Assembly (NCBI GenBank): GCA_023653095.1
Contig: JAMNXP010000001.1
Coordinates: forward strand, 62,001-126,000
From: Bacteroidia bacterium
GTDB lineage: Bacteria; Bacteroidota; Bacteroidia; NS11-12g; UBA955
DNA length: 64,000 nucleotides
Reading direction: 5' to 3'
Position numbers and translations under genes: made by a program. Positions within the stretch are counted from its first letter, which is position 1. Each line of letters opens with the position of its first letter. This document shows positions 1-64,000 of the stretch, piece after piece. The notes beneath the pieces are model-generated. The model saw nothing but the letters and a program-made list of their open reading frames with translations. It was not told the origin of the DNA and searched no databases.

Positions 1-1499
1 GGGTGAGCAAACAAAATGCATCCAAGCAGTGAAAGTCCCCAGAGAAAACTGTTCAATGAAAGTTTTTTGAATTCAGCTTCGCCGAAATGCCAAGCAGAAT
101 ATAGAATGAAAAGCAATAGACCTAGATAGGCATTCACAAACCAAACCAATCCCATAAGTGCCATTTTGAATAAATAATTCACAATGAAGGACGGCTTGAT
201 TTTAGAATCTAGCTGTTTCGATTCCAGAAGATGATCTACAGCTCCGTGAGGAATTCCCACCAAGATCAATCCCAATACTAGTATTCCATTTGAAATGAAA
301 ACTAGGTTCAGAGCGTCTAAAATGAAGAAGGAGATTGTCAGAATCAGGGGCAGTAACTTTAAAATAGGGAGTCTGTGAAAAGTATCAGAAATGGCAGCTT
401 TTAAGAAGGGAGCAAGGGGTAAGGAGCCCAAAATTCTTAACTCGTTCAATCCGCTAGATTCTTCGCGCAGAAATTCAATGACTCTTGACAGAGGATTTTT
501 TTGAAACAAGGCTTCGAAAATCTTTTTTCCGAAGGATGGGTTGTTTTCAAGAATTTTCAGCAATATTCTATCGTAAAACTTGAATCTATTTGGGGAATTG
601 ATGGTTTTGGTGGATGTTATGTGCTGAAGGGAGTTCGAAATTTCTACGGCGTGTTTACAACTTTTTAAGAAGGAATAGCCCGTACTTGGTTTGATATTTC
701 CAGCCCGAGCACCCGTAAGAATGTGATTTTGTGAAGTTTCATGATGACTGATTTGAGCTGTAGACATCGGAATTTTGCCCTGCTCTGTCGAAATAATTTG
801 GAATTCTCCGAATCGCTTAAGAATTTCTTTCTTTAAAAGTTCTTCTGCTAATGGAATGTTTATGGATTCTGAGTGAAAAGAAGTGACTTCCACCAGAGCA
901 TTCTTTTGATCAAACGGAAGAATGTACAAAAAGAGGGTAGAATTGCCTTGTTCAATGGAGAAGTCCATCATAACAAAAGTGTCAGGATCAAATGCATCAG
1001 CTTTAGTTGTAATATTCCATCCTAAAAAACTCTGAATCAAGTGTGATTCATTCTTTTTGCAATCATTGAACTTTGGTGGCCGACTATCAAAAATGGTGGC
1101 CTTGTGCAATTCTACGAGCAACTCATCTGTGGCCACCTCTTTGATGTAAGTCACATCAAAATTCACTATCTCCTGGCGTGTGAAGTTATAGAGATCAATT
1201 CCAGATATGTGGAAGTATTTGTATGGGTCAATAGCCTCAGTAATTCGCTCACCCGCACTAGCGTTCTTCCAAGATTTAGAAATTAAATCTTCTAAATGGT
1301 ATTTTGTGATTTCCGATTCTAGAGCCCAAAAACAAAAGGTTCGATCATTTTCTGTTTTATTGTTGGGCTCAATGATGGCAATTTTCTTGTCATGGAGAAG
1401 GCCGTTTCGCTTCAATTCAAAAAAAAGCAGGGAATTAGCAGCTCCCATTCCAACGAAAACCAAATCAAATTCAGAATATGTTAAGTTTTTGGTTTTCAT
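1..1499 (-). CDS. Fusion protein: N-terminal lycopene beta-cyclase (CrtY-like) + C-terminal Brp/Blh-family beta-carotene 15,15'-dioxygenase-like membrane domain; 3' end truncated by window edge
   Basis: Hand translation of the minus strand from ATG at 1499: MKTKNLTYSEFDLVFVGMGAANSLLFFELKRNG...NDRTFCFWALES (cyclase FAD-binding and DRTxCFW motifs), ...GARAGNIKPSTGYSFLKSCKHA, then in the same frame ...LVFISNGILVLGLILVGIPHGAVDHLLESKQ...LLLFILYSAWHFGEAEFKKL (Blh-like GIPHGAxDHLL and WHFGEA). Frame continuous (1499-599 = 900 nt, a multiple of 3). Absent from ORF track because it runs off the edge. Confidence 0.85.
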   Translation of the reverse strand, partial: MKTKNLTYSEFDLVFVGMGAANSLLFFELKRNGLLHDKKIAIIEPNNKTENDRTFCFWALESEITKYHLEDLISKSWKNASAGERITEAIDPYKYFHISGIDLYNFTRQEIVNFDVTYIKEVATDELLVELHKATIFDSRPPKFNDCKKNESHLIQSFLGWNITTKADAFDPDTFVMMDFSIEQGNSTLFLYILPFDQKNALVEVTSFHSESINIPLAEELLKKEILKRFGEFQIISTEQGKIPMSTAQISHHETSQNHILTGARAGNIKPSTGYSFLKSCKHAVEISNSLQHITSTKTINSPNRFKFYDRILLKILENNPSFGKKIFEALFQKNPLSRVIEFLREESSGLNELRILGSLPLAPFLKAAISDTFHRLPILKLLPLILTISFFILDALNLVFISNGILVLGLILVGIPHGAVDHLLESKQLDSKIKPSFIVNYLFKMALMGLVWFVNAYLGLLLFILYSAWHFGEAEFKKLSLNSFLWGLSLLGCILFAH

Positions 1500-1529
1500 T
1501 TAGTTTAATTAACCATTTACCAAAGAAAT

Positions 1530-1560
1530 TTGTTTTACTTCAGAGTCGCGGCTAAATTTG
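1530..1560 (+). promoter_or_regulatory. Bacteroidota-type sigma-A promoter (TTG ... TAAATTTG)
   Basis: TTG at 1530-1532 and TAAATTTG at 1553-1560, 20 nt spacer, just upstream of ATG at 1567. Confidence 0.55.
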
Positions 1561-1566
1561 TTCACC

Positions 1567-2091
1567 ATGAAAAAAATAATCCCACTCTTTCTTTTTCTCT
1601 TTGGCTCAACATCATTGGCTTTTGCCCAAGGGGTATCAGGTGCTGAATTTATTTCAGACTACTCAAACCTTAAGGGTCAAATGGTTGTAATTAAAGGGGT
1701 TACTGGCAAGGTTATTCCTTCAGCACCCAAAACTCTAGGTTCTAAAGCAAAATCAGTTGCAGCTAACAAAAAGGCTCCTTCAGCTAACGGACCAGTATCT
1801 GCAGGTTCACCATCTTCGGTAAATGTTGCAAACGGTTCAACATCAACAAATAAAAACAACTCTTCAGCGGTGGCAAATAACAACACCACAACTCCATGCA
1901 ATATCAAATCTGGATCTCACAAAGTAGAATTAGATTTCGCAAAAGGAAAAAACTGCGGTTGTTTTCAAATTGGCGGTGAAATGATGCAGCCAATGAACGA
2001 CGCCATTAAATCGGGAAAACCCTTTGATGTAACCGTGCAGGTTGATCAAGCAGGTAACCACCGTATTATGGATATTTCATTTCAACGTTAA
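1567..2091 (+). CDS. Secreted hypothetical protein with signal peptide and low-complexity Ala/Ser/Asn linker
   Basis: MKKIIPLFLFLFGSTSLAFAQ signal peptide; ORF-track start 1558 is a TTG lying in the putative -7 box, so ATG 1567 preferred. Confidence 0.75.
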   Translation: MKKIIPLFLFLFGSTSLAFAQGVSGAEFISDYSNLKGQMVVIKGVTGKVIPSAPKTLGSKAKSVAANKKAPSANGPVSAGSPSSVNVANGSTSTNKNNSSAVANNNTTTPCNIKSGSHKVELDFAKGKNCGCFQIGGEMMQPMNDAIKSGKPFDVTVQVDQAGNHRIMDISFQR

Positions 2092-2110
2092 AATTAATCA
2101 CTCATCACAA

Positions 2111-2137
2111 AAAAGGTCTCAAACGAGGCCTTTTTTT
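2111..2137. terminator. Rho-independent terminator (bidirectional-looking)
   Basis: aaaaaaGGTCTCaaacGAGGCCttttttt hairpin with flanking A/T tracts. Confidence 0.7.
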
Positions 2138-2153
2138 ATGCGATCTTCGTACT

Positions 2154-2957
2154 ATGTTTTTTGTCATCAGTAAATTTCTGCATTTTATCATTAAACCCCA
2201 TTTTTTGATTTTCCTGTTTGTTTTAATCACACTTTTGAAGTTGTGGTTTTCAAACAAGAAATGGATTCAAAAACTACCTATATCTGCAAAGAAATCAGCA
2301 ATTATTGCTTTTTTACTTTTATTCATTTTGGGAAATCACCCGCTGGTGAATGAATTAAATATCCGCTGGGAGCAGCGTGTACCCCAAAAACGCATTTACA
2401 ATAACGATTCTTTTCCCAGAATTGCGGTGATTCTTGGGGGATATGGATACTACGATGATCAAAATGACTACTTCCGATTGGGCAGCGAGGGCGACAGATT
2501 CATGGTTGGACTTCAAGGGTTACTCCTGAATAAATTCGATAAGGTGATATTAACCGGTGGATCATCGGCGGTATTCACCAAAACGTATTATGAAGCCGAA
2601 GAGGCGGGGAGATACCTTCAAAATATGGGCATTGATTCCAGTAGAATCATCATAGATAATAATTCAAGAAATACCTATGAAAATGCCCTTTATACTCAAA
2701 AGATTCTAGATAGCTTGAATCATAAGGGTTCAGTTTTACTGGTGACATCAGCAGCTCACATGTACCGTTCTGAAGGATGTTTCAAAAAGGTTGGAGTTAA
2801 TTTTATTCCCTATGTGGCCCATCCTACGTGCGATCCCAATCGCCGTTATAATTTGGAAGCTTGGTTGATTCCTAATCCAGGATCTTTGCAAACCATGTCA
2901 AATTTACTGCATGAGTGGGTAGGGGTTCTTTCCTATAAACTCTCGGGAAAGATGTAA
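2154..2957 (+). CDS. YdcF/ElyC/SanA-family (DUF218) membrane protein
   Basis: N-terminal TM helices, then IAVILGGYGYYDDQ...KVILTGGSS...NTYENA...LLVTSAAHMYRSEGCFKKVG typical of DUF218. Confidence 0.8.
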   Translation: MFFVISKFLHFIIKPHFLIFLFVLITLLKLWFSNKKWIQKLPISAKKSAIIAFLLLFILGNHPLVNELNIRWEQRVPQKRIYNNDSFPRIAVILGGYGYYDDQNDYFRLGSEGDRFMVGLQGLLLNKFDKVILTGGSSAVFTKTYYEAEEAGRYLQNMGIDSSRIIIDNNSRNTYENALYTQKILDSLNHKGSVLLVTSAAHMYRSEGCFKKVGVNFIPYVAHPTCDPNRRYNLEAWLIPNPGSLQTMSNLLHEWVGVLSYKLSGKM

Positions 2958-2961
2958 AAGT

Positions 2962-4371
2962 TTAAAATTCCAAATAATAGAAGGGTACTGAGCCCATTTT
3001 TTGGAATTGGAAGGCCACAAAAATCACAGCCACAAGAAGAATGGCAGTTGACCACACCGGTAGTTTTTTTACCTGATCTGTGATCAATGTATAAAATTTC
3101 GGCATTGACCAATGTATTATTAGGGTTGCTGAGAAAATAATCGCCACATAAGGATACAACTTCAACCAATCTCCGAATAGAGAAAAATCTAATCCGCTGA
3201 AAATTCGCAATATCATTTGATTGGCTTGCTCCAAGTTAGCAGATTTAAAGTAAACTCCGCTAAAAGTGAGAAATGCAAAGGTCAGCAAAATGGATAAAGG
3301 CTTGTAAATATAAACCGGTATGTTCTTTTTGATTTTTAATCGCAGATCTGAAGTCCAAACATCCCAAATCAATGCGGCAGCGTGCATCAGTCCCCATAAA
3401 ACAAAATTCAAATGTGTTCCATGCCAGATTCCGCTGATTAGAAACACCACAAAAACCGACAGTGTAGTGCCCCATTTTTTCCAAGTTCTTAAATGGTAAC
3501 TCAAGGGGAAATACAAATATTGGTTGAACCATTGAGATAGAGAAATATGCCAACGCTTCCAGTATTCGGTTATGTTTTGAGATAGGAAAGGAAAATTAAA
3601 GTTTTCCATGATTTGGAATCCCATCAACATCGAAATACCCACAGCAATATCGGTGTATCCGCTAAAATCTAAATATAAATTCAGTGTTTGGATGATGGCG
3701 GCAAGGAAGTTTTCCATAGGGGTAAAATACAAGTAGGCATCAAAAATGCGTTCTACAAAGTTGACGGCTAAGTAATTACTCAAAATGAATTTCTTGACCA
3801 CACCCAAACTAATCAAAAAGGCTCCATAATTTACTTGGCTTTTATCAATGACCCATTTGGGTGCGTTTAGGTGTTTGAAGAAATTGGGCGCCGTTTGAAT
3901 GGGACCCATCAAAAATACCGGGAAGAAACTGATGAAAGTCCAATAGTTCAATAAATTCGGCTCCGGTTCATCCAAATTTTCATAATACACATCAAACACA
4001 TAACTCATGCTTCGAAATGCATAAAATGAAACTCCTACAAACTTGATAAATGATAGAAAATCCGGTTTAATTTGCCATTCGTCTAGGTGTCTAAAAACAA
4101 TGATGAGCGCCACATTTTGAAGTACGCTGAAGCGCATCAGCCAACGTTTGGTAGCATCAGAATTAGATTCATGAATCAATTTGGCGAAAATAAAATCTGA
4201 CAAGGAAAATAGGAGCACCAAGATGATTAAACTGTTGCCTATTGAAAGTAAAAATGCCAAATTACCTATCAGTAATACTGAATTTCTGATCAGCGGCTTA
4301 GTATTCCAAATCAACACCAAGATTTGAATGACAAACCATAAAATGAAAAACTGAGCAGAATTGAAGGTCAT
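2962..4371 (-). CDS. MBOAT-family O-acyltransferase (AlgI/DltB-like)
   Basis: Polytopic; YWTFISFFPVFLMGPIQ, LDFSGYTDIAVGISMLMGF, NITEYWKRWHISLSQWFNQYLYFPL, SGIWHGTHLNFVLWG motifs with MBOAT His. Confidence 0.93.
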   Translation of the reverse strand: MTFNSAQFFILWFVIQILVLIWNTKPLIRNSVLLIGNLAFLLSIGNSLIILVLLFSLSDFIFAKLIHESNSDATKRWLMRFSVLQNVALIIVFRHLDEWQIKPDFLSFIKFVGVSFYAFRSMSYVFDVYYENLDEPEPNLLNYWTFISFFPVFLMGPIQTAPNFFKHLNAPKWVIDKSQVNYGAFLISLGVVKKFILSNYLAVNFVERIFDAYLYFTPMENFLAAIIQTLNLYLDFSGYTDIAVGISMLMGFQIMENFNFPFLSQNITEYWKRWHISLSQWFNQYLYFPLSYHLRTWKKWGTTLSVFVVFLISGIWHGTHLNFVLWGLMHAAALIWDVWTSDLRLKIKKNIPVYIYKPLSILLTFAFLTFSGVYFKSANLEQANQMILRIFSGLDFSLFGDWLKLYPYVAIIFSATLIIHWSMPKFYTLITDQVKKLPVWSTAILLVAVIFVAFQFQKMGSVPFYYLEF

Positions 4372-4373
4372 AG

Positions 4374-6116
4374 TTATTTCACTTTGAGCGTTTTTCCGGG
4401 TTTGATGAAATCAGAACGCATACCATTCATCCTTTTCAACTCTGCTACAGACAGTCCGTGTCTTCTAGCAATACTGTACAGGGTATCTCCGCTTCGAACC
4501 TTGTAATAAACTACTTTTGGCTTTTTATAACCGGGTTTTCCGTTGTTTCCTGAATTCCCAGGATTGTAGGTTGGTTTGTTAGTTACTGCCGATTGGCCTT
4601 GTTCCAGTGATTTTTCAACCACGGTAAAAATGCGTAAAGTTTGTCCCTCATTCAAGGCATATCCCTTTAGTCGGTTCCAATCTTTGAGTTGTATTACACT
4701 GATATTGTAACGTTGAGCAATGGCCCAAGCTGTTTCGCCTTTCTTAACGGTATGTTCAATCCATTGCAGTTCTTTTTGTTTCACCGATGTATCTGGCTGA
4801 ACAGGGTCTATGTTGAGGGTATCAACACAAGGAATGATAATGGCATCTGAAGTGTCTTTTTTAAGCTTTAGTCTTCTATCGGTATTTTTAAATGCATGAT
4901 AAATGAGTGACCCTTTGAGTTCGTAACCATCTCTAGTCAAATGAACACCATCTTTATTCGCTAAACGAACCGATTTCCAAATACGCATAGATTGTTGTCC
5001 ACCAGAAACCCTATACCAATCGTAAAATGCTACTTTTTCTGATTCAGCAACTTCGGCAATCAAATAAGAAAAGATAGAGCATGCTTTAATGCTATATCCG
5101 CCTCTATGAATATCTTGGCTGTTAGATAAAATAATCACAGCATCTGGGGCATATTCCTTGAACATTTCAATGATCGAAATCAAGTTTTCTTTGAATCTCT
5201 CTGATTCAATGCCCTTTTGATAAAAATCATTGGCTCCCACATCCAATATGATGGCATCTGGGTTCAATATTTTGAGATGATCGGGCAATTTATTTTCCCG
5301 CATAATGGAATAATGCCCAGCACCATTAATTCCTACACTGGTGTACAAAACACCTCTATCGGCAGGAGATTCTATACTGATTCCATAAATTTCAAAAAAG
5401 TGTTGTGCCGTGTCTCTTCTTACAAATTCAAACAAGTAATCATCGGCACCTGATGGCATATTAACAATCAGTAAATCGGTGGCAGTGTCATTTTCAGAAG
5501 TGTATACATCTGCAATTACCGACTTACCACCAGCGGTAATTTTTAAGTCAAACGAGTTGCGGTTTCTTTTACAAAATATCTTTAAACGCGTAAATTCAGG
5601 TTGAATGGCCTTTTCTCTGAACGACAATTTAAATTGAGCAGTAGAATCATACGTTTTTGATGTGATTCCAGTAACGCCTATGGGTAATTCAGGACTTCTT
5701 TCTACGTTTCTAGCGTACAACCATCTGCCGGTGTGAAAACAACGGTAATCTGCTGCAGTATGGGTTCTAGCCGTTGTGTAAGGAAAAACCATTCCACGGC
5801 CTGCATTTCCAAAAGTAGAGCCTAAAAGAGTTCGAGTTTCGTTGGTGAAAATATCGGCTTGTACGTGAGAGTCACCTATGTGAAGAATATTGACCCGTTT
5901 TTTGTTGGATCCATTTAATTTATTAAAAAAAGGCCTCAATATCTGCTTGTCATGACTTTGGAAAATATTCATATTTGAGTCAATCCAAGGATATTTTTGG
6001 TATTCGAAATTATGCCAGAAGAGTGCTTGCGCATTCAGAAGTGAAGTCTGAAAGCTAACAATCCCTAAAGTGGCAAGTGCTATATATTTTAATACTGTTT
6101 GTTTAATCTCAATCAT
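4374..6116 (-). CDS. SGNH/GDSL hydrolase-like exported protein with two C-terminal LysM domains
   Basis: NILHIGDSHVQAD (GDS block), GANDFYQKG, DGVHLTRDGYELKG catalytic Asp/His block; two LysM repeats (HTVKKGETAWAIAQRYNISV..., YKVRSGDTLYSIARRHGLSV...). Start set at MIEIKQ; TAATG overlap with upstream gene. Confidence 0.9.
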   Translation of the reverse strand: MIEIKQTVLKYIALATLGIVSFQTSLLNAQALFWHNFEYQKYPWIDSNMNIFQSHDKQILRPFFNKLNGSNKKRVNILHIGDSHVQADIFTNETRTLLGSTFGNAGRGMVFPYTTARTHTAADYRCFHTGRWLYARNVERSPELPIGVTGITSKTYDSTAQFKLSFREKAIQPEFTRLKIFCKRNRNSFDLKITAGGKSVIADVYTSENDTATDLLIVNMPSGADDYLFEFVRRDTAQHFFEIYGISIESPADRGVLYTSVGINGAGHYSIMRENKLPDHLKILNPDAIILDVGANDFYQKGIESERFKENLISIIEMFKEYAPDAVIILSNSQDIHRGGYSIKACSIFSYLIAEVAESEKVAFYDWYRVSGGQQSMRIWKSVRLANKDGVHLTRDGYELKGSLIYHAFKNTDRRLKLKKDTSDAIIIPCVDTLNIDPVQPDTSVKQKELQWIEHTVKKGETAWAIAQRYNISVIQLKDWNRLKGYALNEGQTLRIFTVVEKSLEQGQSAVTNKPTYNPGNSGNNGKPGYKKPKVVYYKVRSGDTLYSIARRHGLSVAELKRMNGMRSDFIKPGKTLKVK

Positions 6117-7600
6117 TATTCTGTTCTTGTGCTTAAAAGATAACAAGCCCTAGCTCCGTTCAATTCACGCGTTAAAGCCCTTGCAAATATTTTTTGTCCC
6201 GACGGTGATAAGTGTCCATCCAAACTGGCCAAACCTTTTTTCTGCCATTCCAAAATTCCTCCACCGTCTAACATAAATCCATAAAAATCAAAGAATGAAA
6301 CATTCTTTTCTTGAGCCACTTCTTGCAACCACCTATTCAATAATTTGCAAGATTCATAACTCTTCATTTCACTACCACTCCTAAAACCCATATCACCTGG
6401 TCCAATCAATAAAATGGAAACATCTGGACAACAACTTTGGTATTTACTCAAAATATTGCGGAAGATATTCTTAACCCATTTCTCTTGTGAACCATCCGTT
6501 TTTATGTAAGGAACCATGTTGTTTCCAAAATGAAGAACAACCAGCGAAACATTCTGTCTTTGGCTTTCTTCGCTCAACAAGGAAGAATTTATGTTGTTGA
6601 GGCCATCTCCTGAATGTCCTCTAATTCCCATGTTGTCTATCTGAATTCCCTTTGTTCCGGCATCGATTGAATATCCATAAACCACCGGATTAATGGCTCT
6701 ATATCTGAAGTTTATCTTACCAATAATGGGAGTGTCACTCACTACAAACTCTTGTAAAAATTTACTCCTGATTGACTTCTTTGCCATTTTCCAAGTAGAA
6801 TCTTTCGGCCTTCTCCACTGCAATTCCGATAGCGAATCAGGCAAAGCCTGAATCAATAATTTCTGATACTTTATTGATTTTGTGATTTTCAATCCAAACC
6901 CACTGAATTCATTAGGCCTTGAACTATTAGCCACAAAGGCTTGTCCTGATGGACCAAACCACTTGAATTTCTTTTTATCTCTGAAACAGTTCAACTTTCT
7001 CCATTGAGAATTTTGTGTCTCATCAATTTCCAAAACCCCGTAAGTTGCTGGGTTTGATAGTGGAACATAGCCAATTCCACTTCCGCCGTATTGAGATTGA
7101 AAAATGCGACGAATCTCCGAAGTAATTCGATCTCCTTCAATTTGAGAATCTCCAAAATACCAAATCCTACTCAATTCCTTTTGAGATTCTGATAACTTCT
7201 CAAAAAACGTTTGCATACTGTTTTGTCCCTCTTCAGTAAACGATAAAAATTTCAAAGACTGAAGCATCGAATCATATCGATTTTTATCTTGATTGCTGAG
7301 CTTAACTTTAATCCAATGTTCAATATGAAATGGTTTTCCGCCGTAAACGCCCCCTTGTTCAACTACCACAGCAACTTGACTATCTTTAACCAAGGTTTTA
7401 GTGGTTTGCTCAGCACCGTGCATGCTATCTGATGTATTCTCTGAACTCACCAACCATCTATTTAAATAAAGGCTGTCGAATTCCCATGAGCCTAAAAGCC
7501 CAGATCTGCTCGCGCCCAAAAGTCCCAAAAGGAACAATCCCAGCGAGGCTGTAAAAATGATTATAGATTTATTGTTTTCAGGCACTCTTTTTTGATACAA
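6116..7600 (-). CDS. SGNH/GDSL hydrolase-like protein, membrane-anchored
   Basis: N-terminal TM; IWYFGDSQIEGDRIT, LHFGNNM, LDGHLSPSGQKIFA blocks. Confidence 0.85.
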   Translation of the reverse strand: MYQKRVPENNKSIIIFTASLGLFLLGLLGASRSGLLGSWEFDSLYLNRWLVSSENTSDSMHGAEQTTKTLVKDSQVAVVVEQGGVYGGKPFHIEHWIKVKLSNQDKNRYDSMLQSLKFLSFTEEGQNSMQTFFEKLSESQKELSRIWYFGDSQIEGDRITSEIRRIFQSQYGGSGIGYVPLSNPATYGVLEIDETQNSQWRKLNCFRDKKKFKWFGPSGQAFVANSSRPNEFSGFGLKITKSIKYQKLLIQALPDSLSELQWRRPKDSTWKMAKKSIRSKFLQEFVVSDTPIIGKINFRYRAINPVVYGYSIDAGTKGIQIDNMGIRGHSGDGLNNINSSLLSEESQRQNVSLVVLHFGNNMVPYIKTDGSQEKWVKNIFRNILSKYQSCCPDVSILLIGPGDMGFRSGSEMKSYESCKLLNRWLQEVAQEKNVSFFDFYGFMLDGGGILEWQKKGLASLDGHLSPSGQKIFARALTRELNGARACYLLSTRTE

Positions 7601-7823
7601 TTAAATCCATCATATCACCCACATTTTTCATGCCTATGAGCTCTTTCAATTTGAATTTAATGCCATAAAATTCTTCCACTGCTGCAATCATGGTCAAATG
7701 GGTTAGGGAATCCCAACGATCAACTTTTTCAGCATTCAATTCTTCGGTAATTTCAATATTAGGCGTTGAAAAAACATCTTCGAAAATGCCTTTTAATTCT
7801 AATTTTATTTGTTCTTTATCCAT
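7578..7823 (-). CDS. Acyl/peptidyl carrier protein
   Basis: 81 aa; VDRWDSLTHLTMIAAVEEFYGIKF with phosphopantetheine-attachment DSL. Confidence 0.9.
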   Translation of the reverse strand: MDKEQIKLELKGIFEDVFSTPNIEITEELNAEKVDRWDSLTHLTMIAAVEEFYGIKFKLKELIGMKNVGDMMDLIVSKKSA

Positions 7824-8442
7824 TTTTTATCATTTTTATTTTGCAGGGACCAGCCAATAATTGTAAACGCTCAATTTGAGGCTCACATTGTTTAATTTCC
7901 AACGAAAAACCACATTTTTCGTATAATTTTTTTGCCGCAACATTGTTTTCCATCAATTGAATTTCCGATGATTTTCCTTCGCTGGCAAATTCAATCAATT
8001 GGTTCATGTACCCATTTCCCCGGTGATTCTCTAACGTATACAGATGCTCCAATTGCCAAGTTCCGTTTTTTCGGGGGATGTTTACTCTCGATACTACCTC
8101 TAATTTATCGGTATTGTTGTGCCATTTTTCACCTAAAACAAATCCCAAACTTTGAGTTTTCAATAGATCTGACGACATCCCTGCAGAACCTTCTTGCCAA
8201 GTACACAAGGCCGCTGCTGTTTCATTCGCATCGTTTTCTAAAATGTACCAAGAATTGTAACCCCAAGGTTGTCCTTCAATTTCTTCCTCAAATATTTGCT
8301 GTAAAACATCTTTAAATTCCATTTCTGAAACGTCAAACAAAACCCCATAGGGGAAAATATTGGATCCTGATTTTTCGCTTTCAATGATGGCTTCAGCAAT
8401 GAAGTCAAAATCAGATTTTACGGCTTTTCTTATATTAGGCAT
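7816..8442 (-). CDS. GNAT-family N-acetyltransferase
   Basis: LEHLYTLENHRGNGYMNQLIEFA ... MENNVAAKKLYEKCGFSLE; ATGA-type overlap with the ACP gene. Confidence 0.85.
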   Translation of the reverse strand: MPNIRKAVKSDFDFIAEAIIESEKSGSNIFPYGVLFDVSEMEFKDVLQQIFEEEIEGQPWGYNSWYILENDANETAAALCTWQEGSAGMSSDLLKTQSLGFVLGEKWHNNTDKLEVVSRVNIPRKNGTWQLEHLYTLENHRGNGYMNQLIEFASEGKSSEIQLMENNVAAKKLYEKCGFSLEIKQCEPQIERLQLLAGPCKIKMIKNG

Positions 8443-8448
8443 TCTTGT

Positions 8449-9906
8449 TTAACTCAGTGAGGCTATTAATTTTTTCTTGTCAATTTTTCCGTTGTCATTC
8501 AATGGGAATTCATTTTTAAGGTGAATTGCGTTGACCGACATATAATCGGGGAGGAGCTTGTTCAATTCTATACGCATATGCTCAAGTTGGTTACTTTGAA
8601 AGGTATTTTCAGCGTCAAGAACAAACAAATGCAACTCACTTCCATTGTCTTGGGCGATAGCTGCTGCTTTGCAGGTGCAATTTTCAAATATTTGGCTACC
8701 AGCAAACTCCAACTCAGACAATTCAATTCTATACCCTTGAATTTTTACTTGATCGTCCATTCTACCATGGCAATAGAATTCAGATCCCTCTTGAACTCCA
8801 ATATCACCGCTTTTGTAAAACCAACAATTTTCATGTTCGAAAAATCTAGACGTTTGATCTGGTGTAGCATTCAAGTACCCTCTGGTTGTTTGTAAACCAC
8901 CTAAACAAAGCTCTTTGTCTTCATTGATCAAGAATTGAACGGTTTTCATGGTCTGGCCTATACAAACCACTCCATTTTGATGAAGGAGTGCTTTGTCTTT
9001 CAAGGGATGATGAGCTATATACCTACTGCAATAAATGGTAGCTTCAGTAGGGCCATAAACATTATCAATTTGGCAATGCGGCACACACGACTTCCAAACT
9101 GAAAATTGGTTGATTCTAAAAGCTTCTCCGCAGAATTGTGTAACCTTTAAATGCGGTAATTCAATGTCTTCGGCATACGGTGCCAACATTTCTACCGCCG
9201 ATGGCACCATCAAAGCAAAAGTAATATTTTGAGACTCTAACGTATCATACAAAGCCAATGGTTTGATTAAACTCTGATTAAAGGTGTGAAAACTGCTTCC
9301 CAACACTGCAGGAACCGTAAAACTCATCACCGATAAATCAAAAGTCAATTCAAACATTTGCAAAAATCGATCTTCATGGCTCAATTCATAGCCGAGGTCA
9401 AAGAATCCATCCAAAAAGGACTGTAAATTTCTCCATGAAATAGGAACACCCTTGGGTTTTCCGGTAGTTCCTGATGTGAACAAGACATATGCATCTTGCT
9501 GAGGATCAACATCAACCAAAGTTTCATTTAGGGTACTTTGAGTAGATTGTTTGGGTATATGGTCCAATCCAAAACGTTTACTAAACTCCACTCCTTGAGA
9601 GTCATAAACCTGCTTGATCTGCGATGATTCAATGATATCAATAATCCGTTGATTGGGATAATTAGGCTGCAAAGGAACGTATCCTTTACCGCTCATCCAA
9701 CAGGTTATAATAGCGGCATAGGTTTCAAAATCATTTCTAATTACAATGCCTAATCTTAGCTTCGGTTGTTGCAGAAAACCATCAATATGCCAGGCAACGA
9801 ATTCTTGAATATGTTTCCAATTAAATTCAATTCCTCCAATGCTGCAAAACAACCCTTTAGGCTGTAATATTTGAGACCATATTTGATTTCGAAACTGGGG
9901 CATCAT
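8449..9906 (-). CDS. AMP-dependent adenylation-domain protein (DltA-like amino acid:carrier protein ligase)
   Basis: Core motifs YVLFTSGTTGKPKGVPISWRNL, FDLSVMSFTVP, DNVYGPTEATIY, YKSGDIG, GRMDDQVKIQGYRIELSELE, NDNGKIDKKKL. Confidence 0.93.
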   Translation of the reverse strand: MMPQFRNQIWSQILQPKGLFCSIGGIEFNWKHIQEFVAWHIDGFLQQPKLRLGIVIRNDFETYAAIITCWMSGKGYVPLQPNYPNQRIIDIIESSQIKQVYDSQGVEFSKRFGLDHIPKQSTQSTLNETLVDVDPQQDAYVLFTSGTTGKPKGVPISWRNLQSFLDGFFDLGYELSHEDRFLQMFELTFDLSVMSFTVPAVLGSSFHTFNQSLIKPLALYDTLESQNITFALMVPSAVEMLAPYAEDIELPHLKVTQFCGEAFRINQFSVWKSCVPHCQIDNVYGPTEATIYCSRYIAHHPLKDKALLHQNGVVCIGQTMKTVQFLINEDKELCLGGLQTTRGYLNATPDQTSRFFEHENCWFYKSGDIGVQEGSEFYCHGRMDDQVKIQGYRIELSELEFAGSQIFENCTCKAAAIAQDNGSELHLFVLDAENTFQSNQLEHMRIELNKLLPDYMSVNAIHLKNEFPLNDNGKIDKKKLIASLS

Positions 9907-11351
9907 CCCAATTTATTAGCTACCAATTGATTGGTTATTTTTGGGTCAGCTTTACCTTTGGAGCGCTTCATAACTTCCCCTACAAACATACCCAGTAATC
10001 CTTTTTTACCTGATTGATATTCTTGAACTTTTTCAGGAAACTCAGCCAAAACTTGATCTACCAACTCTTCAATGAAGCTTGAATCTGAATTGGTACTTAA
10101 GTTGAGTTCTTCAACCAAGGTTTTGGCCCCTTTTGTGGGATGTTTAATCAGTTCAGGAAACAACTTCTGCGAAGCGATACTATGAGTAATTGTTCCAGAA
10201 TCAATCAACGATATAATTTCGGTAATTTGTTCAGGTTCTAAAGGAAACTCTTGAATGGTCAAGGCATTTTCATTCAAATATCCTCTTATTGTAACGGTAA
10301 CCCAATTTGAAATGGCTTTATAGTTATGACATAAAGTAGCCATTTTCTCAAAATACAACGCCGAATATTTATCATCTACCAAGACAGATGCATCGTATTC
10401 ACTGAGTCCGTAAGTTTTTGTAAATCGGTCATACAAAACCCTTGGAAGTTCTGGCATCTTACTTTTAACTTCGGCCAGCATTTCATCTGTAACAAGGGTA
10501 GGAGGTAAGTCGGGCTCGGGGAAATAACGATAATCATTCACTGCTTCCTTTTTCCTCATTGAAAATGTAGTTCCGGCAAGTCCGTTGAACCCTCGCGTTT
10601 CACCATCTACCTTTCCTCCGGCTAGAATAAGTTCAATTTGTCGTTGAATTTCAAAATCAATGGCTCTTTTAACATTCGAAATGGAGTTCATGTTTTTTAC
10701 TTCCACTTTTGTACCAAATGTTTTTGAGCCTTTGGGCATAACAGAAATATTGGCATCGCAACGCAAACTGCCTTCTTCCATGTTACCATCGCATATATCT
10801 AAATACCGAACCAATCGTCTAATCTCAGTCACAAAAGCATAAGCTTCATCACCGCTTTTAATATCGGGCTCACTCACCACCTCAATCAAAGGCGTTCCCG
10901 CACGATTGTAATCTACCAAGGTATCGTACATATCTTGATCGTGCATGCTTTTTCCTGTGTCTTCCTCCATGTGGATACGGGTAAGTCGGATACTTTTTTC
11001 TGTGCCGTCTTTCAGTTTAATAGGCACAACTCCACTTGTACAAAGCGGGGTATCAAATTGGGTGATTTGGTAGCCTTTGGGTAAATCAGCATAGAAGTAA
11101 TTTTTGCGAGAATATCTGTTCACTCGGGTAATATCACAATTGAGTGCAATACCCATTTTCATCGACATTTCAATAGCGCCATGATTGTGCATGGGCAAGG
11201 CGCCAGGGTGCCCCAAACTGATTGGACTCACCTGGGTGTTTGGCATACCACCGTATTCGGTAGAATCGCCCGAAAATGCCTTACTCAAGGTTTGTAATTG
11301 GATGTGAATTTCCAAACCAATGACAGCTTCAAAATCTTTATGAAAATCCAT
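9903..11351 (-). CDS. gatB: Aspartyl/glutamyl-tRNA(Asn/Gln) amidotransferase subunit B
   Basis: FEAVIGLEIHIQLQTLSKAFSGD...RKNYFYADLPKGYQITQFDTPLC...NRAGTPLIEVVSEPD; start reassigned to ATG 11351. Confidence 0.97.
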   Translation of the reverse strand: MDFHKDFEAVIGLEIHIQLQTLSKAFSGDSTEYGGMPNTQVSPISLGHPGALPMHNHGAIEMSMKMGIALNCDITRVNRYSRKNYFYADLPKGYQITQFDTPLCTSGVVPIKLKDGTEKSIRLTRIHMEEDTGKSMHDQDMYDTLVDYNRAGTPLIEVVSEPDIKSGDEAYAFVTEIRRLVRYLDICDGNMEEGSLRCDANISVMPKGSKTFGTKVEVKNMNSISNVKRAIDFEIQRQIELILAGGKVDGETRGFNGLAGTTFSMRKKEAVNDYRYFPEPDLPPTLVTDEMLAEVKSKMPELPRVLYDRFTKTYGLSEYDASVLVDDKYSALYFEKMATLCHNYKAISNWVTVTIRGYLNENALTIQEFPLEPEQITEIISLIDSGTITHSIASQKLFPELIKHPTKGAKTLVEELNLSTNSDSSFIEELVDQVLAEFPEKVQEYQSGKKGLLGMFVGEVMKRSKGKADPKITNQLVANKLG

Positions 11352-11428
11352 GCTTACCACAAAGATAAAACGCACATCCCACTTAATGAACTTGAATTCC
11401 GGAAACTTGTACCCAAAGAACAAATAAA

Positions 11429-11457
11429 TTGAAACCTTACAAAATGTTTTACCTTTG
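11429..11457 (+). promoter_or_regulatory. Promoter for rnpB (TTG ... TACCTTTG)
   Basis: TTG 11429-11431, TACCTTTG 11450-11457, 18 nt spacer, immediately upstream of the RNA 5' end. Confidence 0.65.
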
Positions 11458-11460
11458 CAC

Positions 11461-11850
11461 AAAGGCAGTTCGTTCTATCGATCCATGCAAATGGGTAGGA
11501 AAGTCCGGGCAACGCAGGGCGCCGCACTTCCTAACAGGAAGGAAATTTCATGACTTAGGTTATGGGGTTGACAGAAAGTGTCACAGAGAGCTATACCGCC
11601 CGTAAAGTTTACTTTGCAGGTAAGGGTGAAAAAGTGGGGTAAGAGCCCACTCGTTCTAGCGTGAGTTAGAATTGGGACAAACCTTGCGGGTTGAAAGACC
11701 AAATATATCCGGATCAAAGGGCGGCCCGCTCAATAGCTTGCTAGCCGGAAGGGTAGGTCGATGGAGATACGCCGTGAGGCATATCCAAGATTAATGATAG
11801 AAAGCACGGCAAAACCGTGTCTACAGAACCCGGCTTACAGAACTGCCTTT
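11461..11850 (+). ncRNA. rnpB: RNase P RNA (bacterial type A)
   Basis: GGAAAGTCCGGGC near 5' end, GATGGAGATACGCCGTGAGGCAT, ACAGAACCCGGCTTACAG near 3' end, closing helix AAAGGCAGTTC/GAACTGCCTTT. Confidence 0.95.
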
Positions 11851-11885
11851 TGTTTTTGAAACATTAAAAAAAAATTAAAAAAGAC

Positions 11886-11917
11886 TTGCAAAAACACATA
11901 ATAGTGTTGTACATTTG
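11886..11917 (+). promoter_or_regulatory. Promoter for tRNA-Gly (TTG ... TACATTTG)
   Basis: TTG 11886-11888 and TACATTTG 11910-11917 upstream of tRNA. Confidence 0.6.
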
Positions 11918-11940
11918 CACCACTCTAAAACAGAGTACAA

Positions 11941-12013
11941 GCGAGAATAGCTCAGTTGGTAGAGCACAACCTTGCCAAGGTTGGGGTCGCGAGTTCGAGT
12001 CTCGTTTCTCGCT
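11941..12013 (+). tRNA. tRNA-Gly (anticodon GCC)
   Basis: Acceptor GCGAGAA/TTCTCGC, D-arm AGCTCAGTTGGTAGAGC, anticodon stem CAACC-TTGCCAA-GGTTG, T-arm GCGAGTTCGAGTCTCGT. Confidence 0.97.
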
Positions 12014-12022
12014 CAAATTTAA

Positions 12023-12051
12023 AAGCCGAACAATTCAGTTCGGCTTTTTTT
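12023..12051 (+). terminator. Rho-independent terminator after tRNA-Gly
   Basis: AAGCCGAACaattcaGTTCGGCTTTTTTT. Confidence 0.85.
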
Positions 12052-12076
12052 ATGTCCAATATATAAATTTATAGCA

Positions 12077-12109
12077 TAAAAAAAGCCCCGTTTTTGACGA
12101 GGCTTTTTT
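12077..12109. terminator. Terminator hairpin, probably serving minus-strand gldJ
   Basis: aaaaaaaGCCCCGtttttgaCGAGGCttttttc. Confidence 0.7.
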
Positions 12110-12127
12110 CTATTATGACTCAATTAA

Positions 12128-13822
12128 TTATTGAGCAATTTTCATTCTTTTTGTTTTCTTGTCAATGCCGCTAGAAGGCAACTTATTATACTTCTTCTTC
12201 GAGTTACCAACTGGTGAACCCACACGAATCATTGCACAACGGAATCCTAGGTAAGATGCTGATTGATCTTGGTCCAAAAAACGACGTGTTCCAGGACTAG
12301 CATTGTAAACACGGTCTGTCCAGTTACCACCTTTGATTACACGAGCTTTATCATTAATTAAAGATGCTACACCGTATTCGTAGATCAAATCTGGCTCTTC
12401 AACACCAGCCTGTACATCTTTAAAACCAATGTTGTCAGCCTGAGAGTAGTTTCTTCTTCCACCTTTAGAGATAGAGGTTTTGACTACATCTTGGTATTTG
12501 ATACGACCTAAATCGTCTTTGTCAGCTAAACCAGCAGGACCATTAGGGTCTAAAACTACTTGCTCAAACTTGTTACCACGGAAAGGCATAAACGCATCCA
12601 TATCCTCAAGAGACAAAGGACGATAAACGTCTTTCACCCACTCAGAAACGTTACCATCCATGTTGTACAAACCAAAAGAGTTTGGCCAATATGAATGAAC
12701 TGGAGCTGTAATCATAGCAGCATCGTTAAGGTTTCCGCTTGCAATACCCGCATAATCTCCTTTACCTCTCATTACGTTCATTCTGATCTTACCACGATCT
12801 GCTTCGCGACCGTTTTTGATACGAATGGTGTAATCGTTCCAAGAATAAACTTTGTTCTGTTCAATATTATCAAACTGAGTTTCTCCAATTGCAGCTTTTG
12901 CGGCATATTCCCACTCTGCTTCAGTTGGTAGTCTATAGTCTGGCAACAAAATACCATCTTCCATATTCACCTTGTAACGCTTTTGACTCTTACGTTTTGC
13001 TTTTGAATAATCACGCAAAGGCTTTTTGCCTAACATATTACCTGCGGTAGGTTTTGTATTTACAGCACCAGACGCATCTACACCACTAAATACACCATTG
13101 TCTTGACCAGAAAGGTAAGCACGGGTATTGAAGGTGTTAAATGGATCATTCAAAATGGCTTGGTTACCCACGTTCAATTCAATGATTCTTTGACGATCAA
13201 GAATATATTCGTTAACACGGTCTGTTCTCCAACGAGCAAATTCAGTTGCTTGGTGCCAATTTACTCCAACAACAGGATAATCTTTATAAGATGGGTGTCT
13301 GAAATAGTATTCAACAAAAGGCTCGTTATAGCCTAATTTACTTCTCCATGAATTGGTGTCAGGTAAAATTTTGGTATAAAGCAAACCGTTTGCCGCAGGA
13401 TCATTGGGATCAACCTTTACACCTGCAAATTCATGTTCAGACTGCAAACCGCTGTTGTTTGCGTTAAATGTTCTTTGAAACCAATACACGAATTCACGGT
13501 ATTGTAGGTTACTCACCTCCGTTTCATCCATGTAGAATGAATGAACGGTTACTGTTCTCTCTGCATTGTTATTTTCATAGCGAAGGTCAGTTTCAACATT
13601 ACCCATGTTAAATGCACCACCCTCAATCAATACCAATCCAGGTCCAGTTTCTTGTCCTTTGTACTTAGGATTAGCAAATCCACCCCATTTGGGATCATTG
13701 TATCCTTGACCGGTAGTTGCACTTTTACTCTTTGGTCCTGCTGGACTACAAGCTGTAAAAATGCCTGCAAGAATTGCTGCAGATAGAATATAGCTCGGTT
13801 TCATTTTAAATTTTCTATTCAT
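12128..13822 (-). CDS. gldJ: Gliding motility lipoprotein GldJ (FGE-sulfatase domain)
   Basis: Lipobox-like ILAGIFTAC; LVLIEGGAFNMG...ERTVTVHSFYMDETEVSNLQYREFV; YRLPTEAEWEYAAKA; next to porP/sprF-like, porU and porV. Confidence 0.88.
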   Translation of the reverse strand: MNRKFKMKPSYILSAAILAGIFTACSPAGPKSKSATTGQGYNDPKWGGFANPKYKGQETGPGLVLIEGGAFNMGNVETDLRYENNNAERTVTVHSFYMDETEVSNLQYREFVYWFQRTFNANNSGLQSEHEFAGVKVDPNDPAANGLLYTKILPDTNSWRSKLGYNEPFVEYYFRHPSYKDYPVVGVNWHQATEFARWRTDRVNEYILDRQRIIELNVGNQAILNDPFNTFNTRAYLSGQDNGVFSGVDASGAVNTKPTAGNMLGKKPLRDYSKAKRKSQKRYKVNMEDGILLPDYRLPTEAEWEYAAKAAIGETQFDNIEQNKVYSWNDYTIRIKNGREADRGKIRMNVMRGKGDYAGIASGNLNDAAMITAPVHSYWPNSFGLYNMDGNVSEWVKDVYRPLSLEDMDAFMPFRGNKFEQVVLDPNGPAGLADKDDLGRIKYQDVVKTSISKGGRRNYSQADNIGFKDVQAGVEEPDLIYEYGVASLINDKARVIKGGNWTDRVYNASPGTRRFLDQDQSASYLGFRCAMIRVGSPVGNSKKKYNKLPSSGIDKKTKRMKIAQ

Positions 13823-13923
13823 TTTGAGTGAAATCAATAACGCAAATTTGATTTGAATATTGCAAACTTATGATTTTTTCAACAATTTTCTCTAATCTTA
13901 ACTCTAACTTAATTTGTTGTTGT

Positions 13924-14931
13924 TTAAAATTCAGGACATTTCAAAGGTTTGAATGGCTTAGAACCTGGAGGAACACACCAATCAATAGTGGCACTAACTT
14001 CATGACTTGATGGGATAGCAGTTCTACCATCACTAACGGTAAAGTCATAACTGTAACCAAATTTGAATCTATCTTTTCTGAATCCAACCAACATGATGAT
14101 TGCGTCAGATGTTTTAAAGTTTCCAAAAGTTTGACGGAACCACAAACCAGTAACCAAAGGACCTTTGTTTACATAGAATCCCATGTTTAACTGTGTAAAG
14201 TTTCTTTGCATCATGAATAATGCGTTGGGGGAAAAGGTGTTTTTCTCGTAACGCGATTTAGAAAGTTTGATTACCGCACCACCGTGAACAGTATATCTCA
14301 TGGGTAATACTTCATCTGGGTTGTTGTAAAAACTCCATGTTGGTTCGATGATGTTATGGGCTGCAAAACCTCCGTAGAAAGTACTGTTGTACAAAACTGC
14401 TCCAGCATTGAAATTAGGATAGGTAACACTACTTTGTGGTTTCTGTTCACCCGTAGGCAAAGCAAAACCTTGCGTTGGCAATATCTGATCACCAAATTTC
14501 AAACGATTAAAATCTAAACTTCTAAATGTTAGTGAACCTTGAAGACCAAGTCTTAGAAAAGCTCTATTTCTGCCGTTTCCAAGAGGTAGCAAATAAGAAT
14601 AAACCCCGCTAATGCTAGTGGAAGTTAATAATCCTGACCCTGCAACATCGTGAAAAATCATAGCACCAACTCCACCACCAACAGCAGGTATGTGTTGATC
14701 CCAAGAAGCGCATAAAGATCTAAATGTTCCAGGCAAACTGGGCCATTGGTTTCTGTAATTTAAAGACATACGACCTGCTGCACCGGCATCGCAAACTGCT
14801 GAACCGGCCAACGCTGGGTTGGTATATACGGGAGCTGCATAAAATTGGGTGAGTTCAGGATCTTGAGCTTTCAAAGTTCCTGCAGCCAACGCTAAAATGC
14901 TAAATAAACCGTTGCGTAATGTAATTTTCAT
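13924..14931 (-). CDS. PorP/SprF family type IX secretion system outer-membrane protein
   Basis: AQDPELTQFYAAPVYTNPALAGSA...LNYRNQWPSLPGTFRSLCASWDQHIP...FKFGYSYDFTVS. Confidence 0.93.
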   Translation of the reverse strand: MKITLRNGLFSILALAAGTLKAQDPELTQFYAAPVYTNPALAGSAVCDAGAAGRMSLNYRNQWPSLPGTFRSLCASWDQHIPAVGGGVGAMIFHDVAGSGLLTSTSISGVYSYLLPLGNGRNRAFLRLGLQGSLTFRSLDFNRLKFGDQILPTQGFALPTGEQKPQSSVTYPNFNAGAVLYNSTFYGGFAAHNIIEPTWSFYNNPDEVLPMRYTVHGGAVIKLSKSRYEKNTFSPNALFMMQRNFTQLNMGFYVNKGPLVTGLWFRQTFGNFKTSDAIIMLVGFRKDRFKFGYSYDFTVSDGRTAIPSSHEVSATIDWCVPPGSKPFKPLKCPEF

Positions 14932-15140
14932 AAATCAAATTCTGCTCGTTCGGACAAATGTACGTATAAAACGAATGATTCAAAAAAATATTTTCTCATC
15001 ATGACATTCCGGTGGGAATTCCCTTTTATGTTCGTCAAAATACGGTCTGTAAATCAAGTCAGGGAAATATTCAGTTTGATTATTCGTTACCTTTACATCG
15101 ATTTAAACTCACTCATTGTAAAACGAAGTATTTCAGATTA

Positions 15141-18100
15141 ATGACTAAAACCTTTAAATTTATACTAATCATTGTTTTAACTGTATTCATGGTTTATGAT
15201 GCGTCGAGTCAAACGAACAATCCATTTGTTTCGGCGTCTGGTAAATGGGTTAAGTTGGAATTTGATAGAACCGGCGTATATAAAATTGATTACAACAAGT
15301 TAAAAGATTGGGGATTTAATCCTTCGAATATCAATCCTCAATTAATTAGATGTTTTTCGGTACAAGGAGATGGCATTCCAATTGTGAACGATTCTACAGA
15401 TTCTTGGTCGCTTATTGAAGCACCGATCAAGATTGTTGGGGGACAAGATGGTGTAATTGACCCACAAGATTACATTTTGGTATATCGCAAAATTTCTCGA
15501 GGTTGGAAAGTCCAAAACGGAAACTTCAAGCACTTTATCAATCCGCTTTCAAATAAATCGTATGCTATTTTTGGATACTCTGATCCAACTGATACCAAAA
15601 CTCAAAATTTGGGTAAACGTTTAATATCCCAAGATAAAACTACAGGGTCGGCTATCCAAACCATAGGTCAAGGACTAAATCTTCAATTCCATGACTCTGA
15701 TCGAGTAAACCCAATGAAAATGAGTTCGAATTGGTTTGGTGAGCGTTTGGGTAATGAATATTTGACCAAACAGTATACTTTCCCCCTTTCTCACAACCCA
15801 GACTCAGCTTGGGTAAACTTAAGATTGGCTCCATCTATTACCAGCGGAACAGGTAGTGTTATCATCAAAATAAATCAATTTAGAGACACCATTAAACTCA
15901 GAGCGGTATACTCTTCAGATGAAAATTACTATACTTTTACACGTAATTACGGAATTAAATCGCCGGGCAATCAGTTAAAAGTGGAAATTGAATTTATTCG
16001 GCCGAACAACCAAAGTTCGCTCTACGTAGATTATATTGAAGTACATTCACCCGAAAACCTCAATCTAAATTCAAGTTCAAAAGAGTTTTATATTTCACAA
16101 TTAATGGGCACGCAGAATTCTGTAAATGTGAATATTGCGTCTAATTTCAAACCAGAAATTTGGAATGTTAGCAATAGTTACAATCCCATAGAAATTATGG
16201 GTGCCTATAATTCTAATTCAACGAATTGCATTTTTCAAGATAAAGAAATAGGACATACGCTTTTTGCATTTGATCCGAGTCAATGTCCAACACCGCAAAA
16301 AATAAGTGATGTAAAAACCAAAGATTACCATCTGATTGAAGCTGGTAAGCCTTTATATCTTTCTGCAGATAAATTCAAGTCAACCATAAAGCAAAGAATT
16401 TCTCAGATTCAAGAATTTAATGGGTTATACAAAGGTCAACTTAGCGATCAAGAGAATGTTTTTGCTAGTTTCCCCAATGCGAAATCTAAAATACCGTTTG
16501 TTCAAGTTGCATTTTTGAATGATGTTTATGAGGTTTTTTCAGGAGGGCAACCTGATTTAATGGCAATTCGTAATTTTTCACGTGAACTAACCTCACCGCT
16601 AACCCTTATTGGAACAACTTCATATGACTTTAAAGATAGAATTGCCAACAATACCAATTACATACCCATTTATCAAAGTGCCAACGAACAGTTGACTTCT
16701 GCTTTTTGCTTAGATGATTTCTTTGGATATCATGAAGTAGGGCAAGGAGATCCTTACGGTACAAAGAATAAATTGTCGCAGCCTATCGGAAGAATTCCCG
16801 TGAGAACCGATGCCGAACTGAACAGTTACCTGAATAAGTTGATTAGATACAATCATCCCAATGCTTTAGGAAGCTGGAGAAATCAACTTTCTTTCGTTGC
16901 CGATGATATTGATGAACCATGGGAGGCTGAGTTTACCAGAGAATCTGAATCTTACGCTCAATACATTACCGGCAACTACTCGTTCTTAAAGGTCAATAGA
17001 CTTTATGCTGACGCGTTTAAACAAGTAACCAATGGCAATAATGAAGCCTATCCAGATCTATCAAAATCCATTTCGGATGCCTTCCAAAAAGGCAGTCTTT
17101 TTATCAATTATCAAGGACATGGCGGTGAGAAGGGTTGGGGACAAGAAGCCTTTTTTGATATTCCAACCATCAACGGACTGAATAATCGATTCAATATGCC
17201 TGTTTTGTTCACGGCAACATGCGAATTCAGCAGATATGATAATCCTGAATTTCAGTCGGCTGGTGAACTTACCCTTTTAAATCCGAACGGCGGAGCTATT
17301 GCTTTGATGACCACAACGAGATCAGTTTGGGTATCGGGTAACTCGTTAATCAATGAAGCATTTTGGACGAAATACGGATTTCCAAAGGAGAATGAGGAGG
17401 TCCCAACTACAGGTGTGTTATATCAACGACTTAAAAACCGACCATTTTTAACTTCTGAAGACAACAAATTTGCATTTTTGGGCGATGTGTTTCAAAAGCC
17501 AGCATTTCCTGAACACCTTATTCAAGTTGATTCAGTCAATCAAATAGCAACTGCCAGTTTTAATGATACGCTAAAAGCCTTTTCAGTGGTTGAAATTAAA
17601 GGCAGTATTAGGAAAAGAGGCTTGCCTACACATTTGAATTTATACAGTACTTTTGATGGACTTTTAGATGTAGAAATTTACGATAAGCCCATCAAAAAAA
17701 GTACCCTAAACAACGATGGTTCTAATGCAAATGTGCCATTCTCAGTGGAGAATAGTGTGATTTTTAAAGGACAAGTGACGGTATCTAAAGGGCAGTTCAT
17801 GTTGAAATTTGCTGTTCCCAAAGACATCTCCTACAGTTTAGGTGAAGGAAGAGCCTTATTCTATGCGAAAAATGAATATACCGATGCTACGGGCTCTTGG
17901 AGTTTTGTCATTGGTGGTTCGGAAATAGTAGCCGAAGTGGATACTGTGGGTCCCACGGTAAAGGCGTTCATGAACGATACGTTTTTTGTATCAGGCGAGA
18001 ATGTTCTCACCGATGCCCAATTTATTGCCCTTGTAAATGACCCGAGTGGTATCAATTCTACAGGAGCTGGCATAGGTAGAGATATGCTTGTAATCCTTGA

Positions 18101-18611
18101 TCCAGGTAGTGAAAATGAAAAATCTTACATAGTAAATGAGTATTTTCAGTATTTACCTAACTCATATAAAACGGGATTGATAAATTTTCCTTTAAGGGGA
18201 CTTTCACCCGGTAAACACACTATATCAGTGAAGGTTTGGGATATTTTTAATAACTCTGGAACCGATAAAGTTGATTTCGAAGTAGTTCCTGGTCGTCAAC
18301 TCATTATTTCGGGAGAACAATGTTCACCAAATCCCGTTAATGATGGGCAAGATATTTCATTGAGTTTTAGACACAACCTTGCAGGGGAAGATTTGAAAGT
18401 CAAAGTCAATATCTATGATTTGTTGGGTCAATTAATTTATAATCAAGAAGATACCGAGTATTTATCTAGCACAGAAGTTAAAATCAATATAAAAAGTTCA
18501 GGTTATTTTGGGGGATGGCAACACAAATCGGGTTGTTATGTGTACCAAATCAGTGTTCAAACATCAGATGGATTGTTAGAAACTGTATCAGGTAAAATCA
18601 TTCTTCAATAA
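15141..18611 (+). CDS. porU: Type IX secretion system sortase PorU
   Basis: FINYQGHGGEKGWGQE (catalytic His) and PVLFTATCEFSRYDNPEFQSAGELTLLNPNGGAIALMTTTRSVWVSGN (catalytic Cys) C25-type blocks; followed by porV. Start set at MTKTFKFILIIVL. Confidence 0.93.
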   Translation: MTKTFKFILIIVLTVFMVYDASSQTNNPFVSASGKWVKLEFDRTGVYKIDYNKLKDWGFNPSNINPQLIRCFSVQGDGIPIVNDSTDSWSLIEAPIKIVGGQDGVIDPQDYILVYRKISRGWKVQNGNFKHFINPLSNKSYAIFGYSDPTDTKTQNLGKRLISQDKTTGSAIQTIGQGLNLQFHDSDRVNPMKMSSNWFGERLGNEYLTKQYTFPLSHNPDSAWVNLRLAPSITSGTGSVIIKINQFRDTIKLRAVYSSDENYYTFTRNYGIKSPGNQLKVEIEFIRPNNQSSLYVDYIEVHSPENLNLNSSSKEFYISQLMGTQNSVNVNIASNFKPEIWNVSNSYNPIEIMGAYNSNSTNCIFQDKEIGHTLFAFDPSQCPTPQKISDVKTKDYHLIEAGKPLYLSADKFKSTIKQRISQIQEFNGLYKGQLSDQENVFASFPNAKSKIPFVQVAFLNDVYEVFSGGQPDLMAIRNFSRELTSPLTLIGTTSYDFKDRIANNTNYIPIYQSANEQLTSAFCLDDFFGYHEVGQGDPYGTKNKLSQPIGRIPVRTDAELNSYLNKLIRYNHPNALGSWRNQLSFVADDIDEPWEAEFTRESESYAQYITGNYSFLKVNRLYADAFKQVTNGNNEAYPDLSKSISDAFQKGSLFINYQGHGGEKGWGQEAFFDIPTINGLNNRFNMPVLFTATCEFSRYDNPEFQSAGELTLLNPNGGAIALMTTTRSVWVSGNSLINEAFWTKYGFPKENEEVPTTGVLYQRLKNRPFLTSEDNKFAFLGDVFQKPAFPEHLIQVDSVNQIATASFNDTLKAFSVVEIKGSIRKRGLPTHLNLYSTFDGLLDVEIYDKPIKKSTLNNDGSNANVPFSVENSVIFKGQVTVSKGQFMLKFAVPKDISYSLGEGRALFYAKNEYTDATGSWSFVIGGSEIVAEVDTVGPTVKAFMNDTFFVSGENVLTDAQFIALVNDPSGINSTGAGIGRDMLVILDPGSENEKSYIVNEYFQYLPNSYKTGLINFPLRGLSPGKHTISVKVWDIFNNSGTDKVDFEVVPGRQLIISGEQCSPNPVNDGQDISLSFRHNLAGEDLKVKVNIYDLLGQLIYNQEDTEYLSSTEVKINIKSSGYFGGWQHKSGCYVYQISVQTSDGLLETVSGKIILQ

Positions 18612-18691
18612 CTTAATTTCTTTCAAAAATGAAACACACAAAAAAAAATTGTCATTCTAGCGGTTCAAACGCTATTTTTGCCAAAATCGTT

Positions 18692-19900
18692 ATGCGCAAA
18701 TCGAGTTTGCTTTTCAGTGCCTTAATTGCATTCAGCGGAATTTCAAAAGCTCAACAGCAATTTACATCAGCTGATCTAGTTGGACAGTTGAATGTAATTA
18801 CTACCATGGTTCCATTCTTGACCATCTCTCCAGACAGTAGAAGTGCGGGTATGGGAGATGTTGGAGTAGCCCTTTTTAACCCAGATGCCAATAGCACGCA
18901 TTGGAATACAGCCAATCTCGCTTTTGCAACGAAGAAAACAGGTTTTTCTGTTTCTTATGCCCCGTGGTTGCGTCAATTGGTTGATGATGTTGGATTTTCA
19001 TATTTGTCTGGCTATTCTAAATTAGGTAAGAACTCAGCAGTTTCAGGTTCCTTCAGATACTTCACCTTAGGAAATATCAATTTCACCGATATGGAAGGAA
19101 ATCCTACAGGAAGTTTTAATCCCAATGAATTTGCCCTAGACCTTGGTTACACCACCAGATTCTCCGATAACTTCGCTATGGGGGTTAATCTACGTTACAT
19201 ATATTCAAACATCGTAGGTAGCGGACTAAGAAACGGAATAGACTACACTGCAGGTACTTCAGTTGCGGGTGATATCAACATGATTTACAGAAATCAGTTG
19301 AAGATTCAGGGTAAACGATTGAAATACAATGTAGGTGCTAACATCCAAAACATTGGAGCAAAAATGACATACTCTTCTAGAGAAAAAAGAGATTTTATCC
19401 CAACAAACTTGAAGTTAGGAGTGGGTGTAAACTACGAAATCGATGCTCACAATGAAGTGAATTTCTATTTAGATATCAATAAATTATTGGTTCCAACAAG
19501 ACCTTATTACCTTCAAAATTACGATAATACCGGAGATTCAATCAATGTCGGAACGGGTAAACCTGTTTTAATAGGGTATGATCCCAACGTTGGTGTTGTT
19601 CAAGGTATGGCACAATCGTTTTATGATGCTCCTGGGGGATTTCAAGAAGAAATAAAAGAAATCACTCCATCTTTCGGAATGGAATATATCTACGACAAAA
19701 CTTTTTCCATACGCTCTGGCTTATTTTATGAAGCTCAAACAAAAGGAGCACGCCAATACCTAACTTTGGGTATGGGACTTAAATTTCAATCACTTACGTT
19801 AGATGCGGCATATTTAGTTCCGTTTAGAAGCAGACACCCTTTGCAAAATCAAATGAGATTTTCACTGTTATTTGATTTAGCTGCGCTTTCTGATCAGTAA
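18692..19900 (+). CDS. porV: Type IX secretion system outer membrane protein PorV (LptO)
   Basis: [40 protein letters not shown]; beta-barrel periodicity; directly after porU. Confidence 0.93.
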
Positions 19901-19910
19901 CTTTGCAGCA

Positions 19911-21452
19911 ATGTCGAACTCAAGAGATATACTCATTCAAAAACGCCACGAATCCAAATTAGGTGGCGGAGAAAAGAGAATTGAATCCCAACACGCTAAA
20001 GGAAAACTAACGGCTAGGGAGAGACTAGATATTCTGCTTGATGAGGGCTCATTCCAAGAAATAGGTGCTTTTGTGACACACAGAAGTTCTGACTTCGGAA
20101 TGGATAAACAGAAACTATTGGGAGATGGGGTAGTAACCGGTTATGGTACCATCAACGGAAAGTTAGTTTATGTTTTCTCTCAAGATTTTACCGTATTTGG
20201 AGGTTCTCTATCTGAGACGCACGCCGACAAAATATGTAAAATCATGGATATGGCCCTTAAAAATGGGGCACCGTTGGTAGGACTCAATGATTCTGGCGGT
20301 GCACGTATCCAGGAAGGTGTCGTTTCTTTAGGTGGATATGCAGATATTTTTTACCGCAACGTACAAGCAAGTGGTGTGATACCACAGATCAGTGCCATTA
20401 TGGGTCCTTGTGCAGGTGGAGCGGTTTATTCTCCAGCGCTTACAGACTTTATCACCATGGTTGAAAATACCAGTTACATGTTTGTAACCGGTCCGAACGT
20501 GGTGAAAACAGTCACCAATGAAGATGTTTCCAGTGAAGATTTAGGTGGTGCCTCTGTACATGGAACAAAAAGTGGAGTTGCTCACTTCACTGAACCCAAT
20601 GAAGTGGTGTGTTTGAAGAATATTCGACAACTTTTGAGCTACATGCCTTCAAACTGTGAAGAGAATGCACCCTCATTGCCCTATCAAAAAGTCAATGAGA
20701 TAAGAGAAGTACTATCGAGCATCATACCTGAAAATCCCAATCAGCCCTACGATATCAAAGACGTCATTCAACAAGTAGCTGATGAAGGTTCTTTCTTTGA
20801 AGTTCATAAAAACTTTGCTGAAAATATTGTGGTAGGCTTTGCTCGACTTGGGGGCAGAAGCATTGGAATTGTAGCAAATCAACCTGCTAATTTAGCAGGT
20901 GTTTTAGACGTGAATAGCAGCCAAAAAGGTGGCAGATTTGTGCGTTTTTGCGATGCATTTAATATTCCATTATTGGTATTTGAAGACGTTCCTGGTTTTT
21001 TACCCGGAACAGATCAAGAATGGAACGCCATTATCACCAATGGTGCTAAATTGTTGTATGCCTTTAGTGAAGCTACCGTACCTCGCATTACCGTGATTAC
21101 CCGTAAAGCTTATGGTGGAGCATATGATGTGATGAACAGCAAACACATTGGAGCAGATTTAAACTTTGCTTGGCCAACTGCTGAAATAGCTGTTATGGGT
21201 GCGAAAGGAGCTGCAGAAATCATTTTTAAAAGAGAAATTGATTCTGCAGAAAACAAAGAACTCGCTTGGAAAGAAAAGGAAAAAGAATACTCTGATCTTT
21301 TCGCAAACCCCTACAGAGCTGCTGAACGCGGATTTATTGACGAAGTAATTCTACCGGAAGAAACAAGAGATAGATTGATAAAGGCATTTAAAATGCTTGA
21401 AAACAAAGTGGTTAATATTCCGAAGAAAAAACACGGTAATATTCCATTGTAA
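19911..21452 (+). CDS. Acyl-CoA carboxylase carboxyltransferase (propionyl-CoA carboxylase beta-like)
   Basis: [23 protein letters not shown]...[17 protein letters not shown]...[27 protein letters not shown]. Confidence 0.93.
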
Positions 21453-21471
21453 AAAACCGTAAAAATCCATG

Positions 21472-21497
21472 AAAACGCCTCGAAATGAGGCGTTTTT
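21472..21497. terminator. Rho-independent terminator
   Basis: aaAACGCCTcgaaatgAGGCGTTtttt. Confidence 0.75.
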
Positions 21498-21580
21498 TGT
21501 TTAAAAATGCCGTTTTTTAACAAAAAATCGACTAAAATCGGCTTTTTTTTAGTTTCTTTGTTCCCCTAATAATTACCGTA

Positions 21581-22072
21581 ATGGACTTAAGAGAAATTCA
21601 AGCATTAATCAAATTTGTGTCCCAAAATTCGGTTGACGAAGTAGAAATCAATCGCAAAGATTTTAAACTTCTCATCAAAAAGAATCCAGCTCAAGTAACT
21701 ACCGCTGTTGTATCTGCTCCAACCATGGTAGCTGCTCCAGTTGCAGCTACCGCACCATCTCCCGCGGCAATTTCAGCTCCAGTACCAGCGGCTCCCCCAG
21801 CTCAAGCTCCTGCTGCTGCTGCTGCAACAAACTATATTGAAATCAAATCTCCCATGGTGGGTACTTTCTACCGTGCATCAAACCCAGAATCACCCAATTT
21901 TGTGAGTGTTGGCGATGAAGTTGCACCAGGGAAAGTAGTTTGTATCATTGAAGCAATGAAATTATTCAATGAAATAGAAAGTGAAGTTAAAGGAAAAATC
22001 GTAAAGATTTTGGTTGATAATGCAACACCAGTTGAATACGATCAACCTTTATTTTTGGTTGAACCTGCCTAA
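21581..22072 (+). CDS. accB: Acetyl-CoA carboxylase biotin carboxyl carrier protein
   Basis: Ala/Pro-rich linker and [15 protein letters not shown] biotinyl-Lys motif. Confidence 0.96.
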
Positions 22073-22083
22073 TTCAAATTATC

Positions 22084-23421
22084 ATGTTTAAGAAAATTTT
22101 AATCGCGAATCGCGGTGAAATTGCTTTGCGAATCATTCGTACTTGTAAAGAAATGGGCATTAAAACAGTGGCCGTTTACTCTACAGCCGACAAAGAAAGT
22201 TTGCATGTGCGTTTTGCCGATGAAGCGGTTTGTATAGGTCCTCCACCAAGTAGAGATAGTTACCTCAATATTCCTAGAATTTTAGCCGCTGCTGAGGTTA
22301 CCAATGCAGATGCTATTCACCCTGGATACGGCTTCTTGTCTGAAAATTCTAAATTCTCGGCTATTTGCAGAGATCACGGAATTAAGTTTATTGGTGCAAC
22401 TCCCGAACAAATTGATATGATGGGAGACAAGAGCAATGCTAAAGATACCATGAAGAAAGCGGGTGTGCCAACCATTCCTGGTTCTGATGGACTCTTAGAA
22501 AGCATCGAGCAAGCAAAAACCGTTGCCGAAACCATTGGTTTTCCAGTGATTATGAAAGCCACTGCAGGTGGTGGTGGACGTGGAATGCGAATAGTATGGA
22601 CTAAAGAAGAAATAGAAGGTGCATGGAACTCTGCTAGAACTGAAGCCGGTGCTGCTTTCGGAAACGATGGTCTTTACATGGAAAAATACATTGAAGAGCC
22701 ACGCCATATTGAAATTCAAATTGCGGGTGACCAATATGGTAAGGTTTGTCATTTGAGCGAACGTGATTGTTCTATCCAAAGAAGACATCAAAAATTAGTT
22801 GAAGAGACTCCGTCTCCATTTATGACTGATGAACTCAGAACGAAAATGGGGGAAGCTGCAAAAGCTGCTGCTCAAATCATCAACTATGAGGGTGTAGGTA
22901 CTGTGGAATTTTTGGTTGATAAGCACCGCAATTTCTATTTCATGGAAATGAATACACGTATTCAAGTAGAACATCCTGTTACAGAAGAAGTAATCAATTA
23001 TGATTTAGTGAAAGAACAGATTTTGATAGCAGCTGGTGTTCCCATTTCCGGAAAAGATTATATTCCTACTAAAGCAGCCATAGAAGTTAGAATCAATGCT
23101 GAAGATGTTTACAAAGATTTTCGTCCAAGTCCTGGTAAAATCAAAGTATTGCACAAGCCTGGTGGACATGGAGTCAGAGTAGATACTCATATTTATGCAG
23201 GATATACCATTCCACCGTATTATGATTCTATGATTGCTAAATTGATTGTTTCAGCACAGACGCGTGAAGAGGCCATTGTTAAGATGGAAAGAGCTTTGAG
23301 TGAATTCGTCATTGAAGGAATAGAAACAACCATACCTTTGCACATTCAACTAATGAAAAACGAAGATTTTAGAGCAGGTAACTTTACTACTGCCTTTATG
23401 AATACCTTCGAAATCAAATAA
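22084..23421 (+). CDS. accC: Acetyl-CoA carboxylase biotin carboxylase
   Basis: [32 protein letters not shown]...[11 protein letters not shown]...[15 protein letters not shown]. Confidence 0.97.
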
Positions 23422-23449
23422 ATTGTTAAATAAAGAACGTGAATTCATT

Positions 23450-23485
23450 GAAACACCCTACATTTTTTGTGGGGTGTTTTTTTTT
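23450..23485 (+). terminator. Rho-independent terminator after accC
   Basis: AACACCCTAcattttttgtgGGGTGTTttttttt. Confidence 0.75.
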
Positions 23486-23511
23486 GGCATTATAATTGTA
23501 ATCAAATAGTC

Positions 23512-24036
23512 ATGAAACGATTTTTACTTCCAATAGTTTGTAGTTTAATTCTGCTGCCTCAGAGCTTAAGTGCACACGTTGAATCTCACGATAAATCGAT
23601 GAGAATGCTCATGATTCAAACACTTTTGGAGATTAAAATGGCCATAGAGTTTGTTCCCGAGAAAGCCAAGTTGGCCCATCAAAATGATGATAATCAGAGT
23701 CTGTTCAAACAAAAAGGAGTAAGATTGTCTAGATGGATGGCCGAAAGCCCAAATATTAGGATGTTTCAGGGTGCTGACCCTGTTTTGGTACGTTTGGGAT
23801 ACCAAGTTCGAGATCTAAAAGTAGAACTTAAGGAAAACCTAAAACACATTGTAGATAAAGGATTCTGCCACGAAGTGGTGGGTTGGGAAAAAGACCCTTA
23901 TTTCAAAAATGCCATCGTTAAAATAGATAAGCTGATTGCCGAATTACAAAAAATGCCAGAACCCATTTCACAACATGAAATGAGAGATTTACGGCATAAA
24001 GTAGAACAACAGTTTAAACCTGTAGTATTGTTCTAA
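23512..24036 (+). CDS. Secreted hypothetical protein
   Basis: MKRFLLPIVCSLILLPQSLSAHVESHD signal peptide; helical remainder. Confidence 0.7.
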   Translation: MKRFLLPIVCSLILLPQSLSAHVESHDKSMRMLMIQTLLEIKMAIEFVPEKAKLAHQNDDNQSLFKQKGVRLSRWMAESPNIRMFQGADPVLVRLGYQVRDLKVELKENLKHIVDKGFCHEVVGWEKDPYFKNAIVKIDKLIAELQKMPEPISQHEMRDLRHKVEQQFKPVVLF

Positions 24037-24037
24037 T

Positions 24038-24457
24038 TTATTTAAATCTTACGCCTGTAGCCATAAATTTTGTAGCTAAACCTCCAAATTTATTTCCCAA
24101 AGTATCATTTTCGTTTTCCAGCCAAATGGTATCTTTATAGAAATGACCTACCGCGTAGGCGTTCTTTTTGGCAATGCCTTTGGGTACAGTAAATTCGTCG
24201 TTGAAATCCACAACAACATTTTCACCATCTACATCATAAGCAAACCAACATCCCTCAGCTTGACAAACTTCCTTTACCCGCCCAAAAACGATAAAATCGG
24301 TATTGCTGCTGTTTGTGGTGTACTGCGATAAAGCTTCTTTTATACCAACAGCGTTTTGGGTGTCAACGGGTTGGCCAATTTGATTGTAGTCCGAATTACA
24401 TGCAACGCTAATCAACGCCGTCAAAAACATAGCAGTTTTAAATTTTCCCAATTTCAT
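24038..24457 (-). CDS. DUF4920-like lipoprotein
   Basis: Lipobox LISVAC; VFGRVKEVCQAEGCWFAYDVDGENVVVDFNDEFTVPK. Confidence 0.75.
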   Translation of the reverse strand: MKLGKFKTAMFLTALISVACNSDYNQIGQPVDTQNAVGIKEALSQYTTNSSNTDFIVFGRVKEVCQAEGCWFAYDVDGENVVVDFNDEFTVPKGIAKKNAYAVGHFYKDTIWLENENDTLGNKFGGLATKFMATGVRFK

Positions 24458-24472
24458 GTTACAAAATTACGC

Positions 24473-25669
24473 TTATTTACGCTGCAATCCCAAACCATCA
24501 TAATAAGGATAAATGAGATAAGGTTTGCGCTTTACCATGAATAACTCAATGCCTGAGCTCCAACTGTCTCTAATCTCTTCAGCCGATTTTCCCAATTCAA
24601 TTTGTTTTTGTAATGACTCTGTGCCGGCTAATTTGGTGAAAAACGAATTGAAAAAGGGAGTTTTTTCCTCTTTGGGATACTCTTGATGCAACAAAATGAG
24701 CCACTCCAGATAAACATGTCGGAATGAAATTAAATATTCACTGGCAAAATCTGTAACCAACATGCCTTTGCATACCTGGCCTAAAAATGGTGGATTGTTT
24801 GCTTTTCCGGGGATGTTTTTAGGCGTAAATGTATATCTACCCGTTTTTAACCAAGGAGCGCCGAAACACTCAAATGGCTTATCCGTTCCCCTTCCCATAC
24901 TGATATTGATTCCTTCAAATAATCCCAAGGTAGGATAAAGAATAATGGATTCAGGAGTGGGCAAGTTGGGTGATGGTGCTATAGGAAGTTGATAGTATCT
25001 GTTATGATCATAGTTGGCACAAGGTATCACAGTGAGTTTTAAGTTGTCTTTTTTGTTAATCCAAGATTCTCCTCTGATCATCAATGCCAATTCGCCTAGA
25101 GTCATTCCATGTACCAACGGAATGGGGTGTAGGCCTACCATGCTTTGATGTTGAATTTCTAAAATGGGACCATCAATGTAATATCCATTGGGATTGGGTC
25201 TGTCTAAAACCATGAAACTCACTTTATTTTCAGCGCAAGCTTCCATGCAGTAGTGCATTGTACTCAAATAGGTATAAAATCTTACACCAACATCTTGTAT
25301 ATCAAATATCAATACCTCTATATCACTGAGTTGATCTGCAGTAGGTTTTTTATTTTTACCATATAAACTGATGATGGGTAAACCAGATTTTAGATCTTTG
25401 CCGTTGGAAATAGATTCGCCGTTGGCAGCATTACCCCTAAATCCATGCTCAGGAGCAAATATTTTATTGATTTTAATTCCCCTTTTCATTAATGTGTCAA
25501 CCAAGTGAATTCCATTGATAACCGCCGTGTGGTTGGTGACAACACCTACTTTTTTTCCCTGTAATAAGGGTATATAATCATTCATTCTTTCGGCTCCAAC
25601 TTGAATGGGCTGTCGTTGTGCGTCAACTCTTAGACTGATTAGTGCTAAACATAGAATAAATGACTTCAT
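24473..25669 (-). CDS. DUF1343 / NamZ-family exo-beta-N-acetylmuramidase-like protein
   Basis: KINKIFAPEHGFRGNAANGESI...EVLIFDIQDVGVRFYTYLSTMHYCMEA...LDRPNPNG. Start set at MKSFILCLAL. Confidence 0.88.
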   Translation of the reverse strand: MKSFILCLALISLRVDAQRQPIQVGAERMNDYIPLLQGKKVGVVTNHTAVINGIHLVDTLMKRGIKINKIFAPEHGFRGNAANGESISNGKDLKSGLPIISLYGKNKKPTADQLSDIEVLIFDIQDVGVRFYTYLSTMHYCMEACAENKVSFMVLDRPNPNGYYIDGPILEIQHQSMVGLHPIPLVHGMTLGELALMIRGESWINKKDNLKLTVIPCANYDHNRYYQLPIAPSPNLPTPESIILYPTLGLFEGINISMGRGTDKPFECFGAPWLKTGRYTFTPKNIPGKANNPPFLGQVCKGMLVTDFASEYLISFRHVYLEWLILLHQEYPKEEKTPFFNSFFTKLAGTESLQKQIELGKSAEEIRDSWSSGIELFMVKRKPYLIYPYYDGLGLQRK

Positions 25670-25712
25670 TAGAAGCGGAAACGAAAAATGAATTGTATTT
25701 TTGGACGTCTTC

Positions 25713-26948
25713 ATGAATTGGAAATGGCTCATAGCGAAAAGATTCCTCACAAAGGAACAACAATCTAAGTCAAGAAGTGTCGTATTATTGGCAGTTTTAT
25801 CGGTTTCTGCAAGTATTACGGTCATGAATATTTCTATGGCAACCTTATTTGGTTTCCAAAATGAAATTGAAAGAAAGGTAAAACGCATTCAAGGTGATTT
25901 TATTGTTGATGCTGGAAACAACATCGAAAACGGTGAACCCAATCCTATAGACAATAAATTGGTGAGTCAATTTTTAGATTCACTCAAAACTCAACCTTGG
26001 AGAAATCAAATTGAACAAATCATACCATCTACAAGTAAAGCCTGCGTATTAAAGTCGAAAGATGAAATTGAAGGTGTTTTGGTAAAAACCATACCAACGA
26101 ATCAATTAGATCAATACCTGAAAGGTTTTACTTTAAGTAAGTCGATTATCACTGATACCATGCCTTGGATAGCCGTTGGTAGCGACTTAGCTAAAAAATT
26201 AAAGTTAAAGTTAAACGATAAATTGACCGTCGTATTTTTTGTAAATGACCAAAACGATACCAGGCCAAGAGCAAGGAAATTATGGGTTAAACGAATTTAT
26301 GAAACGGGAATTGATAAAATTGATCAAGAAATTGCTTTCATCAACCCCAGTATATTAGACCCCTTTGTTGATTCCAATTTCAAGTATACCCAAGTAGAAA
26401 TTTGGCTGCCCCCAAATCAAGAGTCATTTCAAGCTCGTAAAAACATATTGAGCATTTTGCCTGCCGGCGATTTGAGATTAAACACCCTACAAGAATTCAA
26501 TAGAGTTATTTTTGATTGGTTGGCCATTTTGGAAACCAATGTAATCATAATTTTAACCTTAATGTCGTTGGTAGCCATTGCTACCATGAGTACCACACTT
26601 TTGGTCTTGGTCATTGAGAAAACCAGTTTTGTAGGACTCATGCGTTCAATGGGCGCCAGAAATACCGCTATTCGTATGGTTTTTGTTTATGAATCTCTGA
26701 TTATTGCAAGCGGAGGATTGTTGATTGGAAATGTTATTTCTGCCATCATTATAGGACTACAGAACCATTATCATTGGATTAGCCTCGATCAAAGTGTGTA
26801 TTTTATTAAATATGTGTACATGGAGTTGAGCCCTTTACAGTATTTAGGTGTGAATGTAGGGGCTTTAGTAGTGATTTTTCTGAGTTTATTTATCCCTTCG
26901 AGGTACGTTTCCAAAATCAACACCATCAAAGCCATTCAATTCAAATAA
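25713..26948 (+). CDS. FtsX-like/LolC-LolE-type ABC transporter permease
   Basis: MNWKWLIAKRFL...VVLLAVLSVSASITVMNISMATLFGFQNEIERKV; C-terminal VIEKTSFVGLMRSMGARNTAIRMVFVYES. Confidence 0.9.
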   Translation: MNWKWLIAKRFLTKEQQSKSRSVVLLAVLSVSASITVMNISMATLFGFQNEIERKVKRIQGDFIVDAGNNIENGEPNPIDNKLVSQFLDSLKTQPWRNQIEQIIPSTSKACVLKSKDEIEGVLVKTIPTNQLDQYLKGFTLSKSIITDTMPWIAVGSDLAKKLKLKLNDKLTVVFFVNDQNDTRPRARKLWVKRIYETGIDKIDQEIAFINPSILDPFVDSNFKYTQVEIWLPPNQESFQARKNILSILPAGDLRLNTLQEFNRVIFDWLAILETNVIIILTLMSLVAIATMSTTLLVLVIEKTSFVGLMRSMGARNTAIRMVFVYESLIIASGGLLIGNVISAIIIGLQNHYHWISLDQSVYFIKYVYMELSPLQYLGVNVGALVVIFLSLFIPSRYVSKINTIKAIQFK

Positions 26949-26976
26949 AAAGCCGCACTTCTCAAAGAAATGCGGC
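26944..26976 (-). terminator. Terminator for gyrB (minus strand)
   Basis: Reverse complement reads GGCCGCATttctttgagaAGTGCGGCTTTTTA. Confidence 0.6.
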
Positions 26977-27015
26977 CAATTAATGTAAAAGCTCTGTTAT
27001 GATTTTGACGGAACT

Positions 27016-28992
<1,977 letters not shown>

Positions 28993-29105
28993 TTATTTTG
29001 TTAATTCCGTAAAATTACGAAATACAAAAGGGTTGTGGAGCGTTTACTATGCTTACTTTTCCACAAAAAAGCGACTAATTATAAGCATTTCTGACCAAGA
29101 ACGGT

Positions 29106-30566
29106 TTAAAATAAACCTTGATTGATGAGGCCCGTTATTCGTAAATAATTTATCAATGAATCAAAGTACTTTGATTTTTGCTCTAAAGTCTTTATTCGCG
29201 CTGTTAAGTACCTGTTTTCACGGGTATTTAGCAAGAATATAGTACCGTCACCTGAATTGAATTTTTCAAGTTCCAATTCGTACAACTTTTGATATCCTTG
29301 CTCAATGTCTTTTAATTGAAAGAATACAGACCTGTAAATGTTGGTTTGATTTTGCATCGCCTCAATTTTGGTTTGCAATTCATGTGCTTTGAATTTGAAG
29401 CCCATTTGTGAACGAGTTAACTCTATTTTTGACATTTGATAGGTTCCTCTAGCTTCCCTCAAGAATAGGGGGCTAGATACGCCAATTCCAAAACGTTGGT
29501 TGCTCGAGCTCAAGCTAAAGTCCCAATCACCACCTGCCAAAGATTGATACTTCAAGTTGGCGTAGGGTAGAAGGTATTGTTTTTTCAGTTTGACATCCAA
29601 TTCTTTTTTACTCAATTCAAAAGAATACCAATTCAAATCAGGAATTTCAGTAAAGTTTTTATTGAAGCTAAAATCTGTCTTAAATAAACTGTCTAAATAG
29701 TCCAAACCTGTTTGGGTGGGCACCGTTTTAGGGTCAATAATCAACGGACGCAGATAAGCACCATTTTCATTAATTTCATCTACTGCCCATAAGTGCCTAC
29801 TTAATGTAAGTCTGGCTTTATTGGTATTGGCAAACCATAAATCAGCACTGGCTTTGAAAAGTTGATACTGAATGTGATTTTCTAAAGTATCCATTCCATT
29901 ACAACCTCCAGCTTGAAACAAACTGATGAGTGCTTTTTGCCTATTTTCAGCTAAAGTAACTCCCGTTTGATACGCTCTTAATTGCTCATAAGAAATTAAC
30001 CAGTCTATGTAATCTGTCCAAATTTGTTGAGCCAAATTTAGTATTTCAATTTGTCTTTCAAGGATGGATTGTTCTCTTCCGAGTTTCGCTTGGTTAAGTT
30101 CAGTTCGTCTCAAATCGGTCAACAAACCTCTAAGCAATGGAACTTCAACGCCCACATACTGCAAATGCTTAAAGAGTGTTTGGTTTTCTGGGGACAAAAA
30201 ATCGCCTTGTCCACGTTCATTTCCAACGACAATATTCAAAGGCCCTCTAACAGGAACAAATAGTTCGTAATTTTCTCCTAGATAGTAGTTTCTTGACTGA
30301 AAATCTTTACCCCTTCTGTCTCCACTGATTTGTGGGTCAAATGCTCCTCGTCTTGCTCTTAGGTTAGCTCTGCCCAAGTCATCGGCCAATTCAGCCGATA
30401 TCATTAATGGGTGCCCATTCTTTATTTGAGCACTCAAATCTATAAAAGTCAATTCCTGAATTGCAGAATCAGCGGTTGACTGAGCATGGATTAGATTCCA
30501 GCCAAAAAGCATCAATCCAATGGCAAAATTTCGAATTACGTAAGAAATTCTACTTTGATTTTGCAT
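29106..30566 (-). CDS. TolC-family outer membrane efflux protein
   Basis: Signal peptide MQNQSRISYVIRNFAIGLMLFGWNLIHAQS; FDPQISGDRRGKDF...LRRTELNQAKLGREQSILERQIEILNLAQQIWTDYIDW coiled-coil/OEP features. Confidence 0.85.
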   Translation of the reverse strand: MQNQSRISYVIRNFAIGLMLFGWNLIHAQSTADSAIQELTFIDLSAQIKNGHPLMISAELADDLGRANLRARRGAFDPQISGDRRGKDFQSRNYYLGENYELFVPVRGPLNIVVGNERGQGDFLSPENQTLFKHLQYVGVEVPLLRGLLTDLRRTELNQAKLGREQSILERQIEILNLAQQIWTDYIDWLISYEQLRAYQTGVTLAENRQKALISLFQAGGCNGMDTLENHIQYQLFKASADLWFANTNKARLTLSRHLWAVDEINENGAYLRPLIIDPKTVPTQTGLDYLDSLFKTDFSFNKNFTEIPDLNWYSFELSKKELDVKLKKQYLLPYANLKYQSLAGGDWDFSLSSSNQRFGIGVSSPLFLREARGTYQMSKIELTRSQMGFKFKAHELQTKIEAMQNQTNIYRSVFFQLKDIEQGYQKLYELELEKFNSGDGTIFLLNTRENRYLTARIKTLEQKSKYFDSLINYLRITGLINQGLF

Positions 30567-31860
30567 TTTCTGAAGTATCTTTTCTGTTGTTATGATAATA
30601 ATCAGGTGGGAATCCGTTGAGTTGTCGCCAAAGTTCATACCAAACAGGTACGCGTTTTAAGAGCATGAACGACATAGAACCCACCCCAATTTTTAATTCT
30701 TTAGGCCAAGGTTTTTTGCCGTCATCGGCTTTTACCAATACACGGTAATACCCTTTTTCATTCAGTACGTTATCTACGGCGTAAATCTTGCCGGGAAAAG
30801 TTCCGTAGGTCATTTCAGGCCAACCTGAAAATACCATAGTAGGCCAACCATCAAAAATCACCTGTACGGGTGATCCAACTTCAATCAATGGCATATCCAC
30901 GGGTTTAATGAAAAGTTCTACCGCGAGATTCACATTAGATGGAACAATGGTGCATATAGACTGACCTTCTTTAACGGTTATTCCAACGCCATTGGATAAG
31001 GTTTGAGAAATCATTCCATCTTGGGGTGCTCGTATCACATAAAATCCATTTCTGATTAAATAGTTAGAATACTGATTGCGTAGTTTAGCAATTTCACTCT
31101 CTGTTTCCATTTGAGATGAAATGGCCGTGTAACGGTCACTTTCGGTTTTCGCTAGTTTCTCACCGTATTCAACTTTGATGTTTTGCAACTCTATTCGAGC
31201 ATTTTCGATGGCGTTTCTGGCAATGTCTAATTTTGCTTTGTGTATCTGTAGTTTCGCGTTAGCCTCTTGATATTTTACACGTCTATTTTCAATGTCTAAG
31301 GGACTTTTAATCTGTTTTTGCCCTAAAATAGAGTCTCGAACCAACTGCTGAAGAGCTATTTTGGCATTGACCTCAGCCGCCTTCAATTCAGCCATTTCTG
31401 ATTGATACTTGAACTGTTCTTGTTCAAATTTCACTTTTGCTTTTTGAATGGAAAAGTCTCGATTCGCTTCTAATTGTGTAATTTGATTGTTGATTGCATC
31501 AATTTTTGAAGAGTAGCTTAGTACAGAATTTTCTTTTGCTTGAATTTGTGCAGAGGTTTGTCCAATTAAGCCTGGATCCAAATACTCACTTTTTACCTCC
31601 CCAATAACACAAATGGTATCACCTTCTTTTACTAAATCACCGTCTTTGACGTACCATTTGATGATTTGACCAGCAATTACTGGTTGCACAGATTGGGGTC
31701 TTTCATTGGGTCTCAATGTAGTAACTACACCATCCGACTGTATGTTCTGTGTCCAAGGGAGGAACAAAAAGGCAATAAAACAAGTAATTATGATTAAAAT
31801 AATTCTTTGAAGGCGTTTGCCGGCCCATGGGCTATCTGAGTAAAAGTCTTGATTAACCAT
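30550..31860 (-). CDS. HlyD-family periplasmic adaptor (membrane fusion) protein
   Basis: N-terminal TM; VQPVIAGQIIKWYVKDGDLVKEGDTICVI lipoyl half; long coiled coil; VIRAPQDGMISQTL...VKEGQSICTIVPSN. Confidence 0.92.
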   Translation of the reverse strand: MVNQDFYSDSPWAGKRLQRIILIIITCFIAFLFLPWTQNIQSDGVVTTLRPNERPQSVQPVIAGQIIKWYVKDGDLVKEGDTICVIGEVKSEYLDPGLIGQTSAQIQAKENSVLSYSSKIDAINNQITQLEANRDFSIQKAKVKFEQEQFKYQSEMAELKAAEVNAKIALQQLVRDSILGQKQIKSPLDIENRRVKYQEANAKLQIHKAKLDIARNAIENARIELQNIKVEYGEKLAKTESDRYTAISSQMETESEIAKLRNQYSNYLIRNGFYVIRAPQDGMISQTLSNGVGITVKEGQSICTIVPSNVNLAVELFIKPVDMPLIEVGSPVQVIFDGWPTMVFSGWPEMTYGTFPGKIYAVDNVLNEKGYYRVLVKADDGKKPWPKELKIGVGSMSFMLLKRVPVWYELWRQLNGFPPDYYHNNRKDTSENAKSK

Positions 31861-32815
31861 CTATTTCCATTATTTGGTTCAACTTTTCAATAGCTATTCC
31901 GCAATCGTATAAATTTTCTACAGTGAGAATCAACTTTTCAATAGCATCTAAGAGCGTAATAATGAGAATTTCCGCTGCTAAAAATTGCCCTAGGCTAATG
32001 CTTTGATTGACCAATAAATAACTTCCTAAGATCAACATCATAGCCGTAAATAATACTTTGGTCAATATTCCAAGCCAAGCTTGTCTGTATAGAATTCCAA
32101 AATGTTGAGTTCTACTTTCTGCGTAGTTATTCAAGTGCCCATTGATTTCATCTATATTTAAATCAGTATCTTCCTCGGCAAACAACCTTCTTAATGATTC
32201 TGCCGTTAAAAACTTAAAATTTGATTCTCTTCGGGCAGTTTCAAAACCTCTTTTCCAGGTTAATCGCAACACGATAAAGACAATAATCAAAACTACAATT
32301 CCAAAAAGAATAAAGATGGGGTGATATAATGACAATAGTAACAATCCAAAGATAGCTTGAAGTAATTTCCCTGTAAAATCAATCAATAATTTAGATAAAC
32401 TCTTTTGTAGTGTGATTACATCAATGAAATAAGAGGTTTTCATCTTTACATACCATCCATATTTAATACCTGTTTCACGAAGTTCCGAAATCTTGTCTCG
32501 GAAAATTTCTCCAAACTTTAGAAATAACTTTCTTTCAATACTATCAATGATACTTAATTGGGCAAGTTTAGTCACACCAGCCAAAAGTACACACAACGTG
32601 ATGACCAATGACAATAGAAACCAACTAGTAGACAATCTCCCTCCCATAACAAATCCTATGATGGTCTGTATTCCTAGGGGAATGGCCAAACTAATTAATC
32701 CTGAAAACACGGCATATACATAAAGGAATTTAACGTTCCTTTTTTCATAGCTCAATAGAGCTAAAATGTTTTTAATGGGAGTGTCTTGATTAAAAGTGCT
32801 TTTAGTAATACTCAT
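31853..32815 (-). CDS. ABC exporter transmembrane-domain-only protein (no nucleotide-binding domain)
   Basis: Type-1 exporter TMD features (LKFGEIFRDKISELRETG...IIDFTGKLLQ...; YDCGIAIEKLNQIMEIDG*) but ORF stops where an NBD would begin; no Walker A, LSGGQ or Walker B. Confidence 0.85.
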   Translation of the reverse strand: MSITKSTFNQDTPIKNILALLSYEKRNVKFLYVYAVFSGLISLAIPLGIQTIIGFVMGGRLSTSWFLLSLVITLCVLLAGVTKLAQLSIIDSIERKLFLKFGEIFRDKISELRETGIKYGWYVKMKTSYFIDVITLQKSLSKLLIDFTGKLLQAIFGLLLLSLYHPIFILFGIVVLIIVFIVLRLTWKRGFETARRESNFKFLTAESLRRLFAEEDTDLNIDEINGHLNNYAESRTQHFGILYRQAWLGILTKVLFTAMMLILGSYLLVNQSISLGQFLAAEILIITLLDAIEKLILTVENLYDCGIAIEKLNQIMEIDG

Positions 32816-32859
32816 ATAATCTTTAGTAAGTATTTGGAAGCAAAAATACGAGGAAATTC

Positions 32860-34287
32860 TTATTTACCGCGTCCTTGTATCATGATCAGAAATGTATTGA
32901 ACAGTATTTTAAGATCTAAAGCGAGCGACATATTTTCTAAATAGAAAATATCGAACTTCATTCTATCTACCATCTGTGTAACATCTTCTGCATAGCCGTA
33001 TTTGATTTGTCCCCAACTTGTAATTCCAGGCTTAACGCGATGAAGACGTTTGTAAATGGGTGATATATTAACGATTTGATCTATGAAAAACTGTCTTTCT
33101 GGCCTTGGACCTACCAAGCTCATTTGTCCCAAAAGAACATTAATGAATTGAGGAAGTTCATCCAATCGAGATTTTCTGAGAAATACTCCTACTCTCGTTC
33201 TTCGATCATCTAGGTCATTACTTAACTGCGGACCATGCTTCTCTGCATCGACGAACATGCTTCTAAATTTGATGATTTTAAAGGGAATACCTTTGTGACC
33301 GATTCTATCTTGTCTAAAAAACATTGGGCCTTTTGAATTTACCTTTATGGCGATCCCAATAAAAAGAAATAATGGCGAAATAATGACCAAGGCTAAAGCT
33401 GAAATTGCAATATCAATGAACCGTTTTAGGAATTTTTGCCAATAAGGCATCACTTCGAAGTCAACTTCTGCAAGAGATGCACCCAAAATATTGTTCATTT
33501 TTACCATTCCCAATACCATGGCATATTCATTGGGAAGCATTTTTATGTGAACAGATTGGTTCTCTATTTTATCCATGATTCGAGGAACCATCTCTGATTC
33601 ATCAGACTCATTGGCAATAATGATGTCTTCAATTTGGTATTTCTGAATGAGATAAATCAACTCTTCCCAATTTCCTAAAATAGACCTTCTTGAGTGTTTG
33701 ATAAATTCTGTGGGATATGAATGAGACTTAATGCCAACAAAGCCAATGACATTGAAGCCTTCGTATACTTTTGCATGTTCAATTTCGCCCCATAGGTTCA
33801 AAGCCGTGTTACCCGTTCCCACAATGAGCGTCTTATAACCCCATTCTCTTTTTCTAAACTTATTGATGGTGTAGGTTGCATTAAACAATCTAAAAATCAA
33901 AGTGGAGAAGAAATGAAAACCAAATAATACACCCAAACTGGTGTAGTAGTCAGTGTAATTGGATACGCTATCATCAAGGATCAATACAAAAAACAAGAAT
34001 AATACCCCAACAATACTAGTAGCTATTGTATTTTCTAATTCCTTTAGCCTAGATCTTCTTAAAATGAACTGGTAATACCCCGTCATTGCATATAAAAACA
34101 ACCAAAACAGGGGTATAAGAATCAGTCCTAAATATAATTTTGGATCTTGGTTTATTGGAATGGTGTAACCATGTTTTGAGGCCTCAATAAAGTTCTTACG
34201 AAAAAGAAATAGAGCCAGCCAAGACAAACTAGCAGCTACCCAATCAAAGAAAAGATGAGATAATAAACGTATGTTATCCTTTTTCAC
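32860..34287 (-). CDS. Exopolysaccharide polyprenyl glycosylphosphotransferase (WcaJ-like)
   Basis: N-terminal TMs; KRFIDIAISALALVIISPLFLFIGIAIKVNSKGPMFFRQDRIGHKGIPFKIIKFRSMFVDAE...RKSRLDELPQFINVLLGQMSLVGPRPE. Confidence 0.95.
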   Translation of the reverse strand: MKKDNIRLLSHLFFDWVAASLSWLALFLFRKNFIEASKHGYTIPINQDPKLYLGLILIPLFWLFLYAMTGYYQFILRRSRLKELENTIATSIVGVLFLFFVLILDDSVSNYTDYYTSLGVLFGFHFFSTLIFRLFNATYTINKFRKREWGYKTLIVGTGNTALNLWGEIEHAKVYEGFNVIGFVGIKSHSYPTEFIKHSRRSILGNWEELIYLIQKYQIEDIIIANESDESEMVPRIMDKIENQSVHIKMLPNEYAMVLGMVKMNNILGASLAEVDFEVMPYWQKFLKRFIDIAISALALVIISPLFLFIGIAIKVNSKGPMFFRQDRIGHKGIPFKIIKFRSMFVDAEKHGPQLSNDLDDRRTRVGVFLRKSRLDELPQFINVLLGQMSLVGPRPERQFFIDQIVNISPIYKRLHRVKPGITSWGQIKYGYAEDVTQMVDRMKFDIFYLENMSLALDLKILFNTFLIMIQGRGK

Positions 34288-35180
34288 TTTAAATAGGTTA
34301 AACGGATATTATCAATTAATATTTCACGATTTCCAGAAAATCCTTCAGGCTTATCAATGGAGAAATAAATTTCGTATTTTGTATCAGCAGGTTGACCTTG
34401 AACTTCATAAATTAGATTGGAATAAATTCTTCGCCAATTTCCTTTGGTAGGATTAACAGACATGTATTGAACATAGGCACTTCCAGCAGAATTGTACCTC
34501 TTTAGAGCCAAGGTAACAATTAAATCACTTTTGACATCAAATTCCATAAACACTTCTCTGCCATCATTGGGTAAAGAAGGAATTTTATCAAAAATGGATA
34601 AATCTATATATTTCAACGAGTCGTTAGGGCCAAATTTAGTCACAAAAACATTTGTGTTCCCCTTGAATTTACCGTTTAAATCAAAGCTTCTTAATTCGAT
34701 AGATGTAGCATCTCCTATATTTAATCTAACGGGAACGAGTGTTGAATTACCGGATTCAAAATCTTCCTGCCAAGAAACTTCGGTGTTGCTTCTATAGGTA
34801 AATTTAGGAGTTAAAGTGGTGGTTTTTTCTCTGTTTAAAGTTATTTGAGTATCTAAATAAACCAATGTTCTGTAGGGTACCCAGTTCGCTGAATTACCGT
34901 TATTTTTAATAAATGCTACAAACTGCATTTTTATTGACCCGTCTGCATTGATGGGTATTTTGCATGGAATAGGAAAAGTACCTAACGATTGACCATTGTG
35001 AACGGGTTGAATTCCAATAATTTCGTGAATGGAATTACCTTCAATGCTTGCTGCGTCAACTTCTATAGATGTAATTTCTAAATAAGCCGGAACAAAAGAA
35101 TCGTCTGTTTTACATTGGCTGAGAAAACCCATCCCAAGAAACAAGAAGAAAGCAGATGCCCAATATTTGAAAATCGACAT
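34284..35180 (-). CDS. Lipoprotein of unknown function
   Basis: FLGMGFLSQC lipobox; 4-nt overlap with downstream sugar transferase gene. Confidence 0.75.
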   Translation of the reverse strand: MSIFKYWASAFFLFLGMGFLSQCKTDDSFVPAYLEITSIEVDAASIEGNSIHEIIGIQPVHNGQSLGTFPIPCKIPINADGSIKMQFVAFIKNNGNSANWVPYRTLVYLDTQITLNREKTTTLTPKFTYRSNTEVSWQEDFESGNSTLVPVRLNIGDATSIELRSFDLNGKFKGNTNVFVTKFGPNDSLKYIDLSIFDKIPSLPNDGREVFMEFDVKSDLIVTLALKRYNSAGSAYVQYMSVNPTKGNWRRIYSNLIYEVQGQPADTKYEIYFSIDKPEGFSGNREILIDNIRLTYLK

Positions 35181-35221
35181 AGGGCAAAGTTACGATTAAG
35201 GGAGATGAATAAAAAGTATGC

Positions 35222-36205
35222 TTAAACGGTTTGATACCTTCGTTTGACTTTTTCGCAAATCCATTCACTGAGATCGGAGACCAACTGCAAGTTATGTAGA
35301 TGGGTGAGTGGAGTCAATCGTTTATCTATATTTTCAATAAAGTTGCGCAGTTCCATTCGTTTAGAATGATAGGGCATGATGGGTCTATCAAGGGTAATAA
35401 ATTCAGCTTCTGAAGGAATTTCATTTTCACTCCAAACTGAGTCATTCACCCCATAATCTAACTTCAATTGATCTAGGTTGTTATTATATCTTGATTCAGA
35501 TAATTGATTTTCTGCAAAATTGATATCAAACAACTTGTCTTGCTGATACACTTTTAATAGGTGTTTGCCTTCATCGATGGCTCTTCCCATAGAAATTTGA
35601 CAAATGGAATCATTGTCAAATTCAATATGAATATTCAGTAAGTCAGTTTGCTCTCCGAATAGGAACATGGGTCTAGCATTTACGCTCCTTACGCCACAAT
35701 TCATTAATCTTAAAATGATGTCTAAATCTTCCGCTAAGTTTTTGAAAATCCAAGTTTCAAATTGACCTTTTACAGGGGCTTTACTGAATTTTTCTAATTT
35801 AATGAAGCGGGGCTTTTTTATGAATTGCTGAGCGGTGGTAAAAATGGGTCTTCCGTAAAGAGTATTTCCAAATTGCAACACCGTTTGACTTTCATTTCTG
35901 AGTTTTTCTAAGGTACTGATTTCGTGGGTGGACCAATGCCTGAAACCGTCAACGAAAATGTGTTTACCGTAGCGAATCATTTGGCTTAGAACATCAACAT
36001 CAACGCTATCTACTTGATTTCCAACAATAAAAAGATCGCCTTTGTCAATGATTTCCAACAATTGAATCAAGTCACCCATAAGGTTGTAATTGTTGGAATC
36101 GTCAGGATCAAGGTACCCTTGAATTTGAATACCATCAATTGAATTTAATTCTTGGAGGTATTCTTCAATGGCTTTACTTGAGCCTAAAATGATGCTTCGT
36201 TTCAT
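35222..36205 (-). CDS. Divergent Gfo/Idh/MocA-like protein, possible pseudo-oxidoreductase
   Basis: Fold order resembles Gfo/Idh/MocA (IILGSSKAIEEYLQ; MIRYGKHIFVDGFRHWS) but GxGxxG and EKP motifs are not present. Confidence 0.6.
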   Translation of the reverse strand: MKRSIILGSSKAIEEYLQELNSIDGIQIQGYLDPDDSNNYNLMGDLIQLLEIIDKGDLFIVGNQVDSVDVDVLSQMIRYGKHIFVDGFRHWSTHEISTLEKLRNESQTVLQFGNTLYGRPIFTTAQQFIKKPRFIKLEKFSKAPVKGQFETWIFKNLAEDLDIILRLMNCGVRSVNARPMFLFGEQTDLLNIHIEFDNDSICQISMGRAIDEGKHLLKVYQQDKLFDINFAENQLSESRYNNNLDQLKLDYGVNDSVWSENEIPSEAEFITLDRPIMPYHSKRMELRNFIENIDKRLTPLTHLHNLQLVSDLSEWICEKVKRRYQTV

Positions 36206-36296
36206 CAAGTTTTAAAATTGTTTTCGTCATGCAAAAATTGAGGTTTAACTTTGTGTTCCCAAATTGCGTTTCACACAATCATTACAGGCGTACAAT

Positions 36297-36947
36297 ATGT
36301 TAGACCTCCCAGTACATAAAGGAAGAAGATTAAAGCTAATCAGTGAGTTGGAGCACAAAGGCATCCAAAACAAAGCCGTACTCGAGGCCATGAAGCGCGT
36401 ACCCCGTCATTGGTACTTCCCAAAAGACTTCGAAAACCTCGCTTACAGAGATGCTGCATTTCCTATTGGGCACGATCAAACCATATCCCAACCTTATACC
36501 GTAGCCTTTCAAACTCAGCTGATAGATGTAGAAGTTGATAGTAAAGTCCTAGAAATTGGAACCGGTTCAGGATATCAAGCTGCAGTTTTAGCAGAACTCG
36601 GAGTTCAGCTTTATTCCATTGAATATGTAAAGCCATTATTACAAGAAGCAGCTAGATTATTGGTTTCATACAGAGACAAAATCAAACTCATTCACGGAGA
36701 TGGCAGCAAGGGTTATTCAAAATATGCTCCCTATGATGCCATCATTGTAACCGCAGGTGCTCCAACAATTCCTCAAGAATTAATGAAGCAATTGAAAATA
36801 GGAGGTAGGTTGGTTATACCTGTGGGAACTGAAAGAAACAGTCAAGAAATGTTTCGTATAACAAGAAATTCCGAAACTCATTTTAAACGTGAAAAGTTTG
36901 GAGACTTTAAGTTTGTTCCTCTGGTCGGAAAAGATGGTTGGCTCTGA
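36297..36947 (+). CDS. pcm: Protein-L-isoaspartate O-methyltransferase
   Basis: DAAFPIGHDQTISQPYTVAFQTQLID...KVLEIGTGSGYQAAVLAEL...IIVTAGAPTIPQELMKQLKIGGRLVIPVG. Confidence 0.97.
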   Translation: MLDLPVHKGRRLKLISELEHKGIQNKAVLEAMKRVPRHWYFPKDFENLAYRDAAFPIGHDQTISQPYTVAFQTQLIDVEVDSKVLEIGTGSGYQAAVLAELGVQLYSIEYVKPLLQEAARLLVSYRDKIKLIHGDGSKGYSKYAPYDAIIVTAGAPTIPQELMKQLKIGGRLVIPVGTERNSQEMFRITRNSETHFKREKFGDFKFVPLVGKDGWL

Positions 36948-36953
36948 ATTTCT

Positions 36954-38231
36954 TTAGTGCATTGCTGCTTCAATTTCTTCTACTTCAATCGGGAAATTAG
37001 CCATTAAATCAATCACATTAGCCGTATTTACAATAACATCATTTTCAATTCTCACCCCAATTCCTTCCTCTGGAATGTAAATGCCAGGTTCAATGGTAAG
37101 CACTGATCCTTCAGGAATGGGTTCGTATCGATGCATTACATCGTGAACATCCAGTCCCAAATGATGGGAAGTTCCGTGCATGAAATATTTCATGAAGGCC
37201 CTTGGATTATCTTTGATTTCTTGGGATGTGAACAGCCCTAATTCCACTAACTTTTCGTTTGTGAACTTGCAAACTTCTGCGTGATATTCTGGCAATGGAA
37301 CTCCAGGCTTAATGATGGAATGAGCGAATTTATGTACATCTAATACCGCATTATAAACCTGTTTTTGTCTTGCGGTGAAAGTGCCATTGGCAGGCACACA
37401 CCGGGTTAAATCGCCATTGTAATTGCCGTATTCAGCGCCAAAATCCAATAACAACAAATCACCTTCTTTCACCTGTTTATTGTTCTCAATATAATGTAAC
37501 ACGCATGCTGAACTTCCTGAAGCGATGATGGGATCAAAAGCAAATCCGCGACTTCTATTTCTCACAAATTCATGCACCAATTCAGCTTCAATTTCGTATT
37601 CCCAAACACCTGGTTTGATGAATTTCAGAACCCTCATCAATCCTTTACGAGTGATTTCTACGGCTTCTTTCAGCATTTCAATTTCTTCAGGTTCTTTTTG
37701 CATTCGCAATCTAGCCATGATAGGCGCACTTCGGAAGAAATGATGTGCAGGATATTTGGATTTTAGTTGATGCGTTAGTGTCACATTTGAATATGCCACG
37801 TCTGATAGAAATCTATCATTTTCATTCAAATTGACATAAATATTTTCGGCCATCAAAATAACCGAATGAATGGTTTTCCAAAACTCATGAAACCAAAAAA
37901 CGGAACTAATTCCAGACTTCTCAAAAACTTGATCGGGATTTAAGCGAGCTCCATCCCAAACGGCAATTTGTTCGTTGGTTTCCTTGACAAATATGGCCTC
38001 TTTAAACATCGGATTCGGACAATCAGGAAACAAAACCAAGATAGTATCCTCTTGATCAACTCCAGTCAAATAGTATAAATCTGATTGCTGCCTAAAACTG
38101 AAAAAAGCATCTCCGTTTCGAGGCATTTCTGCATTGGAATGAAAAATTGCAACAGAACCTGGCTTCATATTCGAAGACAACTTCTGCCTATTTTTGATGA
38201 ACAAGTCTTTCGAAGGAGATTGGTATTTCAT
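36954..38231 (-). CDS. Aminopeptidase P family (Xaa-Pro) metallopeptidase
   Basis: QQSDLYYLTGVDQEDTILVL...LLLDFGAEYGNYNGDLTRCVP...HGTSHHLGLDVHD...TIEPGIYIPEEGIGVRIENDV. Start set at MKYQSPSKDLF. Confidence 0.95.
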   Translation of the reverse strand: MKYQSPSKDLFIKNRQKLSSNMKPGSVAIFHSNAEMPRNGDAFFSFRQQSDLYYLTGVDQEDTILVLFPDCPNPMFKEAIFVKETNEQIAVWDGARLNPDQVFEKSGISSVFWFHEFWKTIHSVILMAENIYVNLNENDRFLSDVAYSNVTLTHQLKSKYPAHHFFRSAPIMARLRMQKEPEEIEMLKEAVEITRKGLMRVLKFIKPGVWEYEIEAELVHEFVRNRSRGFAFDPIIASGSSACVLHYIENNKQVKEGDLLLLDFGAEYGNYNGDLTRCVPANGTFTARQKQVYNAVLDVHKFAHSIIKPGVPLPEYHAEVCKFTNEKLVELGLFTSQEIKDNPRAFMKYFMHGTSHHLGLDVHDVMHRYEPIPEGSVLTIEPGIYIPEEGIGVRIENDVIVNTANVIDLMANFPIEVEEIEAAMH

Positions 38232-38373
38232 TATATTGTCAATTTGTAGGGCAAATTTATCATTAAGTTCCAACGAATCTGAATATGCTTTGGAAAAAAT
38301 GATGAAAAAAATGTACTTTTGGGGCAACGCGAAAATTACAGTTCGTGTCAAAGAAGCAATCATCAAAATCAAT

Positions 38374-41300
38374 ATGAGAAGATTTTTACCCTTTTTATTC
38401 GCCATCCTATTTTTCATGGGGCCAAAAACATCAAATGCATCACACATGATGGGTGCTGACATGAGTTACAGATGTTTGGGCAACGGCAAGTACAAAATTA
38501 CCTTTAAAATTTACCGTGACTGTCGTGGTATTTCGTTCAGTGGACCAACTTTTGGTGCTTTCGCTGGACTTAACGGCGGTAATGGTTGCGGAAACGTTTC
38601 TTTAGGTGGAGTTACCAGAACAGGAATTAGAGACGTAACAACCCGTTGTTCTTCAGCTTCTAGTCCTTGTAGTCCTTCAAACACATACCAAACAGGTAAA
38701 GGCGTAGAGGAACATACCTTTGAAGTTACTATTGACTTTGGTTCATCGCCGTTAAATCAGTTTGTAAACAACAGCTCATCATGTTGCGAGGTGACTTTTT
38801 ACACTGGTCAGTGTTGTAGAAATAGTGCGATTACCACGGGTGCATCTAATCAAGATTTCTATACCACTTGTATGATCAACATTTGTAACATCAAGAAAAC
38901 CACAAATAAATGTAATAGTAGTCCTCAGCTTTCTAATGAACCAGTAGGTTTCTTATGCTGTAATACACCTTGGTACTACAATAACGGTGCGATAGATACT
39001 GTTGATTTTGACTCTATTTCTTATAACCTAGTAAAAGGATTACGTGGTTTACCAAATAACGCAGTACCTTATTCTTCTCCTTTTACAGATCAATACCCCA
39101 TTACTCCATTTTGCATTCCACCAACAACCATTAAATGCGATCCCAAGCCAAACTTAGTTCCCCCACGTGGATTTTACTTTGATACAACCAATGGTGATAT
39201 CATTGTAACTCCTACTAAATGTGATGAAGTTCCAATCTTGGTTATTCAGCAAACGGAGTGGCGACAAGATAGTGCTACTGGGAAATGGATAGTCGTAGGT
39301 CGAACACGACGAGATATGCAAATGTGGGTGCTTGATGAATGTGGATATAACAAACCACCTATCATCAATGGTCCTTTCTCGTGGAATATCTGTGAAGGTG
39401 ATAAGATTTGTAAAAAAATTAAAATTACCGACGAAACCTTTACACCAAACCAAAAGACCCCTGATACAGTTCTAGCAAAATGGAACGGTGGTATTCCAGG
39501 TGCTACATTTACGGTTGTAGATCCTACAAAACGTGAAAAAGAATATGAATTCTGTTGGCAAACTAAGCGAGGTGATGCATCTGAAGTATCTTATTCATTC
39601 ACCGTAAACGCAACAGACCAGCACTGTACACCTCCTATGAACTCTATCCGAAGCTTCAAGGTTAAGGTGAATCCTCGTGCAGAAGCTGTTAGAAAATACG
39701 ATACATTAAAATGTGGTAGGTTTGCCTTTACCTCAGTCTTACCGGCGAATTTCAAGAGTAAAGCAACGTACTTATGGAGTGTAAGAGATTCAAATGGAAT
39801 GGAGTTGAAGTACAGTACAAAGATGTCGGATTCTATGAATTATTATTGGGGTGGAAAATACATCTTTGTACATACCATCAATAATTCGTTCAACTGTCCA
39901 ACAGTTTATGCAGACACTGTTGAATTCCCAGCACCTCCTAAAGCGGTTTTAGCTACTGCAGATACTTTTGCATGTTTGAATACCAACATGACATTGAAAC
40001 CCAATATCTTACATGCTAAATCCCCCTACAAGTATTATTGGACACGTTGGAAGATGACTCCTGATAGCACCAAAACCACTTACATCATGTCTAATGAACT
40101 TCATGTCAGTGGTGATACATTGGAAACCATGAAGGTGAATAAGGTAGTTTCTGACTCAATCATTCGTGTTAGAATCACAGACGGAGATGGTTGTAAATTC
40201 TGGGATACTGCTGTTATTTGGTTAAAACCATTGCCTAAAGTGGACCTAGGAAAAGACCAAAGGATCTGTACTTATGAAATTGCTACATTCGATGCTCAAA
40301 ACAACGATACTTTAGATTATTTCTGGAGTTCTGGTGATACCACTCAAGTTGTATACAAAAATGTTGCAGGACAGTATACAGTGAAGTTGGTTGATCGCAC
40401 CTTCAAATGTGAAAGAACTGATACAATTAATCTGTTTGTGAATGATACAGTAGTTGCAATTGCAGGTGCTGATCAGGTAATTTGTCATCAGAAATCAGCA
40501 ACATTGCAAGGTCAACACAAACCTTATAATCAAACAGCTACCTACCAATGGAAGAATCTAACTCAAAATACGACTCTGGGTGCAAATTTTGAGTATGTAG
40601 TCTCACCAAAGAATACCAATCCCAATGGTGGATCTGCCCAGGATTTCAATTATCAATTCTATGCAAAAGTGACTCAATCTGGTCATACTTGTGAAGATTA
40701 TGATACTATGACCGTTAAGGTGAACACTCTACCTATTGTGACATGGACAAAGAAGCCATTGCCTCCGCAGTGTTATGATTACGGTGATATTGAATTAAAT
40801 AGTTTCTTGAACGTAGGAAAAACAAATGGTGTAAGAATTTGGTCTGGAAATTTACAAGCCAAGGACCAATATGTTGATAGTATAACAGCTACTCGTCATC
40901 TGTTTAAAACCTCGTTGTTGGATAACTCAAAACTACAAAATGGTCAAAACTACCAAGCGAAAGTTTACGGCTGGTTCAAAGACACCAACGGTTGTGTAAA
41001 CTACGATTCTGCTATCCAACGAATTAATGGTAACCCAATACTTCAATTAACTCCTAAGATTTACTGCCAAGACCTTGGAGAGGCGTCAATGGATAACAAC
41101 GTAATTCGTCCTAAAACCAAAGCAGGTATCAAATGGACTTGGGAAGTGAAAACTGTTCCATCAGGGGTAAATGCAGCGAATGTATTGGTGAATAATAACC
41201 CATTCGGAACGCCTGATTTCCGATTTAAATTTGGAGACCCAACCGAAGATTTCTACATGGGTAGATATCATTATAGTCTGTGTATTGAAGACGTAATTAC

Positions 41301-43011
41301 AGGTTGTAGAAGTTGTGATACTGTATCAAACGTGATTATTCCAGAGCCTACTGTTAAAGTTCTAACTCCTGACCCTGTTTGTGTAAACTGGGATACCATA
41401 AACTTAAACGACTATGTGACTGTAAATGGTAATCCTGGAGCACCTGGCGATGGTGGGGTTTATCAAATTACGGAAGTAGATTATAGCAACAGCGACCCAC
41501 GCGTAGGAAAAGCATTGCCTAAAGGTCATTTGTTCCCCCCAAGTTTTGGACCAGGAACATATAAAATCCTTTACAGCAATGATGGAACAGGTTGTATGAA
41601 AAGAGATTCATTCTACATGTATGTAAATGATACCCCTGATGCAGTACTACTAAATCCAGTAACGTTGTGTAGCAATAGTTCTCCATTAGAATTAAACACA
41701 CGTATTGATATGAGTAAAACCAAACCAACATCGGGTATTGCGACTTGGGAAGGTGTGAATTTGAATGGTTCTAAGTTTAATCCAGTCTCTACATATACTG
41801 CAGCAATTGAAGGACCATATGCCCTTAAACTCGCTTACAGAGATAATAACGGTTGTGCAGATACGGAAATCTATTATGTTGCAGTGAGAACTCAACCTGA
41901 GATAGAAATCACCACAGTGAATCCATATCCTCAATGTGAGAACTCACCATTCCCTGTTCAGAGTGTGAGCAAATGGAGCAATAATCAAGTTAACTGGCAG
42001 GTTGTTAACGGTTCTGATGGAAACGTAGATAATGCTTCCTCAGAAAACATTGTTTACACTCATGGAGCAAATGACGCAGCCAACAAGCAAGCGTTCTTAA
42101 AAGTTACCACAGTACCTTTTGCTAATGATGTTTGTCCTGCTGTATCAGATTCTATTTTGATTGTGATTCATCCTTACCCAGTGTTAGAACCACTATCAAA
42201 GTTTGACGGTTGTGTTCCATTATCTACCGATTGGTTTGTAACAGAGTCGAAAGGAATTCCTCAGAATCAATTGGGTTATGTTTGGACATTTGGAAACGGA
42301 GACACATCGTATGTTTCTAACCCATCTGGTGTGTTATATCCAACTCAAGGTCGTTACAATGTAAAAGTAACTGTTACCAATAATACACCAGACGGTGGAC
42401 AATGTGCTACAACCATAGATGGTCCAGACCATGTTGAAGCTTACCCAATTCCGGACGCATACTTTGAAACAGATCCTACATATACTACTACTGTGGCATT
42501 ACCTAAGTTCACTATGTTGAATAAGAGTACCATTCAGGCTGTGCCATTTAACCCGAGCATGAGCTATGTATGGAACTTCGGAACAGGTAAATCAACCGAT
42601 ACAGCAATGAGTGAAGGACCAAGATTTGCTTATTCTCGTGACACTGGTATTTACAGAATCTTATTGACCGTTACCTCTAACCATGGTTGTGTTGATACTT
42701 TCTCAAGAGCTGTACATATTGGACCAGACATTATAGTGTTCATACCAGACGTATTTACCCCTAACAGTGAAGGTCCTAATAAGAATGAAACATTTAACCC
42801 TGTTGCTACAAACTTCAAAACCTTTAATATGTTGATTTTCAATCGTTGGGGAGAGAAGTTATACGAAACCAATAACCCACTCAATGGGTGGGATGGTAGA
42901 GATGCTCAAGGTGTAGATTGTCAACAAGGTGTTTATGTCTACCACGTGGTAGTAACTTCTTTTGAAGACGAAGAATATGTCTTTGATGGTACCATTACCT
43001 TATTGCGATAA
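38374..43011 (+). CDS. Very large T9SS-secreted protein with PKD-like regions and CHU_C/gliding-motility-associated C-terminal domain
   Basis: Signal peptide MRRFLPFLFAILFFMGPKTSNA, SHMMGADMSYRCLGNGKYKITFKIYRDCRG; C-term IVFIPDVFTPNSEGPNKNETFNPVATNFKTFNMLIFNRWGEKLYETNNPLNGWDGRDAQGVDCQQGVYVYHVV. Confidence 0.92.
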   Translation: MRRFLPFLFAILFFMGPKTSNASHMMGADMSYRCLGNGKYKITFKIYRDCRGISFSGPTFGAFAGLNGGNGCGNVSLGGVTRTGIRDVTTRCSSASSPCSPSNTYQTGKGVEEHTFEVTIDFGSSPLNQFVNNSSSCCEVTFYTGQCCRNSAITTGASNQDFYTTCMINICNIKKTTNKCNSSPQLSNEPVGFLCCNTPWYYNNGAIDTVDFDSISYNLVKGLRGLPNNAVPYSSPFTDQYPITPFCIPPTTIKCDPKPNLVPPRGFYFDTTNGDIIVTPTKCDEVPILVIQQTEWRQDSATGKWIVVGRTRRDMQMWVLDECGYNKPPIINGPFSWNICEGDKICKKIKITDETFTPNQKTPDTVLAKWNGGIPGATFTVVDPTKREKEYEFCWQTKRGDASEVSYSFTVNATDQHCTPPMNSIRSFKVKVNPRAEAVRKYDTLKCGRFAFTSVLPANFKSKATYLWSVRDSNGMELKYSTKMSDSMNYYWGGKYIFVHTINNSFNCPTVYADTVEFPAPPKAVLATADTFACLNTNMTLKPNILHAKSPYKYYWTRWKMTPDSTKTTYIMSNELHVSGDTLETMKVNKVVSDSIIRVRITDGDGCKFWDTAVIWLKPLPKVDLGKDQRICTYEIATFDAQNNDTLDYFWSSGDTTQVVYKNVAGQYTVKLVDRTFKCERTDTINLFVNDTVVAIAGADQVICHQKSATLQGQHKPYNQTATYQWKNLTQNTTLGANFEYVVSPKNTNPNGGSAQDFNYQFYAKVTQSGHTCEDYDTMTVKVNTLPIVTWTKKPLPPQCYDYGDIELNSFLNVGKTNGVRIWSGNLQAKDQYVDSITATRHLFKTSLLDNSKLQNGQNYQAKVYGWFKDTNGCVNYDSAIQRINGNPILQLTPKIYCQDLGEASMDNNVIRPKTKAGIKWTWEVKTVPSGVNAANVLVNNNPFGTPDFRFKFGDPTEDFYMGRYHYSLCIEDVITGCRSCDTVSNVIIPEPTVKVLTPDPVCVNWDTINLNDYVTVNGNPGAPGDGGVYQITEVDYSNSDPRVGKALPKGHLFPPSFGPGTYKILYSNDGTGCMKRDSFYMYVNDTPDAVLLNPVTLCSNSSPLELNTRIDMSKTKPTSGIATWEGVNLNGSKFNPVSTYTAAIEGPYALKLAYRDNNGCADTEIYYVAVRTQPEIEITTVNPYPQCENSPFPVQSVSKWSNNQVNWQVVNGSDGNVDNASSENIVYTHGANDAANKQAFLKVTTVPFANDVCPAVSDSILIVIHPYPVLEPLSKFDGCVPLSTDWFVTESKGIPQNQLGYVWTFGNGDTSYVSNPSGVLYPTQGRYNVKVTVTNNTPDGGQCATTIDGPDHVEAYPIPDAYFETDPTYTTTVALPKFTMLNKSTIQAVPFNPSMSYVWNFGTGKSTDTAMSEGPRFAYSRDTGIYRILLTVTSNHGCVDTFSRAVHIGPDIIVFIPDVFTPNSEGPNKNETFNPVATNFKTFNMLIFNRWGEKLYETNNPLNGWDGRDAQGVDCQQGVYVYHVVVTSFEDEEYVFDGTITLLR

Positions 43012-43032
43012 CATACAAATCAAGTATAAAAG

Positions 43033-43062
43033 AAAAGCCACCTCAAAAGGGTGGCTTTTTTT
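43033..43062. terminator. Rho-independent terminator between convergent genes
   Basis: aaaAGCCACCtcaaaaGGGTGGCTttttt. Confidence 0.8.
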
Positions 43063-43074
43063 ATAAATCAAAAA

Positions 43075-44328
43075 TCAATAGAAATAGAAATATCTTAAAG
43101 CATCTGCTACTGTGAATGTACTACCACCAATGAAGATGATAGAATCATTGTTTTGAGCTAATAACGTTGCCTTCTCTAAAGCGCCAAGCATGTTCTGACA
43201 TTCAATGGCTTTCAATCCTAACTTGTTGAATTCTTGAGTCATCAAATTAGAATCGTACCCACGTTGAACTTGAGGTTTTACAACTAAATATGTTGAATCT
43301 ATTGGCAAAAGTGATAATATCTTTTCACGATCTTTATCTTTTACCATACCCCATATGAAAATGATGTCTTGGGTTTTCTTAAGAGTCATTAACTGATCAA
43401 CAATGAACCTAACACCATCTTCATTATGCCCTGTATCACAGATGATTGTTGGATTTTGTTGGATGATTTCCCAACGTCCGCGTAAACCACTCAATTTCAC
43501 AATATTTGAAATACCCAGTTGAATGAAAGATTCATCAATAACGACACCCATAGATTTTAGAACTTCAACAGCGGTGAATATAGTTGATATGTTTAACTGC
43601 TGATATTTCCCTTTTAACTCAAAATTTTGGTACCATTCAAATGGTGCATCTATACTTAATATGGCATCACTATCAGAAGATTTCGCATGATTTAATATAA
43701 CGTTCAGCGCTTGACCGGGAATATCTCGTTGAATAACGGTGGGTGAGGGGCCTTTAATGATTCCAGCTTTCTCAAATGCTATTTGCTCTAATTGGTCTCC
43801 CAATAAATCCATATGATCGAATCCAATGGAAGTAATCACTTTCAAATCGCCTTCAATCACATTGGTAGAATCCAACCGTCCACCCAAACCAACTTCAATG
43901 ATGCCCCATTCAATTTGTTGTTGTTTGAAATATTGGAAGGCCAAAGCCACCGTAATTTCAAAAAACGACGGTTTAATATCTAAAACCAACTGCCTTACAG
44001 ACTCAACAAAATTGATGACAAACTCTTCCGAAATACATTCCCCGTTGATTCTTATTCTTTCTCTAAAGTCAATTAAATGAGGAGAGGTATACAATCCGGT
44101 TTTATAGCCGTTAGAGGTTAAAATAGCCGCTAAACTACTTGAAACAGAGCCTTTTCCATTGGTACCTGCAACATGTATCCATTTAGTAGGTACATTTAAA
44201 TGCGGATTACCTAAAGCATCTAATAATAAAACGGTATTGGTAATGTCTGTTTTATAAGCAGATTTGCCTTCGTTTTGAAACATAGGCAATTGGCTAAACA
44301 AGAAGTCAAGCGATTCTTGATAGTTCAC
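43075..44328 (-). CDS. folC: Folylpolyglutamate synthase/dihydrofolate synthase
   Basis: WIHVAGTNGKGSVSSSLAAILTSNGYKTGLYTSPHLIDFRERIRING...EVGLGGRLDSTNVI...SIGFDHMDLLG. Confidence 0.96.
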   Translation of the reverse strand: MNYQESLDFLFSQLPMFQNEGKSAYKTDITNTVLLLDALGNPHLNVPTKWIHVAGTNGKGSVSSSLAAILTSNGYKTGLYTSPHLIDFRERIRINGECISEEFVINFVESVRQLVLDIKPSFFEITVALAFQYFKQQQIEWGIIEVGLGGRLDSTNVIEGDLKVITSIGFDHMDLLGDQLEQIAFEKAGIIKGPSPTVIQRDIPGQALNVILNHAKSSDSDAILSIDAPFEWYQNFELKGKYQQLNISTIFTAVEVLKSMGVVIDESFIQLGISNIVKLSGLRGRWEIIQQNPTIICDTGHNEDGVRFIVDQLMTLKKTQDIIFIWGMVKDKDREKILSLLPIDSTYLVVKPQVQRGYDSNLMTQEFNKLGLKAIECQNMLGALEKATLLAQNNDSIIFIGGSTFTVADALRYFYFY

Positions 44329-44337
44329 GAAACTAAA

Positions 44338-45183
44338 TTAGTTGGATATCGTATTTTTTACGTTTAGGGAAATTCTACCTGTTTCAGGACATTTATCTCC
44401 AACACGGGTAAAAGTAGTTTTAGAGATAAAATATTCCATGGCCTGCTTGGCATCGGTATCTAATCCTTGGAAATTACTTGAAGGCAACAAGCGCTTTAAT
44501 CGAGCATTTCCATTACAGTCAACGGTTACCTCTGCATCAATGGTACCTCTTAATTTTTCTTTTAATTCACGAACATTGCTATTCACACTGTAGTTTGCAA
44601 ATCCAGAAGCCGTAAAAAAACCGTTTCCAGTGTTTTTAGTTACACGGGTTCCGCCGTTACCAAGAATACCTCCTGTATTAGCTCCGCCGCCAAATCCAAC
44701 ATTACCTTGACCACCTTCTACGCCTTTGGGTGATCCATTTCCTTCGGTACCGCGTTTTCCAATTTTAGATTGTAGTCCCGCCAATCGAGAATTAACTTGA
44801 GGTGTTTTACTTGCCGGAGGGTCTATGGGAGGTAGGCCAGTTTCAACACTTTGATCTGCAGTATTTACAATATCCCCATAACCGCCAGTTTGAACTGCGT
44901 TTGGTGTAGATGTTGTGGTAGATGGTTCCGAAGCACCACCACCTAATTCTGGTGGAAAGTCAGAGGGACCACCTTCGTTGGGGCTTCCCAATGAAACTTC
45001 TTCCAGTCCAAAATCGAGCATCAATTCACCTGTTTTATTCTCAAACGGTGGATTAGGAACTCTGATATGGAGTAAATACATGCCGGCAGTGATAATCAAG
45101 GAAATGATTAAGCTGATAATAGCAGCTACTGTGCGCTGTTGGGTTGTAGTTCCCAATGTATTTTCGATAACATATTTCCTCAT
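44338..45183 (-). CDS. TonB-like energy transducer protein
   Basis: Single N-terminal TM, Gly/Pro-rich linker, C-terminal GTIDAEVTVDCNGNARLKRLLPSSNFQGLDTDAKQAMEYFISKTTF. Confidence 0.65.
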   Translation of the reverse strand: MRKYVIENTLGTTTQQRTVAAIISLIISLIITAGMYLLHIRVPNPPFENKTGELMLDFGLEEVSLGSPNEGGPSDFPPELGGGASEPSTTTSTPNAVQTGGYGDIVNTADQSVETGLPPIDPPASKTPQVNSRLAGLQSKIGKRGTEGNGSPKGVEGGQGNVGFGGGANTGGILGNGGTRVTKNTGNGFFTASGFANYSVNSNVRELKEKLRGTIDAEVTVDCNGNARLKRLLPSSNFQGLDTDAKQAMEYFISKTTFTRVGDKCPETGRISLNVKNTISN

Positions 45184-45193
45184 GGGAATCTAT

Positions 45194-46294
45194 TTATTGA
45201 AGGTGAAGGTTTTGAACAGAAATGCTTTGTGTAGGTTGATCTTTAATACTAACGGCAAAATCACTCGCATCTTTTTCAGTTTCAAAACGTTTTAATATAA
45301 TTTTGATCAAACTACTATTCTTAACTCGAATATAGGTAGAAGAATATCCTAATTTATCCCAGTGTTTGCACTCCAACTGAGCAGCGCTTTCTGTCATATA
45401 AGAACCACCTACCACAAAATACCTACCGGCATTTTTAAATATGTCTGACCTATATTCGTCAATGGTAAAATGCACCGCTGTTGAATTTGAATCAACAGAA
45501 AATGAAGCAGCAATTGAGTCGGATTTAGCCACTACTTTAGATTTCGTGCTGATTAATTTACCATTCACCATAATGAATTCGGGGCCTTCATTATTTACAC
45601 GAGGAACAGGAATTTGACTTGCTGTTTGTTGATTACTCAATACATGGTTCCAGCTAAGCGACATTAAATAAACAGCCCCTATAGATACACTTAACAAGGC
45701 AACGCTCGCTGCAGCATTCCAAAATCGCAACCCTCTGTGACGTTCAATGGTTTGATCTAACAACTCTTCGTCAATACTAACAATCTTCGCATCTTCAGCT
45801 TGGTTTTCTTCCAAATTAGCCGGTGATACAAGGGTAGTGGGCTCCTTTTTTATTTCTGGGGACGATGATTTGATTTCCCATTTCAATGGCATCAAACCAA
45901 ATGCATTCGCGTGTAGGTTTGATTGATTTCTACCAACAAAAAATATACCCGATGTAGGGTTGAAAAAGAAATTGCCTAATGAGCCGAAACTAAAGTACTT
46001 TTTTTGAATCAATTGACTTTTAAGTACTGCAACTTCATCCTTTATTAACTGAACGGCTTCTTTGTAGGAAGAGCCAGTGTGATTAATCACACATTCAACT
46101 AAAAAAGAGTCTTCATTGCTGAATTTTGTTGAGAAGATCAATTGTGAATGCCTAGGCTTGTATTCACGATTTACTGAATTTACAGTGGCCTCTAATTCTC
46201 TTAGGGTGAAACTACCCAAATCAGGTATACTCACGTAGTGGTTTTTAGCCAATACTTGTAGTACCCATAATTGAAAATTAGAATTTGACATCAT
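45194..46294 (-). CDS. CCDC81-like HU-domain protein with TM helix and C-terminal SPOR domain
   Basis: Two N-terminal HU/IHF-like segments (VLAKNHYVSIPDLGSFTLRE...; QLIQKKYFSFGSLGNFFFNPTSG), TM NAAASVALLSVSIGAVYLMSL, SPOR-like YFVVGGSYMTESAAQLECKHWDKLGYSSTYI. Confidence 0.78.
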   Translation of the reverse strand: MMSNSNFQLWVLQVLAKNHYVSIPDLGSFTLRELEATVNSVNREYKPRHSQLIFSTKFSNEDSFLVECVINHTGSSYKEAVQLIKDEVAVLKSQLIQKKYFSFGSLGNFFFNPTSGIFFVGRNQSNLHANAFGLMPLKWEIKSSSPEIKKEPTTLVSPANLEENQAEDAKIVSIDEELLDQTIERHRGLRFWNAAASVALLSVSIGAVYLMSLSWNHVLSNQQTASQIPVPRVNNEGPEFIMVNGKLISTKSKVVAKSDSIAASFSVDSNSTAVHFTIDEYRSDIFKNAGRYFVVGGSYMTESAAQLECKHWDKLGYSSTYIRVKNSSLIKIILKRFETEKDASDFAVSIKDQPTQSISVQNLHLQ

Positions 46295-46312
46295 ACAAAT
46301 ATAGATTCTTTA

Positions 46313-48025
46313 TTAAAACAAACCAAGTGAAATACCACCCATGACCGTTATTCCATAGTTGGGCATTCCATACCACATTTGGTAATTCTTGTTTAGTAGA
46401 TTGCTTCCTTGAATCCAGATTCTTCCTTTTTCCTTGAAACGATAATCAATTCGGGCATGAAGATCTAAAACGCTTCCTACAGGATCAACCTTTACCTTGT
46501 TACTTTCAAGGAGTATTTGATTGTTCCTGTTACCCATGCCGGTCAATCCCACTTTGATTTTAACGGTTTCAATAGGAGTGAAATGTGCGGTGACGTCATA
46601 CATGAGGCTAGGTAAGTGCCAATAAACATCGTCAGAACCATAATTCAATACCTTCAAGTTTCCGCTTACCTTGATTTTTTCTCCGAGTAAATATTCTGCA
46701 CCTACTCTAAAATACACCGTAGAAATGGTGTTATAGACAGCTTTAAGTCCTCTAAGTGAATCAATGTTGCTGCGAAGGGTATCTGCTTTGTTAGAAACCG
46801 AAGCAAACATCAATTGATCAATGATTGAGTTTCCACCAAAATCCATATAGAACAGTGACTGATTTGAGATTTTGCCCTTAATTCCAACGAAAACATTATA
46901 CTGTTCGTAAGAATTTTTCAATAGTTGATTTTCGATAAAGAAAGGCATTTGATCATGAATTCTTCTTATGCTGTTCTTACGCAATCCGCCGTCAAATCCT
47001 CCATACAACTTCATCTCCAATCCGGTAATTCCTTTTTCAAATTCAATATGAGCATTCACATAAGTCTTACTTGAAGCACTATCGAGGGTATTTTGAACGT
47101 GGTTTACATTGATGCCTCCAATTACGTTGAAATCAGTTGGCTTGTGGTAAAACTTTACGCGGGGAAGAACATCAATAAATAACTGGTTGTTTTTTTGAGC
47201 TAGTCCTGTGTCACTGTGTTGGTTACTCTGGATGAAATTCGTTGATAGGTCACCGAATAGAGAGAATTTCGATAATTTGGAGTTGAATCTGAGGGTAGAT
47301 GCAAGTTCCATTTCTTGGTGTTTGAAATTGGTTTCAAACAATTGAGCAGAATTTAACCACTTGAATTCAGGCTTCTTTCTGTTTGCCAAAGAAATATAAT
47401 CTATGTTAAAGCCATAGTTTTGAGCTATTTTACCATTTTCACTGATGGAAAAGACTCTTTCAGAATTTAACTCTTGGGAAATGCTGGTATCTTTTCCAAA
47501 AAACGTGTGCAAGTCTCTGTGATAGTATAATCGGGTAGTGACACTAGAATTGTTGAAAAACCTAGATCCATTCATGTCGACCCTGGTATTTCCCACCTTT
47601 TGATCTCTAACAACGTTGTTGGCATTAAAATGTTGAGCCGACAGATTATAAGCCCATTTATTGTTAGGTCTGTTTGATAGATAAATCTCGCCCAATAAAT
47701 GTGAGTTGTTACCAGCACCTAAGCGGAGGTAATTCGACAAATAAATGCTGTCTTGGCTTCTCTCTTTGATGATTTCTGGGGATATATTTTGGATGTATTT
47801 CTGAGTTGTCCACGAAAACTGTGGCGTTTTGAAATCAATATTAATCTTGGGCGCTTCGGTTTGAGGAACGGCAGGCTCAATATTGATTCGAGAAGCAGAT
47901 ATCAACTTGATGTTTGTACCAGAAACCACATCTCTACTGCTATTTTCGAAGCCTTTAGGTTTGTCGCCTTGCGCCATCAATTGCCCTGTGCATAGAGCGA
48001 ATACAGAAATTATCGCGTATTTCAT
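46313..48025 (-). CDS. Outer-membrane beta-barrel protein, TonB-dependent-receptor-like barrel without evident plug
   Basis: Signal peptide MKYAIISVFALCTGQLMAQ; repeated amphipathic strands; C-term RIDYRFKEKGRIWIQGSNLLNKNYQMWYGMPNYGITVMGGISLGLF. Confidence 0.75.
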   Translation of the reverse strand: MKYAIISVFALCTGQLMAQGDKPKGFENSSRDVVSGTNIKLISASRINIEPAVPQTEAPKINIDFKTPQFSWTTQKYIQNISPEIIKERSQDSIYLSNYLRLGAGNNSHLLGEIYLSNRPNNKWAYNLSAQHFNANNVVRDQKVGNTRVDMNGSRFFNNSSVTTRLYYHRDLHTFFGKDTSISQELNSERVFSISENGKIAQNYGFNIDYISLANRKKPEFKWLNSAQLFETNFKHQEMELASTLRFNSKLSKFSLFGDLSTNFIQSNQHSDTGLAQKNNQLFIDVLPRVKFYHKPTDFNVIGGINVNHVQNTLDSASSKTYVNAHIEFEKGITGLEMKLYGGFDGGLRKNSIRRIHDQMPFFIENQLLKNSYEQYNVFVGIKGKISNQSLFYMDFGGNSIIDQLMFASVSNKADTLRSNIDSLRGLKAVYNTISTVYFRVGAEYLLGEKIKVSGNLKVLNYGSDDVYWHLPSLMYDVTAHFTPIETVKIKVGLTGMGNRNNQILLESNKVKVDPVGSVLDLHARIDYRFKEKGRIWIQGSNLLNKNYQMWYGMPNYGITVMGGISLGLF

Positions 48026-48142
48026 TCAATTACAAAATTCACGATTATATAATTGTACTTGTACCCCGAAATTCTCGTTGTCTATAAAACTAAACAAGTA
48101 CAATAATGTCGCTGAATACTTTGAAAAAAATCAACGAATGCC

Positions 48143-48172
48143 TTGTTTAATTGCAAATTATGGTTAACTTTG
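48143..48172 (+). promoter_or_regulatory. Promoter for rplU-rpmA (TTG ... TAACTTTG)
   Basis: TTG 48143-48145, TAACTTTG 48165-48172, 19 nt spacer, 15 nt upstream of ATG 48188. Confidence 0.65.
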
Positions 48173-48187
48173 CAGCCCAATTTCGTC

Positions 48188-48496
48188 ATGTACGCTATAG
48201 TAGAAATCGCAGGAAGACAATACAAAGTGCAGGAGAATTCCTACCTTATTGTCAATCGTCTCGAGGCTGAACAAGGTTCAACCATTGAGTTTGATAAAGT
48301 TCTTTTCATAGGTGGAGATCAAGTAAAAGTAGGTCAGCCTACTGTTTCTGGTGCTAAGGTTTCTTGCACCGTAACCAACCATGGAAAAGGTGATAAGGTA
48401 ATCATTTTCAAAAAGAAAAGAAGAAAAGGTTACAAAGTAAAAAACGGTTTCAGACACTACTTGACCCGTTTGAGAATCGAAAAAATTACTGCTTAA
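48188..48496 (+). CDS. rplU: 50S ribosomal protein L21
   Basis: MYAIVEIAGRQYKVQENSYLIVNRLEAEQGSTIEFDKVLFIGG...KVIIFKKKRRKGYKVKNGFRHYLTRLRIEKI. Confidence 0.98.
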   Translation: MYAIVEIAGRQYKVQENSYLIVNRLEAEQGSTIEFDKVLFIGGDQVKVGQPTVSGAKVSCTVTNHGKGDKVIIFKKKRRKGYKVKNGFRHYLTRLRIEKITA

Positions 48497-48516
48497 TCAA
48501 TTAATACGAAAAGAAA

Positions 48517-48777
48517 ATGGCACATAAAAAAGGAGCTGGTAGTACCAAAAACGGTCGTGAGTCACACAGTAAAAGATTGGGTGTTAAAATTTACGGTGGC
48601 CAAATCGTAAAAGCAGGTAACATCATCGTTCGTCAACGCGGTACTAAGCACCACGCAGATGTTAACGTTGGAATTGGTAAAGATCATACCTTGTTTGCAT
48701 TGTCAGACGGTATCGTTCAATTCAGCAAAGGTAAAAACGGCAGAAGTTTCGTTTCTGTAGTAGAAGCCCAAGCTTAA
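48517..48777 (+). CDS. rpmA: 50S ribosomal protein L27
   Basis: [48 protein letters not shown]. Confidence 0.98.
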
Positions 48778-48798
48778 TTCATTGAAATAATTCTGAAA

Positions 48799-48830
48799 AG
48801 CCGTGCTTCTTTAGGTTGCACGGCTTTTTT
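48799..48830 (+). terminator. Rho-independent terminator after rpmA
   Basis: AGCCGTGCttctttaggttGCACGGCTttttt. Confidence 0.85.
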
Positions 48831-48881
48831 GCATTAAGACTTTTTGTATAATCGTATTTATAAACTAATTATCCATCCTAA

Positions 48882-49400
48882 ATGAGCAATCTCACCGTAA
48901 AAATCCCCCAAGACTCTTTCACCCAAATGAATGAAATTGTTTTACCAAACGATACCAATACCCTTCACAATTTAATGGGAGGTAAAATGCTCCACTGGAT
49001 GGATATTTGTGCTGCAATAGCAGCTCAAAAACACAGCAATAAAATAGTAGTTACCGCAGCTGTTGATTCTGTGTCTTTCAAAGAAGCAATCAAACTTGGT
49101 GATGTGGTGACCTTAAATGCATATGTTACACGTTCATTCAATTCGTCTATGGAAGTGTTTATTGAAGTATGGACTCAAAACATCCCCACAGGAGAGAAAA
49201 TAAAATCAAATGAAGCTTATTACACCTTTGTTGCTCTAGACAGCAGACATCGTCCTACCCCAGTAGCAGCTATTGAGCCACAGTCAGATATCGAAAAAGA
49301 GAAATATGCTGGCGCTCTGCGCCGTCGACAAGTACGTTTGATACTAGCGGGTAAAATGAAGCCGGAAGATGCTCAGGAACTGAAAAACCTGTTTCTTTAA
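48882..49400 (+). CDS. Acyl-CoA thioesterase (hotdog fold, YciA-like)
   Basis: NTLHNLMGGKMLHWMDICAAIAAQKHSNKIVVTAAVDSVSFKEAIKLGDVVTLNAYVTRSFNSSMEVFIEVW. Confidence 0.93.
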   Translation: MSNLTVKIPQDSFTQMNEIVLPNDTNTLHNLMGGKMLHWMDICAAIAAQKHSNKIVVTAAVDSVSFKEAIKLGDVVTLNAYVTRSFNSSMEVFIEVWTQNIPTGEKIKSNEAYYTFVALDSRHRPTPVAAIEPQSDIEKEKYAGALRRRQVRLILAGKMKPEDAQELKNLFL

Positions 49401-49403
49401 GAA

Positions 49404-50351
49404 TTATTTAATCAATCCAATTTCAGTTAGTCGCTGAATCAAGAATTCATTTGCGGTGCAGTCATCGTACTTCTTTGGGTTTTCTGAAGTGATACAAGAC
49501 TCAAGGCAATCTAATCTTACTTCTGGTCTTGGATGTAAAAAGAAGGGAATACTAAACCGCGGCTCGTGCCATTTTTCTTGAGGTGGATTCACTACTCTGT
49601 GCGTAGTGCTACGAAGTTTATCATTGGTTAATCGTTGCAAGATATCACCTACGTTGACCACAATATGGTTTTCAACTTCGGTTACAGGGATATATTGTCC
49701 TTGTTTATTTAAAACTTCCAGTCCCTCGGCAGAAGCGCCCACCAATAAGGTGATAAGATTAATGTCTTCATGTTCCCCAGCTCTAATAGCGTTTTTAGGG
49801 TCAGAAGTAATAGGAGGGTAGTGAATGGCTCTCAATATAGAATTGCCATTGAAGATTCTCTCGTCAAAATAAAACTCATCCAAGCCTAAATAAAGGGCAA
49901 TGGCTTGTAGCATAGTTTTTCCGGTAGATTCTAAAGACTGATAAATTTCTTTTCCTGACTCGTTGAATGCTGCTAATTCTTCAACCCATTTATTTTTAGG
50001 AAATTGGGGAGGATTTGGGTCTGAGGCATCAAAGTATTGGCCAAAGTGCCAAAACTCTTTTAGATCACCCGTATTACGATCTTTTGCGTGTTCCTTACCA
50101 AAGCCGGTGTAACCGCGTTGTCCGCCGCCTGCAGTATCATCGTATTTCAGTTTTATTTCCAATGGAAGACGAAAGAAATCTTCTACTGATTTATATAAAT
50201 TTTTAAGGATTGATTCGGGAATGCCATGATTTCGGATGGCTACGAAGCCAATCTCTTCATAGGCTTTACCTAAGCTTGAAACGAACTGTTTTTTTTCTTC
50301 TTCGTTGCCAGCAACAAAATCAGATAAATCAAGTTTTGGAATTTCGTACAT
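49404..50351 (-). CDS. Isopenicillin N synthase-like 2-oxoglutarate/Fe(II) dioxygenase family protein
   Basis: IPKLDLSDF...EEIGFVAIRNHGIPE...RAGEHEDINLITLLVG (HxD)...RSTTHRVVNPP...RFSIPFFLHP. Confidence 0.93.
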   Translation of the reverse strand: MYEIPKLDLSDFVAGNEEEKKQFVSSLGKAYEEIGFVAIRNHGIPESILKNLYKSVEDFFRLPLEIKLKYDDTAGGGQRGYTGFGKEHAKDRNTGDLKEFWHFGQYFDASDPNPPQFPKNKWVEELAAFNESGKEIYQSLESTGKTMLQAIALYLGLDEFYFDERIFNGNSILRAIHYPPITSDPKNAIRAGEHEDINLITLLVGASAEGLEVLNKQGQYIPVTEVENHIVVNVGDILQRLTNDKLRSTTHRVVNPPQEKWHEPRFSIPFFLHPRPEVRLDCLESCITSENPKKYDDCTANEFLIQRLTEIGLIK

Positions 50352-50411
50352 GTTGCGAAGTTAACATTAACATGACGAACCAGCAACGGCAAAATCTGAA
50401 GAATCTGACGA

Positions 50412-50642
50412 TTATAATGAGTGATTGGCTTCCAATGAAACCTCTTCTAATACAATATTTAAACTGGTGGGATGTGGATTTTGAAAATTTGTCATAGAAC
50501 TTCTTAAAAGTTGAAGTTCGTGAATAAATTCTTGCCAGTCTAGTCTGTTACTGATATTAACTTGAATATAATCAGTTACTTCGGGGCTGCTTTCATTGTA
50601 AAAATAAGAGATGAGATCAGTTTCGGTAATGTTTATATTCAT
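50412..50642 (-). CDS. Small acidic hypothetical protein downstream of ECF sigma factor
   Basis: 76 aa MNINITETDLISYFYNESSPEVTDYIQVNISNRLDWQEFIHELQLL; codirectional, 45-nt gap to sigma gene. Confidence 0.6.
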   Translation of the reverse strand: MNINITETDLISYFYNESSPEVTDYIQVNISNRLDWQEFIHELQLLRSSMTNFQNPHPTSLNIVLEEVSLEANHSL

Positions 50643-50687
50643 AGATTTCCGTCTTTAATACAACACAAGAACGGAAGAAATATGAAA

Positions 50688-51272
50688 TTATTTTACCCTT
50701 ACGCTATTTTTTTCCATCATTTTTCTCAAGTTCATGATGGCATAGTGCATTCTTCCAATACAAGTATTGATGTTTGTGTCGGTGATTGCAGCAATTTCTT
50801 TAAAGCTGAGGTCTGCGTAATTTCTGAGTATCAAGACTTCTTTCTGTTCTATGGGAAGCTGATGAATCAGTTTAGTGAGCATTGATTTTTCATCATTCTC
50901 AATCTGTATATCTTCCTGAGATTTATCAAAAACCATCAGGGTTTCAAAAATATCATAACCCTCAGAGTTTACTACTGATGGCAATCTTTTGCGTTGTCTA
51001 ATGGAATCAATAGCGAGATTTCGAGCAATGCGAAGTGCCCAAGGTAGGAATTTATCTTCGTGATTGTATTTACCTGCTCTAATCTGATGAATAACTTTAA
51101 TGAAAGTTTCCTGGAAGATATCTTCAGCAATATAACGATCATTTACAACGTTCAAAATAGAACTGAAGATGCGTTGTTTATGACGCTTCATAAGTGTTTC
51201 AAATGCAATTTGACTTCCTTCAACGTAACGTTGAATCAATACGCCATCAGCTAAAATAGACTTAGTCATCAT
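50688..51272 (-). CDS. ECF-type RNA polymerase sigma-70 factor
   Basis: YIAEDIFQETFIKVIHQI...FLPWALRIARNLAIDSIRQRKR; LPIEQKEVLILRNYADLSFKEIAAITDTNINTCIGRMHYAIMNLRK. Confidence 0.95.
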   Translation of the reverse strand: MMTKSILADGVLIQRYVEGSQIAFETLMKRHKQRIFSSILNVVNDRYIAEDIFQETFIKVIHQIRAGKYNHEDKFLPWALRIARNLAIDSIRQRKRLPSVVNSEGYDIFETLMVFDKSQEDIQIENDEKSMLTKLIHQLPIEQKEVLILRNYADLSFKEIAAITDTNINTCIGRMHYAIMNLRKMMEKNSVRVK

Positions 51273-51402
51273 AGATACCTCCCTGTTAAGTTTAAATACA
51301 AAAAATAGGTTTAGGTAAAGATGTGTCTTATAGGCGTTTTGTGATTATTTAAAACGCAAGGTATAAAAACAAAAATGAAAAAACAAAGAAAAATAAAAAA
51401 AA

Positions 51403-52341
51403 TTACAGCCTCAACCCATTTATAAAATCAGATGATTTCATTTTTGGTTTTCCAGGTAATTGTAATTCAATGACTTCAATATAAGAATCAGCTGTCTTTA
51501 CAAATAATCGTTTAGATATTATATAAAATGAGTCGCCCAATGATAAATGGTTCTGATTCTGAATATTCTGAAATATTGATTCTGATAATAGTTGGCAAAC
51601 AAGCAATTTAAGGTCACCCCAAGGACTTTTTATCCAAGCCCCAGGATAATAACTCAAGCCTCGAACTTTATTGTAAAAATCAGTGGAATTCAAGGTGGTT
51701 TGTAATTCGCAAAAATCCCTAAAAATCTTTGGCGCTAATTTGGGATTTTCACTTATAATTTGTGGGGATGCTGGGGTTTTGTCTCGGAACTGTTCAATGG
51801 TTTTAACAGTAGAAACGATGGTTTTAGCACCCAATATCATCAGTTTATCGTGCAGTGAAGTAGCATTTTCTGTCTGTGTAATTTCTATACTATCGCGATG
51901 TATGATATCTCCCGTATCAATTTCATGTTTTAAAAAAAATGTGGAAACCCCAGTCTGTGTTTCTCCGTTTATTATTGCATGATTGATAGGCGCCGCTCCC
52001 CGATAGTCAGGAAGTAAGGAAGCATGCAAGTTAACAGTTCCTAATTTGGGGGCACTCCATATGACTTCCGGGAGCATTCTAAAGGCAATGACTACTCCTA
52101 AATCTACATTTAATGTTTTAAACTGTTCAATGAAATCTGTAGATTTTAACTTCTCGGGTTGCAAAATAAATAGGCCCAAATCTAGAGCTGTTTTTTTTAC
52201 ATCAGACATTTGCAATTTTTGTCCTCTGCCAGCCGGCTTATCGGGAGCGGTAATCACAGCCGAAATGTCAAAACCAGCTTCAAAGAGTGATTTTAAAGAT
52301 TCAGCTGCAAATGCAGGAGTTCCAAAAAAGGCAATTTTCAT
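51403..52341 (-). CDS. fmt: Methionyl-tRNA formyltransferase
   Basis: MKIAFFGTPAFAAESLKSLFEAGFDISAVITAPDKPAGRGQKLQMSDVK...LHASLLPDYRGAAPINHAIINGETQTGVSTFFL...DTGDII. Confidence 0.97.
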   Translation of the reverse strand: MKIAFFGTPAFAAESLKSLFEAGFDISAVITAPDKPAGRGQKLQMSDVKKTALDLGLFILQPEKLKSTDFIEQFKTLNVDLGVVIAFRMLPEVIWSAPKLGTVNLHASLLPDYRGAAPINHAIINGETQTGVSTFFLKHEIDTGDIIHRDSIEITQTENATSLHDKLMILGAKTIVSTVKTIEQFRDKTPASPQIISENPKLAPKIFRDFCELQTTLNSTDFYNKVRGLSYYPGAWIKSPWGDLKLLVCQLLSESIFQNIQNQNHLSLGDSFYIISKRLFVKTADSYIEVIELQLPGKPKMKSSDFINGLRL

Positions 52342-52443
52342 GGTGCAAAGGTAGGTTTTTGCATTTTTCGCAAAAACTTCTGACCCAAATTTAACGTCTA
52401 AGTAGGTGATCTTAGATGAAGAAGTACGAAATTTGATTTTTTA

Positions 52444-55400
52444 ATGAGCCTAAAAGGTTGGTATATATGGGTGTTTGCATGTTTGATTTCGGTCAATGCG
52501 TTTGCCGTTGATGGCACTAAACCCCAATTTATTCCAAATCAGAATCAATATTCTGATCAAGTCATCGCAAAATTGCCTCTGAATTTCGGACAATTATGGT
52601 TTACCAAGTCAGGTGTGTGGATTCAATTGCTCCAAGAAGAAGAACTTGATAGACTACACGATAAAACAATTGATCAATCAACACTGAATTCTGATGTTGT
52701 TCATTTAGAGTTTTTAGGTGCTAATCTTTCCAATTATCATTTTGAAGGAGATTCTTCCCTTGAAATTTATAATTTCATTAAAGGAAATAATCCCCAAAAA
52801 TGGGTCTCAAATGTCAAAAAGCGAGAAGTAATTCTATTCAAGAATGTGTATGATGGGGTAGACCTTGAGTTTAAATGTACCAATTCCGGCATCAAATATA
52901 ATTGGTTGGTACATAACTCTAAGAACTTTGATTGGTTGAAGAATATAAGGTATCGATTTGAAGGTGCTCAAGTGCAATTGGTGCACAATAAGAAAATAAA
53001 GATCAATTCCAATCACCATGAATTTTCTGAAAGTATACCATTGGTGTATTTTGTAAATCAAGAAGGTCAAAAAACTGTAGAACAACTTCACTACAATATT
53101 GATAACAACATTATTTCGTATCAATGGGGAGGGTCTGACGCTCAACTTGAAAACATTAACAATGAATTGAATTCAATTTCAAATTCCGACTTGGTCATTG
53201 ATCCCATTCTTGTTTTTAGCACTTATTCAGGTTCATTTGCTGATAATTTTGGTTGTACGGGCACCTATGATGATTTGGGTAATGGTTATTCAGGTGGAAC
53301 CGTTTTTGACCTTGGATTACCAACCACTGCCGGAGCAATTCAGTTAAATTTTGGTGGAGGAGAAGATGAGAATTTAGGATATGGAGGTAGTAGAGATGGA
53401 GCAATATTAAAGTTCAATCAAAGCGGTAGTCAACTTCTCTATTGTACTTATCTAGGAGGCTCCGGTAATGAGCAACCTCATAGTATGGTAGTAGATTCCT
53501 TGAACAACTTGTTTATCATGGGTTCTACCACAAGTTTGGATTTTCCCATGATTACAAGTCCCAAACCCTACAATCATCTGCCCAATTTTGGATATGAGTT
53601 TTTTGTGGTAAAATTGAATTCTATAGGCACTCAATTAAGGGGTTCTACTTTTGTAGGTGGTACTAAAATGGATGCTGTTGGTGCTGATCGATCCACACAA
53701 GATGTCAATGATTTTCCACTGCTGTATAATTATGCAGATGAATTTAGAGGAGAAATAATTACCGACAACAAAAACGTTTACATTGGCGGGTTTACCTACT
53801 CCAATGACTTTCCAAACACCATTGAATCTTTACCAATTGTTGGTCCCAAATTGAGCGGTGTAGTATTCTCTTTAGATGGTAACTTATCAAGTTTACGTTG
53901 GTCAAGGCTAATATATTCTTCAGACAACTCGTATACTGCTATCTATGGAATTGCATTGGGTGATTCTGGTGATATTTACGCTACCGGTGGTACCAATGGA
54001 AAGCAATTTCCGAGTAAATATGGATTAAAATGGATCAATAATTTCATTGGTGATGTAGATGGTATTATTCTAAGATTAACCACCAATAACGGTAGTTTAC
54101 TTTCGGGTAGATACTATGGCACCAACTCCTATGATCAATCGTATTTTGTTCAAACAGATAATTCGGGTAGACCCTATATTTTTGGTCATACCGAAGCCCC
54201 ATTGCCTGTAATTAATGCTGTTTACAACGATCCCAACAAAGGTCAGTTTATTACACGTTTCAATAGATACCTCAATCAAATTGAACTTCAAACTACGTTT
54301 GGTTCAAATACCAATTTACCGAATATAAGTCCGTCGGCATTTTTAGTTGATCGTTGTGAAAGGATATTTATTTCCGGTTGGGGAGGTGCGACAAATAGCT
54401 CACTTTACGATGTGTTTACAGGAAATCCGAAGACTCACCGAAATAAAGGGACAACCAGAAATCTGCCCATAACCGGCGACGCCTATCAAAGGACTACCGA
54501 TGGGAGCGACTTTTATGTTGCTGTTTTTTCTAAGAATATGTATAATCTGGCTTATGCTACTTTTTTTGGAGGTATTACTTCTGCTTCAAAAGAAGCGGAA
54601 GAGCACGTTGACGGAGGAACCAGTAGATTCGACAAAAAAGGCATCATTTATCAGTCAGTTTGTGCCGGCTGCCGACGTAATGGTATTTATCCTACCACAC
54701 CTAATGCCTATTCTAGAATAAATAACAGTTCTAACTGCAACAATGCGTTGTTTAAAATTGACTTTGAGAATTTGAATAAGATTCCTAAAATGAATGACAC
54801 TTTGGTTGAGGTAATTGCCACTCAACCCATTAATTTCACCATGTGGGCCTCCGATCCTGATGTGTTTGATACACTGAGAATAAAAGCTAAATGGTTAAAT
54901 AAAGCGGGTATGTCAGGGTCTGATACAGCAATCATCAATACTTTTGAGGGTATTAATAAGGCTCGATTTGATTTGACTTGGAATACTCAGTGCAGCAGCT
55001 ATTCTAAAGATACCGCTATTTTACAACTCATGATTTTTGATTGTGGTTGCCCAGAAGCAGATACGATATTTAGATTGGTTAAGATAGTGGTTAAAGAACC
55101 ACCCGTGGTAAATCCGCCGGATGCTATTTGTGTTAGTTACGATCGTGTAAATAAGGAAATGAAGGTGGCATGGCCTGCAACTTCGGTGCCTAATGGATTT
55201 TTTAAATATTTCTTACTCGAAAAAACAGATCCACAAGGCAATGTTTCAATTATAGATACCATTAGAAGCGCGAATGCAGGATCATTTTTGGATGGAAATG
55301 TAGTGACACCCAATCTTCAAAATTATTGTTACAAGATTGTGGGTGTTAATATTTGCAACGTTAAAACCAATCCGTTGAATAGTTGGTGTACAGTTAGAGA

Positions 55401-56259
55401 ACTAAATACGCCGATTGACAATGTGCATATGATTTCAGCTTCGGTTTTTGAGGATTATAGGGTAGACCTTCGTTGGGAATCAAGTAAAGAACCTGATTTC
55501 AAAGAATTTGAGGTATACAAATATCCACGTGGGGCCAAACCACAATATGTAAGCCCGAACTTCATCACAACTGATACCCTTTTGAGAGATTCTATGGTAA
55601 AAGTAGATGATTATTCATATTGTTACGAGATCATTGTGGTTGATAAATGTGGGCATATTTCAAAGCCATCAAATGAGGGTTGCTCAGTAGTAATTCAAGG
55701 CGATGCAACTGAAGCGCCCAATTATCATTTTGATTTAAATTGGTTGGATTACAAAGGTTGGGAGTTTGGATCTAGTCAGTGGATTCTTGAACGAAAATAT
55801 GGGGGGAAACCACTTTTTGAGCCTATTTATTCTGGCGCACCGTCCATTTTTAATTATAGAGATGCTGATTTAGATTACGATTGGGGCGGTTATTGGTATA
55901 GAGTCAAAGGAATTGAACAAGTGGGGTCAGGAAAAGTCAACTACAATGCCACAACCGAAAGCAATTGGATTTATTTGATTCAGCCTCCAGAGGTTTGGGT
56001 ACCTGATGCCTTTACCGTAAATCAAGACGAGTTAAATGATGTTTGGGGAACTGTACCGGTGTTTGCCCGTGAATATTCTATGAAAGTTTACAATAGATGG
56101 GGACAAAAAATCTGGGAGTCATCCAACAAAAAAACACAGTGGGATGGAACTGTTAACGGGAAGCCAGCTCCTGACGGGGTTTATGCTTGGCTATTGACTT
56201 TCGATGGTTGGAATGACAAGAAGTATCAGAAAACCGGAACCGTTCTGGTTTTACATTAA
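52444..56259 (+). CDS. Large T9SS-secreted protein, SBBP-like repeats, CHU_C/gliding-motility-associated C-terminal domain
   Basis: Signal peptide; PQFIPNQNQYSDQVIAKLPLNFGQLWFT N-term; YCTYLGGSGNEQPHSMVVDSLNNLFIMGSTTSLDFP repeats; C-term VWVPDAFTVNQDELNDVWGTVPVFAREYSMKVYNRWGQKIWESSNKKTQWDGTVNGKPAPDGVYAWLL. Confidence 0.92.
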   Translation: MSLKGWYIWVFACLISVNAFAVDGTKPQFIPNQNQYSDQVIAKLPLNFGQLWFTKSGVWIQLLQEEELDRLHDKTIDQSTLNSDVVHLEFLGANLSNYHFEGDSSLEIYNFIKGNNPQKWVSNVKKREVILFKNVYDGVDLEFKCTNSGIKYNWLVHNSKNFDWLKNIRYRFEGAQVQLVHNKKIKINSNHHEFSESIPLVYFVNQEGQKTVEQLHYNIDNNIISYQWGGSDAQLENINNELNSISNSDLVIDPILVFSTYSGSFADNFGCTGTYDDLGNGYSGGTVFDLGLPTTAGAIQLNFGGGEDENLGYGGSRDGAILKFNQSGSQLLYCTYLGGSGNEQPHSMVVDSLNNLFIMGSTTSLDFPMITSPKPYNHLPNFGYEFFVVKLNSIGTQLRGSTFVGGTKMDAVGADRSTQDVNDFPLLYNYADEFRGEIITDNKNVYIGGFTYSNDFPNTIESLPIVGPKLSGVVFSLDGNLSSLRWSRLIYSSDNSYTAIYGIALGDSGDIYATGGTNGKQFPSKYGLKWINNFIGDVDGIILRLTTNNGSLLSGRYYGTNSYDQSYFVQTDNSGRPYIFGHTEAPLPVINAVYNDPNKGQFITRFNRYLNQIELQTTFGSNTNLPNISPSAFLVDRCERIFISGWGGATNSSLYDVFTGNPKTHRNKGTTRNLPITGDAYQRTTDGSDFYVAVFSKNMYNLAYATFFGGITSASKEAEEHVDGGTSRFDKKGIIYQSVCAGCRRNGIYPTTPNAYSRINNSSNCNNALFKIDFENLNKIPKMNDTLVEVIATQPINFTMWASDPDVFDTLRIKAKWLNKAGMSGSDTAIINTFEGINKARFDLTWNTQCSSYSKDTAILQLMIFDCGCPEADTIFRLVKIVVKEPPVVNPPDAICVSYDRVNKEMKVAWPATSVPNGFFKYFLLEKTDPQGNVSIIDTIRSANAGSFLDGNVVTPNLQNYCYKIVGVNICNVKTNPLNSWCTVRELNTPIDNVHMISASVFEDYRVDLRWESSKEPDFKEFEVYKYPRGAKPQYVSPNFITTDTLLRDSMVKVDDYSYCYEIIVVDKCGHISKPSNEGCSVVIQGDATEAPNYHFDLNWLDYKGWEFGSSQWILERKYGGKPLFEPIYSGAPSIFNYRDADLDYDWGGYWYRVKGIEQVGSGKVNYNATTESNWIYLIQPPEVWVPDAFTVNQDELNDVWGTVPVFAREYSMKVYNRWGQKIWESSNKKTQWDGTVNGKPAPDGVYAWLLTFDGWNDKKYQKTGTVLVLH

Positions 56260-56269
56260 TTCTATTTTA

Positions 56270-57238
56270 TTAATGTTGTCTATCTAACAACCAATGTGCT
56301 AGGTCATCAAGTAGTTGGATGTTATAGCCTTTGCCTTTGAGTGTTTCTAAAATTACCATGGCATTTTTATGGTATTCATTTGCTTTACCAATTAGTTCTT
56401 CATCAATCTGTTTTGATTTCCAGAATTCAATGGTTGGATTCACGCGCTCTTCAGGAGCTATAGAAAAAAGGAATTCAGTTTTATCTGGATAAAGATCGTG
56501 TGATTTGATTTTGAGCCAAGTATTTTTACCTTCAATGATATCGCCTCCTTCTTTCTTGCCAGTCTTTGTGCCGTCACCAAAAGCGTCTAGATAATCATCC
56601 ATTAATTGAAAGGACATTCCAACGTTGATGGCGAAGTTATAAAATAACGAACTATCTTCAGTAGGCCCGCCACCGGAAAGAAAACCGCATTCAAGGGAAC
56701 ATCCCAGAAGAATAGCAGTTTTTAGCTTGATCATATTCAAATATTCATCTTCGTGAACGGAGTTGGGTATTTGAGCATAATCCATGTCGAGTTGTTGTCC
56801 TTCACAAACACCAATCGCTGTTTGAGTATATATCTTGGCGATGATTTCTCTGTTTGGACCTTTATAATTCAATAAATACTCAAATGTCTTAACGAGCATA
56901 TTGTCGCCAGAAAGTATGGCGGTTGGTTCATCCCATTTTTTATGAACGGTTGGTTGGCCCCGGCGAATATCAGCTTGATCCATGATATCATCATGAATGA
57001 GAGAAAAGTTATGAAATAGCTCAATAATATGTGCAATTTCTAATCCGTGATGAATTTCACCATTGGCTATTCGGTTTCCAATGATTGCCAACAAAGGCCT
57101 TACGCGCTTACCTCCCAAAGTTAATATGTAGTTCATCGAGTCATATAGATTCGATGGATTACCTGTAAATGGGTGTGAGGTAAGATGTTTTTCGTATTCT
57201 TTTTGTAAATCGGAGAGGTTCATCATCAGAAGTAACAA
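56270..57238 (-). CDS. Polyprenyl (isoprenyl diphosphate) synthase family protein
   Basis: GGKRVRPLLAIIG, FHNFSLIHDDIMDQADIRRGQPTVHKKW (FARM DDxxD), FQLMDDYLDAFGD (SARM). Confidence 0.96.
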   Translation of the reverse strand: MLLLMMNLSDLQKEYEKHLTSHPFTGNPSNLYDSMNYILTLGGKRVRPLLAIIGNRIANGEIHHGLEIAHIIELFHNFSLIHDDIMDQADIRRGQPTVHKKWDEPTAILSGDNMLVKTFEYLLNYKGPNREIIAKIYTQTAIGVCEGQQLDMDYAQIPNSVHEDEYLNMIKLKTAILLGCSLECGFLSGGGPTEDSSLFYNFAINVGMSFQLMDDYLDAFGDGTKTGKKEGGDIIEGKNTWLKIKSHDLYPDKTEFLFSIAPEERVNPTIEFWKSKQIDEELIGKANEYHKNAMVILETLKGKGYNIQLLDDLAHWLLDRQH

Positions 57239-57240
57239 TT

Positions 57241-59367
57241 TTAATCAATTAATGTTAAATCAATATTTCTTGCGAGCAGATTGGCTTTTTTTACTTTTAC
57301 CGAAATAATATCGCCAAGTCGGTATTCTCTTTTGGTTCTTCTACCCACTATTTTCCGTTGTTCTTCCACGAAATAAAATTGATCTTTTCTAATATCTGTG
57401 AGTCGAATCAATCCTTCGGCGTGGTAATCTAAGATGGTGGCATAAATTCCCCATTCAGTAACACCTGTAATACGAGCTTCAAAGATTTCTCCTTCGTGCA
57501 GTTTCATGAGTTCAGCCAATTTGTACTTGATACTGGCTCTTTCTGCATCGGAGGCTTTTTGCTCCATGTTACTTGAATGTTTAGCTAACTCTTCGATGTT
57601 AGCCGAATTATAGGTGGAGGGTTTAGCGTTTAATAAGTCAAATAGAATTCGGTGTGCGAGCAAGTCAGGATACCTACGAATAGGAGAGGTGAAATGCGTG
57701 TAATAGGCAAATGCAAGACCAAAATGCGATGTTTTTTGACCGGTATAAACTGCCTTTGCCATGGTTCGGATAGACATTTGCTGCAGTAGGTCAGCTTCAG
57801 GCTTTCCTGCTGATCTTTCGAGTAGACTATTGAATGATTTTCTTAAGACTTTTTCGTTTTCGATTTGGATGGGGTAACCCATTAATTTGCAGAACTTTGC
57901 AAAATCTAACAGTTTTTCTTGCGGGGGTTCGTCGTGAGTTCTGTAAATAAACGGTGGTGGTGGAGTTGAATGCTGATGTACATGTAAGGCAACCGTTTGA
58001 TTCGCAAGCAACATGAAGGTTTCAATCATTTTATGTGCCTCAAAGCGTACTTTTTCTTTCACTTTGGTGGGTAAACCCTTTTCGTCTAGTTCAAATTTTA
58101 ATTCTTTACTTTCAAATCGAAGTGCACCGCGATCAAATCGTATTTTTTCAAAATGTTGTGCTATGGTATTCAGTAAGATCAATTCCTTTCCGAAATCGCC
58201 TTCCCCCGAAATAATTCCAATTTGGGCTTGTTCATAAGAAAAACGGCGATCACTATGTATGATACCTTTACCAATCCAGTGGTTGATAATTTTATAATCT
58301 TGGTCTAAAGTCAATACCACCGAAAAGCATAGTCTGTCTTCATTGGGGCGCAGTGAACACAGGTTGTTGCTGAGCTTTTCTGGCAACATAGGTATAGTTC
58401 TGTCAACCAAATAAACGGATGTAGCTCGTTGAATGGCTTCTTGATCTAGGGGGGAGCCTTCTTTTACATAGTGGCTAACATCTGCAATGTGAATGCCAAT
58501 TTCAATTTCATTTTTTTCATTGATTTCGAGGGATATTGCATCGTCAAAATCTTTTGCATCCTCGGGGTCAATGGTGAAGGTAGTGATGGAGCGAAAATCT
58601 CTTCTTTGTTTGATTTCGGCTGCATCTATAACCTCCGGAATGGCTTCTGACTCAGCTAAAACATCCTCCGGGAACCGGGTAGAAAATCCGAATTCAGCCA
58701 CAATGGCATGCATCTCAGTATCGTGCGCACCAGGTTTTCCGAATACATCAATGATTTTGCCCAACGGGAACCTGCTATTTTCCGGGAAATCGTAAACTTC
58801 AACTTGTGCCTTGCAACCGTCAAATTTATCAGCGGGAGATGGAGTAATTTTAATGTCTTTGTACCCACTTTTACCTGTGAGCAAAAAGGCATTTCCATTA
58901 AAAATGTCGAGCACTCCAATTACTCGCCTGGGGGTGCGCGAAACTAATTTGGGCGGCGAAAAAGTAGAACGTTTTCCTTGTTTGAGGAATTCTAATTCAA
59001 TAATATCTTCAGGAAGAAATCGCTGTAAAAGGCTGGAAGGCACTCTGATGATTTCATCGGTTTCGGTATTTTTTAGCAATAATTCACCGGCGTAATTATT
59101 GATGACTTTTACTTGAATGGATTGGCTTTTTTGCGCTTTTTGGAATTGCCCTTTGGTGGGTTGACGTAGCAGTCCTTTCTGAACCAGACTGAGCAATGAA
59201 TGGTAAATGGTGTCTTTTTTAAGTCCGGCTTCTCTGGGGATTCTTAAAAATACTTGTTGGGCGTTGAGACTGCCTTTTTTATGGTCTTCCAGAATGGCTA
59301 AAATGACTTTTTCAGCCAAGGAAAGTTTTTGATTCTTTTTCAATGATTTAGGATTCGTAATAATCAA
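57241..59367 (-). CDS. rnr: Ribonuclease R
   Basis: TIDPEDAKDFDDAISLEINEKNEIEIGIHIADVSHYVKEGSPLD...ATSVYLVDRTIPMLPEKLSNNLCSLRP...HFTSPIRRYPDLLAHR; C-term S1 domain. Confidence 0.97.
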   Translation of the reverse strand: MIITNPKSLKKNQKLSLAEKVILAILEDHKKGSLNAQQVFLRIPREAGLKKDTIYHSLLSLVQKGLLRQPTKGQFQKAQKSQSIQVKVINNYAGELLLKNTETDEIIRVPSSLLQRFLPEDIIELEFLKQGKRSTFSPPKLVSRTPRRVIGVLDIFNGNAFLLTGKSGYKDIKITPSPADKFDGCKAQVEVYDFPENSRFPLGKIIDVFGKPGAHDTEMHAIVAEFGFSTRFPEDVLAESEAIPEVIDAAEIKQRRDFRSITTFTIDPEDAKDFDDAISLEINEKNEIEIGIHIADVSHYVKEGSPLDQEAIQRATSVYLVDRTIPMLPEKLSNNLCSLRPNEDRLCFSVVLTLDQDYKIINHWIGKGIIHSDRRFSYEQAQIGIISGEGDFGKELILLNTIAQHFEKIRFDRGALRFESKELKFELDEKGLPTKVKEKVRFEAHKMIETFMLLANQTVALHVHQHSTPPPPFIYRTHDEPPQEKLLDFAKFCKLMGYPIQIENEKVLRKSFNSLLERSAGKPEADLLQQMSIRTMAKAVYTGQKTSHFGLAFAYYTHFTSPIRRYPDLLAHRILFDLLNAKPSTYNSANIEELAKHSSNMEQKASDAERASIKYKLAELMKLHEGEIFEARITGVTEWGIYATILDYHAEGLIRLTDIRKDQFYFVEEQRKIVGRRTKREYRLGDIISVKVKKANLLARNIDLTLID

Positions 59368-60649
59368 GATCCTTATGGAAGGATTCCTCGACCTGCAAAG
59401 TTCCCCAAATTGCTATGACTAAACAAATTATTCCGACTAAATAGGCAGAATGTAAGGTGTAATGGGTGGAAACCGACTTTAATGCTGATTCAAAATACTC
59501 GTATCCCCAAGTAATTAATAACACGCCGCCTCTCACAAAATTAGGAACTGTGGCAGAAACGGTACTGCGAATATTGGTGCCAAATTGCTCGCTGGCATTG
59601 GTGACAAACAGGGCCCAATAACCCGTTGCCATTCCCAAAACGGTAGCTAAAATGCGATAGTAATTTGCAGAGCCCACAGGGCCGTACAGATATAAGGTCA
59701 TTACAAAGAAAATGGATACTAAGTTGAAGAGAATGACTTTTTTTCTGCTTTGGAACCATTGAGATAATATTCCGGAAAGGAGGTCCCCCGAAGAAAGCCC
59801 GACGTAACTCCAAAGCACCATTTCTTTGGTGGATACTTCCAACATGATGTTTGGGTTGTCTGTGATTTCGGGAAGGAATCTATGTGCAAGGGCGATGAGA
59901 ATTCCTACCACAAACCAAACAGGTAAACCAATTACGATACAAGCTAAGTATTTAAAAAAGGTATCTTTGGTTTTGAAAAGACTAAAGAAATTTCCTTTTT
60001 TTACTTCTGCGCCTTGCATTTCGGCGAACATATTTGATTCAAAAGTACCTGCTCTTAAGACCAGCAACACCAATCCTAAAACACCTCCAACAATGTAGGC
60101 CACTTGCCAATTGGCCAGTGGTTTCCCAATAATGGATGTGATAAATTCACCAATAATTTCACCTTTATCAGCCACTAAAAAGGCGGCAACTGCTCCAAGT
60201 GCGCCGAATGTTACAATAATCATGGTACCCACGCCTCGTTTTTTGATAGGCATAAGCTCAGCAACCAAAGTAATAGCGGCACCTAATTCACCTGCCAGAC
60301 CTAAACCAGCAATAAATCTCCAGACCTTGTAAGCTTCTAATGATGTCACGAAGGCATTGGCAATGTTTGCGATACTGTAAATTAAGATACTTCCAAATAG
60401 CACGCTCACGCGACCTTTTTTATCACCCAAAATACCCCAAATCAACCCGCCCATGAGCATTCCGGCCATCTGCCATCTGAAAAGTACGGTTTCATTGGTT
60501 AAGAAATCGATACTCAAGGCATCTAGGCTTTCTTTTTTGATGATGTTGAATAGAATTAAATCGTAGATATCAACGAAATACCCCAGGGAGGCAACAATAA
60601 TGAGTAAAGCAATATTCTTTTTGGGTCTGTCTTTTGACATGTTCGGCAA
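59348..60649 (-). CDS. MFS transporter (metabolite:H+ symporter/sugar-porter-like)
   Basis: 12 TM-like segments; GLIWGILGDKKGRVSVLFGSILIYS; FIAGLGLAGELGAAITLVAELMPIKKRG. Confidence 0.92.
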   Translation of the reverse strand: MPNMSKDRPKKNIALLIIVASLGYFVDIYDLILFNIIKKESLDALSIDFLTNETVLFRWQMAGMLMGGLIWGILGDKKGRVSVLFGSILIYSIANIANAFVTSLEAYKVWRFIAGLGLAGELGAAITLVAELMPIKKRGVGTMIIVTFGALGAVAAFLVADKGEIIGEFITSIIGKPLANWQVAYIVGGVLGLVLLVLRAGTFESNMFAEMQGAEVKKGNFFSLFKTKDTFFKYLACIVIGLPVWFVVGILIALAHRFLPEITDNPNIMLEVSTKEMVLWSYVGLSSGDLLSGILSQWFQSRKKVILFNLVSIFFVMTLYLYGPVGSANYYRILATVLGMATGYWALFVTNASEQFGTNIRSTVSATVPNFVRGGVLLITWGYEYFESALKSVSTHYTLHSAYLVGIICLVIAIWGTLQVEESFHKDLDYYES

Positions 60650-60671
60650 GATACGAAATATGAAGTTAATC

Positions 60672-61160
60672 CTATAATTTAGGTTGCAGGGAACCCAAAT
60701 TTTGACAGAATTTCTCTAAAAAATATTGGTCAATTTCATCAAACTCAGAGAAATTTACAGAATCAATATCTAAAACTGCCCAAACTTCGCCGAGACTGTT
60801 ATAAATGGGCACCACTATTTCAGAATTGGAAGCGGAGCTGCAGGCAATGTGTCCAGGGAATTCATGAACGTTAGGTACAAGCTGGGTGCATTTGTCTTTC
60901 CAAGCGGTTCCACAGACGCCTTTTCCATATTCAATTCTTGTACATGCATTTTTGCCTTGGAAAGGCCCTAATACTAGTTCTCCATCATTGACTAAATAAA
61001 CACCTGTCCACCAGTGGTTGAAAAGCTCCTTGAGCAAGGCCATTGCATTGCTTAAATTGGAGAACCACGGTGCTTTTGGGTCTAAAAAATGAGGCCAATT
61101 ATTTAATAGCCATTGGTATTTTTCTTCTTTAGTTAACCCTTGTACAGAAAACTCATTCAT
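60672..61160 (-). CDS. GAF-domain protein, free methionine-(R)-sulfoxide reductase-like
   Basis: GPFQGKNACTRIEYGKGVCGTAWKDKCTQLVPNVHEFPGHIACSSASNSEIVVPIYN...LDIDSVNFSEFDEID with the fRMsr cysteines. Confidence 0.9.
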   Translation of the reverse strand: MNEFSVQGLTKEEKYQWLLNNWPHFLDPKAPWFSNLSNAMALLKELFNHWWTGVYLVNDGELVLGPFQGKNACTRIEYGKGVCGTAWKDKCTQLVPNVHEFPGHIACSSASNSEIVVPIYNSLGEVWAVLDIDSVNFSEFDEIDQYFLEKFCQNLGSLQPKL

Positions 61161-61244
61161 TAAGCCTCGAAATTAATTGATTTTTGTCAGTGTTTATCCC
61201 GTGAATTATAGGTAAATTGCGTGTTTATTTGATTTATTTTGGGA

Positions 61245-64000
61245 ATGGAAGTTGTAAATACCAAAAAGTTTGAAGTTGTTTTCACTTTTGTGAATCATGC
61301 TAATTTTGGTATCATAGTGGAAGCCAATGCGGTACAGTTGTTGGACAATGGTAATCCGTCGTTGACTTTTCAACGCATTAGAATTCAAAATGCAGATTAT
61401 TTTCAGTTAGATAATTCGCAAAAGGCGGCGGTAGAACTCATTGAAAAGTTCGAAATGGATGTAATTATGAAGAAATTCTACACCGGTACAAAAAAATTGA
61501 AACCGGCTGATTTTATTCTAAAGCACTACAATCCGGATCTAGCCAAACTAATTAGAGAGTACATCGAGATCCATTTGCTGAAATTGCTCCATATCATCAA
61601 AGATTACCCGCTTTATTGGTCTGGAAAGTTAGGCGAACCGATGGGACAAAGAATTCAGTTTGCCAATGAGCCTACTTCCGTATTGTTTCATTTTAGGGAG
61701 CAAGAAGACGGCATGAATTATTTTGTAACCCTAAAACACCAAGACCAAAAAATCAATATTTTCGAAAATAACGCGCACCTTTTAGTAGGCAAGCCTGCTT
61801 GGATCATAACCGAAGACCGCTTGTTGTTTTTCAACGAAAGGGTTGATGGAGTTAAAATCAAACCGTTTTTCAACAAACGATTCATTCACATTGCGGCAAA
61901 TCAATTGTCGGTTTACATGAATAAATTCGTGTTACCCCTGCTAGAAAATCACGATGTATATGCCAAGAGTTTTGACATAGTAACTGAGCAGTTATCAGTG
62001 AAACCGGTCTTGAGGCTGAATAAATCACAAGAAAAAGTGAAAAACTTGCTGCTATACTTTCAATATGGTAATTGGCAATTCCCCTATCACGTAGATAAGA
62101 GAGTCAACGTTTCGCTCGAAGAGAAAGACGGTAAATTTACCTTCCATAGAATTCGTAGATCTTATCCAATTGAAAAAGACAACATACGAATTTTACAAGA
62201 ATTAGGACTGTCATTTGTGAAAGGCAGTATTATGGGAATTGAATCTGACCAAGATTATGATTATTCTATGGTTCAGTGGGTCAATCAATACTCAGATGAA
62301 CTAATCAGAAATGGATTTGTCATTGAACAAGATTTTTCAGAGGTTAATTATTTTTTGGGCAAGATTGATGTTAAAATCAAGGTTTCTCAAGCCGAGGATT
62401 GGTTCGACTTAATGGCCATTGTTCGCTTTGGAAGTTTTGAAATACCTTTTACTCGTCTGAAAAATCACATTCTTAATAACAAGAAAGAGTTTGTTCTTCC
62501 CGATGGAAGTATTGCCGTTCTACCCAGTGAATGGTTCTCTCACTTCTCAAAAGTGCTGAATTTTTCGGTGGAAGAAGATGACAGGCTAAAAATTAAAAAA
62601 ATCCATATTTCTCTTTTAGAGGATCTTCAGCAGTATCTTGATGATGAATTGCCAAGCGCCGATTGGGCGGCTGCCATCACCGATCAAAAAATACCTGATT
62701 ATAACATCCCAGAATCTTTCAAAGCAGAGATGCGTACGTATCAAAAGGAAGGATACAATTGGATGAGATTTTTATTAGAAAACAAACTTGGAGCTCTGTT
62801 AGCTGATGATATGGGATTGGGTAAAACCATTCAAACATTAGCCCTAATTCAGCACTTAACTGATGAACAAGCCAAGCTAAAATTAATTGGTAAATTAAAT
62901 TTGCCCTCACCCGATCAAGTTCAACAATTGATAAACGGCCAATCTGACCAAGAATCACATTGGCATGGTCCATGTATTGTGGTTTGTCCAAAATCACTTT
63001 TATACAATTGGAGAAATGAAGCCAATAAGTTTGCTCCAGAACTTAAGGTTTTAACTTACAGTGGATTAAACAGAAGTAAACTCATTACTCAGTTTACCGA
63101 AGTTGATTTGGTAGTTATGAGTTATGGCACCATGCGCAATGATTTGGATTTCTTGAAAAAGTTTGAATACCCCCTAATTGTATTAGATGAAAGTCAAGCT
63201 ATAAAAAATCCTTCGTCTTTAACGGCTCGTAATTTATTGAAAATACATGCCAGACATAAAGTTGCTTTAACTGGTACCCCTATTGAAAATACGCTTTTAG
63301 ACATTTGGAGTCAGATGAATTTTTTGAATCCCGGTTTATTAGGAAGTTATACCTACTTTGAGAAACAGTTCATTCGTCCCATAGAAAAAGAAGGGAATAC
63401 AAAGAAAACCGATGAGTTGAAGCGTTTTATAGATCCATTTGTACTTCGCCGAACAAAGGGTCAAGTAATGAAAGATCTTCCGCCGAAAGTAGAAAAGATT
63501 CATTACTGTGAAATGAGCGAAGAACAAAGTGAATTGTACGAGAAGATAAAAAGTCAATATCGAAATGAAATTCTATCTCACATCAATGAGGTAGGGATTA
63601 GTAAGTCGAGATTGAAAATATTCAACGGTTTAATGCATTTGAGGCAATTGGCGTTAAATCCTGTTTTAAAAGATTCGAACTACGAAGGTAGTTCCGGAAA
63701 AGACGATGAAATTGTGAGAATGTTGGTAAGGGCCATTGAAAACGGTCACAAAATATTGTTGTTCTCTCAATTTGTAGGATATCTAAAAAATATTGCTGAA
63801 ATCCTTAAAGATTCAGGCATTAAGTTCTGCTATTTAGACGGTTCTATGGATGAACATGAACGTCAAGATCAAATTGAAGTGTTCCAAAACAACAATGAAA
63901 TAAGAATTTTCTTGTTGAGCTTGAGGGCGGGTAATTCAGGATTGAACCTAACAGCCGCAGATTATGTTTTCTTGGCTGACCCATGGTGGAATCCATTTAC
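61245..64000 (+). CDS. SNF2/RapA-family DEAD-like helicase, 3' end truncated by window edge
   Basis: Hand translation from ATG 61245 (MEVVNTKKFEVVFTFVNHANFGIIVEAN...); LLADDMGLGKTIQTLALIQ, VVCPKSLLYNWRNE, LIVLDESQAIKNPSS, ALTGTPIENTLLDIWSQMNFLNPGLLG, LFSQFVGYLKNIAEIL; open through 64000 (missing from ORF track because it runs off the edge). Confidence 0.93.
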   Translation, partial: MEVVNTKKFEVVFTFVNHANFGIIVEANAVQLLDNGNPSLTFQRIRIQNADYFQLDNSQKAAVELIEKFEMDVIMKKFYTGTKKLKPADFILKHYNPDLAKLIREYIEIHLLKLLHIIKDYPLYWSGKLGEPMGQRIQFANEPTSVLFHFREQEDGMNYFVTLKHQDQKINIFENNAHLLVGKPAWIITEDRLLFFNERVDGVKIKPFFNKRFIHIAANQLSVYMNKFVLPLLENHDVYAKSFDIVTEQLSVKPVLRLNKSQEKVKNLLLYFQYGNWQFPYHVDKRVNVSLEEKDGKFTFHRIRRSYPIEKDNIRILQELGLSFVKGSIMGIESDQDYDYSMVQWVNQYSDELIRNGFVIEQDFSEVNYFLGKIDVKIKVSQAEDWFDLMAIVRFGSFEIPFTRLKNHILNNKKEFVLPDGSIAVLPSEWFSHFSKVLNFSVEEDDRLKIKKIHISLLEDLQQYLDDELPSADWAAAITDQKIPDYNIPESFKAEMRTYQKEGYNWMRFLLENKLGALLADDMGLGKTIQTLALIQHLTDEQAKLKLIGKLNLPSPDQVQQLINGQSDQESHWHGPCIVVCPKSLLYNWRNEANKFAPELKVLTYSGLNRSKLITQFTEVDLVVMSYGTMRNDLDFLKKFEYPLIVLDESQAIKNPSSLTARNLLKIHARHKVALTGTPIENTLLDIWSQMNFLNPGLLGSYTYFEKQFIRPIEKEGNTKKTDELKRFIDPFVLRRTKGQVMKDLPPKVEKIHYCEMSEEQSELYEKIKSQYRNEILSHINEVGISKSRLKIFNGLMHLRQLALNPVLKDSNYEGSSGKDDEIVRMLVRAIENGHKILLFSQFVGYLKNIAEILKDSGIKFCYLDGSMDEHERQDQIEVFQNNNEIRIFLLSLRAGNSGLNLTAADYVFLADPWWNPF

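Follow-up and report, generated by a model that had tools for sequence, protein, structure and literature searches.

Export powered by ATP is what defines an ABC exporter, and the locus described here raises the question of how, if at all, such an exporter would be driven when its operon encodes no ATPase. Within the window (the whole 64-kb stretch of DNA that was analysed), the membrane domain (TMD) of an ABC exporter is encoded together with a HlyD-type adaptor and a TolC-family channel, the composition of a tripartite exporter as judged by profiles, with the adaptor matching HlyD_3 (E = 6e-11) and type_I_hlyD (E = 1e-27) and the channel matching Pfam OEP (E = 1e-20; Table 1). The translated TMD protein ends in NQIMEIDG, followed by the stop codon, where the ATPase domain (NBD) would normally start, and its stop codon and the ATG of the HlyD gene share 8 nt (ATGGTTAA), as the original prediction had stated. 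The overlap it reported between the HlyD and TolC genes also exists, with a probable size of about 17 nt, not 89, since an internal ATG at 30566 in the TolC gene precedes MQNQSRISYVIRNFAIGLMLFGWNLIHAQS, which resembles a signal peptide and makes 30566 the probable start. The prediction that no NBD gene lies nearby holds for the whole 64-kb window, where we found no ABC ATPase open reading frame in any frame of either strand, hidden frames included; the sole Walker-A-like string lies inside an RNB-domain (RNase R-like) gene at 57241-59367.

Table 1. Features of the locus, positions as in the window
Feature	Position	Strand	Remarks
Type IV ABC exporter membrane domain without NBD (TMD only)	31853..32815	-	320 aa; from ORF list, profile, tree and Foldseek
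HlyD-family periplasmic adaptor	30550..31860	-	436 aa; shortened cytosolic N-terminus; 8-nt overlap with TMD gene
TolC/OEP-family outer-membrane channel	29106..30566	-	likely start 30566; longest ORF from 30638
Polyprenyl sugar transferase	32860..34287	-	upstream, conserved neighbour; system membership not shown
gyrB	27016..28971	-	downstream, conserved neighbour; outside the system
Coupling-helix-1 tip, residues 100-128	codons 32432..32518	-	degenerate in TMD-only lineage
Coupling-helix-2 tip, residues 200-232	codons 32120..32218	-	degenerate and shortened in TMD-only lineage
TM6, residues ~272-316	codons 31868..32002	-	invariant E282, E293, K294, D304

Elsewhere in the window, the listed 5' ends of a NamZ-type muramidase gene (24473-25888, reverse strand) and an FtsX-like permease gene (25701-26948, forward strand) overlap by about 190 nt on opposite strands, probably through over-extended start codons. 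Large PKD or beta-propeller-repeat proteins with CHU_C type IX secretion signals are encoded on the forward strand at 38194-43011 and 52444-56259, and a C25 peptidase-domain protein, inferred to be PorU-like, at 15012-18611; together, the CHU_C proteins and the peptidase-domain protein suggest a T9SS-bearing member of the Bacteroidota.

With respect to the identity of the 320-aa protein, TIGR03796 aligns residues 13-318 to profile positions 141-452 of 710, that is, to the whole TMD and nothing beyond it, which bears out the predicted end at the TMD/NBD boundary. Weak matches are to NHLM_micro_ABC1 and type_I_sec_PrtD, and the score against Pfam ABC_membrane is below the cut-off of that family. 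Pfam SbmA_BacA gave no match at E up to 1, and nothing matched when the TMD by itself was searched against PDB sequences. An AlphaFold model, used solely to back up the fold and the number of helices in view of its low confidence (pLDDT 57), contains six helices only, and the best Foldseek matches of this model are all ABC exporters (TAP, ComA, TM287/288, McjD and PrtD). The phylogenetic tree places the TMD among full-length exporter relatives. From profile, predicted fold and tree we identify the protein as a full type IV ABC exporter membrane domain with six transmembrane helices; without an NBD and without intact coupling helices, it is not a complete ABC transporter.

The gene is a maintained one. 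The window's own genome (75% complete) has one copy of the operon, a TMD copy of equal length and 97% identity occurs in a second genome (99% complete), and with 23 further copies the TMD-only form is found in 25 of 70 genomes of the same family, distributed over four genera (g1, g4, g5 and g10); G330 was left out of this count, its frame being cut by a contig end despite its TMD-only look. The search of relatives that had been proposed thus recovers the arrangement of TMD, HlyD and TolC in 25 genomes, with the order sugar transferase, TMD, HlyD, TolC and gyrB kept wherever contigs allow. A sequencing or assembly error is rejected, as the same form recurs in these genomes, and a full-length frame hidden by an error at 31853 is specifically ruled out by the equal-length copy and the 23 others. 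For close pairs with measurable dS, dN/dS is 0.017-0.095 for the TMD, below or near the TolC value, and similar, at 0.009-0.078, for HlyD; these low values also lead us to reject pseudogene status for the TMD. That the operon has evolved into this form and is not in decay, as originally proposed, is well supported by the 25 genomes, the strong purifying selection and the kept synteny. Two natural knock-outs occur: the operon is present as a pseudogene in G008, and in G017 it is deleted, so that a remnant of some 47 residues is what separates the sugar transferase gene from gyrB. None of the viral contigs searched contained relatives, and an open-access literature search returned no description of this exporter family.

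The relatives of the TMD-only form show how the ATPase decayed. In genera g2, g7 and g8, the syntenic gene is full length and has a GxPGTGRT-like Walker A from which the lysine is gone, and in other genera, in the sister family and class-wide the full-length protein has a Walker A. The family is carried by 126 of 247 class genomes, a tally that, like that for the phylum, describes a sample; many full-length loci have a TetR-type gene upstream (PF00440 confirmed in the two tested). Among 46 aligned family NBDs, LSGG[QE], the Walker B hhhDE and the His switch are absent throughout (0/46 each) and Walker A is kept in 34, the corresponding counts for canonical exporters of the same genomes being 15/15, 15/15, 14/15 and 15/15. 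Identity within the family is 29% for the NBD versus 48% for the TMD, the NBD being the better conserved domain in 0 of 954 pairs; in the same comparison, canonical control exporters have 67% and 68%. In the outgroup, whose members belong to other classes of the same phylum (L203-L208 and L216), Walker A and the DE of Walker B are kept, as is the His in most cases, alongside a non-canonical signature motif. Because these members retain near-intact motifs, the family ancestor was probably an active ATPase. The family extends into the Alphaproteobacteria (Novosphingobium pNL2). The Aureibacter (L174:3971-5623) and Novosphingobium pNL2 (L175:3899-5617) members are full length and adjoined by HlyD and TolC, with NBDs that fall below ABC_tran at E 0.01 and have lost Walker A too; a related frame in Sphingopyxis (L177) appears broken.

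In the maximum-likelihood tree, the window clade of TMD-only proteins is nested in a grade without Walker A that itself lies within the Walker A forms, and at least three events of complete NBD loss are required. AU tests rejected every pairwise joining of the three NBD-less lineages (P = 3e-91, 0.010 and 0.0017). The second lineage is also TMD-only (L074:8991-10004, L075:9099-10103, L076:9040-10041 and L198:7542-8561), each member having its own HlyD and TolC; in three of the four, the HlyD and TMD genes overlap. The third is a direct TMD-HlyD fusion (L211:1532-3787, L212:1780-4035 and L215:456-2714) in which Pfam ABC_membrane is followed by HlyD_3 with no space for an NBD; a TolC gene lies downstream in L212 and probably in L211 and L215, and a divergent TetR-like gene upstream in L212 and L215. 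As read from these sequences, the order of loss is catalytic motifs first, Walker A next (sister genera) and then the whole NBD.

What could drive the remaining membrane domain? Several TMD-core sites (D/E91, K138, K142, D/E146, H165, E197, K201, H238, K/R253, E282, E293, K294 and D304) are acidic or basic in 81-100% of the family and rarely so in canonical exporters of the same genomes, and by their positions in the low-confidence model (pLDDT 57) K142, D146, K253, E282, E293 and K294 lie within transmembrane helices. We rejected the view that these buried charges prove proton coupling, since they also occur in outgroup members whose ATPase motifs are near-intact; judged by their distribution, they predate NBD loss, date back to the origin of the family and need not imply ion coupling. 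The explanation we favour, and consider fairly likely, is that of a tripartite exporter running without ATP after stepwise NBD loss, most likely as an ion-coupled antiporter. An ordinary TMD-NBD fusion was the ancestor; in Bacteroidia the NBD lost catalysis first, in the window's family Walker A followed, and finally the NBD was deleted, the coupling helices that dock it shrinking alongside, as did HlyD at its cytosolic N-terminus. The remaining TMD, a presumed homodimer whose dimer state and transport activity are predicted from sequence, would accept its substrate out of the cytosol or the inner membrane and pass it on to HlyD and then TolC. It would need no ATP and would most likely act in secondary antiport coupled to protons or other ions, with K138, K142 and D146 (TM3), K253 (TM5) and E282, E293, K294 and D304 (TM6) as the proposed coupling residues. 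That the drive is probably an ion gradient follows from analogy with SbmA/BacA, which have dispensed with both the NBD and the coupling helices and exploit the proton gradient through a glutamate ladder (PMC13316013), and with LmrA, whose membrane domain without NBD (LmrA-MD) conducts ions and whose proton-coupled transport requires TM6 Glu314 (PMC6155054). The truncation in LmrA-MD was made in the laboratory, whereas that of the window TMD is natural and old. MsbA, too, is an ABC exporter with ion coupling. Counting against this explanation, the operon is dispensable, given its pseudogene state in G008 and its deletion in G017.

Among the alternatives, the one that survives best, improbable as we judge it, is a passive or gated conduit that does no active pumping and works by facilitated diffusion or is loaded by another enzyme. 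A mere gate would make the NBD expendable and TolC-HlyD would still supply the outward route, but the invariant acidic and basic network in TM3, TM5 and TM6 appears to exceed what a simple pore needs.

The original prediction had left open whether an ATPase is supplied in trans or the TMD acts without ATP hydrolysis. An NBD encoded elsewhere that docks in trans would make this an ordinary split ABC exporter, and split YddA TMD and NBD genes have been reported (PMC13316013); TMD-only genomes also have 26-33 ABC_tran matches each. The surfaces on which an NBD would dock have nevertheless collapsed in the window clade, where both tips have become shorter and retain hardly any conservation (17% and 25% identity versus 50% overall). 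The resulting tip/core identity ratio of 0.36, at which the conserved coupling helices of a complete ABC exporter are no longer found, compares with 0.34 in the TMD-HlyD fusion and, in forms with an NBD, with 0.79 without Walker A, 0.88 with Walker A and 0.95 in the outgroup. In both the window lineage and the fusion, the membrane core and the buried charges are unchanged where the tips collapsed. Parallel to NBD loss, the median number of residues ahead of the LPWxQ motif in the cytosolic N-terminus of HlyD goes from 49 to 43 to 34, distances that rest on mechanical start-codon calls. The second TMD-only clade, with a ratio of 0.92, has retained its coupling tips, on which an NBD or another partner may still dock, and this counts against the main explanation. 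With respect to a partner elsewhere in the genome, each standalone NBD that three TMD-only genomes have in common finds its reciprocal-best counterpart in a genome whose exporter still has the NBD; for almost all of them, such a counterpart also occurs in an operon-less genome. The comparison of these three genomes with NBD-bearing and operon-less ones thus revealed no orphan NBD specific to the TMD-only state, and the proposed orphan partner is rejected, as no candidate tracks that state. Since the ATPase sites of relatives are dead (the motifs having vanished before the domain itself), the docking tips are gone, at least three independent losses of the NBD occurred, one of them joining the TMD straight to HlyD, and no TMD-only-specific NBD was found, the evidence favours the option without an ATPase. 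We regard docking in trans as less probable than a conduit.

Least probable of all is that the membrane domain has ceased to transport and serves some other envelope system, one using the HlyD-TolC conduit, as a subunit for structure, assembly or sensing, a role also compatible with repeated NBD loss, HlyD fusion and the differing presence of the operon among related genomes, but one against which stand core transmembrane conservation and charges that match the NBD-bearing forms and the lack of any other conserved partner gene adjoining the operon across families.

The ion-coupled exporter that we favour has partial counterparts among known systems. SbmA/BacA (SLiPT) peptide transporters derive from full-length ABC proteins and, like the window TMD, have a type IV-like TMD without NBD, lost coupling helices and conserved acidic membrane residues (PMC13316013). 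They are importers with extra TM0 helices, whereas the window model shows six helices only and its protein belongs to neither their sequence family nor their TM0-bearing architecture; unlike them, it adjoins HlyD and TolC and comes from a separate HlyD/TolC-linked ABC family. With the type 1 secretion exporters (HlyB, PrtD, NHLM ABC1 and PCAT/ComA) the system shares the fold and the gene order TMD-HlyD-TolC, but it is without any NBD and its nearest NBD-bearing relatives are without all catalytic motifs. EmrAB-TolC, an ion-driven inner-membrane pump with a HlyD-type adaptor and TolC, resembles the proposed mode of action, and the window HlyD matches EmrA TIGR00998 (E = 2e-15); the inner-membrane part is an MFS protein there and an ABC-fold TMD here. 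The complex most probably works like an EmrAB-TolC-type secondary tripartite exporter on an ABC fold.

Somewhat more tentatively, at a little short of even chances in our estimation, the whole Bacteroidota HlyD/TolC-linked family may have switched from ATP to an ion gradient, through pseudo-ATPases and then at least three NBD deletions that gave NBD-free tripartite exporters and a TMD-HlyD fusion pump. Judged by their motifs, many Bacteroidota proteins annotated as "ABC transporter ATP-binding protein" are probably without ATP hydrolysis. The family provides a natural series in living genomes, from a near-intact ATPase through a dead ATPase and the loss of Walker A to no domain at all, with the membrane part and its partners under strong selection throughout. 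It would thereby offer a second, independent route from primary to secondary transport that is better sampled than that of SbmA/BacA, with matched intermediates and replicate losses.
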